Part shown: positions 1-64,000 of the stretch, in pieces | How the letters are laid out: the number at the start of each line of letters is the position of its first letter | Position numbering within the stretch: position 1 is the first letter of the stretch | Assembly (NCBI GenBank): GCA_013420905.1 | Contig: JAAXNY010000008.1 | Coordinates: forward strand, 2,108,001 to 2,172,000 | Reading direction: 5' to 3' | Origin: Collybia mongolica | Lineage: Eukaryota; Basidiomycota; Agaricomycetes; Agaricales; Clitocybaceae | DNA: 64,000 nucleotides | Notes under the pieces: model-generated | What the model saw: the letters and a program-made list of their open reading frames with translations, nothing else | Database searches by the model: none | What the model was told of the DNA's origin: nothing | Made by a program: the position numbers and the translations under genes

Positions 1-1217
1 TTCATGGATGAAAGGCGCTAGCATGTCCATAGTCCTTTCAGTGATGATTAGTGTTGCACGCGGCCGCACGAGTTCAGAGGTTTTCTGCGTTGACTGATTT
101 AGTGAAGGTGATTATACCGCGTCGGATAAAAGTACGCACCGCAAACTCAGGGTTCGCTTTCTTGTGCTCCTCCAAGTTGCCTTGTACCATAAAAGAGAGC
201 AATTTGGTAGCATGGTCTCCCTCAACCGATTCATACGCTCTGGCTTCAGCCCCACGAGCAAGATTGGTCCGCCACCGAGCGCTAGACTCAGGGGGTGGGG
301 GTGGTCGGGTTTGGGAGTTCGGCTTGAGAGCTCCCAAGGGAGAATGGTTTGCGGGTACATAATATCGGATGAAGGGAAACTCGTTCAGTGTGATACACAG
401 GTTAGAGATCTTGAATACTTGCTCAGAGCAGGAAGACAGCTAAGTGCGAGAATACTCACCATTTTGCTGACGAATCTCAAATCCTCTTCCAGCTTATTGC
501 GTGCTAGTTTAAATGCTGTTTCGGAGCGCGGAGGGGTATACAAGCTAAAGAACATCCCCGGTTCTTGTAATGAGAATACTTGTGCTTCCGTGGCTTTTAC
601 ATGGATTAGTTGGGGGCGCGGCAGCTAATGAAGACGTGAAGCTCACTCACCCCAGAGGTTGAGGAACAACTCTTTCAGACCCTGTAAATGTGGTTCGGCC
701 TCTGATGCAGTCAACTGTTGGAAGAGCGCCTCGTTCAGTCCTGTATTACCAAAATCTCAGCGTTCAGCCGTGGTGTAGACATACTTCATAAATCACATAC
801 CTTCAATGAAGAACAGATGTGCCGCAGCGTATTGTCGGAACCCATGCGAGAAATCTCTAATAATTCGATCCACGTTCTGGGTTGTGGGCATTAGCAAATA
901 AATTGCCTCGAACTCGGGTTGCGGATCGCGATTGCTTGTGATAGATTCTATCACTGGGCATTGTGAGTTGTTGACAAACAGTGGTTGAAAAGCTGGACAT
1001 ACAAGTGACATTCTCTTCCAGAATGTCAAACTGCTTCAGGACAGAGCCCAAAAGCTTCTGCGAAAACTCGTCGACAACGAGGATCTTCCACTTCCCTGGA
1101 GGATTGACGGATCGAATTGCTTCGAGAAACTCTGCACCACAGCGTCAACTACAAGAAGCGTCCAACGTAGTATAGCGTGCACGCACTATTTCGAACGATA
1201 GTAATCAGAGAAGGCAT
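1..1217 (-). CDS. sec1: Sec1/Munc18-family (SM) syntaxin-binding protein, 5' part of gene
   Basis: SM proteins clasp syntaxin/SNARE bundles and drive exocytic vesicle fusion at the plasma membrane. The reading frame is split into six or more short exons. Exon 1 starts at ATG 1217 (MPSLITIVRN) and splices to FLEAIRSVNPPGKWKILVV, the classic Sec1 N-terminus. Later exons read ILEENVTLIESITSNRDPQ, EFEAIYLLMPTTQNVDRII, LFLNLWATEAQVFSLQ and LIITERTMDMLAPFIHE, the last being the conserved SM segment just before domain 2. All junctions use GT-AG introns of about 50 nt in consistent phase. The gene leaves the window at base 1, so roughly the C-terminal half is absent. No in-frame stop was met. Identification is strong. 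Sec1 rather than Vps45 or Sly1 is inferred from the N-terminal motif. Confidence 0.9.
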
Positions 1218-1539
1218 GAACTAGGGACAGCCTTGCCGCAGCAGTTAATCAAGATAAATTGAATGGCTTTAAAAGTCACAAACTCCTTGAAGAGTCTATG
1301 GCTCATTGCCAAGACCAGGCCAATGACTAGCTACTGCGGCAATCTCCGCTCTATAATCTGATATGCGACATAGATTCTGTCTTGGTAACAGTCTTGCGTA
1401 GATTTACAATGTAACTTCGCGCTGATATGCAGCAAAGCAGGTGAAAATCAGATGATTATAGATAAATTTTAGATAGCAATTATGAGCTTTGTCTCCGTGT
1501 CAGTTTGTCTACTAGTCATCTCCATCCATCATAACATAA
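1218..1539. other. Intergenic: sec1 promoter side / deacetylase 3' side
   Basis: No coding potential seen. It contains the region upstream of the sec1 start and the region downstream of the chitin deacetylase stop. No clear TATA, terminator or RNA gene was recognised. Confidence 0.5.
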
Positions 1540-3528
1540 CTATAGTAGGATGGCAAATCCAACTGAAAGCAGAGCGCTGAGGAGAGGAATAGAATTTGTG
1601 AAACCAGTGTTTCCCTTGCCCAAAGTGTCAACAACACCGTCACCGTCAATGTCATAGCCACCTCCTGTTTGGTTGGTATAGGGGAATGTCTTGTTTGTTG
1701 TCGACTCAAAATACATATTGCTTGAGGGAATCTTGATACACTGGCCGATAGGTTCCAGCTGGACCAATACTTATGAGATAGTCATAATGGTTGATAATCG
1801 GAGATAACTTACGGTGAATGCAGGTTTATGGTTCAAAGCAGCGTTCAGGGTATATCCGATAGCTAAATCGACTGTGATTTCATATAGATCGTGTTGCAGA
1901 ACAATGAAGCTGAGAATAAATTCGTGAGCGTAAGTGGAACCCTAGATATTGAAACACGATGTCCACAAACCCGGTATCAATCGCGGATGCGTTAGTAAGA
2001 ATATTTTCGAAAACGGCGACAGACTCTTTGCCAGTGGTCAAGTTGCCTGCGACTCTCCAGTCTGAAGCGAATAAATAAGCACGAATCACGTAATATAAAG
2101 GAGGACCGAGCAAACCATTAGTGTCGAATTGGCCACCATCGGGGGTACGGGTCCAGAGAATCGGGACCATACCCATGGCAAGAGATATAGCCCGGACACG
2201 GTCATCTGTTCACAGTAGTCGGTAACATTTAAGATATAACGACCCCGGGACACACACCAATGTCACCAAAAGGAGGTCGCATGGTGGTGGGTGTGACACC
2301 TAAAACTTTGCGAATAGCGTGACGAGTCCAGCCCAATTCAGCCACAACTTGTTCGGTGCTTAGAGATGTAAGATGCTAAAGATAGTGTACAATGGTCAAC
2401 GATTGGTTGGAAAAAAAAAAAAAAAAAATTTGGATGGTTTCATACCTTGTGGGACCAAGTGTGAACGCTGATTTCATGGCCACCCATGTATTCCTCAACA
2501 AGGACAGTCGGGCGTTCAATAACGCGAGACCCGACAACGAAGAAAGTAGCAAGGATGTCCTTCTCGTCCAAGAAGTTCAATAGGTTTCTTGAAAGTGATA
2601 GTCAGTCATCAGTATCCAAATGAAAGGCGGACAAAGGTCAGCCTACTGAGCTGTTCCAAAGGGTACAGTTAGCAATTTAGGAAGCACCAGAATGAGGGAA
2701 AGACCTACTATAGGGTGATGGGCCATCATCGAAGCTAGACGAACTCATTTATCAGGGCAGAACGATCGACATTCATAACGATGTTTACCTAACACCCCAT
2801 GTCAGTTTGTCAGGACATGATGTAATGTCTGTGGTACTTTTAAAAAAAAAATAACCTTAGAGGGATGAAAATGAATGGACTTTACCAGTGGAACGCGTAT
2901 GACCACCACATGTCCACCATCCGCGGTTTGCAGCGTCCGCAGCAGCAGCAGGATCACCAACACAAGAACCATCAACAGTGGGCTTGATATTAGGAATATC
3001 AAATCCTTGGAGCTCCTTCATCCACATTGTAACTTCGTCGGAATCTATAAATGATGCGTGAGTTAGGTGGAACGCGCTTCGAAAAAATGATTGTACATAC
3101 CTGTCGGGGGGATGGCGTCTTGTGCGGGCCAATCAGCGGGGCTGAAGACGACTGTAAGAAGAGAAAAAGAAAAAGAGAGGTTTAGAAGCCATGACAGTCG
3201 AAAATAAGTCTAAAAACGTGCATGCCGTAGGGAGAGCCGGGGCGCCAGAAACGGGAACAGAGGCCCCTGCTGCGAACGTAGCAGTTACGGGAAGTGTGGC
3301 CTTGGTGGGCATGCCGAAGGTAATGCTCTCAATTGGTGGGATGGCGGTTCCAGTAGCAGCGGGTACAATTGTTACACCAGTGCCATGAGTAGATGTGCCC
3401 TGGGGAGTGCCCGAGGTCTGGGAGGTCGTCTGCTGTCGTTTGTTTAGGGCAACATGCTTGGGGTTCAACGCATGGACGTTGGATGACCCAAGTAAAGCAA
3501 TGAGAGCGGTTAGAGCTTGAGTCTTCAT
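1540..3528 (-). CDS. Chitin deacetylase (carbohydrate esterase family 4), secreted, probably GPI-anchored
   Basis: Deacetylates cell-wall chitin to chitosan (EC 3.5.1.41). The start is ATG 3528, which opens a signal peptide (MKTQALTALIALLGSSNVHA); an upstream in-frame ATG at 3636 lacks this logic. After a Ser/Thr/Gly-rich linker come the CE4 motifs in order. Motif 1 is WGVSFDDGPSPYS, across an intron near 2731-2784, with the catalytic Asp and metal Asp. Motif 2 is SVHTWSH near 2470, with both metal His. Motif 3 is TMRPPFGD near 2255. Next is an LWTRTPDGGQFDTN segment, and motif 4 VLQHDLYE near 1890 has the catalytic His. The C-terminus ends in a short hydrophobic tail (LLSALLSVGFAILL) after a small-residue stretch, as for a GPI signal. 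About ten GT-AG introns. All catalytic residues are present, so the gene looks functional. Confidence 0.93.
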
Positions 3529-4260
3529 GTTGACAGAGAAAAAAGGAGTGTCGTTGCGCGACGGCGCGAACAAGTCAGAGGAGAGGAGGAATAAGAGAGA
3601 AACAAGGAGGTGGCCTTGCCAATGCCAAGGTAACAAACATTTTCACTCTTCACGTGCGAAACTTATTTGATGTCTGATGCAAAACTTGATCATCGTGTCC
3701 TCGGCAACCGCGCACCGGCCCATCAGCGGGTGAGAAATTACGGGCATTGAAGGGATTGTCAGGAACCAGATCTCAAGTACATACAATATCCTATGGCCCA
3801 CGCACAGAATCAATTGCTTCAAGACTCTATTCTCTACATACCTTCCCGAGCTGCCTATGTAATTTCATGTAAAGCAAATGCGAAATCTAAGTTGAACCCC
3901 CTGAAAGTCGGCAGGCCCAAACCATCCGGATTCCGAATCGACTTACGGACGTCCGAATCCGGACCAACCTCGTGGCCTTGCGATCAGAAGCCTACGGCAT
4001 GTGCCTGGAACATATTCTTTTCAACACCCACATATGATATATGAGCTCAAAAAAAAACTCGGTCATCTCACTTAGTGACCGCGAGCGCCCGCCGTTGAGG
4101 CCCTGAGACGCTGCAGAAAAATTCCTCGGCAACCGTCAAAATGAGTCCAATCTAACCAGATTAGATTAGATGATTTCTACAGGCGCCGAGTCAGTTTTCG
4201 GACACTGCACTTGCCATCATAATCCTTTCCCGAGATTACGTTGATAGAAAGGCTTTAAGC
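3529..4260. other. Intergenic, divergent upstream region
   Basis: Lies between the start of the chitin deacetylase (leftward) and the phosphatase remnant (rightward). A 9-bp inverted repeat (TCCGGATTC at 3925-3933, GAATCCGGA at 3955-3963) could be a regulatory site, but nothing else supports that. No gene recognised. Confidence 0.4.
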
Positions 4261-4692
4261 ATGGGACACAAGTCCAAGAAAGATGCAGCAGCGCTGATAC
4301 TTGCTCCATACCTCTACTTCGGCCCACGAACATCGACGACATCAGCCTTTCTTGAGTCCCAGCAGATAACCCACGTTCTCAGCATTGGCGCCAGCCCCGT
4401 ATCTAGCGGCCCAGGTATCGTCTACATGCGCCTAACGCTACTAGAAGGGGAAAATTCCAGTCCATTGCTCGCGCTCCCCACTATTGCCACGGCCTATTAA
4501 TAAAGCATCGTGGAATGAGCCTCAAAGGTGCACTAGGACTTGTCATCCACGTATGCCCCCCAGTCTGGCCTAGTAATACCGAGATTATAAAGCAGTTACA
4601 ATAACTAGATGTACCTACCATACGGCTCCCCGTCCCTGGAAGTTGAGCTCCTCCAGAATAAGTTGGAAGATAGGGTAACATTATTTGCATAA
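4261..4692 (+). pseudogene. Dual-specificity phosphatase pseudogene (catalytic loop deleted)
   Basis: The first frame begins MGHKSKKDAAALILAPYLYFG and continues with ITHVLSIGASPV and VYMRLTLLEGEN, the beta-strand core of DSP phosphatases. It then jumps to LPTIATAY, which matches the helix after the catalytic loop (SRSPT.. AYL). The HCxxGxSR P-loop and about 40 residues before it are missing. At 4498 the frame is lost: dropping one T would restore AYLIKHRGMSL, and the next frame reads GMSLKGALGLVIHVCPPVWP then NTEIIKQLQ. A further shift gives YGSPSLEVELL and EDRVTLFA, the usual DSP C-terminal tail. Deletion plus at least two frame breaks make this a dead gene. A spliced rescue seems unlikely because no suitable splice sites flank the missing loop. 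Confidence 0.75.
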
Positions 4693-5201
4693 ATCAGTGG
4701 TCTTTCGCTTCACGCTGCCATTTTATGTATGCCGACTTTCCCGAAGCCAGCTCCGAAAGATATGCAGTGACTGAATCGGTAGGAATTGTTGTGTGAGGTG
4801 TATTTGCCTAGCTGCCGGAGTGCCGTAGCTTCCGTCTTGGGCCTATTAGTCTGCCTTTATGTTTCAACATCTGGAAACCTGCGACTCGGGAAGCATATAT
4901 TATCACACACAGTTATCTCCAGAGCCTAAAGTCGCTGAAGATGGCCAGACTCTGCACATTGCAATTAAGGACAGGAAGCTTCAAACCCCGTCGTTGAAAC
5001 ATGATGACTAAGTAGTTTAATGGGGGGCGTGCATCGATCAAAGGTATTGCGAGGGGGTGATACAACGAGATACAGATGCAGGGTAAGATAACTAAAGTAT
5101 ATGGATACGCGGCGTGAGGTAGTAAAACAACAAGTTGAACAGAAAACATGACGAACACACTCAGTGGCACAACAAAGCATACAGTCCCTCCTCCCTCAGT
5201 A
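4693..5201. other. Intergenic between phosphatase remnant and RhoGEF 3' end
   Basis: About 500 bp with no recognisable coding signal. It probably holds the 3' UTR of the leftward RhoGEF gene. Confidence 0.4.
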
Positions 5202-8200
5202 TCATCGACGCATAGACACCATCGAATTATTATCAGACATGTGTCTCTGTGGACCTGCAGCTGTCCTCAATGCAAGGACACGGTCGTCTGAGACGATAAG
5301 AATTTCGTCCCGCCCTATACCTTGAGGATTCCGAGAGGGATGCTGATTCGGGTACTGGGGTGTGCCATGTCCACCGAATTGTGGGTGGTGGCCCGGATAT
5401 GGGGGACCAGTCGGAGAATCATAACTTTGGTCGTATCCATAACCTGGTTGATACCCAGTCGGATGTATGGGACTGACGGTGTTGGTGACAGATGGAGGCG
5501 TATCCGCAAATAGCAGCCGGAGATTGGTGCCCTGTATGACTTGAGACATCAATCCCGTCTCGATGTGGCGTATCTCCACGAAAGCGGGCTCGAAAGCTAA
5601 CACATAAGGTTCATGGAGTGCTTCAGGACGTATTAAAGCTGTGTCCAACAAGTTTTAGGCTATATAACGTACCGAAACCTGTAGGGGACCCTTCCCAGTG
5701 GACCATGAAGTCCTTCCGGGACCGGCGCCCATTCTTGTTGACATAAAATGCGAATTCTGCAATTGGAATTCAGCATTTGGGGCAATCGCAGGTAAGGGAA
5801 CGACTTACCATCATAACACAACAAGAACTCGTTATGGATGCGATAAATCGACATCGGACGAAGGTTCTCGCGTTTCCTGACGAACTCAAGCGACTCATCA
5901 TTCGGGTCCAACAATCCCTGAGTATCTAAACTCTCTAGGTCCACTATCTCAAAGCCCCTCGAGCATCCAACACACATCTTCGTTTTCAAGTAATGGATGG
6001 ATGTTGATTCGACCGGTATGTAAAATTCCTACAATACATTTTAACACTCAAAATCGTATTTGGATTAACCTGCACTCACTCTGAATAATTTGAGAGTGTC
6101 GTTCCCACCTTGCAAGAGCTTTCGGAAAGTTGGTTTGCTGCGTCCACGGATGTTTTGATCGATGGGCTCGAGCGTTTTGAATGTACTCGACAACTGGCTG
6201 GATTTGACGATGCATACCAAAACTTTCCCAAGACAAAAGCCAGCCTTGAAAAACGAAGTATGCGACGAAATACGCTTGGCTCGTTTCAAGCCCGCCATAG
6301 GATCGTGTTGATCTAATGCATCTAAAGGGAACGTGATCACTTGGCGCTCTATGATAGATGATTAGAAAGACTCTGCGGTTAGAGATCTGTCGGCTTGCCT
6401 GACAAGACAATCAGGAGTTGGTAGTCTTCCAAGACATCTACCTGTGTCACATCTAGCAAAGCAAGAACCCTGACTGGGTCTCTGTTCAATTCGCGGATAT
6501 CAGAGATATAGACACCATCATTGGTGCCATATACAATTTTCCGCCCGCCGTCTGTGATGGGTCGTGAGCTTGACATCTAAACACCACAGTATTTACTTAC
6601 TAAATGGTGCTGCACAGTTGACTTTATTGGGCCCGGCGAAAAACCCATCACTCAGAGTCACTGTGTCAAATATCAGACTCCTCTCGCGCATCACTTGTTG
6701 TTGCTTTGCGATATTATCAAGCCAATTCTTGTGAGACCCACTAGTGGGGGCCCAGAGGATCAAGTTGTAGTATTTGCGACCCAGGTGCATGAAGTTTATC
6801 CAGTGTGCCCCTTTCGCGTCTTGTTTGTGTGAGAGAACGGGCCCGTGTTCCCGATTGAAGGAGTTCCTCCTCACCAGGGCCTGCCGCTGCCGACCCTGGT
6901 GGGGTTTATTTGCATTGCCAACTGCATCTTCGGGCGCTGATATCAGCAGAAGTTCGAGAGGTATAGGCTAGATATATTGTGAGAAGTAATTGGCCCAAGG
7001 ATATGACTTGCGCTTACACGACGATAAACCTTATATTGGTCATGTAACTTCGTCTTGACTTGTTTAGTGAAGAGGATGGCATGGTCGAACAAATATACTT
7101 GGATTTCCCCATCTCTCTTGTTGAGTGCGCCCTTGTAGATCATTTCTCGGCCTTCTTCTTTGAGTCTCAAGTTCTGTTCTTTGATCAGCGTCACGGATAG
7201 TGGTATGAATAAGCCTCCATACCACTTCCTCTCCTGGTTTGAATAAAAGCTGCTGGTCCAGCTGGATAAGGTTGAATCGATTCTCAGTCTTCCCAGATTC
7301 TGTGTTAACTTTAGCCAGAAACTCTTTCACGAGAGCCACCACTTGGGGTAGTAGAATCTTGTCTGGGCTATCGTCTGGCGTGTGCTTTATAACAGCGTTG
7401 AGTAACAGGGGATACCGTGCCAACCGAGTAGTCGGTTTTGTAAGGTACGCATTCAGCTCCAATTTCCGTGATTCAGGCAGTCTCTCCGTTGCCTAATCAA
7501 ATAGCTCGACAAAAGACTGGGTCACCAGGAGTAGAATCGGGACATACCTCCACAAACTGAGCAAACGCTGGATTTGAATTCTTCTCTTTCTCGAACTCGT
7601 ACTTTCCGTACAGTTGATGAGCACCGTAAGATACAAAAGGCCCAAAATGGGGCACAGCGTCGAGCAAAATGTCTCCAATCCGCTCTACAACTGCATAAGA
7701 CTTCTGCCGTTTGTTGAGTGCGTCACGTAACCGAGTGTGGACTGCAATGATGTCGTGTATATTCCAGAAGACTTGTGCCAAAAAATCCGTCCTCCTTTCT
7801 TGGGGAATGATATCCCCTTCTTTGAGGCGTTTTACCCAGACCTGGTGAAGGCGTGAGTACACTTTAGTTTTTGGCTTAGTGAAACACACTAACATCCCGC
7901 AGGTACTCCATATCCCGTACGAAGTCACGTTCCGTATAGATAACCTCATTGATGGCCTCTTGCCTGCATTTCTCAGCATCAGATACGCTATCCACGATTT
8001 CTTGAGGCACTGAGTGAACCCATAAAGTTCCAGGTTCCTAATGGGCTGAGTTAGTGACACTTAGCTTTGCACAGAACATAGGTCGTTGCGCACAGCAATT
8101 TCGCCTAAACTCTCTTGACTTATCTGTTTTGACAGACCAGGCTGTGGTTTCATGTTCAACCTTGCTTGTTGCTCCAATCTTCTTGGACATGCAATACTAT

Positions 8201-10018
8201 AACAAAGCTGATCTCGTGAGCAAGTCGGTGAATAACAGTCTGTCAGGAGTGTAAACACCCCGGAAGGTAATGGAACATCATCAGACGTGACGGAATCCTT
8301 TCTAGGACGTGATGGATGGGTACCCAAGGATGGATGGTCTTTTTCCTACGATCATGTAAGTAGGTATGCTATACGATGAAATTAAACTCTCCTCACCTCT
8401 GCAGAAGAATCTGGTCCAAGCTGTGACATAATATGGTTCATGCCGTTTCGGTTGATGACGCTGCCGTTCTCTTCTTTCGAGAATTCACCGCTAACAAAAG
8501 GACTAGGAAGCTTCGTCCGAAACTGGTACAGCTCACCCGCACTGTCCCGTAACCGATGGTCGTATGTAACGTCATGAAAGAACTTTTGCGCGTCCAAGGC
8601 GCGGCCCAGGAGAAGCGCGAGATTACGGTCGGTCGTTTTGATGATATAAGCCAATTTGTCGACAGCTTCCCGGCCGTCGAATGCATCCGTGTATGTGAGA
8701 CCGTCTTTGATACGGTCTGTGATTGGTATACGATCGCGAAACGCCTCCGCGACGCGAGATAGTAATGCTGGGTATACGATGGGTGTTTTGCGGACCTGGC
8801 GGGCGGAAGCAGGAGAATTCCGCCCATCGTGTAGCGACGGAATTGGGGGCCGTGAGGAGCGTTTCTGTTCTAAAACAGTGCGCATCGGGGTCGTAGCTGC
8901 TGACATAGACATCGACCTGTCTTGAGCTGTACGATCGCGTCGGGCGCCAGATAGTTTGGGCACGGTTCTAGTGGATTCGGAAGATCGACGAGAAGACGTG
9001 ACCGATGCATGGTCGACTAGCGTCATGGAAGGGTCAGACGAAGACACTGGTGAGGTACTGATTACAGAGGACCGTAGTGACGGAGCCGTCCCAACCTCGA
9101 CGTGCAGTGGAAATACCTAGGGGAGATGAACATGGAGTGATGTGGAAGGGACGACAAACATACTGGTTCGCTATGTCTCGGTCGCTGCTGTGGAAACGAG
9201 GGGGGCTTGCTTTTTCCTGTTGTGACATTGAGCACACGTTCAGTGACAATCAAAAATACATAAACGTGCACACCTGTACGAGCCCAAGGAAGTTCACTAT
9301 CTTCGCCCGACCCCTGGTCACTTGAGTTACCGCTACCCATTCCGAAATCTAAGCCTAGCCGACCGTCACCATTGTCCAAACTTACACCGAGCCTCGGGGC
9401 ATCCCCGGGTCGGGCTGACGCACCGTTTTGACTCGGTGGATATGGAGCACGGTTCGACGGTCCAGGTGAAACCTGATGTCGATTCCATTCTCCCTGAGGA
9501 CCAGCTGGGTTATTGAGATAAACTTGTGCTTGGTATGCCTGTGCGGGAGTAAGATTTGATTGGGTCAAAGGTTCAAAATTTTGTTCTGGAGGCTCCCCCG
9601 GTCGGGGCGGGGCGCCATTATTGATGGGAGAGTTGCTTAGAACAGATCTTGCACGAGCAAGAGATGGGTTCGAAGAAGCTGAGGGCCCACCATAACTGTA
9701 AGGTGTAGGTATATGTTGCGGATATGGAGAGTGGTGTGGATGAGGGGTCTGGTGGGTAACCGAAGGATAGTAAGATTGGCGGTAGGTGCTAGGAGGAGCC
9801 TGTGGCGAGGGCGCGTTATAGTTATGGGGGAGAGAAGAGTATGACGATCGTTTGTCTGGTGGTGGCTGCTGATATGGATATGGATGAGGTTGGTTTGGCT
9901 GGGGATAGATCGAGGATGTGCCAGGAGAGTGGTGGGATGCACCCGGGCGGCCAAAGATGTCTTCATAGGCAGCATGTCGCTTATCAGGAGGTTGACGAGG
10001 ACCAAGAGGCCTGTCCAT
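5202..10018 (-). CDS. Rho1 guanine nucleotide exchange factor (DEP-DH-PH-CNH), Rom2/Rgf type
   Basis: Activates Rho1 GTPase in the cell-wall-integrity pathway by exchanging GDP for GTP at the membrane. From ATG 10018 (MDRPLGPRQPPDKRHAAYED) the first about 240 residues are Pro/Tyr/Ser-rich and disordered. A DEP domain follows (about 8800-8440; KDGLTYTDAFDGREAVDKLA). The DH domain is at about 8000-7230, with MEYLRDVWVKRLKEGDII, the conserved helix LNAYLTKPTTRLARYPLLL and VKEFLAKVNTESGK. A PH domain follows (about 7190-6600; EMIYKGALNKR, VYLFDHAILFTK). Last is a C-terminal CNH/citron domain (about 6570-5250; GTNDGVYI, VTQVDVLEDYQLLIVLSGK). The order and length match fungal Rom1/Rom2. Many short introns; the frame stays open through all domains. 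Stop at 5202. Confidence 0.92.
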
Positions 10019-12108
10019 GGTAGAGGTACAAGGTACAAATTATCAAAACTTGGACAGGCGGAATACGGCAAGTCGAACAAGTATGACCTGAGTATAACAA
10101 ATGTAACTCCTCGTAACTAAACTTCAATGTTCGGTTACTGATCACTTGACCACCCGGCAAATTTTCCACTGTCATAATCACTCTAATATCTATGATCTCC
10201 TTCTCCATGGCCCCCTACATACGTTTCTCTTTTCTAATCCAATGGAGACCATCATTCGGGAGCGCGTGCATACGTATGATGAGAATTGCAGTGCATCAAA
10301 CACGCGTCATGGACACGCGGTGTGCATGTAGTACAGTGTGTCCTTTCGAGCAATGCATTGGTCATGTACGTGATTGCAAAAGATTGAGGTGGTGCCCCAT
10401 ATTCGGAGTGCAAGACTTTGGATCGTTGGAGGAGGGAAGACTCAACAGCGCAATCTTCCAGGCCGAATGCCGCGTTACCATGCTATGTAGCAGGGTATAT
10501 GGAGAGTGGAAACGATTTGCTAGTAGAACCTTTGCTTAAGCTGCGGCGTGGTATCAGGTCCAGCAATGAAGGCCATTAACGGCCCATAATATCCCTCATG
10601 CTTTCCATATGGCCAGACACAATAAGTAAAATAAACTTGGCAGTGTCCATGTAGGAATCACATCAATCGCTGCCGATGGAACAAAAGTACCGTCTTACGT
10701 AACAATGTCCGGAATCGGTCCTGTCCACCTATTGACCCTACAAAACATACACTGTCAACTATACGCCTCATAGTCCGTACTGGTTGACTTTGGGTCAAAA
10801 AATATGACTCTTACTTGTCATTGGGCTAGGAGGCCTATAATTGGCCAGATAACCATGCCGCGTTTTATCCATAGAGGCGAAACCCCGAGTCGGAGATGTT
10901 TCTGCTCGAAAAATCACTGGGGATCAAGATTATGGACCGCAGCCTCAGGCTCCGGCGATGTCTATCGTTGGGTCGACAATCATGATTGCAACACTTATCC
11001 GACTCACGGCACGTCGATGCTGAGGCCATTTCCGTCACCTGTGCCACTTACCAGTTTTTTTTTTTAATATTTCGGTACGCACCTCCGGGTTCTTACAATC
11101 CGAGGTTGGAAGGAGCTCTGACAACAATGCTAGATTACACCTAGCTGAACGATACCGTGGCGTCATGAACTGAAGGTTTTCATTCTTAGAGCATGGTCTA
11201 GCCCTCACGCTCTGGGTAGTTCCATTCCTCGTGCCTCGCGTCCTTCTCAATGGCATAACTCCGCCCCCCCTGGCATTTAGTCGGGTACTCGAGAATGAAC
11301 AAGCCGTAGCACACCCCTCACCATCCCTTTTCAGACCCTGAAGCCTGGCTCACTGGTATTCTGGGAGATGGCGAACGTATGTTCTTGTTGCATTGACATA
11401 CACGAACTGATGGTCAATGGAAGAGGAATTGTACTCCCCTTTTTGTCTGGGTGTTCAGAAGAGGGTCTGGCGACTGTCACCTCATGTCACCTACTCGCGA
11501 CCGCATAACGCCATCTTTGCTCCAACACGTCAAACTATCTGTTCTGACACGAATGGAATGTTGAGTATAACCCCAATCTTGTTTTGAATCTTTGAAGATT
11601 CATATCACCGTCATGTCAACGTTCGTTGTATTCCAGTTCGAGGTTGGCTTGGCTGGTGGTCAGCCTTATTTTCCGGGGAGTTTTAATATAAGGGTCTCAT
11701 ATAATTGCTCACTTGGGACATACACACAACTTCGAGGCAGACTTGAAGCTCCGCAGAGGACCCTAAGGTGTCGAAACGCCCGCGGATTAACAGATCATCC
11801 AACCGGCTGCTCCATCCATATCACAGACATTTACGGTGAACGGGCGACAACACGTTGAACCCGAACGCAAAAAGCAGTAAACACGCCCCATTCACATTTG
11901 CCACGCCTCATGCCCAGGTCTAGGATCGAGTTCTATTCAGAAACGCAGAACACATTGCGCCTTGAGGTGTCTTGGCTACTTTTTGTAAAGCGATTGTATT
12001 TCGGACACCAGTTTTCAACTCATCCGTTGAACACGCTAAATATAAGGACATTTTGAGCGATCGTCGCATTTCCTCACTTGAGCCCCTACCTCTCAACCAA
12101 AGTCACAG
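10019..12108. other. Long intergenic region (about 2.1 kb)
   Basis: Upstream of both the RhoGEF (leftward) and the first DUF6533-like gene (rightward), so it should hold two promoters. Only short, unconserved-looking open frames occur, and I see no protein motif or tRNA. A T-tract lies near 11,055 and a C-tract near 11,268. Confidence 0.5.
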
Positions 12109-13801
12109 ATGGCTGATCTCACAGTTGTTACAGCGTTCGCCGAAGACGCCAAATATGTAAGAATCTGCCAGCGTGAGTCAATCAGCCCATTATCGCCACA
12201 TCAATAACTACTCATCACCACCGACAGTCGCGTCTACGGTGGTTGCTCTCTACGATCACGGTATAGACCGTCAAGATAAACTTAGCTTCAACGTTTCTGA
12301 CTTATGCGTGTTTTCAGCAATCAAATTTCCTGAAGAGGTAGGGGCTTAGGTTTCTTCTCTTCGAATAATCTGCTCATCCTCCTCAGGTTAACCTGATTTG
12401 GGTGCGCAATTATCACGTGCATGCCTACTCAACTACTTACCAAAAAAAATATTGCCTACAGAAGCGGAAGTGGTCCGTGCCCTCGATCTTGTACATCTTG
12501 GTTTGTAGGATTTGATTCGACCTCTTGCTTCTATGATCATCAATTCCAATTATGCCACTAGACCCGATATCTTACTGCGACACTACTTGTGTACGTGACC
12601 TGTTTTGAAACCGTCCTTTCCCTTCTAAATTTCTCGTAGCTTGAGTTCTATCAGTGCGGCAACCTCCCGTACAAAACTTTGCGATCGAAAGGCTAATAGA
12701 ATCAACAGTCTTTTTTTCTCCGAGCACATCACAAGCAGTGAATGAGCTTATTATTTCCAATGATGATAGGCCTTCGTCGCTTACATTTTTGGAAAGCTGT
12801 ATGTTCTGTGATATTCAGGAAACTGACATTCATTGATCAGATTTTGCACTCGTAATTTAGCTGTGAGTAGTTCATGCTTCAGTGATTAAAAGTCTAATAT
12901 CCTTCTATCCAACAGGTCTCGTATTCGTAAAATTCCAGGCATGGAGCACCACCTTCCTTTTCTTCTTTATGCAAGGTATCAAATTTATGGCATCCTGTTT
13001 CTTCTTGACAAATAATGTATCGATATTCTCTTAGCTATACTTCAGATTCGACTCCGTGCCATGTACAACAACTCGCAAAAAACGAAGATTTGTCTTTCAG
13101 TTGCATTTGCTATTCAGGTCATAATGTTGTCAATCCTCCTCATTATAGGGCACGTTACCCTCAGTGGTCAGCTATTATTTGGCATCTGGTTGGTCGTAAT
13201 CTTACCGGAACACTTGCAGCTGTGACTGAGCCTTTTCCGGAACTTTATATGTGCACTGCAACTAATGTTCCGAAGTGGTACCCAGCGTGGTGGGCACCTG
13301 TCGTTCTGCTGGATTTTGGCTTCTTCGTGCTCGCGTTACGAGTAAATATCAGGAACCTCAAGGAGATGCAGTCATTGGGCGGTGGGGATACACGCATGTC
13401 CATGCTGCGCCGGATCATGCTCAGGGATAGCATCTTATATTACCTCGTGTGAGCACCAAACCAACGTTTTAATTACGCAGTCAAGAGCTAAATCCGGACA
13501 AAAGGATCCTTTCCATCAATATTGTCAATGCTTTTGTGTGGATGCATTTGAGGGTATAGGAAACTTGGCATTCTTATATTTTATCGCACTCAAAACCATG
13601 TTTGTACAGGGAATCACTTACGAAATCCCGCAAGGCTTCTCCGTCGCTGCAGTCAGTATACTGGGATGTCGTTTGGTCCTCAATTTGCGCCACGCATATT
13701 ATTATCCTATCTCCGACAATTCACAGCTCCATCAGTCAGACATGGACGGTATTCTCCCAATGCAGTCTTTACCTGACCTTGCTTCAGTAGCTGCACCTTA
13801 A
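12109..13801 (+). CDS. DUF6533-like multispanning membrane protein, tandem copy 1
   Basis: A member of a large Agaricomycete family of roughly 7-TM proteins with an N-terminal DUF6533 region; function unknown. Exons spliced by eye: MADLTVVTAFAEDAKYVRIC / ASTVVALYDHAIKFPEEV / NLIW / KRKWSVPSILYIL, which is the family signature (YD..., E...IW, W...ILY). Later exons give LRAMYNNSQKT, several hydrophobic helices (FAIQVIMLSILLIIGHVTL), NVPKWYPAWWAPVVLLDF, the RRIMLRDSILYYLV helix, and a final exon with FSVAAVSILGCRLVLNLRHA. The stop is TAA at 13799-13801. Introns are many and short; exact ends of two middle exons are uncertain. No stop or frameshift was needed in the parts I spliced, so it is probably functional. 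It is followed by two paralogues on the same strand. Confidence 0.75.
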
Positions 13802-14877
13802 ATGGGGGCTGTAGTAATTGTTGATGAGCGAATATAATATTCATGAGCTCTAGACATACCGTCGCTGTCGTTCCCTGTATCCAACTTGACCCTTAGAATC
13901 AGTCTTTATTTTGTCTCCAATTCCCGCTTCCATTTTCACGGCATGGAACCGAATGATAATTTTTGTCCCAAACCCATCGTCGCCAAAACCCAATGGATTT
14001 ACTTACTGGTGAGTCCATGTTAGAGACCAAGGACCTCCAGGGACCAAGCCTCATTGATGTACATCCACACCCACGCCCCGTGATCCTTTATAAAAACAGG
14101 TACGCTTGTCAACTTTTTATGGAAAGCGACTGGTGAGTGCAACCACTGAATTACTATAAACGACATTAAAATGATATGCCTACCCTCAGAACAACTACCT
14201 GTTCATTACTCATGATATTAGGTACATAGAGTGGTATACATATCACCATGTACGATAACATCCCACAAGCACTCTTGATGTAATGAGTGTCGTGGGACAC
14301 CAGACGTCCAACTTAACCTAGTACAACATGGCAATATGTACTCTTCCCTACGGGATAACACTCAAAGTCTGATGCCACAATGAGAAGTATCGTACCGGCA
14401 CCGGTCCAAACACAAGATCACAGGTGCGTCAATCGGTGTGTCGGCCTAGATGGCTTTAGCGTACCTACACGTTGTAAGTGGTTTGTCAATTTCCATCAGA
14501 TTATGCATCACCATGAGGATTTGTAAAACCTCAGGTGCGTATACTTCGACATGTTTACTATTTATTCCGCCTCGTGAATGCAGGGCTATCTGGATAAAAC
14601 TCAGAGCGTCCCGCCGTCAACGTAAAACGAACAAATCAGACTATAGAATCAATACATCAGAAGCTCTTCGGCGTCGGGCTTTAGCACTCGCGACTCGATC
14701 CCTCCACAAAGAGGTGCAAAACAGTGCGGCTATGTCAAGCCCTAGTGCCTCAATGCAAGAAAATTTTCATGTGCTTGAGGGACATGGGCTTTGGTCCAAA
14801 TCCAATGATGCCCTTCAGGCTTCTGTTCTACAGGTGGAATATATAAACTAGGCCCTGCATAGTGACAAGATTTCTCA
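13802..14877. other. Intergenic between DUF6533-like copies 1 and 2
   Basis: About 1.1 kb. A 133-codon open frame (14450-14851) shows no family motif and is not called. Probably promoter and spacer. Confidence 0.4.
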
Positions 14878-16394
14878 ATGCTCCGCGGAAGGGATAGCGC
14901 TCGCACCTCTGCGATACAGGCCGACGAAGCGACAAAGTTGTTGATGAAGCAGCTTGCAGTGGTACGGATATGCAAGGGTAGGTCCAGCGTATTGTCCTTG
15001 ATCCCACGCGAAGTTGACTGTATGTGCCAGTTTCAGCGGCGGTACTTACCGTCTATGACCACGGTTAGGGTTATAAAATTCTGACTCAATAGCGCGCCTG
15101 AGCTTAATACATTGCCGCGACCCAGTGATTACCTTCCCGCAGGAGGTATGACTTAATTCCTTCCACTGTAACCCCTAGAGTTTGATGTAAGCTACACTGA
15201 GGTGGAACTTATCTGGGTAATTGGTGTCAGTTCGTGTCGAGAATCCTTGATGCTGGAAGAAAAGGAACTGTTGCAGGGAAAAAAAGGTCCATACCGTCTG
15301 AATTGTACATGTTTGTAAGTACACATACTTTGTCTAGTGTCCAATCCAACACACTAACAAGACATATGGGTTTATAGACGCGGTACTTGGGTGATAAACC
15401 TAACCCAGAAGGTACATTTTCATGTATCTTCAAGCTCTCCTATGACGACCGAAGATATTTTCCGACTGATCATATTGGCTCTGTGAGCCTCCTTTTTAGA
15501 CGCATTCCATGGCTTTATTTATTGATAGGCATAATATTCATCCGCTACCAGGGATGGAGCGGCACTGTCATGTTCTGCTTTATGCAAGGTCGGCCCTTTT
15601 CTGCCATGTACCGGACGAACGTGCTTAGAGTGAGATAGCAATCCTGATAATCAGACTCCTGGCTATGTATGACTTTACCTTACTTTCAAGGCCGAAATCT
15701 TGCTAATTTTCATCCTTCCCATCCCTGAAGCGTTTTCAAGTCAAGCTTTGTAGTTATTTCCTTCTTTCTTGTTCCAGGGGTAACCCTCACCCTATAGTGA
15801 TCTCCCACCCGCTCCCGGTGTCGCGTCGTGCACGCTTATTAATGCCCTACGGTGGTCTCCTGTGTGGTGGGTACCCGTCTTGCTCTTCGACTTCGTGCTG
15901 CTTACTTTTGCATTCTGGACAGGGTTGAGGCATGTGAGAGAGATGCGGGATCTCAATAGTGAGGGAGGCGGTCGGTAGGCTTTAAAACAATGTCGATGGC
16001 GCGGATCGTACTCCGCGGCAGTGTTCTTTGCTACCTCATGTGCGTCTTCCATCACCGGCAGGCGCCCCTCCTCGGCTCTTTCGTACGCACCCACGCGCAC
16101 ACTGGCAGACTCCTTTCAATCAGCACAGTCAACTCGCTGGTGTGGCTCGGAATGGACGTACGTATGGTTCCGTTGGCTGCATCATTGCACGACGGGCGTC
16201 GTTAGCCAAATAACATCCCACAGATAATCTCTTATAAGGTCCCAGAGGTTTTCTCGGTCTCAGGGGTGTGTATTATGGGGTGCAGGATGATCTTGAACCT
16301 TCAACATGCGTATTATCATCCAGAATCAGATGTGACGTCGCTCAGAGGGGGAGAATTTGGAGGAGACTCGAAGGGCCGCGGATGTATTGGATAA
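14878..16394 (+). CDS. DUF6533-like multispanning membrane protein, tandem copy 2
   Basis: Paralogue of the neighbouring gene, with matching exon boundaries. Exon 1 runs from ATG 14878 to ...QLAVVRICK, then VSAAVLTVYDH / VITFPQE / VELIW / KKRSIPSELYMF / TRYLGDKPNPEG, all joined at GT-AG sites in phase. Then comes GWSGTVMFCFMQ, and a later exon reads LRWSPVWWVPVLLFDFVLL followed by MARIVLRGSVLCYLM and LLSISTVNSLVWLGM. The last exon carries FSVSGVCIMGCRMILNLQHA and ends at TAA 16392-16394. Identity to copy 1 is moderate (for example RICK for RICQ, QEVELIW for EEVNLIW), so this is not a recent duplication. I could not confirm every middle exon, so a defect there is possible. Confidence 0.6.
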
Positions 16395-17243
16395 TACTGA
16401 CAACCAACTGACGGTCGACAGCTGTAGACTGGGAACGATCTTGGAATAGAGTATTAAAATCCGAGACTCTTGAGTATTGCGTGTGTAATGAGCTGCCAGG
16501 AAATAGATGTATTGGTGACTTGGTAGGACCTCGAGGATAGGCCATGGGTGAGCAGCGCTGAGGACTCATCGACCCGAAGTCTATAAAGGTAACGTTGTTG
16601 GTCCCGTCAGCATGAAGACGTTTAATGCTCTGCTAGTGTGTAACATGGGTGCCAAATATGAAAATTTGAAACCTTATAATTATAAGTCATAGAAACCGTC
16701 TGACCGAGGTAGCGTCAGATTCCAATGCTGGTAATCATTTTCAACGATGTACTCTCAACATATTTCCCATTACAACGGCCAACACGCATGAGTCATGTTC
16801 AAGTTAAATTGTTGAACGTCAAACTGTAGGAGGGGGCCATCAATAGTTTCACAATTTGCTTTTTCCCCCTCGTGCGAGGGAAAACCTCACAAGTACTGAG
16901 GAAAGCCATGAGTCTGAAAGCCAGGCTCTGAGTTGGTGATAAAAGGTCAAAAAATCGATAAAAAGCGGAAAACAATAGAAAAGAGAGAAAAGCAAAGGTG
17001 CACGAAATTAAGTATAGTATCGGCTCTCGATACCTTACGATATAGATATATAACAGCATCGGCAGATTGACCTTTTGCACCTCGGTTATTGCAGGAGAGA
17101 GGCTGAGGGACGTAGTCCTGTATCCAGTTTCTTCACATATGATGACGATATTTCTACTTAGGGCAGACTAGGAAGGCATTATGACGAAACCCACGACAGG
17201 CCTGGATGAATCGGTGTCTCTCCACAGATATCGAATCGTGGAG
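16395..17243. other. Intergenic between DUF6533-like copies 2 and 3
   Basis: About 850 bp without a recognisable gene. Probably promoter of copy 3 and spacer. Confidence 0.4.
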
Positions 17244-18939
17244 ATGGCGACTGTAGACGGCCCGACGGATTTAAAAATAGGACGGCTCGCGGTAGTATGA
17301 TGATCCAAGTGTGAGTCGGCTGAACCTAGTCGATTGGGAACGGACATGCGGAGCAGAGTTAATGGTATGTGGCAGTTGCTGCAGCGGTATTAACCGTATA
17401 TGATCATAGTATGTGTTTCAATTTCCTTCCTTTCTGCTTGACCACAGCGATTACTTTTCTTCAAGGAGACACAGGCGACTTTCCACCTTACTCGCCGACT
17501 CGGATAAATCGATCTGGCTCATGTCCAGGTGAGTTGATATGGGTGAATAGTAAGTATCGTGTCTATCGAATTTCCGTACTTTGAGATAGATGTCTGGCAG
17601 GGACGAAAAGGTCAATCCCCCGTCTGCGTCAAGTGTCCGGAGTTCCCGTCAGGCCTTGATAATATGCGGGAGGGCTGGTAGACGCGTTACTTGGGTGACT
17701 TCCAACTCATGAGCGTCGGCGTCCAACTTCGAGAATTGAAGTTGAGGACATGGTTCCGCGATGATTCACCGGGACGGGCAGGAGTCGTCCGCATTACTGA
17801 GTCGGATTGTAGGGGACCGGGTTGCTGTATCCACAGGATCAAGCGTCTCTCTCAAGGTATGTCCCCTGGCTTTTTTTCGTAGGATCATGTGAGGTCTTCT
17901 ATTTGATTTCTCTAGCTCTCTAAGCAATTCCAGACACTATATTGAACTCTGAAGCATACCTACCGTAAATAAACTGTGTTTTCATCCGTTTCCAAGGGTG
18001 GAGCAGCACCGCCATCTACTGCTTCATGCAAGGTTTATGCTATCGTCCGCCGCGCCAGTAGCATACGGGTCGCCAACCTGAACAGGGATCCTCTTCATCA
18101 AGCTTCTGGCGATGTATGGCAATCCACATAAGTTCTTCGAAATCGGCCTTTGTGGTCTTCTTTATTGCAATTGTCGTGTTACCGATTATGATCATTATGG
18201 CGAAATATTCACTTGAAGGTTCGCTTCTCTTCCTACCTCTTTTCTCTTTTCTTCCTGCCCTTCTCTTGATCCCTGACCCACAGTCGCAACGTATCTCATT
18301 CCTGGCGCGGTGGAATGCTTGCCCATGGACCTGGTTCCCTGTCTGGTGGGGTCCCATTATACTGTTCGACCCCCTGCTCTTCGCGTTTGCGGTTCGGGAA
18401 CTTCCGTGTCTGCATATGAAAGACAGTGGACTAAACAGGTTGAATGAAGCAGCGGGTGACGAGTGCATCTGAAGAGGAAATCAACGGGACCGTTGCGACG
18501 GGGTAAGCAAAAGAGCAAGAATTCGGATGAAAAGGGAAAGAGACGCGCCGTTGTTTAGGCTGAAGGCGTCGATGGTCGAAATCATGCTCCGTGTCAGCTT
18601 TCTGTGTGCGTGTTCTACCGCTCCTCCCATCCTCCATGTTTGACACGCATCGTTCACGCTTATAGGCTGCTTTCGATCAACGTATTAGATGCTTTGGTGT
18701 GGCTCGGGATGAATGCACGCAGCGCTCCGCCGACATGACTATCAGGTCTATTTGGGATTTGGCAGGTGGTGTCAATTCCAACCGGATGCATTGTGGGGAT
18801 GACCCTAAACTTTCAGCATGCATTCTACCATCTGGGCGTGGGTGAGGTGTCGATGAAGGGGGCTAACTTGAAGATGAGGGATGTGGATGTGGAGGAGATG
18901 CTGCGTAGCGTCGAGGAAACTGAGGAACTCAGTAGTTAG
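17244..18939 (+). pseudogene. DUF6533-like membrane protein, tandem copy 3, probably disrupted
   Basis: The same exon series is visible: MATVDGPTDLKIGRLAVV, VAAAVLTVYDH, TITFLQG, ELIW, KRSIP, TRYLGDFQLMS, STAIYCFMQ, LAMYGNPHKFFEIG, TWFPVWWGPIILFD, MVEIMLRVSFLCACS, LLSINVLDALVWLGM and GCIVGMTLNFQHAFYH, ending at TAG 18937-18939. Where copies 1 and 2 have VRIC(K/Q), this copy has two adjacent TGA codons (about 17298-17303). The exon around 18110-18200 needs a frame change between MYGNPHKFFE and the following hydrophobic helix (FVVFFIAIVVLPIMIIM). These point to a recently inactivated copy. An alternative first exon or unusual splicing could rescue it; expression data would decide. Confidence 0.55.
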
Positions 18940-19049
18940 GCAAATTCAAGCTCCGACCTAATACGAGAACGCCACACTCCGCGGCAGACCTGCTGATCCC
19001 AAGTAAACGCCCGTCGAATTGGTGTGGTTGGCCTGAGAGTGCGGTTTTC

Positions 19050-20770
19050 ATGATGGGCGATTCCTCCCACTCTCGCTCCAGGAATCGGTACAACATGCTC
19101 CCTACTGAAGATTCCGCGAGCTTGAAGCCAACTGACCTTGATGTTGACCCAGAAGCAGAGCAGCATTCGCTCCCCGTTCTCACTCTGTGGAGTCGCTCCA
19201 AGTAATGGTTCAGCAGCTGCATGTACTATTCATAACTGAGACTCTGATATTCGCAGGTACTCTGGCGCTGTGCTCTTCAACCTCTGCGCGTTTTTGCTGC
19301 CCGCCCTTTATGGCACCTTGAGCAAACTTTGGGTGGCACACATCGACTCCTCCATGGTCGTCACCACTGACGTCTACACCTACATTGGTGTTATCATCGA
19401 AGTCCTCAATGAGGGTCTCCCTCGTGCTGCCTGGGTCATCATCGGCGACCACTCCTCTCGCACCCTTGTCTCCCGCGTGCGCATCTCACACAGCATGGTG
19501 ATCACCCAAATCACCTTTGGGATCCTCCTGTCTATCGTCTTCATTGCGGCCGCGCCGCAGCTCGCAGCCGCCTTCGTCCCCGCTGAAGTCCGCGCGGCGT
19601 CGCTCACCTACGTGCGGATCTCGTCGTTCTCTGCCCTATCCTCCGCTACAGAGGTCGCTGTATCCGCATGCACGCGCGCACTCGACCGTCCGGATGTGCC
19701 CCTCCTCATCAGCTCGTGCAAGTTTTTGATCAATATCGCCCTCGACCTCCTGCTCATGTCGAGCTTCCGTGTCGGGACGCACACGCCCACTGTGAACACG
19801 CAGGCCGTCATCCGCCTCGGGTGCGACATGACCGCCGCCGGCGTCGGGGTGCTTTACTTTCTGCACACAACTGCGCGGCTGCGCCGATCGTTTGAAGCCG
19901 GGGGCGGGAGCGGAGAGTCCGTGGCGCCCACCATCGCTGCGGTGCGGGTCCTCCTCCGCCCCGGGGTTTTCACGCTTGTCGAGTCCGCGATCAGGAACGC
20001 GCTGTATCTGTGGCTCATCAGGGGGATCGTGGCGATGGGCTCGGACTATGCCACTGCCTGGGGCGTGTTCAACACGATCCGGTGGGGGCTTATTATGGTG
20101 CCTGTGCAAGGGCTGGAGCAGGCGTCGCTGGCGTTTGTGGGGCATGCATGGGGGCGTTGGAGAGCTGCTGTGGGAATTGGTAACCTGAGGGCCAAGGCGA
20201 CAAGGGGTGATATCTTTGGTAGGGTTTCTATACTTGGCAATTTGGATGGTGGGCTGATGGGGTCTCTAGATGTTGTGAAACCAGCGCTGATGTCAACGGT
20301 GATCGTGCTGTGTGTTGAGGTGCCGTTGTGTATCTTCCTGGCGGTGTGGGGTGCAAAGCCATTCGCATTTTACCTCTCACAGTCGGATGCTGTAGCCACG
20401 ATCACCGCAAAGATGTGGAAGGTGAGTGCCTCTAAGCGGGAGCTAGACAGATATTGACATTTATTAGACCATTGACTGGTGTTATATCTTTTACGCAGTG
20501 TCGACGCAGCTCGCGACGATCCTGCTTGCGACGCAGCCACGCTGGTATCTGTACCAGTCGGTGATGTCTAATATTCTGTATATTTTGCCATGGTGCATCG
20601 GATTGACGGTGATTGATATGAGGCCAGACAATGCGTGGAAATACCATGCGGTGATATTCGGGGGTTCGCTGGTGGTAAGTTGGGTTATTGTTGCGGTTAT
20701 GGTAGGGTTATGGGCAGGGAAACTGTTGAAGGGAACGATGAGGCTAGGACATGTGTATGGAACTTGGTAG
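19050..20770 (+). CDS. MATE/MOP-fold multidrug-type transporter
   Basis: A polytopic membrane protein of the MATE (multi-antimicrobial extrusion) type, expected to export organic substrates using an ion gradient. The best start is ATG 19050 ([20 protein letters not shown]), whose short polar exon joins at 19200/19257 to [20 protein letters not shown]. The main exon has alternating hydrophobic helices and polar loops (for example [58 protein letters not shown]). A second intron at 20419-20468 (gtgagt...ttag) leads to [20 protein letters not shown] and a last helix pair, ending at 20770. Related proteins are common in Agaricomycetes and often annotated only as hypothetical. Substrate unknown. 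Confidence 0.75.
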
Positions 20771-20869
20771 CCACTCGATGTCAACCGTAGAAATGACCTG
20801 AGTATTCGGGGATTGCCGAGAGAGATGATGATGTCAGAAGAGGAGAAGTGAAGTCGTTTGCTCCCAACA

Positions 20870-23201
20870 ATGCAAGGCCCGACTCATAGGCTGTCTGCTC
20901 GCCGTGGCTCTGTGTCTGCAGCTGATCCGTTTGGTGCGCATGCCCACGTCGATCGGCCCCTTCAGACGTCGAGCACCCTCACCATCGTCCGTGTCATCGA
21001 TCCCCCGCTCACCCCGCCCAGCACCGCCCCAGACCCCTCTTCTTCACCACGCAGATATGGCCGCCGTCTCGCCGGTAACAACCACCACCACCACCAGCAG
21101 CAGCCTTCCCCCACTGCCAGCTCCGATCCTGCCCGTCTCAGCTTTGCCTTTTCCTCCTTTGGCGGTCCTGCCTCCTCCGTAGCCCGCCCCTCGTCTCCGC
21201 AGCACCATCGCCCATCCTCACCACAGGGCCATCATCGCCCTTCTCTCTCTGCTCTGCCCACCAAGCCCCGTTTGTCCCCCGAGCAGCTACTCGATCTCGT
21301 CCGCTCCTCTACCCACCCCCGTCACCCTACCCACCCCACCGCCTCGCCCTCACACTCCCCACAGCTCCCCCCCTATTACCCCCACACCACTCCCAGCCCA
21401 GCCGTCGGCCCCACCACATTCACCCCATTACCTGACGACATTTACTTGCCCTTCATCGACCGCCCGTCCGAGGTCGCTGCCCTCATCGCGTCCCCTCCTT
21501 CTGCAAAACTTTTCACTCTCCTCGCACAGACTTTCCGCGACGACCATTCCACCGCCTCTGCTGCTGCAGAACCCGACCCAGCTTCCGACCCCTCAAAATG
21601 GACATACCCCCAGCTCCAGCACCATCTTACCGTCACTCCACGTGCTCACACTCCAGACACACTCTGGGTCCTCCAGGCCCGCAGGTGCATCCTTGCCCAC
21701 TCTGAGCTCATCTGGGAGCGCATCAAGGGCGCACTCGGCGTCCCCCCAGAACTCGACCTTGACTACCACCCCGCAGACTTTGACCCAGATGCCCCCGAGT
21801 CTAGCGCACGCAGCAGCAGCACCAGCAGCATCGACACAGATGAGATTTCTGACGATCACGGCCGCGGGGCCCGTGGCCACTGGGACGACTGGGACGCGGT
21901 CATGGACTCTCCCGTGTTCGATCGCCGTCCCCAAGACCCCGCCTCTCCCGTTCTCCCCATCTCTCTTTCCACCCATCGCTTCAGCACAGAGCTCGATCTA
22001 GCAGCAGTCACCACCGCCTCTTTCGCTGCAGCCAGGTCCCTCAACCCCGATGTCGCTACAGACACAGGCGGCGATGCCACCACCCTTGCCCCCACTCCCA
22101 TCGGAACCGGTTCTCTCAGCCCCCCGCACCGCACTCCAGCCTCAGCCAGCCTCAGCCCTGCATCACCTGCCACCTTTCTCTCCATCGAGCCCATTCTGTT
22201 CTCAAGCTCTTCTCCCAGCCCGAACCCACCCCCATTGTCCCTCGCCACTTCGGACGTGATCGGCCTCGCCCTAGGCGATATCCAGGAAGGAGCAGAGGAG
22301 GAGGCTGACGAGGCGAAACAAGAGACCCCTGGCGGGGAGGAACTGAACCCCGACATGATCTCTCCTGCACAGATCCAGGGTCTCCGAATCTCGACAGTTC
22401 CTCTTGCTTCGACTCCGCCCTTTACATCGCCCCGCCCCGCGTCCCCGGTCGTCGTCTCTCCCCACATTCCCGTATCGTCATCCACCCTCTCCGCCGCGTA
22501 CATTGCACCCTCTCCCATCTCTCCCCTCCCACCCTATCCATCCACCGCCCCGGTCCAAACCCACTCGCGCTCGGGGTCCGTCTCGTCCTTGACGGGCCCG
22601 TTCCGCCGCTCAGAGTCGTTCTCGTCCATGACTGGCCCTTTCAAGCGCACAAGCTCGTGGGGCAGCATACCCGGCGCAGGGCCCGAATATGCGAAAGGTC
22701 CTGGATCGGATTACGGGAGGGGAGGAGGCAGCGAGTATGGCAGCGAGTACGGCCGCGACGCGGATACCGAGGGTGGCTACGATCCTGTAGGCGATCGTGC
22801 CCCCGGCAACCCCCTGTTCCCTGGTAATTTTGCGAGGCTGGCAACGGGCCCGACCTTGGTCGCAAAGTAAAGTCACACCCCCCCCCCCCCCTCTTATAAG
22901 TATGAGTGTGCTAACTTGTCGTAGTAATCCGGCACTTAGATCACCAACGATGCCACCGCCGTCGCGGTACATGCCACTGCCAGGCGGAGGCATGCATAAC
23001 CGCTTGGGGGGACAGCCGAAGATGCGAACGTCTTCGCATGGAGCGTTTGGAGATCCGCGGAGCGGTGCGGGGAAGGGTAGGCTGGCACGGAGGCCGCTGA
23101 GCTGGGGCGTTGCTGGAGGAGCAAAAGGTGGGGCAGGAGACTATGCCGTTACAGTTGCCGAGAGCAGCGCAGGGGGTTCAGACAAGGGAGAGGGGAGTTG
23201 A
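20870..23201 (+). CDS. Ser/Pro-rich protein of unknown function
   Basis: Long intact frame from ATG 20870 (MQGPTHRLSARRGS) to 22866, then a 58-nt intron (22867-22924, with a long C run) and a second exon ending at 23201. About 755 residues. Most of it is low-complexity Ser/Pro/Thr/His. One stretch looks folded (about 21430-21780: LPDDIYLPFIDRPSEVAALI, WVLQARRCILAHSELIWERI), with helices and few prolines. Two near-repeats occur at about 22575-22660: SGSVSSLTGPFRRSESFSS then MTGPFKRTSSWGS, which resemble basophilic kinase / 14-3-3 target sites. No catalytic domain is recognised. Strongly C-rich coding sequence. Likely a regulatory or scaffold protein; this is inference. Confidence 0.75.
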
Positions 23202-23441
23202 AGGTTGGGGTGAACGTTAGTTGGTTCTCTTTTACACACGGACGTTTAGGGTTACATCATGGGTATATATAGGGTTTCATTCGTGCTTCCGATTGTGTGT
23301 TGTACTAGATGTTGTTCATTAGGTGTAGATATAAAAAAAAAGCGGTACACGTATACGGCGTCGATACGATAAGATTAGATTTTAAACTTCCCAACAAACG
23401 AGATAAGATCGCGAAAAGTTTAGTTGCCTCCTTCATCACCC

Positions 23442-25482
23442 ATGTCGGTCTTCCCCCACTCTCATATATTTATTGGGCCCACATTCACGGTCGTGATATC
23501 TGGTCCCCATATCCAGGTGATACACTCATCGTACGCTCCCCCGCACGCCTTCCATGCCCGTGCCGTCTTGCTCACGAAAGTCACGGCAGGACGGGCGATG
23601 TCGCCCACACCACAGCCGGGCGCGATGACGTGCTCAAGGCGGGCCCCGTGCGGTGCGCCGCCGTCGACAGGTCAAACAGGTACCTCGCTACGTCGGGCGA
23701 GAACAAGCAGCTGAAGGTCTGGGAAATCGATAGACTGAAACTGCTGAATGAACGGCAAGTTTCCCTTTTTTTTTGTTCCTTTCTGTCGGCCTGCGGTTAA
23801 CCCTCCCGACGCCAGTGAACTCCCAAAACGACCCACCAAGGTTGCATTCACGGCAGACGGCCAGACGATCCTCGTTGCGGATAAATTCGGCGACATCTTC
23901 AGGTGCGCAGGTTGGTTGCGCTCTGATCCCTCTGAACCCAAGCTCGGACTTGTTTATTACAGCTACTCATTCCAGTTCACGCCGCTTACAGTGGAACCAA
24001 AAAAAAAAGACGCGCTGTCGTCGCACGAGAACCCGTCGGGGGGCCAGCTTATCCTGGGGCACACGTCGCTCCTCAACGCCTTCCTCCTCAGCGCCGACGA
24101 GCGGTACATCATCACCGCGGATCGCGACGAGCATATACGCGTCAGCTGGTACCCACAGGGCTACAATATCGAGATGTACTGTTTGGGGCACACAAAGTAC
24201 GTGCGACAATCCCCTTTCTTATACTATCTGACTGGCATAGCTGATGGGCCGCACGTGTGATAGGTTCGTTTCTGCCATCCACAACCCGGCCTTCGCACCC
24301 GCGGACCTTATCTCGGGGGGAGGCGATGCGACACTGAAGGTCTGGGACTGGATGGCGGGGACGGTAAAACACGAGATTAGAGTTTGGGATGCGGTCGAGC
24401 CGTACATCAAGGTTCGCAGCATGAAGCGGAGGAGGGGTGAAGACGGGGAGGAGCCTCACGAGGGAACACGACGTGGGAAGGGCAAAAAGACAAAGGGCAA
24501 AGGAAAGGCAAATGCGAAAGAGGACTTGAACGCGCCCGTAGGTGGTCAGAATGCCGAGGCATCTGTAAGTGGCCAGCTAGAGGCGGAACAGAGTGCCATG
24601 CTAGAAAGTACCTCGACAATGGAATGGGGCGAAAAGGTTCTCGTGGTGCACAAAATCGAGACGGTCACGTCGGATACTCGACACTACATCATCTTCAGCG
24701 CTGTTGGGTATGTCCTTGTGGCTTTTCGATCACAATAGCGCACTCACACACCTCCGTAGTGCAACAGCGCTGTTTACATGCTCGTACCCTGATGGAACCA
24801 CGACGGCGGACATCCGTTCGTTTGATTTAGGCCAACCTATCGTGGATTTCGTGATATCCAACGATGGTCTTATCTGGGTCTCTCTTGATGCAAACTGGTC
24901 TGAAGAGGAGTCCAAGATATCTGGGCCCCCGTCCAACTTGATTCGGGTTCTCAAAATATCAGCTGGCGAGGTAAAACGAAAAGTCCCTGTGTTGGTTCAC
25001 ATCATTGACATCGTTGACCTCTACTGCGTTTAGCTTGTAGTAACATCCCCCGACTCGCCGCTCCTTGTTTCGCTGAACGAGAAATGTCGAATTTCGGGTA
25101 TGTTCCTTACGGAAAGCCATGTGCCTATCGCCTCACCTTTATTTCAACAGCGACGACGAATGAACTGAAGAAACTCGACATCTATGGGGACCTCACTGCT
25201 ATGCCGAAGAACACAGATGTAGAGCAAGACCAGGAGTCAGAGGCGCCTGTCGCTGAAAAATATGCGGCTAGTGGGAAACAGGTCAGCAAGAAAGAGCTGG
25301 GCAGGCTGAAGAGTAAGCAAGCGGTCCTCGCCAAAATGCAGGCTGGAGGAAGCGGGGGTGCGCACGCAAGGGATGAAGAGTCTGGGATACAGGAGCCGGA
25401 ATGGAAGAAGAGCAAGTCTGAAGAACATGGGGGTGGTACATCAGGAACACAAGATGTATTGATGGATGAGGTTACAGCATAA
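23442..25482 (+). CDS. trm82: tRNA (guanine-N7)-methyltransferase non-catalytic WD40 subunit Trm82
   Basis: Trm82 (WDR4) is the beta-propeller partner that stabilises Trm8 for m7G46 formation in tRNA. Start ATG 23442 (MSVFPHSHIFIGPTFTVVIS). The first intron is best placed at 23531-23589, because that joins HIQVIHS to STGDVAHTTAG in frame. WD units follow: LATSGENKQLKVWEID, then PKRPTKVAFTADGQTILVAD KFGDIF. The Trm82 hallmark is at about 24130: RYIITADRDEHIRVSWYPQG then YCLGHTKFVSAI. LISGGGDATLKVWDW comes next. A Lys/Arg/Glu-rich insert (24420-24600) interrupts the propeller, as in other fungal copies. The C-terminal tail after 25190 is polar. Six or so GT-AG introns. Stop at 25482. Confidence 0.9.
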
Positions 25483-26065
25483 TACTGTATTTTATGAAGT
25501 GCTACTCTTCCTGGTGGCTTTGTGGTAGGTCAGGCAGTCAGCTTGTAATAAATTTAGGTCGCCTCTTGGTGCGCGTCTTTTGTTCAACTTGCGTCGCCAC
25601 TAAGGGATACGTAGTATATGTAACTGGCGCAACCCTATGCTCGTAAATTGATTCAATTGGGACCCCAGCGCGACACCTTGAATAACCAACCATGGTGCGT
25701 ATGTATAGCAACTTGGATTTATTTTTCTTCCGAAACCGCAAAATATAACCCGAAGTGTAGCCCCCCTCCTCAGAGGGCGATTCCAGCGCCTCTAACAGAT
25801 TTATATACATATTTGAGATAACCACCTCTAAACTTCGATAATGGTGTCCATGCTTGGGAAATCAGATGTGGGATAAATTAACCTCCACCTCTAGCTGCGA
25901 CTGAAGGAGTCGTCGTAGCAAAATCATTTTGAAGCTTGTTTGAAGCATGAACTGGATATTTGTTGCTGCTGGTGCATATTGAACAAAACCTTCAGCACGT
26001 GGCTGCGCTTCCTATTCTGCCATTGGCAAGATTCAAAATTCACTAGAGTAAAAAAGCAGGCCAAT
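25483..26065. other. Intergenic between trm82 and paf1
   Basis: About 580 bp, AT-richer than its neighbours. It should contain the trm82 3' end and the paf1 promoter. No gene seen. Confidence 0.5.
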
Positions 26066-27627
26066 ATGAGCAAGAAAAGGTAACAAATTCACGATACGAT
26101 TTTTTACAATAACTGATAGTCACAAGCTCCAAGCTAGACCTTTTAGTACGCGTTCGTTACTCCAATCCGCTGCCTGCGCCGCCATGTCCACCAAAACTTC
26201 TCGATATTCCAACCAACCCGATGCGATATGCACGCCCGGAATTTTTAAACTCGTTGGCTAACGACACCCCACTTCCCATGATTGTCGATGCAGAGTGTGG
26301 AATGCCACTAGACCTTGGCAAATGGGAGTCATTATGGGAGGAAGACGCGGACGATACAGGTATTTCACAGCTGTCCTTGTCACAGTTTATCAAGTCTGAT
26401 TCGCGCGCGAAAGGTCTAAATCCCGATCCTTCGAATCTACCCGCACTTGATCCAAAAGATGCCTTCCTGTTAGGAGATCTACTGACATCGTCCGGACCCT
26501 ACTCAAGCGGCCCATCGGGATCCAATACACCAGCAACACCTTTGGCTCACGTTCCCTGGCTTCGAAAGACAGAGTACATCAGTAGAGAGGGTGTACAACG
26601 GACCAGTAGCCATGAACCGTATGTTTTGCTTCTCTGTGGACCTCGGCATCTGCTCAATTGGCCTTGCAGAAAACACGTAATGTCTGCACCCATAGATGTT
26701 TCTCGTTCTGCACAATTACGCGACATCGAGGCATCATTTGCAGCCTGCAACGACAATTTCTCACTCGAGACTCTCACCCACCCCAATAAACCGGGCGTGA
26801 CTGCCGTCGAATCTTACGAAGTCCTCCCAGACGCCGACATCTGGCCTAACCAGTACGATCTTTTCAGGTTTTCAGAACGACCGGGGGAGAAGCCCTTCGA
26901 TGTGCGTAGCTGCTTCGAGGCTTGTTCACGACGTATTCGCTTACCGTGTTGCAGGTTGATGATCCACGCTTGGACTGCGCAATCCTCCGCCCAATGAAAT
27001 CTGACCACGATTCCTTCCTTGCTTATTATCTTACCCAGGATGACGATTCGGCGTTGAAATTCAAAGAAACAAGGTTTGGCATTCCTCCATATGAGGTGCC
27101 AGAAAATCAAGAGGTGTGTAGTACGACATTACAACTTATAGGAACTTATAGGCCGTAGGAAACTATCTTCCATTTCGTTCGTGACTACGAAACTGTCAAG
27201 GTAGAGCAGGAGGTGCCAAACGAGTTTTTACTCGTAATACACGACGGCGATACCCAAGAGGGTTTCGATGATCTCACGAGCAACAAAACCAAACCTAGGT
27301 ACCGGGAAAAGGGTGCATATTACAAAAATATCGAACGTAAGATGTTGCTCAAGAAGAAGCGTGCAAATGTGGGCATTTCATGAAATTCAGCAGGCCGTAT
27401 CATACTCATGCCGGTTTTAGATGTACGAACAGTATGAAGATAAATGGGAGATCATCCGAGTGACACATGCTGTAATGAGCAAGGAAGAGGAGGATGAACG
27501 TGAAGAGGCATTGGCGGAGGTTGCTGATCCTATGTTCCTCATGGTGAGAGGTGATGCGGATGCTGACGGAGAGATTGAGGTGGATGACACTGGGATCGTA
27601 AATGGAGGATTGGATTTCGGCCCTTAA
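26066..27627 (+). CDS. paf1: RNA polymerase II-associated factor 1 (Paf1)
   Basis: Scaffold subunit of the Paf1 complex, which travels with Pol II and promotes histone H2B ubiquitylation and H3K4/K36 methylation. The start is a 14-nt first exon (MSKK) at 26066, intron 26080-26126, then SSKLDLLVRVRYSNPLPAPP and CPPKLLDIPTNPMRYARPEF, the universal Paf1 N-terminus. Further conserved stretches are LPMIVDAECGMPLDLG, WLRKTEYISRE, YEVLPDADIWPNQYDLFRFSE, VDDPRLDCAILRPM, YYKNIERKMLLKKKR and YEDKWEIIRVTHAVMSKEE. The C-terminus is acidic, as in other Paf1 proteins. Five or more GT-AG introns; all joins keep frame. The ATG at 26221 is internal and not the true start. Confidence 0.92.
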
Positions 27628-28730
27628 ACGTAAGGAGTTGTTTTTGTCTCTATCTTATCTTTGCGAGGTTGTTGCTCTGATTTCTTGCTTTGAATTTGCT
27701 TTCTTTTAAGTCTTGCGATCGCATCTGAAAGTACGCAAATATCTAAGCTGATCCTGTTCGACTCATTGTACATGTTCATATTGGTGGAATTCGAGGTGGC
27801 ATACGAACATACAAATGCGACTGACGATGAGGAGGAAAGAAAAATAGAACAAGCTCTAAGCCTCGGTGAGTTCGCGCAGCCGACGGACGGTACTACGAAC
27901 CCAAGTTAGTATTCTCCAAGCCCGGAATTTTTAACCAACACACCTGCGGACGGTGGCTGCCGCTGTCGTCGAAACAGTCCATGCACCTCCAGCAATCACT
28001 TTTCTGCATGATCCACAATTCCAAATTCCAACGGCCGTCCTCTTTACGGAGTCCTATTTATTGAGTACAATGGGTGATCTTGAGTTTCTCCAAAGCAGAT
28101 TAAATCAGGATTCTACGCACCTTTCCACAGAATGTGCAGGTGTAACGCGCATGTTGTGAAATTTCCATCTTTTTGACCTGCTTACGCAGGGAGGCACCGT
28201 AACGCTATGCGTCCACGCAGTTCTTTAGTAATTGTGAAAAAGCATCAATAAGGTGCCTCAAACTCACGGTACCGTATTTTCCCGTTATTCCGACCTTCTT
28301 TGTGCGTTTTGTCTGTGGAGAGCTTCAGTTCAAATATTCCGAAAGGTAATGGCGCTGAAATCTAACCATCTTGAGGAATGTGGCTGGAGGTCTCGGCGGC
28401 TGGTTGTAACAATGATGATAATTTGATCAGGTACGTGAGAATTACAAGGCGAATTGCCGGGAACTGTACAGTTGCTCAGCCACTGGAAACGTTGGTTCGA
28501 TTATATCTTATCTAATCTGGCACCATGAGCGAGTATATCACACTGTATTCTCATTCACAAATCCAGACCAAGGTTGCTATTAGAACTCCACGTAAATTTA
28601 GTATATTAGGGAGCACAAGCTCCGAGGTGAGAAGGATAAATACAATCCAGGACTAGGACATGAATATAAGACAAACCAATTGGCATAGAATTCCGAGTCA
28701 AGTTGGGCATGTAACCTCATCACCACATCC
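27628..28730. other. Intergenic between convergent paf1 and sfh5
   Basis: About 1.1 kb. Short frames (for example 27953-28159) show no motif. It may hold remnants of a lost gene, but I cannot support one. Confidence 0.4.
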
Positions 28731-30286
28731 TCAAAATGCATCGGCTTCCCCCCCATACCGTTTCGGTAGTTCGCGAGCGTTGATGACCGGCAACAAGGCC
28801 TTCTTCATCGAATGGTGGCTCGTTCCAACGACCTCCATCTTCGACAAAGTGTTGGCGGAAATGAGCGGTTTGAAAACCCAGAAGATCCAGTTGAGCAGTG
28901 TCGGGACGTTAACGAAGAACTTCCTGTGCTGCAATCACATATATATAATTCAGCGGGACATGCGTCCTTAGAATGGCCTGACGTACAAGAAGCTCAGGAT
29001 AATGACTTTGGAAAATGTTACTGGCTTCAGATGCCGCGTTCTTGGTGTTGGCGTCCCGACTAGTGAGACTTACACCTTCGTAGTCTGCCAGGTTCACAGG
29101 TGAGATTTACCAGTAATATGTTACTGGACAAACTTGCCATGAATCTGCACGGTCTGATCAATTTCTGTGAAGTTCAGTAACATAATGCTCTTCTCCATCA
29201 ATGCAACACGCCAACTACCTCACCCATCAGCCCCTATATGATGCTGTCCAAAATAATCACACATACCGAAGGAAGCGCTGGACGTCACCAAAGACTGCTT
29301 TGAGATCCTCGTTTCCACCATATATGTTATACCTGACCAAAGCAATCAATCGTCTAGGACTTCGCAGTAGATATCATGATGCTCACACAACTGGTCTACC
29401 GCCTTTGTCGTGCCCATAGATCTTGCCAACCTGTCCGAAGATGTCCTCGGGAAACTCTTCCTTCATCGCGGCTTCCACCCCGAATGACTGACGCCATCGA
29501 AGCGTGGAAACTAGCATTTCACGCGCATCGCGAACACTAAGATTCCTGGAGCCAGCCAATTCAGATGATTCAAAGGCGACAGGACTGATAGGAATACCTC
29601 GCTCGCAAGAATTTCATCAATACTACGCTCACCCTCTCATCTATAGGATAACAAGGGTCAATACGAACGCCCCACATTGTAATTGGCATATCCCTGGCTT
29701 TGGGGTTATCAGGATATCCGTCTGCAAATACGTCCGGAAGTTGTGCCTAACAAACAAGTAGACGATGTCATTGGCTCAGTGCAATACATATGACAGCTTG
29801 ACGCACCCTCAACTCCTTCAGAGATGTCCACTCTGCCTCGGTGAAAAGTTTAGTCAAAGTGCTTTGGGGCTCTGGGATATTGGGATCTTTTTTGTTTTTG
29901 GTATCGTCCAGTGAGACATCCTCTATTGGCTGTGCAGGAATTAGAGTGGGGACGAGAGCCGCTGCTGCTGCGGGGATGGGCGAGGGTGGCATAGTTGTTG
30001 GCGTCATATCAACTGTGTTTGCTTTTACAACGGGCACTGCACCATGCTCTGGTTCCGGAGCAGAAACGGCCGTCGTTGGCTGGGGTTCAACAGTCCCTGT
30101 CGGTTGAGATGCAGGCAACGTTGGAGGTGCTGCTCCTGTGAGTTCTGATAATGAGACAGAAGCTCTCGCGGTTTGGAGTAGAATAACACTACCACCAGCT
30201 GTAATTGGATTTGGGACGTGTCCCTCAGTGAGCTGTTGTTCAGTAGGTACGGGAACCTGAATAGCTGCAGACGTGATTTCCGCCAT
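28731..30286 (-). CDS. sfh5: Sec14-like phosphatidylinositol transfer protein Sfh5 (CRAL-TRIO)
   Basis: Sfh5 moves phosphatidylinositol (and in yeast binds heme) at ER/peripheral membranes. From ATG 30286 an Ala/Pro/Thr-rich N-terminus of about 130 residues precedes LFTEAEWTSLKELRAQLPDV. The CRAL-TRIO-N helices follow (MWGVRIDPCYPIDERVSVVL, KFLRAR, SVRDAREMLVSTLRWRQSFG). The lipid-binding domain reads YGHDKGGRPVVYNLYGGNED, VQIHDYEGVSLTSRDANTKN, NIFQSHYPELLVRKFFVNVP and ISANTLSKMEVVGTS, and the gene ends LPKRYGGEADAF at 28731. Six or so short introns join in phase. It is the last ordinary gene before the transposon-rich block. Confidence 0.9.
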
Positions 30287-30820
30287 TCTAAAGTCAGAGC
30301 TAGGACTTGTGTTATATAAAGTGTTGAAGGTATCCTAGTGATTAGGTACTGGGGGTGATAGGGCACACGCCTCGACTGTGATATGGGGTGACCCCGAAAG
30401 ACTGGCAACTTAGGGACAATTTGATGCACTCTGATAAGATTGGATAAGCTCACACTTTTGAGGAAAAATATTTTGTGGGTTTCTCCTGCAAAACATCATT
30501 TATATCTATAAGTTTGTCAAGACGCTGATTAATGTATCAGTACACACTGCCCACCCCCAAAGACTGGTTGGCTGACCTCCCTGTAGGCCTCAAGTCCAGT
30601 TTTGAAGCTCACCGAGTTTTGAAGAGAAAAAGGTATGAAATATTTACCTTTGAGGTGCTGTCTTATTCTCAAAAATGTCTCAACTTGTTAGAATTGCTGT
30701 CATCAATCATATGCAGCAGTAAGTGCTATATTGCCCTTTTCTATTACATAAACTGATTTGAAGCCTCTGCTGCCACAAAATAACACTGAGAACCAAGGCC
30801 ACTGAGCAACATTCAGAAAG
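30287..30820. other. sfh5 upstream region grading into decayed repeats
   Basis: Promoter side of sfh5. From about 30,530 a 74-codon frame (MYQYTLPTPKDWLADLPVG) has no recognisable family and lies at the edge of CpG-poor sequence. Not called as a gene. Confidence 0.35.
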
Positions 30821-31014
30821 TAGTAAATCACAAATACTTACAAGAACTCAGAGTCGGTCACACAAAGTGGAGTGAAAGACAACTGGGTTATATTGTACCT
30901 GTAGTAAATCACAAATACAAGGACTACAGGTAGTCGGTAAAGAGATAGGTAAGTAACTTGGTTGGGCTCACCTCAGAGTCAGTTGCATGAAGTGAAGTGA
31001 AAAGGCAACTGAGG
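30821..31014. repeat. Imperfect direct repeat pair
   Basis: TAGTAAATCACAAATAC occurs at 30821 and 30902. Each copy is followed by a variant of CAGAGTC-gt(c/t)(a/g)c...AAGTG(a/g)AGTGAAA...GGCAACTG (about 30849-30886 and 30974-31014). Probably sub-terminal repeats of a decayed transposable element. Confidence 0.5.
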
Positions 31015-31199
31015 TGGCCCTTACTCTACCAAAGAGTAAATAAGGTGAAAGACATATCTGACATAGCCTGAGAAACCATGGCTAAGAGATGTTGTTGACC
31101 ATAGAACAAGAAGCAAAACTCAATTGTAGCCTGTGCTCTCCTGACTCCCTGATTGAAAACTGCTAGAGCCTGGATGCTTGTCCTCCACCATGTCCCCAA

Positions 31200-31760
31200 A
31201 AGGCAATCTGCCCTAAAGGACCACCTTGCTGCTTACTAAACCACCACCTCTTTTAAGGTGGAGACTGAGGGCACTCCTTAGAACTTGCTTGATCAAGCAT
31301 GGTCTGATGCTACTGACTGCATGACCAAGGCCTGGACTTCTTTCTCTAGGACCTGGAAATACATCAGTAACAACTTCATGGAACTCTACAACAGTGGAGG
31401 ACTTCACATTTGCCTGAGCCACCTCAAAGGGGGCCATTGGCTGGCCAAGGTGCATAACAGCACCATGCTCACTGCCAGATTTGCATGGGCTATTACTGGC
31501 CATGAGCCCATTGGTGCCTACTGTGACAGCTTCTTCCCTAGGGAGGATGCAGGTTACCTGCAAGTGCAGTTTCCCTTTGGAAACTGTGCCCCACATCCTT
31601 CATGACTGTAAGATGCTGTGTCACACTGAGTGTCCCAAGGGGAAAGCAATATGAATGGCAAACTCAGCCACACAGGGAAGGAAGCACCAGAGGACTAAGC
31701 AGGCTTTGCCATGGGGGGGTCCAGGCCTGGTTTATTGCAAAGGTGCCATCCACAATTGGA
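31200..31760 (+). mobile_element. LINE-like retrotransposon remnant (3' end of reverse transcriptase ORF, RNase H side)
   Basis: One frame reads SDATDCMTKAWTSFSRTWKY and LTARFAWAITGHEPIGAYCD, and a +1 frame continues ETVPHILHDCKMLCHTECP. This is the pattern seen at the end of Agaricomycete non-LTR polyproteins (ARxxRxITGHAPxGEYRxRFFP ... C.CG ... ETxxHIL..C). The frame shift inside the Cys motif and the lack of any upstream RT domain mark it as a dead fragment. The stretch contains no CpG at all. Confidence 0.55.
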
Positions 31761-32014
31761 CAGCCCCATCTATATAGGAACATTGGAAAAATACTAAGAG
31801 GTAAGTCAGAAACCTATATCAGCCTGCTAGTGCTGTGGAAACAGTCCAGGGGTAAACTGTCAGTAAGGCATAAACTACTAGCTGTAAAAGGGGTAAGGGA
31901 CATGTCACAAGGTAGGTAAACACTCTGCCAACCACTGCTGCTCCTTCTACAAATGCGACCACTCCAACACTGCAACCTGTGTCCTGGTTTGTGTTTCTAG
32001 TATAACATACATCA

Positions 32015-32480
32015 CTCTCTTGATGCTCTGGATCAGATCTAACCATGTGCAGGTGCCAACCAGGCATAGGTATTGGAATTTCACTCAGAAGCAAAGACAT
32101 GCTAAAATACCTGCTATGGGAAGTGGTATGTTTTCAACACTGTCCTCACATTTTTGTTCTGAAAATCTCTGATTCTAGTCCTGTTTGTGATTCATATGTC
32201 AGACCTGAAACTTTGGTGCAAATTTGTGATGAATGTAACTTCAGGACTTACAGTGGTTGATGTATAATATGCAGTGCTCCTGGTAAGCTTATTTCCCCCC
32301 ACCTTCCACTGTCCACCAGTTTATGTGTATTTTTAGGTATTTTGGATACTTATTACTGTGCTGAATGTACAAGGCTTGAGAAGGACCATGATAGTTGTCC
32401 CAAAATTGTCAATCTAGAGGTGCAAGTAGGACAGACCTATTTTATGAGTGGCGTCATTTACAATAGGTGGGTGATTGTAA
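32015..32480 (+). pseudogene. RDS3/PHF5A (SF3b zinc-knuckle subunit) pseudogene with introns retained
   Basis: RDS3/PHF5A is a small, extremely conserved splicing factor of the SF3b complex, about 110 residues with three zinc knots. Pieces visible in order: [15 protein letters not shown] (32031-32081), CYGKC, then after an intron (gtatgt...ctag) [26 protein letters not shown], and after a second intron (32283-32337, gtaagc...tttag) [26 protein letters not shown]. The normal GRC is G-TGA-C here (stop at 32258-32260), the expected result of CGA to TGA. The LCEK part is scrambled and the C-terminal tail is lost. Retained introns show it arose by duplication of genomic DNA, not by reverse transcription. 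Confidence 0.75.
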
Positions 32481-32545
32481 CCATCTATTAACATCTCTTA
32501 AACTTCCCACTAGGCTTCAAGGAAGGTTAGGTCATACTACAAATT

Positions 32546-33043
32546 GACTGTCCATGGTCCAGGCCACTGTACATGTGAGTACTGGCCTGGCCCTCAGGCT
32601 GGACCTGGGTCAGACCTGGCCACCCTCATATGTTGGCAGGTGGTGAAAGTGCTACCAAATAGTGGGGGTAAATAGTGGGGGAATAGAGAATGCAAGATCA
32701 GACCTCAAAAAATAATAACTCTTGTCAAAATTATTAGTAATTAATGATTTTTGATCAAATTCCTGATGTCAAGTGGCTTCAGAGCAGAAACTTCTCTGAT
32801 TATCCAGATGTGCAAGGAGTGAAAACACTAGGATAATTCATTGGGAGACAGTTGTATTTAATTGATAGATGTTAAATATGGTATGTGTCAGCAGTAGACA
32901 TCTTTCCAGACTATTAAACATTTTCTTTTTTTTTTACCACTGGACCTGGTTGACCTGGCCCGGCCCTGGCCCTCTATCAGAGGGCCAGGGCCATGTCCAG
33001 CAAAAATAGGTTGGACCTGGCCCAGACCAGACTGTGGACAGTC
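32546..33043. mobile_element. Putative non-autonomous TIR element (MITE-like)
   Basis: About 498 bp bounded by GACTGTCCA at 32546 and its complement TGGACAGTC ending at 33043; GGCC-rich sub-terminal tracts lie inside both ends. The centre is AT-rich and non-coding. A target duplication is not clear, so boundaries and class are tentative. Confidence 0.35.
32962..32992. repeat. Perfect 14-bp hairpin
   Basis: GGCCCTGGCCCTCT, loop ATC, then its exact complement. Lies inside the putative MITE and is the likely fold-back end structure of that element. Confidence 0.8.
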
Positions 33044-33578
33044 AGGACAATTTGTATTACATCACGTGATATATGAGAGCTCCATTACACTACTGTTACT
33101 TGATGTTGTTGAATCATGATACACAGGGTATGGTATTACTGGTGGACTTCCATTTGGATTGTCCAGATTAGTGAAGACCCTACGAGAACGTGTCAAACAA
33201 TGTATGCAGGCAAGAGACCAGCTCTTACTTAAGAGTTTGCATGTTGACCTAGACACATGCAGTAAGTGTTGGCTATCCTAGTTGAAGTTAAATGCTCACG
33301 GTGGATTTGAAAACCAAGAAAATATGACTGTCATCATGTGTATCAACTTTTACCTCAAGGGTCACCGTTTGTCCTAGGGGTCCAGCGGGCACTTTGTACC
33401 TGATGCAAAATCAACCAAGGAGAAGTATCAGGTGTTCCATCTATTCTACTTACAATAACATTGGAAATGGCAGCTCAAGCAACTGCTGTACAGGTCAAGG
33501 AAACTTGAAAAACACATGCATAGGATCATGCAAAATGTAGGAGCACCCTTCGCAGTTTTTGCACTGAAGGAGTGTTAA

Positions 33579-35500
33579 TCAGCAGTAGCTACACCTCATT
33601 CTCAGGCTGGAACTTACTAGATTGAATCCTCTAGGTGATGATGGACAGTTTCTGCATTGATATCTTACTCCAAATATTGGCTGAATTGGGACGTCAGCCA
33701 CAAGTGGGATACTTGGGGGAATTCTTACATGATTACAGCCATTGCAAAATAATTGGTGATCATCAGAGGAGCCCTGAACGTGTCTGGTTCCGGAGCCTAT
33801 GACAGTACGCATGTAGGATGATACCACGGAGCTTGATTTTGACCAAGGTACAGAAAGCATAACACTTGCTGCATCCCTCCCTGTCCAGAGATGTAGTGCT
33901 CTTTGACTGGTGGTTTGTAGCTGATGGGCGAGGCTTAGAATATAGGCTGATAATGAGAAGCATTTACCTCTGTTCTTTCTAGAGAGTATGGAATCTGTTA
34001 ACAGTGTTCATTTTGATAAGACATAATGACCATCTGGACAAATACCTTGATTAAAATATGCAAAGAGTTATGTCTGTTGTCATCAGAGTCAAGATTACCA
34101 GGGAGACCAGCTGATTCGCAATCCAATTAGATATCAATGGAGTCGCATATTGTGCAATGGAAAGGAGCCCCAACATGTCAAGTGAACAGCTGCATGAATT
34201 ACCATCAATGAGGTCAAACAAGCGAAACTGGTCAGCTCACTGTGCACACTTGACACCAGGATGTTTAAGGGCTAAGAAAAAGATAATTGTAAGTTGGAAG
34301 GTGTCACCTTATCAATGAAGATACCAACATTGCTCATCATTTTGGTCTGGGAGAGAATTAGGGATGAAGTTAGGTTTGCTATGAGAGCGAATGGGCCTAT
34401 CTGGGACAGCAAGGAAAGCATGAGAGGGGTGCAGCTCATGAACTTGGCTATTTTGTTGTGAGATGACAAGTAAAAGGTCATTAGCTGGAAACTTACCTGT
34501 AGCATGCATGACAGATTAATATTAGGACATGATGTGCATTTGTAGTGCTTCTGAGGCATAGCAGCTTCACAGGTTGAGCATTTTGAGATCTGAATCCTGT
34601 CCTGCTCTGCAAGTATACTTTCATGTTCAGTATAGTCAGCATAGGGAACTCTAACTTGACTTACCAATGTCCTCACAACCATTGAGGCCCCAAACCTTCT
34701 CTTTGTAAGCATGCTGCTGTTATCCCTTTCTCAGGGCAGCCCTCCACCATTGGGATGTGGCCTGTACATCACTAAGATTCCCGGAGAAGAACCTGGAGTG
34801 ATTGCAGCTTCAATTGCGTGGTGGACTCTAGTGGACTCAATGCATCCCAAACAAAGTTCATACCCTTTTGTCGATGGGTGTCCTGGGACACTGAGATTGA
34901 GACTCAATGGGACTGATAGAAGTGGTTTATGACAAAGTGTAAAGGGGTCATAAACTGTTTTGGTACTTCCTATGTATGTTTGAGATGATGCTGATGGCAC
35001 TGGTGAGGTTGAAAATGAAGGGTGGTGAGGACTATGAGGTGGATATGTAAAGTTCCTGATAAGAGATGAATCGCACCCTTTCCCCTTGATTAATATTGTA
35101 TCTTCAACAGGCATTTTCTCCCCGCAAGTGGAGCAGACATGTCTGATAGCATCCAACAATGTTCCACATTCAGAGCAATCAATATGACTCCCAGTAGGGG
35201 GTACAGAAAGTGAGAACAGCTGGAGTAACTCCTTATCAACATTGCTGCCACCATTAACCAATATGTGCTCTCTAGATGGTAAGGGATCAGAGGGTGGGTA
35301 TGGAAGGGAAGGTCGGAACAGATATGGAAGGTTTGGGGTGACAGATATCCTTGGAATTGATCTGCTGCGCCACGAGCCAATTCAAGTGCATAGATGAGGG
35401 CCGCGGCCTCATGCCATTAGAAATTTGGTCGAATTGCCCATTCATGCACTCATTGTAGCTAGAATCCTGTGTCTGCAAAGTAGATGATCCCACTGATGTG
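33579..35500 (-). pseudogene. ZZ-type zinc-finger protein pseudogene
   Basis: Leftward fragments in several frames carry paired Cys motifs of ZZ/RING-like domains. These are HIDCSECGTLLDAIRHVC (about 35180), YELCLGCIESTRVHH (34850), ADYTEHESIL and SKCSTCEAAMPQKHYKC (34600-34530), KVHELHPSHAFLAVPDRPIR (34450), and CNGCNHVRIP then FGVRYQCRNCPSSPRGFN (33770-33640). This order matches a common Agaricomycete ZZ-domain protein family of unknown role. Several frame breaks between these blocks, some not explained by clean introns, and low CpG indicate a pseudogene. The 5' end is unclear. Confidence 0.5.
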
Positions 35501-35976
35501 TACGTGTAGTAGTATCATCCGTGTTGATCCCTTTCCAGGGCCAAATCACCACCAAATTGTTCTTAGGAGGGAGTGAGAGGAACAATCTATCTGATACAGA
35601 TGGCTCAGGTAATGCTCCTAACATTGATCATATTGTTCATTCGTTCTCATCAGGAAAAATGACATTTGTCATTCTTATCAAATATTGCAATATCTTGTAA
35701 ATTCTCAAAATTTGGCAAATAATGATCAAGATTTTGATAAATTGCCACAAATTACATGGTGAGGCATGATATTTTATCCATTTGTGTAACTTCTTGTCAA
35801 AACTTGATCCTTCCTAACAGATTGTGCATAATCCCACTCCAGACAAGGTACAGAGAATTAGCTTGTGTCATTAATTCCAGGAGATAGTAACCACATAATG
35901 AAAAAAAATTATGCTAGATTGAAGATGACAAAGCCTGTCAGGTTCAGATAATTACCCAAGTTGAGTGCAAGGAGTA

Positions 35977-36260
35977 TCACATTGGACAGTCACCAGTAAT
36001 AGTAGTAATGAGTACTTGTTCTGGATAATCACCAATAAAGCAGGCAAATAATGGATGGCCATGACAGGTCAGACCATCACTACCAACGAATGCCATACCA
36101 TTGTGTCCAGCACTCTCAGGAGGAGAAAGAATATAGTTCATGCATACATGGTATAAGTAACATGTCCTACTTATAGAGCAAGCATTTTGTGGGCTCAGAA
36201 TTGATGTGAAAACTGACTTGTCTTTCAGTACTGCATCTTGGCATCTGAGTTTGTTCAGCT
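35977..36260 (-). mobile_element. Plavaka-type transposase fragment
   Basis: The frame contains CYLYHVCMNYILSPPESAGH and then LFACFIGDYPEQVLITTITG DCPM. This corresponds to the L(Y/F)H.C...IL.PL......GDYPEQ.L......CP.C segment of Plavaka transposases. Flanking transposase segments are absent, so this is an isolated scrap. Confidence 0.5.
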
Positions 36261-37705
36261 CATTTTGTACATGTTTGTCACCCTCTGGCACCTTTCAGCC
36301 ACAACCGGTAACAGCCAAGTATTGATGGGTGATGCAGCACTGATCAACCTTGTTCTCAACCACCACAATTCCCTTAGCCTCCCCTCCTGCCGCTCCCACA
36401 CTGTATGACAATACTGCCAGATGCTCCAAGTATTCCACAGACCCTTTTCCCCTTGTCTGAGGGATGTGAGGGATGTAGGATGATGAGGGGCCAACAAGCA
36501 CAAGAAAAAGGGGACCCCACAGTTGGGAGGCCCACCAGGTGCGTCATTTGCACACACCACCCCCATTCCATGCTCACCCCCCCCCACCACAGACCACCAC
36601 CACTTCATTATCCCCATACAAACTCCAGGCACACACCAACAACAACAACAACGGCCCATGACAACACTGGCCATGTCCCAAACCACCACCTGCCCACATC
36701 CATTAGTGCTAGTGCGAGGTGGACATGCGTGGTGCAATGACAGGACCATCATCCAACGGGTGGGCACCCTCCATCCAGGTGCCCCCATTGGAAGGTGGCA
36801 TCTCCCTGTTCCTAAACAGGGTGGTAGAGCGTGGGGAGGGGCACCTGAACTCACTATCCCGATACTCATTAGTAGCACAACTATGGTCAGTGGTCTTGTC
36901 ACAATTGGCTACATATCTGTTCACACTCTCTAGGCTTATGCCGAAATCCTGGAGCGGCACACAGGAGTCCAAATCAAGATGAAATTTGATGCCAATGCCC
37001 ATATCAGGACCTATCAACACCATGTCTACATTCTCAAAGGTATAAAAGCTTCAAACATCCACCTGTCTCACTGCCTAATGGCGAAATTGTTCAAATTGGC
37101 TATGTAAGTGGTATGTTTTAGAATTGCTTCTCATTTTGACCAGTGTTTATAGCTCTGGTTACCAAATGTACCTGAACTTGACAATAATCAAACTTTGACC
37201 TTCATCAATTTCGACAACATGAGTCGCTTCTAACAATTCTTGCTACATTTCACAACTTACATGTTTTACACTACATAAAGTACTTACTCTTTGATTTGTT
37301 TACTATACCCTGCTGTAGATACTTTATCATAAAGGTTATTCGATAATGATACCTATAATAACATGGCTTCTTACTGAATGAAATGTGGAAAAATGTGCAA
37401 GATGTAAAGCAAACTCAATCATTTCTGATCATGATTGCACAACAATATGATGAGATCATGCACATTCCTAATGCATTATTGTAGTATCTTTCGAAATCTT
37501 GCAAAACTTGACAAAATCTCAAGGGGATGTAGAATTTTTCGGAGATGTGGTACATTTGGTAAATTCTGAAAAATTTTGCACATTCTTCCGTAAATCTACA
37601 ACATTATGTAGTTTTCCAAAGATACCTTTTTCCTGATGCTGATCCTTTAACCATGCTGCGCCTCGAGAATTCCTTGCAAGGGATTCCGCGTCAACGCTTG
37701 AACGG
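36261..37705. other. Decayed AT-rich and low-complexity sequence
   Basis: 36,255-36,900 is C/A-rich on the plus strand and opens a 215-codon leftward frame with no motif. 37,040-37,640 is AT-rich with no frame. Nothing is supported as a gene. Confidence 0.4.
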
Positions 37706-38340
37706 TCAATACCCTAACTCTTGTAGCTTAAGGCGCTCGCTCATACACGGCAGAAGGATCCTCGGGGTATCTATCGGCGTTTGCGAGCTCGTTTTCATCC
37801 GAGAGAAGGTCCAGAGTAGTTGACTCCTGGTCCAAGCTGGAGGAAAGGTCTCTTCTCGCGAGAGGGGATGATGCAGTGCTGATTGTAGGGTGTGACACAG
37901 AAAGCCAAGACGATGTCTGCAAGGACTTGGATGAGCTCCCGAGAGAGCTACTGGGCTGAGGGTGTGGATGTTCTGACACGCTTGACACGCTCGATCAACT
38001 CCTCCGGCGTCGCGTGAGCTGACCGTGATCGAATCACCATCCACATCTACAGATGGGGCACCAAACGAAAACGAGTGTTGGCTTCCGTTGCGGCCTCTGT
38101 ACTCCTCGAGGCTGATAAGAGAATATGTGTCAGAGAGGCTTGGACCATCATAGTCAACAATGATATCCACGCGCAATGTAACCTTGCGACTACCAAAACT
38201 GCGCCCCGATAAGATGGAGGCCGCTGAGGATAAAGGGGCATCGTCTCCGACTTGGAAATACTGGATTGCCTCCGTCAGATCTACATTGGTCGTGACGGTT
38301 GTTGTTCTCCATCATCATTCTCAAAATTGATGGCGTACGA
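37706..38340 (-). pseudogene. Unidentified gene fragment, probably truncated
   Basis: Composition returns to normal CpG content. Leftward frames read ILSGRSFGSRKVTLRVDIIV, YDGPSLSDTYSLISLEEY and QHSFSFGAPSVDVDGDSITV, then in another frame SLGSSSKSLQTSSWLSVSH and STTLDLLSDENELANADRYP. Ser/Asp-rich linkers of this kind occur in kinase regulatory regions, but no catalytic domain is present and I cannot name the family. It may be a fragment left by rearrangement. Confidence 0.35.
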
Positions 38341-38753
38341 TGTAGAAGAAAGAGCAAAGCACTGTTCAACCTGTGGGCATTGTATTGTATGATGTGACCA
38401 AAACTTTCCAAAGGAGGACTCTTTTGTTCAATACCTTCCTTCATATATAGTGTTGTGTAGATACTAAATCCAATGAACGGGCATACCTTGTGCCTCAACA
38501 AGTCATATGTACAAATGTAATTCTCTTATGCCAATTGTCCAAATTGCATTTGACTACGAGGGGCCTATCGGGTCGATTATACATTAAGGATTCGAACAAG
38601 CTGTTTACTCGGAGGCTGTGAACGGAGGAGCCAGATTGTCACCAATTGATCACTCAGTAAGTCTCCGCAGCAATAGGCGCTTCGCGATAACCGTATGGAG
38701 ATTGTCATACATATACTCAATTTTGGAAAATTTACACAGTAAAGGGCGTGCAT
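38341..38753. other. Upstream region of the acetyltransferase-like gene
   Basis: About 410 bp with no recognisable coding sequence. It should hold the promoter of the rightward gene that starts at 38754. Confidence 0.4.
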
Positions 38754-40153
38754 ATGTTACTGTCTGCGGATGTTGAGGTGATTCGACCAGCAGGTGTGTA
38801 TCTGTGTAATTCTTCACCTTTTCTTTAGGCTTCAACGACTTTCATGGCCTAGGTCTGCTGGAACGATACCACATTACACGACATTTCCTTGGGTTGGACT
38901 CTTGCGTCCTTGTTGCCGCAGAGTACAAGATCCCCATGTACTTTGATTTAAGCGAAACCATTATAATTCATGCCCTCCGCGAAGTCGTCGAAACTCACCC
39001 AGCACTCAGTGTGTGTCTGGTGGGGGAATCGACGTCACGACCATCTTTTGGACGGCTTGCAGGCATTGATCTTTCGAAAGTCGTCGAAACGTTGGACAGT
39101 GATGACTTGCAAGTTGCGTTCGAGACCCAGCTATCACGACCATTCATCACAAGTGGCGACATACCACTTTGGCGCGTTACTATCATGAAGAACAACTACG
39201 TGATATTAGCCTGGCATCACGCTATCGGGGACGGGCTGAGCGGCCTCGCATTCCACCGCACCCTTCTTGCTTCGCTCAGGAAGGTGCCGGCCGCTGCGCC
39301 TGATGTCGATGCCTATGTTCCCATCATTGGGCCAGGAACCTCGCTCCTTCCCGCGATTGAAACACTTACTAGCCTAAATCCTTCATGGAAGAAAATTGTA
39401 CAAGAAGTATATGATCTACTTGCTCCAACCTACTGGACGCGAGGAGCTTCTGCATGGACTGGTAACCCCGTCAATGCTAATGCCTCCCTTGAGACTCGCG
39501 TTCGTTTCATCGAGTTGACACCCGAAGATGTCAAAGAGTTCCTCATCCAGTGCAGGGTGCATGACACGACTTTGACATCGGTGTACTACGTCCTGGCCAC
39601 GTCCGTGCTTTCCGCACTCATATCAAGTACCAAATCAAAGACTATATCATCATACGTTCCCGTGTCTCTTAGGACTACTACAGGAACATCCCCCGATGCC
39701 TTCTGTGATTATGTCTCAACGTTGCACACGTACCCCCCTGTCCGGTCTAACTTCTCTTGGACTGACGCTGCTACGTTCACTTCCCTCCTCCGGTCATCGA
39801 CGCTAAAAAGTCGGCAAGAAATTGGGATGCTCAAGTTCCTATTTGGTCGCTACGAAGCGTACTTCAAAGATAAAATCGGGAAAAAAAGGCAAGGAGGCCT
39901 AGAAGTGTCGAACTTAGGTCGCTTTGGCGTCCAAAAACGCGAAGCTGGTGACGTATCTTGGTCAACGCTGCGAATGGCCTTCGCACAATGCGACTGCATT
40001 GTCGGGCAAGCCTTAAAACTAAATTGTGTTGGAGATTCTGTGGGTGGCGTCACGATTGTAGTAACATGGGGGGAAACCTGTATCTCAGATTCACTGGGAG
40101 AATCGTTCGTCTTACAATTCAAGCAAGGCTTAAAGAAACTCATAACACAATAG
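38754..40153 (+). CDS. Alcohol O-acetyltransferase-like protein (AATase / BAHD-condensation fold)
   Basis: Predicted CoA-dependent acyltransferase making esters. A 40-nt first exon (MLLSADVEVIRPA, 38754-38793) joins across a very short 35-nt intron to GFNDFHGLGLLERYHITRHF. The catalytic HHxxxDG motif is present as WHHAIGDGLSG (about residue 141). Other family features are the N-terminal RYHITRHFLGLDSCV, PLWRVTI, a central ELTPEDVKEFLIQCR, YVPVSLRTTTG, and LEVSNLGRFGV near the C-terminus. About 450 residues, normal for the family. The stop TAG (40151-40153) abuts a Copia LTR, so the native 3' UTR has been replaced. The start exon is inferred; the rest is one clean frame. Confidence 0.8.
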
Positions 40154-40399
40154 TGTTGGAATCTAGATGTAATACACAGTCGTATGTAGTGGAACGACTG
40201 TTTATTGGCACTGTACCTAGATGTAATACACCAGGTACCACCGTACAGTTTAGGTTAGTGATATTGTTGTCGTTATGTAGCAAAGCGTTATATACCTCAG
40301 TCGCGTGTAGTGGAACGACTGAGGTATACCAACGAACGTTGGGCACAGATAGTAGGGGCATTACATAAGGTTGTTCTGTTCACGTTGGGCATTCCGACA
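40154..40399 (-). mobile_element. Copia-type LTR
   Basis: 246 bp beginning TGTTGGAAT and ending ATTCCGACA, an imperfect 9-bp inverted TG..CA boundary. A purine tract on the minus strand (GTGGTGAGGAGGAG) lies directly outside it at 40400-40413, where a polypurine tract belongs. Inside, GTAGTGGAACGACTG and CTAGATGTAATACAC each occur twice, and a 13-bp hairpin (TATACCTCAGTCG ... CGACTGAGGTATA) lies near 40290-40327. It is the 3' LTR of the fragment to its right. Confidence 0.75.
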
Positions 40400-40448
40400 C
40401 TCCTCCTCACCACTAACAGGCTATAATGCTCCTCCTCGCACGGACAAC

Positions 40449-40640
40449 CTAGTGGAGTGCCATGAGATCACGGAAACGTAGGAAAGCGGGGCGGGGTAAA
40501 GGCTTGGTGAATGCATCGGCGAGATTGTCATTTGAAGGTACACGGACAAGAGAGATGGAATTATCCTTGATACGTTCAAACTTCACGGATGAAGTGGTAG
40601 CGAACATCGATGTGTTTGCTACGGGCATGGTTTGTCGGGT
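40449..40640 (-). mobile_element. Copia pol C-terminal fragment (RNase H end)
   Basis: In one frame ARSKHIDVRYHFIRE, then after a one-base shift FERIKDNSISLVRVPSNDNL and ADAFTKPLPRPAFLRFRDLM. These are the terminal landmarks of Ty1/Copia RNase H. The rest of the retrotransposon (gag, protease, integrase, RT and 5' LTR) is missing; the fragment stops at about 40,640. Confidence 0.8.
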
Positions 40641-40853
40641 CATTACATCAGGAAAATGACACTCTGTCTGATCTGTATTTACGCGTCTTCGGTCTCTTTC
40701 CTTCGACTTTGATGCCTTGTCACCGTCTTATGTCTTATTTGATCTTTCGGTTCATGAGCTTCAAGACATTACAGACCTGAAACACACTGAAAGACATTCT
40801 ATTTTTAAAGACAACCAAGACAAATGGACTTGTTAAATACAATGTAAAGACAG

Positions 40854-43800
40854 TTAAAAAGCAATTTCATTCATGTGGTGGTCAGCATATTTATTAATGT
40901 AGTAGGATTGAAAGGCAGTGAGTGAATCCGTATGCTTGAATCCACAAGGAAGAAACTGGTCACCATAGACAGGTATTAGGTGTGCCCCACGAACCATACT
41001 ATCCACATGGACAACAGCTGTTATGTGGCATCCATCCTCGTCGCACTCTGGCTCCACTATCCACATTCCTGTTTCTTCACATGGCTCATCGCAGCCATCT
41101 GGATGAATGAACCACTCAATGAGGGCACATGGGTACAGGATCTGCCAGAATGTGAATGAGAAGAATAGTAACACCTTGACAACATGCAGGCCCAGTATGC
41201 CCTCCTGCAGTGGGTCTTTTTCAAGGAAGGCACAATCACGCTGTGCTGGACGACTTCACCAGATTGGCACTGATTGTATTTGCTGTCAATGCATCTCACC
41301 AACCCCAGAATGATCACTTGGGGCATAATAGGTAGCTACAGCTGAATGGAAGACCGATATTCGGCTGTCAAACATGGGGCATTCAGAGATCTCCACATCA
41401 GCTGCTGTTGTTGCAGTGTTGGGGTGAAGTTGGTCATACAGGAAACGCCTGATATTATCAAGGAGTTGAGGTTGTTTGATGTGTTTTCCGAGTTCACGGG
41501 CTCCAGAAGGATAGTTTTGTGCTGGAAGAAGATGAGTAATGAGGAATAGATAAGCATTGTATATCCATACCTCATGCCTTTGCTAAGGAGACAGCTGCCT
41601 CGACTCTTGGGCCATCCACAGCTTCATCGTCAGGATCCGTAGTGGTTATCAGGGGTAGTGGAGGTGAGATAGGCTGGATGTGAGGAGCAAGACATGCACC
41701 ATCTAACATGTGGCAGGCCACAAAGTCGACACGTGCTGCAGCTAACTTATCCAGTTGTTGATTGGTGACAAGCATTTGGCCAAGGGCCTCGAAATGGCTT
41801 GAATGCCGCCATGGCTCCTTTACAGCTTTGATGTGTTTGGATTCTGTGATTGAGGAGCAAAGGCCATTTGGCGCACCAAACATCTTGATTAGTTCTCGAT
41901 AATGGACCATTGAATGTTGGTGTGGGAGGGAGATTCCCTCTAACCGGATGCTGGACTCCTCAAAAGCTTGACAATGGCGATGAAATTGCACTAGAGCATT
42001 GTTGATTTTGCCCAGAGTAGTTGTGGTAATAATGTTACGTCGTACAAGGTAGCAAAAGTCAAGGAAAGCCCTTAGAGCTTTAACCATTGACTGCGGTACA
42101 TGGCCAGCTATTGCTGGAAGGTAAACCTTCATGAGCGCCTTTGAATCATCTCCTGTCCATTGCTTGAAACCCCAGCCTTGGGGAAAACATTGCAAGCCAG
42201 GGAATGCAGGCACTGCTGCTATGTGGCGGTCAATGTTGGCCATGACAGTGGCTGCACAAGTTTTGCTGTGGGTTTTTACGAGATATTCACCAATCCATGT
42301 TACAAGGTGATCCTTAAATGTTCCCTTAATTAACTGATGAAGCAGATCTGGTGCAAGGAGTTCATGAATGTCAGCTCAAGGGAAGCTGGAAGTGAATGGC
42401 TATAATGCACTCAGTAAGATTTAATCTAACTGAACAGAGGATGTGCTTACCATGACATCACCCACAATGCCATACTCTTCCCAAAGTGTTTTATAATCAA
42501 GACTCTTCATTAGCAGTTGAGTGTGTGCATGAGATTGTTGCCCAGCTCTACCATCAAGGCAGTCCCGATGAGCTGTACATCTGTGGTAACTCGTCAATGA
42601 TTGCATGGATTTGAATTCATATAATTGACTCGCCGTGCACACCACCCTTGAACAATACATCCCAAGAGGACTTGCTCAGGGTAGTCAGCAATATAAGGGC
42701 CAAGACCATGGATTGCATGGCGGAGATGTCCATCAGGAAATTGGGTCACTTTGGGAACAGTCATACCAGCATGAAGTGGTTCAAGACTGGTTTCTAGAGA
42801 TGAGTGGAATAACTGGGGCCGGAATTTCCAAAATGTTGGGTCATCAGCATATTGTTGGTCAGCTGTAGTGCTTGGGGTCAGAAATATTGGTTGTGATAAG
42901 AGTAAGGAAAGTACTTTTTGGGATGGAAAGGAAACCAATGATGCTGATGGTGTTTCGGTGTCCTTGTCAGACATTATTGTGAACATTTCCCACAGATGCA
43001 TACAGTGGGTAATATTCATTTTGTCCTGTTGCAACTGAAACAGTTGTCTTGTCACTTCCAAGAATAATTGGCACAAAGACCCCCCCATGTGTCTGGGGAT
43101 CCTCTGAAATGATATCAGCCTGATTCCAGGACCAGTTTCTGCTCATAAAGTTTGACCAAAGATGCTCATCATTGGTGCCGAATTCCTGTAATGGCACCAT
43201 ATCAATTTCACCTTTAAAATCAGGGTTTGCAAGTTGGTTCCAAATGACAGCCCTTGGATCGCAATACCATACTTCATAATCAGCTACCATCCATGGTGGC
43301 GCCTCGTCTTCAGGCACTTCACCAGAGTATTTGATAGCAAATGACAACCATGGTTTGCCTCCATGTGGTATGGCATCAATGCTGCTATAGAGATCTTTGT
43401 GACCCGAAAATGGTGGTTCTCCCCCTGCCCCAAGAGAGGCAGCCCAAAGATCAAGTAGGTCATCTATGTGTGTTCCCGGCATCTGATTGTGTCAGTATAA
43501 GAAGTCTGCTATTTCAAATTCAACACAAGTGGAGAATGGATCCCAATTGTCTGATGATAGGTCTAGCATCACATAGCCTGGGGCAGGTGCACCAGGAGGC
43601 AGATCATTTCCATTAGAATCACATGGTGTACCTATTTCTATTTCATGACAACATGATCAATGTTTAAGTATTTATGACAACTCACCATCAAGAATTGGAT
43701 GATACAGAGTGTGTGAGCCAGTGTGATTTGGTATTTGTTGCTCATCATTGCCACAATCCATGATAACATCTTCAACTGGAATGTGAAGGCTTGCAGGGAG

Positions 43801-43962
43801 GGATTGATCAGTTTGCAAAGGTACATAATGGTTTTGAATCTGTTGATGAGCACTATTGATGTGACATATCATTCTGCTCAATGTTGTGAAACCTTTCTTG
43901 CATGTCAGCATTGTTCCATGGATGCATGCAAAGATACAAGGCTTGTGGTTGTTTTGTGGCAT
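40854..43962 (-). pseudogene. Plavaka-type transposase gene, inactivated
   Basis: Covers a whole transposase. The N-terminal C2H2-like finger (TCKKGFTTLSRMICHINSAH) is followed by MPGTHIDDLLDLWAASLGAG, AIKYSGEVPEDEAPPWMVAD, FVPIILGSDKTTVSVATGQN, HGLGPYIADYPEQVLLGCIV, HELLAPDLLHQLIKGTFKDH, FPQGWGFKQWTGDDSKALMK and APNGLCSSITESKHIKAVKE, ending ...YYINKYADHHMNEIAF at 40854. At least two Arg positions are now TGA (minus strand 43494-43492 and 42378-42376), each explained by CGA to TGA. Length and order match full Plavaka transposases. It was intact once and is now dead. Confidence 0.8.
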
Positions 43963-44149
43963 AAGATTTAGGTATGAAGGAGTGGGAAAGCTGTTGAGCT
44001 GTGTTTTTGTGAGCGTGGTGTAGGGTAGCAGTGTAAACCAAGCATGTAGATTGGTAGTGATGAGGGTGAGGAAGCAGAGAAGAACTGTAGCATTTAGTTC
44101 AATTGAAAGGCTTTATGTTATCACAAAAATATACACACTGAATTGTAAA

Positions 44150-44553
44150 CCAATCTTCGATTTTTGCAAATGAGGCTCCTGCATGGGGGCCAACAAGTAA
44201 TTTAAGATTTGGCATGGCTTTGAACCAGCAAATGAATTAGTTGATAATTTGCCTCAGTTCAAAGAGTTGGCAGAAATGGCCAGTGGACTTCCATTAAGTC
44301 ACTAAGTTGAAGAAGTTGCCACATCCCAAGCATTTCTCAAACCCATCCTCAATATCATGAAAACTCCTCTAGCCTCTATGTACATTAAAACTCAGGTAAT
44401 CAATAAAGATGCACATCCTGGTCAGCCTGACATAGATGAAGAGACATTGAGGCATCCAATTCCCAGGCGCAAGTGAACTAAAGCAGAAATAGTCACTTTG
44501 AAGCAGGAAGCCCAAGCAAAGAAAGAAGCTAAGGCAGCAGCTGTGGTTGCCAA
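44150..44553 (+). pseudogene. C-terminal part of an unidentified ORF, interrupted by the composite transposon
   Basis: Degenerate frame with QVINKDAHPGQPDIDEETLR, HPIPRRK-stop-TKAEIVTLKQE and AQAKKEAKAAAVVA, lysine/alanine-rich. At 44,553 it is cut by the left end of the composite. If the composite is removed and one AA kept, the frame continues across 60,928 as N-P-T-H-S-L-I-G-stop. The family is not recognised. The internal stop at RRK-TGA also fits CGA to TGA. Confidence 0.4.
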
Positions 44554-44619
44554 CACTGTGAAACTGAGAATAGATGAAATTCAACCCTGTGTTTCATCCT
44601 CTTAAATAAGAGAAATAAT

Positions 44620-45080
44620 ACATTAAAAATATGAAATTCATTCAATTAACAATCCTAAAATGTAATGAATTTCATCTCAAAGATGTTTGAAAACACACCC
44701 CCTGTAGGGGGAAAAATGGAGGGAAAACCCCCCTTTAAGGTATAATTTGATGGATGAATTTCATGTGAAATTTGTCTGTATTCATACCCCTCATAATTCA
44801 CCCTCATGGGATGAATTTCTTACTATCAAGGGTGCTATACTAACCTTTCAAAAAGGATGAATTTCATACTAATAAGGGGTGAGAATAACACCCTTGCAAG
44901 TCTTACATGGGGGATGAATTTCATACTATTAAGGGCAGAAATAACACCCTTGCGAGTCTTACATGAGGGATGAATTTCATACTATTAAGGGCAAAAATAC
45001 TGGCATTTTATGAGAGATGAAAATCATATGTTCGAATTCATCCCATTTTCCTCACTTAAATTCATCCTCTTTTTCATCAT
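44620..45080. repeat. Sub-terminal repeat tract, 5' end of element
   Basis: GATGAATTTCATACT recurs at 44856, 44913 and 44969 (period 56-57 bp) with AAGGG..A.AATAACACCCTTGC(A/G)AGTCTTACATG between copies. Related GATGAATTTCAT words extend on both sides. Likely transposase-binding repeats. Confidence 0.75.
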
Positions 45081-45222
45081 TTTACTGGATTGTTTTCGGA
45101 TGAAAGTAGTACTAACTTTTCATCCATTGAAAAGTTGAAATGCACTCATTTTTATTTGGATATTTCATCCCCTTATAGATGTTTAAATTTGTGTGATTCA
45201 ACATTTAACAATATTCTAATGA

Positions 45223-46138
45223 TTAGTAGGCTTCTGATTCATTCCCTTCCTCATCCTCCTGGTCCTCACCCTCCTGGTCCTCACCCTTCTGGTCCCCATC
45301 CTCTTCCCCCTCATCACTACTATCTACTTCATCCTCATCATGCTCATTTAAGTCAATGTCGACATCCATTTCCTCCTCATCATCAGCATTACTGCCCCCT
45401 ACTGTATTTCCAGTCTCATTTGTATACCCACATTTACGAGCATAGGCGCGTTTGTTCTTCAAATGTGACTTGATAAATTCTTGAGTGGCCCAGCCATTAT
45501 GGAATTTTTTGAGGTATGTATGCCGACTTTCGGCCTGAAATAAATTATTTAAATGAGTAACAAAGCAGCAAAGAAAAGACTTACCACGCGGATGATTTGA
45601 CTAATGACTACTGTAGGTTGCCTGTGCCAAACAACCGAGTAGTTAAGGCCTGCGTTACCAACTAAACTACAAATGCAGCGCTATTACTTGTAAAAAAAAA
45701 GATTGGAGCAAAGGGTTTTAAGAAGTAAAACTTACATGAATGGCCTTGTATAAATTGGAATCATCTTGGAGTTGCATTTCAGCCTGGAGATTGAATCCAT
45801 TCCCTGCAACGCCGCGCGGTGGGCGTGGTATGACATTCTTCTGCTGTTCTTTAGCATGGGCAGCTTTGCGAAGAGCTACGAGTTCAGCTAGTCACGTTAG
45901 TATGGTATAGGAAGTATGCAAAAAAAAAAGTAATACCTTTCATTTTCTTCATTTTTGCTTCCATTGCCATTGCCTCTGATGTATTTATCCGTGTACCTGG
46001 TGAAACAAAATGTAATAATAGGTAACATGTTTCCATTTGAAAATCACAGTATCCACCTTTAACTCTCTGGGATGAGCCCGAAGACAATGCCACCTTGTGA
46101 GATTGCTTCGCTTTTTGAAATGCGGTAGACTTAGCCAT
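45223..46138 (-). CDS. Transposon-borne small acidic-tailed protein (gene A)
   Basis: From ATG 46138: MAKSTAFQKAKQSHKVALSS, splicing to TRINTSEAMAMEAKMKKMK, then AELVALRKAAHAKEQQKNVI and GFNLQAEMQLQDDSNLYKAI. A last exon holds AESRHTYLKKFHNGWATQEF and KSHLKNKRAYARKCGYTNET, and then a run of Asp/Glu to the stop at 45223. It has a Lys-rich N-terminal helix and an acidic tail. Similar small proteins accompany Agaricomycete transposons as far as I recall; function unknown. One middle exon junction (about 45,560-45,690) is not certain. It is divergent from gene B, with a 359-bp shared promoter. Confidence 0.65.
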
Positions 46139-46497
46139 AGTTTTATGGAAAAGGGTGCGTTGGAGAAAGAGCTGGTGGCAAAGGTGAAGAAAGGCGAGAC
46201 TGAGCAAATGAGGAGATGCTGGAAGACACAGAGAAAGAGGGTTCTTTTAAATTTGAGGTGGAGCAGGTTCCATCCCCAAGGACAACAGAACCGAGCTCAA
46301 ATTAATTCGCACAGGGGATGAAAAAGAAAAAAAAATGGGTTCTGGGCTTTGGGGTGGGCAAAGGGATTTCTATAATCTGACTAGCTTTGGATTCTGGATC
46401 TATAACTGTACTCGGGTAGAACTGTTGGGGTTTGGGGCATGAGCACAAAATAAAACATATAAAGGACCTTGGAACTCAAAAAAATAATCACAACGTA
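46139..46497. promoter_or_regulatory. Bidirectional intergenic region between transposon genes A and B
   Basis: Separates the start codons of two divergent genes and must contain both promoters. No clear box is identified. The mirror copy lies at 58982-59340. Confidence 0.5.
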
Positions 46498-47090
46498 ATG
46501 GCCACTGGCCTCACACCCAACCCTCCAGACACTTCCCCTACCCACTGTGTGCTGCAGAATGATGATGTTTCCAGTCACGTTGTGGAAAGCACAACAGAAT
46601 CCGAGACTGAATCAGACTGTGGACCATTTGATTGTGCTTTCTTTGGTCCTTGCTCACCGGAGAATCAACTTGGTCTATTGGAAAATAGAAACTGGTTTAT
46701 GGAGCTTTGCAAGTCCGAATCTTCAAGCCATGGATCCAGTGTACCCAAGGATAACAGTAAGCAATAATCTGACTCCACGTGATGCTGAAGGAAAAACTCT
46801 TACCTAGGTGATATTGAGACGGAGGCAGACATAGTCCCTGAAGAGTGTAAGGTGAATATCAGCACTATCAACCCATTGGAGGGGAAGGTATGTGAATCGA
46901 CTCACATAACCAGTTTCCGACAGTATCTTATTAATTGACAACAAAGTTTATTATTCAGATCTGTGTCAAAGGTGGCAACTTAATCAATCCGGTATTCAAT
47001 TTTAACTTCCAGGAACAAGTAAAGAGCAAAAAACGGAGACGTAAATCGAGTAGAAGGGACGATGAGCAGGGAAAACGGCAAAAATTATGA
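46498..47090 (+). CDS. Transposon-borne small protein with basic nuclear-type tail (gene B)
   Basis: ATG 46498 opens MATGLTPNPPDTSPTHCVLQ and a Ser/Glu/Asp-rich exon (VVESTTESETESDCGPFDCA, then FFGPCSPENQLGLLENRNWF). Two further exons add GDIETEADIVPEECKVNIST and ICVKGGNLINPVFNFNFQEQ. The end is QVKSKKRRRKSSRRDDEQGK RQKL, a bipartite nuclear-localisation-like cluster. About 165 residues. No known domain. Its position opposite gene A on every copy suggests a conserved cargo gene. Confidence 0.55.
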
Positions 47091-47158
47091 TGTGTATATA
47101 CATGTGATGCAGTAGAGTCCCAAAAGGTATATGCAAAATTGAAAGTAATGCCTGTTAA

Positions 47159-49860
47159 TTATTTCACGCGAGTTTTACGAGCATCCTTTCGAAGAGCAGT
47201 CATTATTCCCTCATTTTGTGCCTTTTCTTCTTTGGTTTCATGGCCAATGCAGAGTACATCAGGGCTTAGTTCCAAATGATCCCCCAAAAGTGTTTCGTGG
47301 CCTCCCTCAGTCCGGTTGATGATGGCCAATATCATAATTGGCTGGCCATTCTCATAACGATGGTGAATTCGGCGGACATATTGGCCCAGGTGGTCACCTT
47401 CAACTACGACCAACAATCCGTTATCACGTGTAGGATTGGGACGTTTTGGTGTGAGGTCTCCTGGAGGCAAGGATCCTGATGTCTTGTAGTGGTTGAACCG
47501 GACTGATAATGCTCCCTCTATCCGCACTACGGAGACCACCATTTCTTTACCTTGATATTGCCCACCTGTAACCAACACCTTTAATTTAATATCAATAAGC
47601 CGTGGATCTAATAATGGGTGAGCAGGTCCCTGCTGTTGTGATATAGTTGGTGGAGGGGAGGCTTGAGAGGAGGATCCTACATCAGGCATTTGAGATGAGG
47701 GGTTCCAGGCCGGCGTCAAGTGGTGAAAGTCAGGTATGGGCGTGCTACCCCCCACTGCTGCAGTAGTGGCAGCTGCGGCAGGTTCCTGGGGAGGGGGGAA
47801 TTTGGCAACATGGCCTGGGAGGGGGACAAATAATTTGTTCTTGGGTGGGGCGAATTTGTTTAATCTGAGGCGAGACCTTGGGGGAGAAATTAGCTCATAA
47901 TGGATATGAAGAAGAATATAATATTTATGAAGATTCTACAACATCATCGTAGTCCAGAACTTTGCCACTGAATGGATGTGCAGGATTCAAGTGAATAAAT
48001 TGAACAGTTACTCGGAGTCCACTGAGTGTAGTTTTCGAGAGTTGAACATCTTTGATTACTGCACAAGAACCCTTCATTGCATGTCCTGTTTTGACAACCA
48101 AAACCTCAAGCCCTATCCAGGGAACTTCCTCATGTCTAATTGGGACAGTTGGTACATTACTCAATGTTGGTGGTTGACTGTGGAGTATTATCGGAGGGTC
48201 AACTACTTTCACCCAGTTCCTATGGACTTCGAGTGGCTGTTTAAAAGTAAATTACAATGTGACTGGCATAATATCTTAAGTTTTTACCTTGAGGGAGTTT
48301 GGACTGATGTAACTCTGCGGTCCTTGTGTTTCAAGACGTTCGACAATGTAGACATATTCCTCTGTCACCTCAACTACCCATCCCTTTTCCCCTTGGAGAG
48401 CCCCACTGATTACTTCTGCGAAATGGCCATGAGCGATGTACTTCCACATATTGGACCACAGGACCATGTGTAAACCCTCCCCCATTTCTAGTTCCACCTC
48501 TGCCGAATCAATACTGACGGACTGGATGATACCCCTCTTAGAGGATTCCTTTATGACCACCTGTTCGCCTTCAAAAAATTGCCATTCTGAAGGGCATGGG
48601 AATCGCGCGCTTTTGATTTCAGGGTGAGGACAGCATAGAAACAAGTCCATCATCTTGCTTTGTAAGGAAACGGGGACACACGATACCGAACCAAAGCCAT
48701 AAGTTCTGCGTTCAAGGAAAAATTCAAATTTGTGACCAAAAGCAGCAAAATGGCCCATAGTTTTGCTGTCAACAATAGTGACTCTGGGGTGAGTTTTGAT
48801 GATTTGGTCCCATTTTTCATCGTCAAACAAACCCGGCTCAGAGCGGAGGGTACCTCGTTTCCTTTTCTTGGAGGAATCTCCGTCTTGAAGGGGAGGGAGG
48901 CAAGGTAACAGCAGGACTTCCAGTTTTCCCCAATTCTCTACTGAGGAAACATATCCTACATCCCCTTTGTAGAGCCCCCTACAAATCGTGACCCAACCTC
49001 CAGCAGAAGGGGTCTCTTCAGAATGCCTTAAATTCAACAGAGACACCCATTCCCCCAGCTTCACCCCCATAATACCACCCCGAGGGCGAAACATTGAGGG
49101 TGATGATTTTAGAAGGGCTAAAAGGTCGGCATTCATTGTGCCCTCGATGTAGAACCAGCCATGTATGGAATCTCGACAAAATGCTGATCTGAGCCGATGT
49201 CGAGAGTCTGTATTATTGAGGAGAAAGGAAACGGCGTCTCTTTCCCTCCCCTCCTAGAATACATTGCGTCAAGTCTCAGTCATAGTATCAGTAAGATGCA
49301 GGTACTGATGCTCACCACACAACGGACTCTCATTAATGGGCTGTCTTTGCCTGTTGGAAGTTGTTCCACATCCAGACCAGGGTGTCTTGAAAGGCCTTCA
49401 TTGACTGGGGGTTGTTCCTCGTCCGGATTGCGGGGTTTTGGCATGCCTTCATCAGAAAAGTATCCATTTGCAAGGCAATAATAATAGTCATCTTCATTGT
49501 TCCCCTCCATATCGCTGTCCCCGTCCGACTCCTCCTCACGACTTGCCCGTGATCGTCTCATTATCCCATGAATAAATTTATCAAATTTGTCATCGTTGTT
49601 GAGAGGGCTGTTGGCGGAAGTTGACAGTCTTGGTGCACTGCCTGACTGCCCGTTGTCCTCGTTGACCTCATCGTCAATGAAGTCATCTGTAAAATGGGTT
49701 GGTATTAACGTGCTTTGAATCTGAATGGGTAGATTGGCATACCGAGTCCTGGCTCCTCTCCAAAGAGATCGTCCTCCCCCTCATTGTCCACCTGTGCTTT
49801 GAGGTCAATGAAGCGGTGTACCATGTTGCGGACATTGTCGGGCATGGTCTTGTCCTGCAT
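47159..49860 (-). CDS. Spt5-like KOW-domain protein carried by the transposon (gene C), left-arm copy
   Basis: Resembles the transcription elongation factor Spt5 in layout. An acidic N-terminus (DDEVNEDNGQS, REEESDGDSDMEGNNEDDYY) is followed by an NGN-like segment (HGWFYIEGTMNADLLALLKS). Then comes a KOW motif, VTICRGLYKGDVGYVSSVEN, and basic SSKKRKRG. Further KOW-type repeats follow: FEGEQVVIKESSKRGIIQSV, WIGLEVLVVKTGHAMKGSCA and VLVTGGQYQGKEMVVSV. There is a Pro/Ser linker, then GLLVVVEGDHLGQYVRRIHH, ending at 47159. About 860 residues over six or so exons. The start is the first ATG of the earliest exon seen (MQDKTMPDNVRNMVHRFIDL); an upstream exon is possible. Divergent from the transposase. 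Spt5-like genes are otherwise single-copy host genes, so its cargo role is notable. Confidence 0.65.
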
Positions 49861-50027
49861 ACCGGTGATGTCCTTAGGTTTCCTGTAGGATCATTATTAG
49901 CTTTTATTAATGTTCTTAACAAAGTCTTATAGTTTTGTATTGGAATTCAATTAACTACTACAAATTCTACTATACTAATCGTAATCTATCAAGAAAAAGT
50001 ACTTACAACAAGGGGGAGGGGGCCAAC

Positions 50028-50325
50028 GGGCGATGGTTGTGGTACGAGAGCAAGAGGGAAAGTGTGCGAAAGCGGGCTGCCAACACATGATACAGCTCGG
50101 AATGTTCAGCCGTCGGGCATCTCGGTCAATAAGGCCATGTGATCAAATTGGGCATCTCGGTCATATCACTCTTATACAATGTGACTCGGATTTCTCAGGT
50201 AACGATTTAGCCATAAAGGCCTGATGCCCGAGATGCCTGACGGCTGAACATTCTGAGCCGTATCATGTGCTGGCAGCCTGCTTTCGCACACTTTCCCCTT
50301 TGCTCCCGTACCACAACCATCGCCC
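50028..50325. promoter_or_regulatory. 98-bp imperfect palindrome between transposase and Spt5-like gene
   Basis: Arms 50028-50125 and 50228-50325 are equal in length and match at 90 of 98 positions; all eight differences are A/G. The arms contain GGGCGATGGTTGTGGTACG and AATGTTCAGCCGTC. The region lies in the only intergenic space between the divergent gene C and gene D, so it may be a two-way promoter or a nested fold-back insertion. The mirror copy is at 55154-55451. Confidence 0.8.
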
Positions 50326-50693
50326 ACCGCAACTTCTGCCCAGCCTCCTGGCCCCTTCCCCAGCCTCCCTCCTCAGTATTTCGGTAAGTAAAAGACATTT
50401 TTTAGTATATAGTATATAGTAGTTCTATACAAATGTAGTCAGTATGTTATAAGTACTCAATATTGAATACAATATAAGATTTTGCAACCTGAGCTAAAAA
50501 TAAAGAAGCTAATGATCCATTGTAAATAGGTGAACTAGGACTGTTGCCGCAGGCACAACGTGCGCAACGTCCCACGTTTCATAAGACTGAGGAGGTCATT
50601 GCGGCTTTGTAGGGGCCTCGAGACCTGGTGCATACACATTTGCCTCGTTTACATACCAACTTATATATTTTACTCTCCAGGTGAACGCGCATT

Positions 50694-53362
50694 ATGGGTG
50701 GTAAGACAGTGCTTTGTGCATGTGGCTGCACCAAAAGGGTCAACTCCAGGACTGAGAGCCGGCACTTGAAAGGGAAAGGGCACTCTCACCTCATGTCAAA
50801 AATCCTATCGCAGAACCGGTCTCTTATCCAGAGCCTCAACCAGGAAGATCAGCCCCAACGGAAAACGTCATCCTGTCCCCATCCCAAGCAAAAAGTTATT
50901 GGATCCACCCCCCACCCACAAGCCCAACTAGCAAAGAAACTGGCCCCTAGTTCTACAAAGGGCAACACCTCTTTCAGCTCTCAAAATAATGCAGAAGAAA
51001 TTATTGATAATTTGACGGGCGAGGCAGGACCATCTGGATTTCATGACAGCTCTCCCGATCCACCATTGGCGCCATCCTTACCTCCATTGGAGGATTGCTC
51101 AAACAAATATGGCTTGTCCAACTTATGCCGCTCTTCTCGCATTGCAGGACATATCAATCAGCTCAGCCAGCAACGGTGGGGGCTTAATTCAAGACAACGA
51201 TTTACTGTTGATGAGGATGATGGGGATAGCAACGACGACAAGATTGGATCTGGAGAAGACAAAGGCAACGACAATATGGGGGGGGACTTTGATGGTTCCA
51301 ACAAAGACTTTGGGGAAGACACTGATGGATTTGAAATGCCAATCGCAGAGGCAAGCCAGGCAGGGATCTCAGTATGGGATCTCCTTGGGGAGGGATTTAT
51401 GAAGGAAGTCTCGCAATTAGGTATGTACATTGTTATCATTATGTGCATCATATTAACTAGTTTACAGACCAAATGCTAGATATGAGTGATATGAAGCTCA
51501 TCCAGTTCTTTGCCCTGAAAGTTCAAGATGGCCTAATGGATAGAACGTTCCAGAAAATCCGCTATATAACTTCAACAGAATTGCTGAAGAATACACAGAA
51601 ACGTATTCAGTTTCTCTCTGGTTTTCAGCCTGTATGCTATGACTGCTGTCGTTCATCTTGTGTCTGCTACACTGGCCCATACGAAGCCCTCAAACAATGC
51701 CCTAAATGTAATTCTGACCCCTATAAATCTGATGGGACAACACCCTATTCATATCTAGAGTATCTCCCTATTATTCCCCGACTCTGTGCAATGCTTGGAA
51801 ATTTCTCGTATGCTCGAAAAATGCAGTATCGATCCAATCACAAACATGACCCAAGAAAAATGACAGATATCTTTGACGGCACCCATTATCAACTACTCCA
51901 GAAGACATTCGTTACAATTGGTGACAAAGAACTTCCAGAGTGGTTTTTTTCTGATCCTCGTGATATTGCACTTGGGTTATCTACAGATGGCTTTGGTCCT
52001 TTCAAGCGCCGTACCAAGACAGCATGGCCTATAATCATGTTTAATTATAACCTCCCTCCTGAGGAACGCTTTCTCAAGGATAACATAATTCGTCTAGGGA
52101 CTATTCCAGGGCCCAAAAAGCCTGACGATGCAGATTCATTTTTTTGGCCTGTAGTTCAGGAGCTTCTGCAGCTCAAGATTGGGGTTTCAGCCTTCGATGG
52201 AATCAGCAAAGAAATCTTCCTACTTCATGCTCACCTCATCGTCGTCTTTGGCGATATTCCTGCAATGTCAATGCTCATGCGCATGAAGGGCCACAATGCA
52301 ATATATCCATGCCGGATGTGTACTATTCGGGGAGTTCGCATTCCCTTTTCACAAAAAACAACACACTACATTCCATTGCAACAAAATGGCTTTCCAGACC
52401 CTCAACAACAATATCATGCATCCACACTTCCACTACGAGACCATGCAACATTCTTAAGACAAGCAAAGAAGGTCCAATATGCCTCAAACACTGCAGAATC
52501 TGAACACCTTGCTACTAAATATGGTGTCAAAGGCATTCCACTACTCAGTACTTTGAGTTCCCTCTCTTTTCCAGTCTCATTTCCCTATGACTTTATGCAC
52601 CTTATATGGTCCAATCTCATTCCAAATCTGATTTCCCTGTGGACTGGAAATTACAAAGATCTTTCCCATGATGGTGCAGGCTATGTGTTAGCACCAACTG
52701 TATGGGAAGCTATTGGTCAGGCCACAGCAAAGGCTGGGGATACAATTCCTGCAGCATTTGGTTCAAGGGTCCCAAATATTGCATCAGAAAAGGCACAGAT
52801 GATTGCTGAAACCTATTCAATCTGGACTTTATATATTGCACCAACTCTCCTTAAAGGACGATTTACAAGTCCGCAATATTATACACACTTTATTAAATTA
52901 GTTAGGTTATTAAACCTTTGCCTTCAATTTGAGATTACTCAGGATCAAGTTGATGAACTTGAAAGGGGTTTTAATAGCTGGGTTGAGAAATATGAAGAGC
53001 AAGTATTTTGATATATATTTAATTTTGAACATGATCTGATGATTTTCCAGGTTGTACTATAACCATGATCCAATGCGGGTATCTACATGTCCTCTAACCA
53101 TCCATGCCCTTCTACATATTGCACCAACTATTAGGGCTATGGGGCCAGTCTGGGCATATTGGGCATTTCCAATGGAACGTTATTGTTAGACATAGCTACT
53201 AATACCCATCATAAAATCATCTATTACAAAGATTTGGGGGCAACAGAATTTGTTGATATTGATCAAGTACAATGTTTAATTGGTTGGATTAAAGACTGTG
53301 GCAAATGGGCACTTATTGACCAAAGCCAATTATTGACTCAAGTACATAGTATGGACCAATAG
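50694..53362 (+). CDS. Plavaka-type transposase with internal deletion (gene D)
   Basis: Exon 1 (50694-51420) has a Cys knuckle (VLCACGCTKRVNSRTESRHL), a Pro/Ser linker and an acidic stretch. An intron leads to DQMLDMSDMKLIQFFALKV and the catalytic core: KRIQFLSGFQPVCYDCC, YDxxx-free SDPRDIALGLSTDGFGPFKR (first catalytic Asp candidate), FGDIPAMSMLMRMKGHNA, CRMC, and SFPYDFMHLIWSNLIPNLIS. After a further intron (about 53008-53050) LYYNHDPMRVSTCPLTIHAL and AYWAFPMERYC follow. The frame then breaks at about 53,185 and resumes in another frame at HHKIIYYKDLGATEFVDIDQ VQCLIGWIKD, the family's C-terminal landmark. About 200-250 residues normally lie between these two points. Probably non-functional or partly functional. 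Confidence 0.75.
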
Positions 53363-53464
53363 TACTGGTCACATATATATATATAGATCAATTAACACAG
53401 TCATTTTATACTACATATAACACTTCATTCTAATCTAACCAAAATCTCAATTTCTTCTTTTCTA

Positions 53465-53881
53465 AATGATTCATCTAAGGCAGAAAAGTCATCCCATAAA
53501 CCCACTATTTGTGGGATGAAATACCTTCTATGCTGAACTTAAATCATCCCACATATTCCACCTTTTATGGGATGAAAGTTCACTCTCTAATAGATTAAAA
53601 TGATCTAATAAAACCCACCCATTATAGGATGAAATTCCCCTCTTTTTCACTGGATTAAAATTGTCCCATATAATTCACCTCTAATGGGATGAAAGTTCAC
53701 ACCACTAAGGGATGAAAATTTCTGAAATTATAAGAGCAGAAATTCATCCTCTCAAGGGATGAAATATCTGGGATGAAGTTTCATCCCAATTTCATACCCT
53801 TTAGATTCATCCACTAAACTTAGGAAATGCTGCTTTCATCCATTAAGTGGGGGAAAAACCTCCCCCACCAGGTGCACAGTG
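53465..53881. repeat. Sub-terminal repeat tract, 3' end of element
   Basis: Repeated GGGATGAAA / TTTCATCCC words (for example 53513, 53570, 53688, 53709, 53754) spaced 30-60 bp, then a GGGGG...CCCCC fold near 53850-53868 and the terminal CACAGTG. Mirrors in style, though not in sequence, the 5' tract. Confidence 0.65.
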
Positions 53882-54785
53882 TGTGTATTCTTCAGCAATT
53901 CTGTTGAAGTTATATAGCGGATTTTCTGGAACGTTCTATCCATTAGGCCATCTTGAACTTTCAGGGCAAAGAACTGGATGAGCTTCATATCACTCATATC
54001 TAGCATTTGGTCTGTAAACTAGTTAATATGATGCACATAATGATAACAATGTACATACCTAATTGCGAGACTTCCTTCATAAATCCCTCCCCAAGGAGAT
54101 CCCATACTGAGATCCCTGCCTGGCTTGCCTCTGCGATTGGCATTTCAAATCCATCAGTGTCTTCCCCAAAGTCTTTGTTGGAACCATCAAAGTCCCCCCC
54201 CATATTGTCGTTGCCTTTGTCTTCTCCAGATCCAATCTTGTCGTCGTTGCTATCCCCATCATCCTCATCAACAGTAAATCGTTGTCTTGAATTAAGCCCC
54301 CACCGTTGCTGGCTGAGCTGATTGATATGTCCTGCAATGCGAGAAGAGCGGCATAAGTTGGACAAGCCATATTTGTTTGAGCAATCCTCCAATGGAGGTA
54401 AGGATGGCGCCAATGGTGGATCGGGAGAGCTGTCATGAAATCCAGATGGTCCTGCCTCGCCCGTCAAATTATCAATAATTTCTTCTGCATTATTTTGAGA
54501 GCTGAAAGAGGTGTTGCCCTTTGTAGAACTAGGGGCCAGTTTCTTTGCTAGTTGGGCTTGTGGGTGGGGGGTGGATCCAATAACTTTTTGCTTGGGATGG
54601 GGACAGGATGACGTTTTCCGTTGGGGCTGATCTTCCTGGTTGAGGCTCTGGATAAGAGACCGGTTCTGCGATAGGATTTTTGACATGAGGTGAGAGTGCC
54701 CTTTCCCTTTCAAGTGCCGGCTCTCAGTCCTGGAGTTGACCCTTTTGGTGCAGCCACATGCACAAAGCACTGTCTTACCACCCAT
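53882..54785 (-). pseudogene. Truncated transposase (gene D), right-arm copy
   Basis: From ATG 54785 the first exon is identical to the left copy. Exon 2 continues for only about 40 codons, to ...ELLKNTQ, and is then cut by the terminus of the neighbouring element. No catalytic core remains. Confidence 0.85.
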
Positions 54786-55153
54786 AATGCGCGTTCACCT
54801 GGAGAGTAAAATATATAAGTTGGTATGTAAACGAGGCAAATGTGTATGCACCAGGTCTCGAGGCCCCTACAAAGCCGCAATGACCTCCTCAGTCTTATGA
54901 AACGTGGGACGTTGCGCACGTTGTGCCTGCGGCAACAGTCCTAGTTCACCTATTTACAATGGATCATTAGCTTCTTTATTTTTAGCTCAGGTTGCAAAAT
55001 CTTATATTGTATTCAATATTGAGTACTTATAACATACTGACTACATTTGTATAGAACTACTATATACTATATACTAAAAAATGTCTTTTACTTACCGAAA
55101 TACTGAGGAGGGAGGCTGGGGAAGGGGCCAGGAGGCTGGGCAGAAGTTGCGGT

Positions 55154-55451
55154 GGGCGATGGTTGTGGTACGGGAGCAAAGGGGAAAGTGTGCGAAAGCA
55201 GGCTGCCAGCACATGATACGGCTCAGAATGTTCAGCCGTCAGGCATCTCGGGCATCAGGCCTTTATGGCTAAATCGTTACCTGAGAAATCCGAGTCACAT
55301 TGTATAAGAGTGATATGACCGAGATGCCCAATTTGATCACATGGCCTTATTGACCGAGATGCCCGACGGCTGAACATTCCGAGCTGTATCATGTGTTGGC
55401 AGCCCGCTTTCGCACACTTTCCCTCTTGCTCTCGTACCACAACCATCGCCC
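55154..55451. promoter_or_regulatory. 98-bp imperfect palindrome, right-arm copy
   Basis: Mirror of 50028-50325; arms 55154-55251 and 55354-55451. Lies between the divergent starts of the truncated transposase and the Spt5-like gene. Confidence 0.8.
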
Positions 55452-55618
55452 GTTGGCCCCCTCCCCCTTGTTGTAAGTACTTTTTCTTGATAGATTACGA
55501 TTAGTATAGTAGAATTTGTAGTAGTTAATTGAATTCCAATACAAAACTATAAGACTTTGTTAAGAACATTAATAAAAGCTAATAATGATCCTACAGGAAA
55601 CCTAAGGACATCACCGGT

Positions 55619-58320
55619 ATGCAGGACAAGACCATGCCCGACAATGTCCGCAACATGGTACACCGCTTCATTGACCTCAAAGCACAGGTGGACAATGAGG
55701 GGGAGGACGATCTCTTTGGAGAGGAGCCAGGACTCGGTATGCCAATCTACCCATTCAGATTCAAAGCACGTTAATACCAACCCATTTTACAGATGACTTC
55801 ATTGACGATGAGGTCAACGAGGACAACGGGCAGTCAGGCAGTGCACCAAGACTGTCAACTTCCGCCAACAGCCCTCTCAACAACGATGACAAATTTGATA
55901 AATTTATTCATGGGATAATGAGACGATCACGGGCAAGTCGTGAGGAGGAGTCGGACGGGGACAGCGATATGGAGGGGAACAATGAAGATGACTATTATTA
56001 TTGCCTTGCAAATGGATACTTTTCTGATGAAGGCATGCCAAAACCCCGCAATCCGGACGAGGAACAACCCCCAGTCAATGAAGGCCTTTCAAGACACCCT
56101 GGTCTGGATGTGGAACAACTTCCAACAGGCAAAGACAGCCCATTAATGAGAGTCCGTTGTGTGGTGAGCATCAGTACCTGCATCTTACTGATACTATGAC
56201 TGAGACTTGACGCAATGTATTCTAGGAGGGGAGGGAAAGAGACGCCGTTTCCTTTCTCCTCAATAATACAGACTCTCGACATCGGCTCAGATCAGCATTT
56301 TGTCGAGATTCCATACATGGCTGGTTCTACATCGAGGGCACAATGAATGCCGACCTTTTAGCCCTTCTAAAATCATCACCCTCAATGTTTCGCCCTCGGG
56401 GTGGTATTATGGGGGTGAAGCTGGGGGAATGGGTGTCTCTGTTGAATTTAAGGCATTCTGAAGAGACCCCTTCTGCTGGAGGTTGGGTCACGATTTGTAG
56501 GGGGCTCTACAAAGGGGATGTAGGATATGTTTCCTCAGTAGAGAATTGGGGAAAACTGGAAGTCCTGCTGTTACCTTGCCTCCCTCCCCTTCAAGACGGA
56601 GATTCCTCCAAGAAAAGGAAACGAGGTACCCTCCGCTCTGAGCCGGGTTTGTTTGACGATGAAAAATGGGACCAAATCATCAAAACTCACCCCAGAGTCA
56701 CTATTGTTGACAGCAAAACTATGGGCCATTTTGCTGCTTTTGGTCACAAATTTGAATTTTTCCTTGAACGCAGAACTTATGGCTTTGGTTCGGTATCGTG
56801 TGTCCCCGTTTCCTTACAAAGCAAGATGATGGACTTGTTTCTATGCTGTCCTCACCCTGAAATCAAAAGCGCGCGATTCCCATGCCCTTCAGAATGGCAA
56901 TTTTTTGAAGGCGAACAGGTGGTCATAAAGGAATCCTCTAAGAGGGGTATCATCCAGTCCGTCAGTATTGATTCGGCAGAGGTGGAACTAGAAATGGGGG
57001 AGGGTTTACACATGGTCCTGTGGTCCAATATGTGGAAGTACATCGCTCATGGCCATTTCGCAGAAGTAATCAGTGGGGCTCTCCAAGGGGAAAAGGGATG
57101 GGTAGTTGAGGTGACAGAGGAATATGTCTACATTGTCGAACGTCTTGAAACACAAGGACCGCAGAGTTACATCAGTCCAAACTCCCTCAAGGTAAAAACT
57201 TAAGATATTATGCCAGTCACATTGTAATTTACTTTTAAACAGCCACTCGAAGTCCATAGGAACTGGGTGAAAGTAGTTGACCCTCCGATAATACTCCACA
57301 GTCAACCACCAACATTGAGTAATGTACCAACTGTCCCAATTAGACATGAGGAAGTTCCCTGGATAGGGCTTGAGGTTTTGGTTGTCAAAACAGGACATGC
57401 AATGAAGGGTTCTTGTGCAGTAATCAAAGATGTTCAACTCTCGAAAACTACACTCAGTGGACTCCGAGTAACTGTTCAATTTATTCACTTGAATCCTGCA
57501 CATCCATTCAGTGGCAAAGTTCTGGACTACGATGATGTTGTAGAATCTTCATAAATATTATATTCTTCTTCATATCCATTATGAGCTAATTTCTCCCCCA
57601 AGGTCTCGCCTCAGATTAAACAAATTCGCCCCACCCAAGAACAAATTATTTGTCCCCCTCCCAGGCCATGTTGCCAAATTCCCCCCTCCCCAGGAACCTG
57701 CCGCAGCTGCCACTACTGCAGCAGTGGGGGGTAGCACGCCCATACCTGACTTTCACCACTTGACGCCGGCCTGGAACCCCTCATCTCAAATGCCTGATGT
57801 AGGATCCTCCTCTCAAGCCTCCCCTCCACCAACTATATCACAACAGCAGGGACCTGCTCACCCATTATTAGATCCACGGCTTATTGATATTAAATTAAAG
57901 GTGTTGGTTACAGGTGGGCAATATCAAGGTAAAGAAATGGTGGTCTCCGTAGTGCGGATAGAGGGAGCATTATCAGTCCGGTTCAACCACTACAAGACAT
58001 CAGGATCCTTGCCTCCAGGAGACCTCACACCAAAACGTCCCAATCCTACACGTGATAACGGATTGTTGGTCGTAGTTGAAGGTGACCACCTGGGCCAATA
58101 TGTCCGCCGAATTCACCATCGTTATGAGAATGGCCAGCCAATTATGATATTGGCCATCATCAACCGGACTGAGGGAGGCCACGAAACACTTTTGGGGGAT
58201 CATTTGGAACTAAGCCCTGATGTACTCTGCATTGGCCATGAAACCAAAGAAGAAAAGGCACAAAATGAGGGAATAATGACTGCTCTTCGAAAGGATGCTC
58301 GTAAAACTCGCGTGAAATAA
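55619..58320 (+). CDS. Spt5-like KOW-domain protein (gene C), right-arm copy
   Basis: Same exons and translation as the left-arm copy. Here the coding strand is plus: acidic N-terminus, NGN-like segment (about 56300-56400), first KOW motif at about 56480-56540, further KOW-type repeats at about 56900-57480, and a C-terminal repeat at 57880-58110. No frame damage is seen, so both copies could be expressed. Confidence 0.65.
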
Positions 58321-58388
58321 TTAACAGGCATTACTTTCAATTTTGCATATACCTTTTGGGACTCTACTGCATCACATGTATATACACA

Positions 58389-58981
58389 TCATAATTTTTG
58401 CCGTTTTCCCTGCTCATCGTCCCTTCTACTCGATTTACGTCTCCGTTTTTTGCTCTTTACTTGTTCCTGGAAGTTAAAATTGAATACCGGATTGATTAAG
58501 TTGCCACCTTTGACACAGATCTGAATAATAAACTTTGTTGTCAATTAATAAGATACTGTCGGAAACTGGTTATGTGAGTCGATTCACATACCTTCCCCTC
58601 CAATGGGTTGATAGTGCTGATATTCACCTTACACTCTTCAGGGACTATGTCTGCCTCCGTCTCAATATCACCTAGGTAAGAGTTTTTCCTTCAGCATCAC
58701 GTGGAGTCAGATTATTGCTTACTGTTATCCTTGGGTACACTGGATCCATGGCTTGAAGATTCGGACTTGCAAAGCTCCATAAACCAGTTTCTATTTTCCA
58801 ATAGACCAAGTTGATTCTCCGGTGAGCAAGGACCAAAGAAAGCACAATCAAATGGTCCACAGTCTGATTCAGTCTCGGATTCTGTTGTGCTTTCCACAAC
58901 GTGACTGGAAACATCATCATTCTGCAGCACACAGTGGGTAGGGGAAGTGTCTGGAGGGTTGGGTGTGAGGCCAGTGGCCAT
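58389..58981 (-). CDS. Transposon small basic-tailed protein (gene B), right-arm copy
   Basis: Mirror of the gene at 46498-47090, with identical translation in all exons compared. Divergent from the right-arm gene A. Confidence 0.55.
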
Positions 58982-59340
58982 TACGTTGTGATTATTTTTT
59001 TGAGTTCCAAGGTCCTTTATATGTTTTATTTTGTGCTCATGCCCCAAACCCCAACAGTTCTACCCGAGTACAGTTATAGATCCAGAATCCAAAGCTAGTC
59101 AGATTATAGAAATCCCTTTGCCCACCCCAAAGCCCAGAACCCATTTTTTTTTCTTTTTCATCCCCTGTGCGAATTAATTTGAGCTCGGTTCTGTTGTCCT
59201 TGGGGATGGAACCTGCTCCACCTCAAATTTAAAAGAACCCTCTTTCTCTGTGTCTTCCAGCATCTCCTCATTTGCTCAGTCTCGCCTTTCTTCACCTTTG
59301 CCACCAGCTCTTTCTCCAACGCACCCTTTTCCATAAAACT

Positions 59341-60256
59341 ATGGCTAAGTCTACCGCATTTCAAAAAGCGAAGCAATCTCACAAGGTGGCATTGTCTTCG
59401 GGCTCATCCCAGAGAGTTAAAGGTGGATACTGTGATTTTCAAATGGAAACATGTTACCTATTATTACATTTTGTTTCACCAGGTACACGGATAAATACAT
59501 CAGAGGCAATGGCAATGGAAGCAAAAATGAAGAAAATGAAAGGTATTACTTTTTTTTTTGCATACTTCCTATACCATACTAACGTGACTAGCTGAACTCG
59601 TAGCTCTTCGCAAAGCTGCCCATGCTAAAGAACAGCAGAAGAATGTCATACCACGCCCACCGCGCGGCGTTGCAGGGAATGGATTCAATCTCCAGGCTGA
59701 AATGCAACTCCAAGATGATTCCAATTTATACAAGGCCATTCATGTAAGTTTTACTTCTTAAAACCCTTTGCTCCAATCTTTTTTTTTACAAGTAATAGCG
59801 CTGCATTTGTAGTTTAGTTGGTAACGCAGGCCTTAACTACTCGGTTGTTTGGCACAGGCAACCTACAGTAGTCATTAGTCAAATCATCCGCGTGGTAAGT
59901 CTTTTCTTTGCTGCTTTGTTACTCATTTAAATAATTTATTTCAGGCCGAAAGTCGGCATACATACCTCAAAAAATTCCATAATGGCTGGGCCACTCAAGA
60001 ATTTATCAAGTCACATTTGAAGAACAAACGCGCCTATGCTCGTAAATGTGGGTATACAAATGAGACTGGAAATACAGTAGGGGGCAGTAATGCTGATGAT
60101 GAGGAGGAAATGGATGTCGACATTGACTTAAATGAGCATGATGAGGATGAAGTAGATAGTAGTGATGAGGGGGAAGAGGATGGGGACCAGAAGGGTGAGG
60201 ACCAGGAGGGTGAGGACCAGGAGGATGAGGAAGGGAATGAATCAGAAGCCTACTAA
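59341..60256 (+). CDS. Transposon small acidic-tailed protein (gene A), right-arm copy
   Basis: Mirror of 45223-46138. On this strand the exons read directly: 59341-59420, then the piece from 59482, then 59592-59741, and a last exon from about 59,945 to 60256 with the Asp/Glu tail. Confidence 0.65.
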
Positions 60257-60399
60257 TCATTAGAATATTGTTAAATGTTGAATCACACAAATTTAAACAT
60301 CTATAAGGGGATGAAATATCCAAATAAAAATGAGTGCATTTCAACTTTTCAATGGATGAAAAGTTAGTACTACTTTCATCCGAAAACAATCCAGTAAAA

Positions 60400-60860
60400 T
60401 GATGAAAAAGAGGATGAATTTAAGTGAGGAAAATGGGATGAATTCGAACATATGATTTTCATCTCTCATAAAATGCCAGTATTTTTGCCCTTAATAGTAT
60501 GAAATTCATCCCTCATGTAAGACTCGCAAGGGTGTTATTTCTGCCCTTAATAGTATGAAATTCATCCCCCATGTAAGACTTGCAAGGGTGTTATTCTCAC
60601 CCCTTATTAGTATGAAATTCATCCTTTTTGAAAGGTTAGTATAGCACCCTTGATAGTAAGAAATTCATCCCATGAGGGTGAATTATGAGGGGTATGAATA
60701 CGGACAAATTTCACATGAAATTCATCCATCAAATTATACCTTAAAGGGGGGTTTTCCCTCCATTTTTCCCCCTACAGGGGGTGTGTTTTCAAACATCTTT
60801 GAGATGAAATTCATTACATTTTAGGATTGTTAATTGAATGAATTTCATATTTTTAATGTA
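60400..60860. repeat. Sub-terminal repeat tract, right-arm mirror
   Basis: Mirror image of the 56-57-bp repeats at 44620-45080. It contains the one mismatch noticed between the arms (60702). Confidence 0.75.
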
Positions 60861-60925
60861 TTATTTCTCTTATTTAAGAGGATGAAACACAGGGTTGAAT
60901 TTCATCTATTCTCAGTTTCACAGTG

Positions 60926-61469
60926 AACCCAACTCACTCTCTTATAGGTTGAAATTTCATCCAGTTAATTGGAGAAAATTCTAATATCTTTTTTCATCTA
61001 AAGGATGGCTGAAATATGTGGGATGAAAATAAACTACTAAAATCACTCTTCTATAGGATGAAATTTCATCCAGTTAACTGGGGGAAAATTTAAAACTTTT
61101 TTTCATCTAATGGATGGCTAACATATTTTGGATGAAAATCAGCCACTAAATTCACTCTTCTATAAGATGAAATTTCATCCAATTAATTGTAGTTAATTGA
61201 AGGGATTTTTAATACATATTTTTATCTAATAAATGGCTGAAATATGGGGGATGAAAATCAGGCCACCAACTTCACTCCTTTACAGGATGAAATTTCATCC
61301 AATTAATGGAGGGAAAATTTAATACCTTTTTTCATCTATTGGATGGCTGAAAAATGTGGGGTGGAATTTCAGCCACAATTCATACCCCTTTAATTCAGCC
61401 ATTTAAGTGTGGAAATTCATATTTCCACACTTAAATGGCTGAATTTCATGATCCAATGGGGACACAGTG
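60926..61469. mobile_element. 3' sub-terminal region and terminus of an older resident Plavaka-like element
   Basis: Four units of about 110-120 bp start at about 60936, 61045, 61155 and 61274. They hold TTCATCC-rich palindromes (GGATGAAATTTCATCC at about 61057 and 61287; variants elsewhere), followed by the large hairpin at 61392 and a terminal CACAGTG at 61463-61469. This matches the end structure of the composite's element, but the sequence differs. The composite appears to be inserted in it. Confidence 0.6.
61392..61445. repeat. Perfect 25-bp hairpin
   Basis: The stem from 61392-61416 pairs without mismatch with 61421-61445 around a 4-nt TCAT loop. It includes TTCAGCCATTTAAGTGTGG. It sits 18 bp inside a CACAGTG terminus, where a transposase-binding or cleavage structure would be expected. 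Confidence 0.9.
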
Positions 61470-63241
61470 GTTATAGAGTAGGCCAAAATCTATAATTCCT
61501 CAGACAGCATGCTCATCTTCACCAACTTCAATTTATTAACCCAAAGTTACACTTATAACTATGGAAGTTCATTGATCATCAGTTAGTTATGCTCAGGTGG
61601 AGGGGAAATAGTACCATACCATCTCCTAATATTTTTACTGAGCATTACTTAAAACCTCACCCAACTCCCACTGGTATATTTTGTTATTGATATATAGGTT
61701 CAAATTTGTAACTAAGGTAGTGGACACCAAAAACTGACACCCCTTACATATGCAATTTTTGTCCTTGCTGCTATCCTCAATAACCACAACACAAGTAGTT
61801 ATTCTATGTAACTGTGTCCAGGAATATGTTGTAACTACTCTAGTTGTTGCTGTCCAGCTTTCCTTTTGAAAAAATGTCAATTTATGAGTATATTGAGCCT
61901 CAAATTTTTGAAATAGAAAAAGCTTCAGAAAGCTTTGTTCCAACAAGAAAACACATTTGGAAGGGGGAGATTTTTTTGTGACCAATTTCTTTGCAGCTTA
62001 CATAAGCGGTCACGTGGTCCATCCCAGTGGATAGAGTAGAGGGGATGAAAACAGGCCAAAAAAATATGCATAACAGCCTCCTGAGGTCATCCAACAAATG
62101 GGAAGAATATCCAAGCTACTCTAACTCACATTCAAAACCTCAGGCTCTCCAAAAATCTTGAAACCCATCCAACCACAGACTCAGAGGATGAAGATTATTT
62201 ACTGGTGCCAGAACCCACAACAGCAAGAAGCCACAAAGATCTATACCTTTGGTAGTGATCTTGAGGATTCTGCATCCAATACCATTCCACCCCAATAATG
62301 CCCTTCTTACTGCACTGTGCCACCTGGATTGTTTTTTCTTTCTTCTGGACATTGATTTTTGCATGGCTTGGCACTTACTAATTCCCACTACTTTAGTAGT
62401 GGGTTTTGGGATGGGCCTTCACCATGAGTGTGGACACATGTGACCTAGTTTGGAACTCTGCCATATACCCCTTAAACCTTATCATCACATGTTTCCCCCT
62501 TTCTCTTTGCCCATGCAAATGAATTCACTACCAACTTCAACCACTACAATTTTAGTTACAGCAGTTTCCAAATGGAATGGCACTTGTATGAAGACATTGT
62601 GAGTTACCAAAATGACATAAACCCTTTTTTGGGACCACCATAAACATGCATAACCTCACAGGAGTATATGCCAATAGCAGGCAATTATCAATGAATATGG
62701 CTCCCTAACCAGATACCCAACACTGTCTGAAAAAGGCCACGACATTTGTGAAATCATGACATCAAAGAATTTTCATGCAAGTGCCAATCCATTCGAAACC
62801 TGCTGTAACAGGCAAGTTGTGCTGGCTTTTTTTGTGCCAGACCTGGCACAGAACCAGGTCATTGAGCATAACTATGTCTATCCCTAACAATAATTGTGTG
62901 AGATTGGGAAATTGCTTGCATCAGACACACTGGCTAAACAATTCAAAATGGTTGTTCAAGACCATTACTTTGAGAGATTGTTGACTGCAGTAATGTTTTA
63001 GTGAAGCAAATACATAACATAAACTTCTAAGGTGCCCCGAGAGCCATGCAATAACGGTGAAATCTGAAAAGTAGCGGGCTTTGCGGCGTCAGCGCGCTGG
63101 TGGGGTTATCAGATTACATAAGGGTGTCGGTTCCTAGTGCCCGCTACCTTACCACGTGAAATGTAACATATACAGATTATAACCGGTCGGATTGAAAGAG
63201 GGTGATAAAAGTAGGACACTGCTTGTTCCGTTGACCGGACA
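61470..63241. other. Anonymous AT-rich, CpG-poor spacer before the carnitine acetyltransferase gene
   Basis: Short frames only, none with a recognisable domain. CpG is nearly absent over 62,000-62,800, suggesting old decayed repeats. From about 63,040 the composition turns normal; that part should be the promoter of the next gene. Confidence 0.45.
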
Positions 63242-64000
63242 ATGCTCGCAAGTAAAGTCATCCGTGCAGCTCGCAAGCCCTGGCCCACTCATCTCCCTCC
63301 TCGTAGCCCAATGTCCACCTCCACCATTAGGCTTACCGAACGCCCGTCAGCGTGGAAGGCAGCCGCGCCCTCTGCACCTCCTGATTCATTAACCTTCGCA
63401 TCAAGTCACCCAAAGCTCCCTGTGGTGGATCTCAAGGACACATTGGCTCGACTGAAGGAGTCACTCAAACCCATGGCTTGGTCTGACGCAGAGTTTGCCG
63501 CAGTCGAGGAGAAGATCGACCAGTTCGCCGTAGGGAAGGGCCCGGAACTCCAAGCGAGACTATTGAAGCGGGCAGAGGAAACTCCGCATTGGCTTGAGCA
63601 GTGGTGGGACGATGGTGGTTACTTGGGCTATCGCGACTCGGTTTGTTGTCTATTGGCTCACCGTTTCATGATTTCATCAGAGCTCGTCAGGTCGTCGTCA
63701 ACGTCTCTTATTATTGTGCGTCCGATTATAACATGAATGGGTGTAATTATCAACAATGGCCATATAACCCCTAGATGGATTCGACGCACATCCCGAACAC
63801 CTCTCACAAACGCCTGTGGCTCGTGCCGCCGGTATCGCACGTGCAGCTATGATTTTTCGCCAGCAATTGAAATTAGGACTCATCAAACCCGATGCCACCA
63901 AAGAGGGACCTCTGTGTATGGACACCTACCGGTGAGCCATTCCGCACATCAGTCCCGTATCTAACGTATTGTCCTTTTTTGAAAAGATGGATGTTTGACT
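63242..64000 (+). CDS. Carnitine O-acetyltransferase, 5' part of gene
   Basis: Transfers acetyl groups between CoA and carnitine for transport between peroxisome, cytosol and mitochondrion. Exon 1 (63242-63639) encodes MLASKVIRAARKPWPTHLPP, an Arg/Lys-rich and Ser-rich leader suited to mitochondrial import; a second ATG 24 codons on (MSTSTIRLTERP) could give a form without it. Family landmarks: LPVVDLKDTLARLKESLKPM, PHWLEQWWDDGGYLGYRDSV, then across introns VVNVSYYYGFDAHPEH, TPVARAAGIARAAMIFRQQL and KPDATKEGPLCMDTYRWMFD. The window ends there. The catalytic His and CoA-binding parts lie beyond it. Confidence 0.9.

Follow-up and report, generated by a model that had tools for sequence, protein, structure and literature searches.

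Organization of the palindromic locus

The window, i.e. the whole 64,000-bp stretch of Collybia mongolica DNA that was analysed, contains a 16.4-kb palindrome composed of two inverted copies, A and B, of one transposable element. The features of the locus are as follows.

42292–44553, minus strand: left flank X, a segment of a true Plavaka element with PF18759 matches within 42292–43410, which the 5′ end of A interrupts at 44553
44554–53881, plus strand: copy A, EnSpm/CACTA-like, CACTGTG...CACAGTG, 9,328 bp, with an internal deletion of about 687 bp near 53186
44554–51597, plus strand: left arm, A positions 1–7044, 99.986% identity over 7,044 bp
44855–44999, plus strand: subterminal tandem repeats, 56-bp unit, 2.6 copies; mirrored at 60480–60624
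47159–49780, minus strand: Spt5-like gene carried by the element, comprising several exon-sized ORFs; repeated in mirror orientation at 55699–58320 on the plus strand
50685–51479, plus strand: ORF, presumed N-terminal transposase exon; mirror copy at 54000–54794 on the minus strand
51461–53011, plus strand: Transposase_21 (Tnp2, EnSpm/CACTA) ORF, PF02992, E=3.6e-25
51598–53881, plus strand: asymmetric centre, comprising the 3′ quarter of A and occurring a single time
53881–53882, no strand: junction between the final base of CACAGTG of A and position 7044 of the inverted sibling B
53882–60925, minus strand: right arm, B positions 7044–1; the 3′ part of B is missing
60926–61469, plus strand: right flank D, the terminal 544 bp of a different EnSpm-like repeat, cut at 60926 by the 5′ end of B

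Self-alignment of the window revealed no gaps and a single mismatch (44777/60702) between the arms, and the symmetry ends together with them, no mirrored base being present outside 44554 and 60925. The palindrome is real, and the two 7,044-bp mirror arms around a 2,284-bp centre reported in the initial annotation are confirmed. The mirror match is not due to chance, since over the first 2 kb no other copy of the element exceeds about 99% identity with the arms. Both outer termini are the CACTGTGAAACTGAG 5′ end of the element, which agrees with the earlier description. From left to right, element A with both ends present is followed by the inverted sibling B without its 3′ part, and CACAGTG, the 3′ terminus of A, is fused exactly to position 7044 of B. 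This junction supports the previous suggestion that one element is nested in inverted orientation in a sibling which lacks its 3′ part. No fragment of the missing partner of B beginning at 7045 was found among the scored matches, the nearest one beginning at 7021.

The Spt5-like match is located in the ORF 48276–49253, with a KOW domain (E=3e-5) and an Spt5-NGN domain (E=0.005, below its cut-off) in Pfam, and with the Spt5 chain 8qsz_Y (E=2e-8) among solved structures; the transposase had no match under E=0.5 in the latter search. The presumed N-terminal transposase exon has no match in Pfam. The Transposase_21 ORF extends into the asymmetric centre and is whole in one copy only; B retains 137 bp of it, together with the exon-sized ORF that comes before. 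Four genes had been described as being present twice, which holds only in part, as the Transposase_21 part occurs once, mostly in the centre. With regard to the internal deletion in the transposase region of A, at least 14 other copies give a 687-bp gap relative to A, and the copy at locus C7 (see below) carries an extra piece absent from this region of A.

Family assignment

The element belongs to EnSpm/CACTA and not to Plavaka, as it was labelled initially. The assignment is based on the Transposase_21 domain, the CAC..GTG termini and the 3-bp target site duplications (TSDs). The PF02992 (Tnp2-type) match scores 88.9 bits against a cut-off of 28.6. CACTGTG is present at the 5′ end of all 14 single copies of the element and CACAGTG at the 3′ end of 13, the remaining one having CATAGTG there, and a 3-bp TSD flanks seven of the 14 (the chance of at least seven is about 7e-10). 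None of the 119 PF18759 (Plavaka) matches in the genome lies inside 44554–60925, with the nearest ones in the left flank, and six ORFs searched gave no PF18759 match at E≤0.1.

According to the sections of PMC12730594 dealing with these families, fungal EnSpm elements have CAC..GTG termini and a 3-bp TSD, both in common with the element described here. PlavakaA is given there with TGT..ACA and a 2-bp TSD, and PlavakaB with CATCA..TGATG and a 2–3-bp TSD; neither pair of termini is present in the element, which ends with CACTGTG..CACAGTG. For the EnSpm/CACTA transposase, the same source places two motifs, C(2)C and H(3-4)H, in the stretch from the second D to the last E. CRMC is present in the 516-aa ORF, and the H(3-4)H spacing is absent from this ORF taken alone, with later exons unjoined.

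Flanking sequences

The palindrome was previously noted to be flanked by AA, which is literally so, but this is not a TSD, since TSDs of this family are 3 bp long, and the three bases next to the two ends are caa and aac. The flanks are instead two different interrupted repeats. On the left, the copies L070 and L071 of X run on past the boundary and are homologous to each other for about 990 bp beyond it (all three candidates scored). The other half of the Plavaka interrupted at 44553 is absent from the window and, among the 40 of 612 candidates scored, was found only in these two other copies, which disfavours a balanced inversion. A short orphan piece of the interrupted Plavaka could escape a search of this extent. 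On the right, the full 544 bp of D occur in at least 26 other copies (40 of 61 candidates scored), three of which were inspected and remain alike 1,500 bp beyond the boundary, and the interior of this repeat is absent left of the palindrome. In the copies inspected, X and D continue into neither each other nor the palindrome element.

The locus thus combines an exact terminus-to-target joint, A3′|B7044, with two other ends that keep their old flanks, the 5′ end of A in X and the 5′ end of B in D. A nested insertion with a later deletion would have the same look as a joint left by alternative (reversed-ends) transposition. The reciprocal product, i.e. the 3′ part of B or the other half of X joined elsewhere, was not found among the 40 of 612 candidates scored.

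Further inverted pairs in the genome

The genome was also searched for other copies with two 5′ ends, as had been proposed, and four more inverted pairs with 5′ ends outward were found, namely C5, C11, C4 and C7, which behave like the window pair within the limits of the searches. Including the window pair, the five are located on five contigs and have distinct sequences and distinct centres. The arms of the window pair, C5 (9.6 kb) and C11 end exactly at the 5′ termini, while three more symmetric bases are present past the termini at C4 and about 15, imperfectly aligned, at C7. The junction of C7 is of the same type as that of the window pair, with a 3′ terminus fused to position 2005 of the inverted sibling on both arms. 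At C5, the junction ends 23 bp before the 3′ terminus and joins A 9305 to B 8346, leaving no intact terminus, and neither C4 nor C11 has a 3′-terminus junction. No second copy of the window double is present among the matches listed.

None of the five doubles has a TSD compared to seven of the 14 singles, a contrast that is weak on its own (Fisher p=0.11), the other seven ordinary copies being without a TSD as well. The search for an empty site, also proposed earlier, gave no scored copy joining the two flanks of any of the five pairs. No copy crosses the joined flanks of the four additional pairs by more than 7 bases among the candidates scored (40 of 332 for C5, 40 of 462 for C11, all 15 for C4 and 40 of 132 for C7); for C4 the test is one-sided, because other copies of its left flank were not found. 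As a control, the seven TSD-bearing singles were searched in one combined search (40 of 612 candidates scored), in which four gave joint-spanning matches, with 28, 9 and 1 copies across the whole joint and three across part of it, and three gave zero matches. One single copy, C11:1940396, has a TSD and flanks matching 53 and 58 bp of the transposase region (79 and 84%), and may be considered a precedent for nested insertion. The assembly also contains another large palindrome, C18, of about 18 kb or more, which does not extend to the contig end.

Arm identity and probable gene conversion

A comparison of 26 sequences over the outer 2 kb gave 0–1 mismatches between the arms of each of the five pairs, and 20 or more between these arms and every other copy. 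All 29 private variants of the left arms are present on the right arms. Two pairs of a 2.86-kb derivative show 0/2,863 differences within a pair and 9/2,863 between the pairs. The C11 arms have no differences over 2,366 bp, and the next 1,135 bp hold 18 SNPs (1.6%), a step which, as judged from the alignment, is the edge of a conversion tract. The arms of the window pair were probably kept identical after formation by copying between them; such a tract edge is seen at C11 only, and conversion in the window pair is what we infer. Very recent formation could take its place for the window pair, C5, C4 and C7. A recent sibling is unnecessary for near-identical arms, because gene conversion explains the near-identity, and random siblings without homogenization are ruled out, given the 20 or more differences per ~2 kb in the other copies compared. 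RIP-like damage is not indicated as the source of the divergence, the C>T changes having no strong context (CA 32, CC 23, CT 21, CG 4).

One genome thus holds at least five 5′-bounded inverted pairs of the same element with near-identical outer arms. The formation of inverted transposon pairs can therefore be studied here in a fungus, and conversion between inverted arms can be quantified with the unpaired copies of the family as built-in controls.

Origin of the palindrome

It was initially suggested that A had inserted inverted in B and that the transposase had then excised the 16.4-kb block via its two 5′ ends and reinserted it here. The outer ends are indeed intact identical 5′ termini, the 3′ end of A sits exactly in B, and the two flanks share AA. 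However, the flanks caa/aac contain no 3-bp TSD, none of the five doubles has one, no empty site was spanned for any of them by the scored copies, and the same double was not met a second time among the matches listed. As the repeats interrupted on the two sides are not the same, the unit would have had to hit a pre-existing junction exactly, which makes this movement very improbable. If a single element had been copied into its inverted partner through template switching or the repair of a broken fork, with arms identical from birth, this would account for the near-identity in all five pairs and for the C5 centre lacking an intact terminus. Such fold-back copying is expected to bring flanking sequence along, but the arms of three pairs stop exactly at their 5′ termini and the flank symmetry at C4 and C7 is limited to the few bases mentioned above. 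The exact 3′ terminus at the window and C7 junctions points to transposase, and the inner divergence beside the identical stretch at C11 would be unexpected, so this duplication is improbable.

An assembly artefact, either a fold-back read or a misjoin at a repeat, might be suspected given C18 in the same assembly, although that palindrome stops before the contig end. Fold-back reads would give identical flanks, whereas here each side has a flank of its own and the arms stop at the termini of the element; the arms have one mismatch, and the pairs are five loci on five contigs with their own sequences and centres. Judging from these features, a fold-back read is unlikely, and an artefact of either kind is hardly to be expected at all.

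The palindrome is likely to be an in-place rearrangement scar of the EnSpm/CACTA family which was later homogenized by conversion, and not a transposed unit. With the EnSpm label in place of Plavaka, the likely mechanism is corrected as well, from a moved unit to a fusion scar. The 5′ end of A would still be in its own target, the Plavaka element X, and that of B in its own, the different EnSpm-like repeat D. The 3′ end of A would have entered B at 7044 in inverted orientation, to which the observed exact terminus-to-interior junction corresponds. The stretch separating the outer insertions would have been lost together with the 3′ part of B; the partner halves are observed to be absent, and a single deletion may have removed them. 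Arm-to-arm gene conversion would maintain the identity afterwards.

Two routes to this scar may be suggested. In the first, A would have inserted into B as an ordinary nested element, and unequal homologous recombination of A with a copy of like orientation farther upstream would then have deleted the intervening DNA; this is quite conceivable, with somewhat less than an even chance. Alternatively, a single alternative-transposition step would cut A and B at the 3′ ends with which they face each other, release the spacer as a circle and insert the freed 3′ end of A into B itself, a route which is possible but rather unlikely. It is doubtful, and can be put forward only speculatively, that a fungal EnSpm transposase repeatedly pairs facing 3′–3′ ends, circularizes the spacer and self-integrates, generating genome-wide 5′-capped palindromes which then undergo concerted evolution through gene conversion between their arms.

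Comparison with known systems

A search of open-licence literature brought up no description of a comparable fungal double, either of EnSpm or of Plavaka, and no palindromic doubles are among the fungal EnSpm and Plavaka families in the relevant sections of PMC12730594. The following likenesses are likewise limited to the relevant portions of the works cited. In the fungus Marasmius oreades, two nearby copies of MarorhAT-10 were rearranged in one line, in which one copy became inverted and the intervening sequence was lost (PMC9674265), as might have happened here, but this is a hAT element observed within a culture line, and homogenized palindromic arms are not described in that portion. Neighbouring head-to-head VANDAL21 transposons of Arabidopsis likewise give deletions, inversions and a circularized spacer (PMC12312487); they represent another, plant family with somatic events detected in reads, and fixed homogenized palindromes are not described in the part concerned.

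Galileo of Drosophila resembles the present pairs in having inverted arms which are more than 99% identical within a copy and about 7% different between (parental) copies, as well as flanks exchanged by ectopic recombination (PMC2775673). Its arms are its own long TIRs and its TSDs are 7 bp long, whereas here the arms consist of most of an element and part of a sibling; the Galileo rearrangements are inversions, while the window locus shows no demonstrated inversion. In maize Ac/Ds, the ends of two elements are used jointly, leading to deletions and to composite joints whose breakpoints carry transposon termini (PMC4270019, PMC3260210). In double Ds and reversed-ends transposition like elements are paired or nested, as they are here, and the spacer can leave as a circle, as in the second route above. 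The maize elements are from a plant and make 8-bp TSDs, whereas the element of the window is EnSpm-like, has 5′ ends at both outer termini and forms near-identical arms of 7 kb, or 9.6 kb at C5.

Structure and identity of the palindrome

The palindrome placed in the initial annotation at 44554-60925 was confirmed, as 44554-51597 mirrors 60925-53882 over 7,044 bp with one mismatch in the arm-to-arm comparison. Its centre is the 3' part of element A, which has both ends (44554-53881). The 3' terminus of A, CACAGTG, ends at 53881, and the adjoining base is position 7044 of an inverted sibling copy, B, which extends from this joint as far as its 5' terminus (60925) and lacks its 3' part. The ORF 51461-53011, which matches Transposase_21 (E=3.6e-25), is complete only once, so the description of four genes present twice was too strong. 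About 687 bp are missing from A: relative to it, no fewer than 14 further copies show a 687-bp gap at the same point, and the copy on contig C7 has the extra piece.

The element is here called EnSpm/CACTA-like because of the Transposase_21 match, the CAC..GTG termini, the 3-bp TSD and the lack of Plavaka-model matches inside 44554-60925. The termini CACTGTG...CACAGTG were found in 14 two-ended single copies, one of which has CATAGTG at the 3' end, and a 3-bp TSD is present in seven of the 14 (chance about 7e-10). In an excerpt of PMC12730594, where Plavaka elements are reconstructed from Agaricomycotina, fungal EnSpm is given CAC..GTG termini and a 3-bp TSD, and Plavaka other termini. Genome-wide, the Plavaka model matched at 119 places, none of them inside 44554-60925; the matches within 42292-43410 show that the left flank belongs to a genuine Plavaka. 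Judging from how abundant Plavaka elements are, the host is probably a mushroom. The Plavaka identity first proposed for the palindrome element is not supported by domain search, termini or TSD.

Each arm also carries the following gene:

47159-49780, minus strand: Spt5-like gene of the element, KOW above and NGN below the Pfam cut-off
55699-58320, plus strand: mirror copy of the same gene

It matches Spt5 chain 8qsz_Y in PDB (E=2e-8) and is a predicted relative of the transcription elongation factor located inside an EnSpm element; a literature search combining KOW, SPT5, transposon and basidiomycete found no such case. Between the Spt5-like and transposase genes, inside each arm, there is an imperfect internal inverted repeat of about 300 bp (79%; 50028-50325, mirror 55154-55451).

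Other inverted pairs in the genome

A 3-kb 5' query (40 of 190 candidates scored) revealed 31 termini starting at base 1, ten of which can be grouped into five inverted pairs whose 5' ends both face outward and which span 8.9 to 20.8 kb.

Inverted pairs with 5' ends outward (C4, C5, C7 and C11, other contigs of the assembly)
44554-60925: window pair
C5:1397278-1418050: inverted pair
C11:395372-411534: inverted pair
C4:762855-783438: inverted pair
C7:261581-270465: inverted pair

When 32 ends were placed at random in simulation, the mean was 0.12 such pairs and five pairs occurred in 0 of 20,000 trials, the observed five including the window pair, which prompted the search. Both arms of the C7 pair again have a 3' terminus abutting position 2005, inside an inverted sibling, and in the C5 pair 8346 adjoins position 9305, which falls 23 bp before the terminus; no joint of a 3' terminus to an inverted-sibling interior was seen in the C4 and C11 pairs. 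A 2.86-kb derivative with an internal deletion forms two inverted pairs whose 3' ends face outward, at C8:3233322-3240599 and C8:2017654-2032937; in each pair one member has a 3-bp TSD. A near-perfect palindrome of at least about 18 kb, not bounded by the ends of the EnSpm/CACTA-like element, is centred near C18:29271 (the probe matched exactly at 20.0/38.5 kb and found nothing at 10/48 kb).

Flanks and target sites

None of the five doubles has the 3-bp TSD of the family, as against seven of the 14 singles (Fisher p=0.11), a contrast only suggestive against movement as a unit. The flanks carry more weight. Two other copies exist of the left flank of the window palindrome; they resemble each other up to the boundary and on through some 990 bp past it, and among the best 40 of 612 candidates they alone contained the other half of this flank. 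On the right lies the terminal 544-bp stretch of a repeat that has at least 26 more full-length matches among the 40 of 61 candidates that were scored, and all three inspected copies stay alike for 1,500 bp past the boundary. The continuation of neither flank is present on the opposite side of the palindrome in the window.

For the other doubles, 7 bases is the most by which any scored copy extends across the joined flanks (C5, 40 of 332 candidates scored; C11, 40 of 462; C4, 15 of 15; C7, 40 of 132). More than 30 copies end at the boundary for the C7 right flank and likewise for the C11 left flank; the C4 left flank has no other copies, making the test one-sided there. The control consisted of the joined flanks of seven TSD-bearing singles in one combined query (40 of 612 candidates scored) and gave spanning copies for four of them: 28 for the C16 site, nine for C11:1940396, one for C10 and, spanning part of the joint, three for C6:3550232. 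The remaining three had no match among the candidates scored. The earlier proposal that transposase moved the whole block was not borne out, given doubles devoid of TSDs, two different interrupted flanks and no spanning copy among those scored, and the palindrome probably did not move as one unit. Tandem repeats of 109 bp that contain GATGAAATTTCATCC-like motifs lie at 60934-61360 in the right-flank element and resemble the subterminal repeats of the EnSpm/CACTA-like element itself.

Possible routes of formation

A two-ended A, an exact joint of its 3' terminus to B, two different flanks and missing partner halves are directly seen; a single deletion, which we infer, would have removed the DNA between the two outer insertions. 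The palindrome probably formed in place by one of two routes. The first, at somewhat less than even probability, is nesting of A in B through ordinary transposition, after which unequal recombination with a like-oriented upstream copy would delete the remainder. Nesting in relatives seems to occur in this genome, because the copy at C11:1940396 has a TSD and flanks resembling the transposase region (79-84% over 53 and 58 bp). The second, somewhat less probable, is a single alternative-transposition event in which A and B, with their 3' ends facing, would have reacted through these ends, the spacer would have left as a circle and the 3' end of A would have entered B. Such an event would be like reversed-ends transposition in maize and VANDAL21 in Arabidopsis, as outlined in excerpts of PMC4270019 and PMC12312487, respectively, and would require two 3' ends. 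The mirror situation of the A-to-B joint exists at C9:1471673 (within C9:1470173-1476173), where the 5' end of a single copy with both termini abuts position 8353, inside an inverted sibling. Rearrangement between transposon copies that lie close together has a precedent in a fungus, MarorhAT-10 of Marasmius oreades (PMC9674265, in excerpt). The 3' flank of the C9:1471673 copy is a repeat also found at the C16:745587 site.

Arm identity and probable gene conversion

Within each of the five pairs the outer 2 kb differ by 0-1 mismatches; outside the pairs, every one of the 26 sequences in the comparison (10 arms and 16 others, leaving out six further 5' ends from the 3-kb query) is separated by 20 or more mismatches from its closest other copy. 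All 29 private variants found in the left arms of the five pairs recur on the right arms, in a count that started from the left arms. The C11 arms have no differences in the outer 2,366 bp, then 18 SNPs and one 2-base indel within the 1,135 bp that follow, and another block farther in is 97.2% identical; this step is the mark that a conversion tract leaves. The arms stop at the termini in the window, C5 and C11 pairs, with three symmetric bases beyond the 5' ends in C4 and about 15 imperfectly aligned bases in C7. The C8 pairs of the 2.86-kb derivative show 0 of 2,863 differences within pairs and nine between them. In C9:1599501-1629500 there is an inverted repeat of another sequence (4,452 bp, 99.93%), together with an element whose two pieces, divided at element position 3993-3994, lie in opposite orientations; we infer that this fits the expectation of recombination between inverted repeats.
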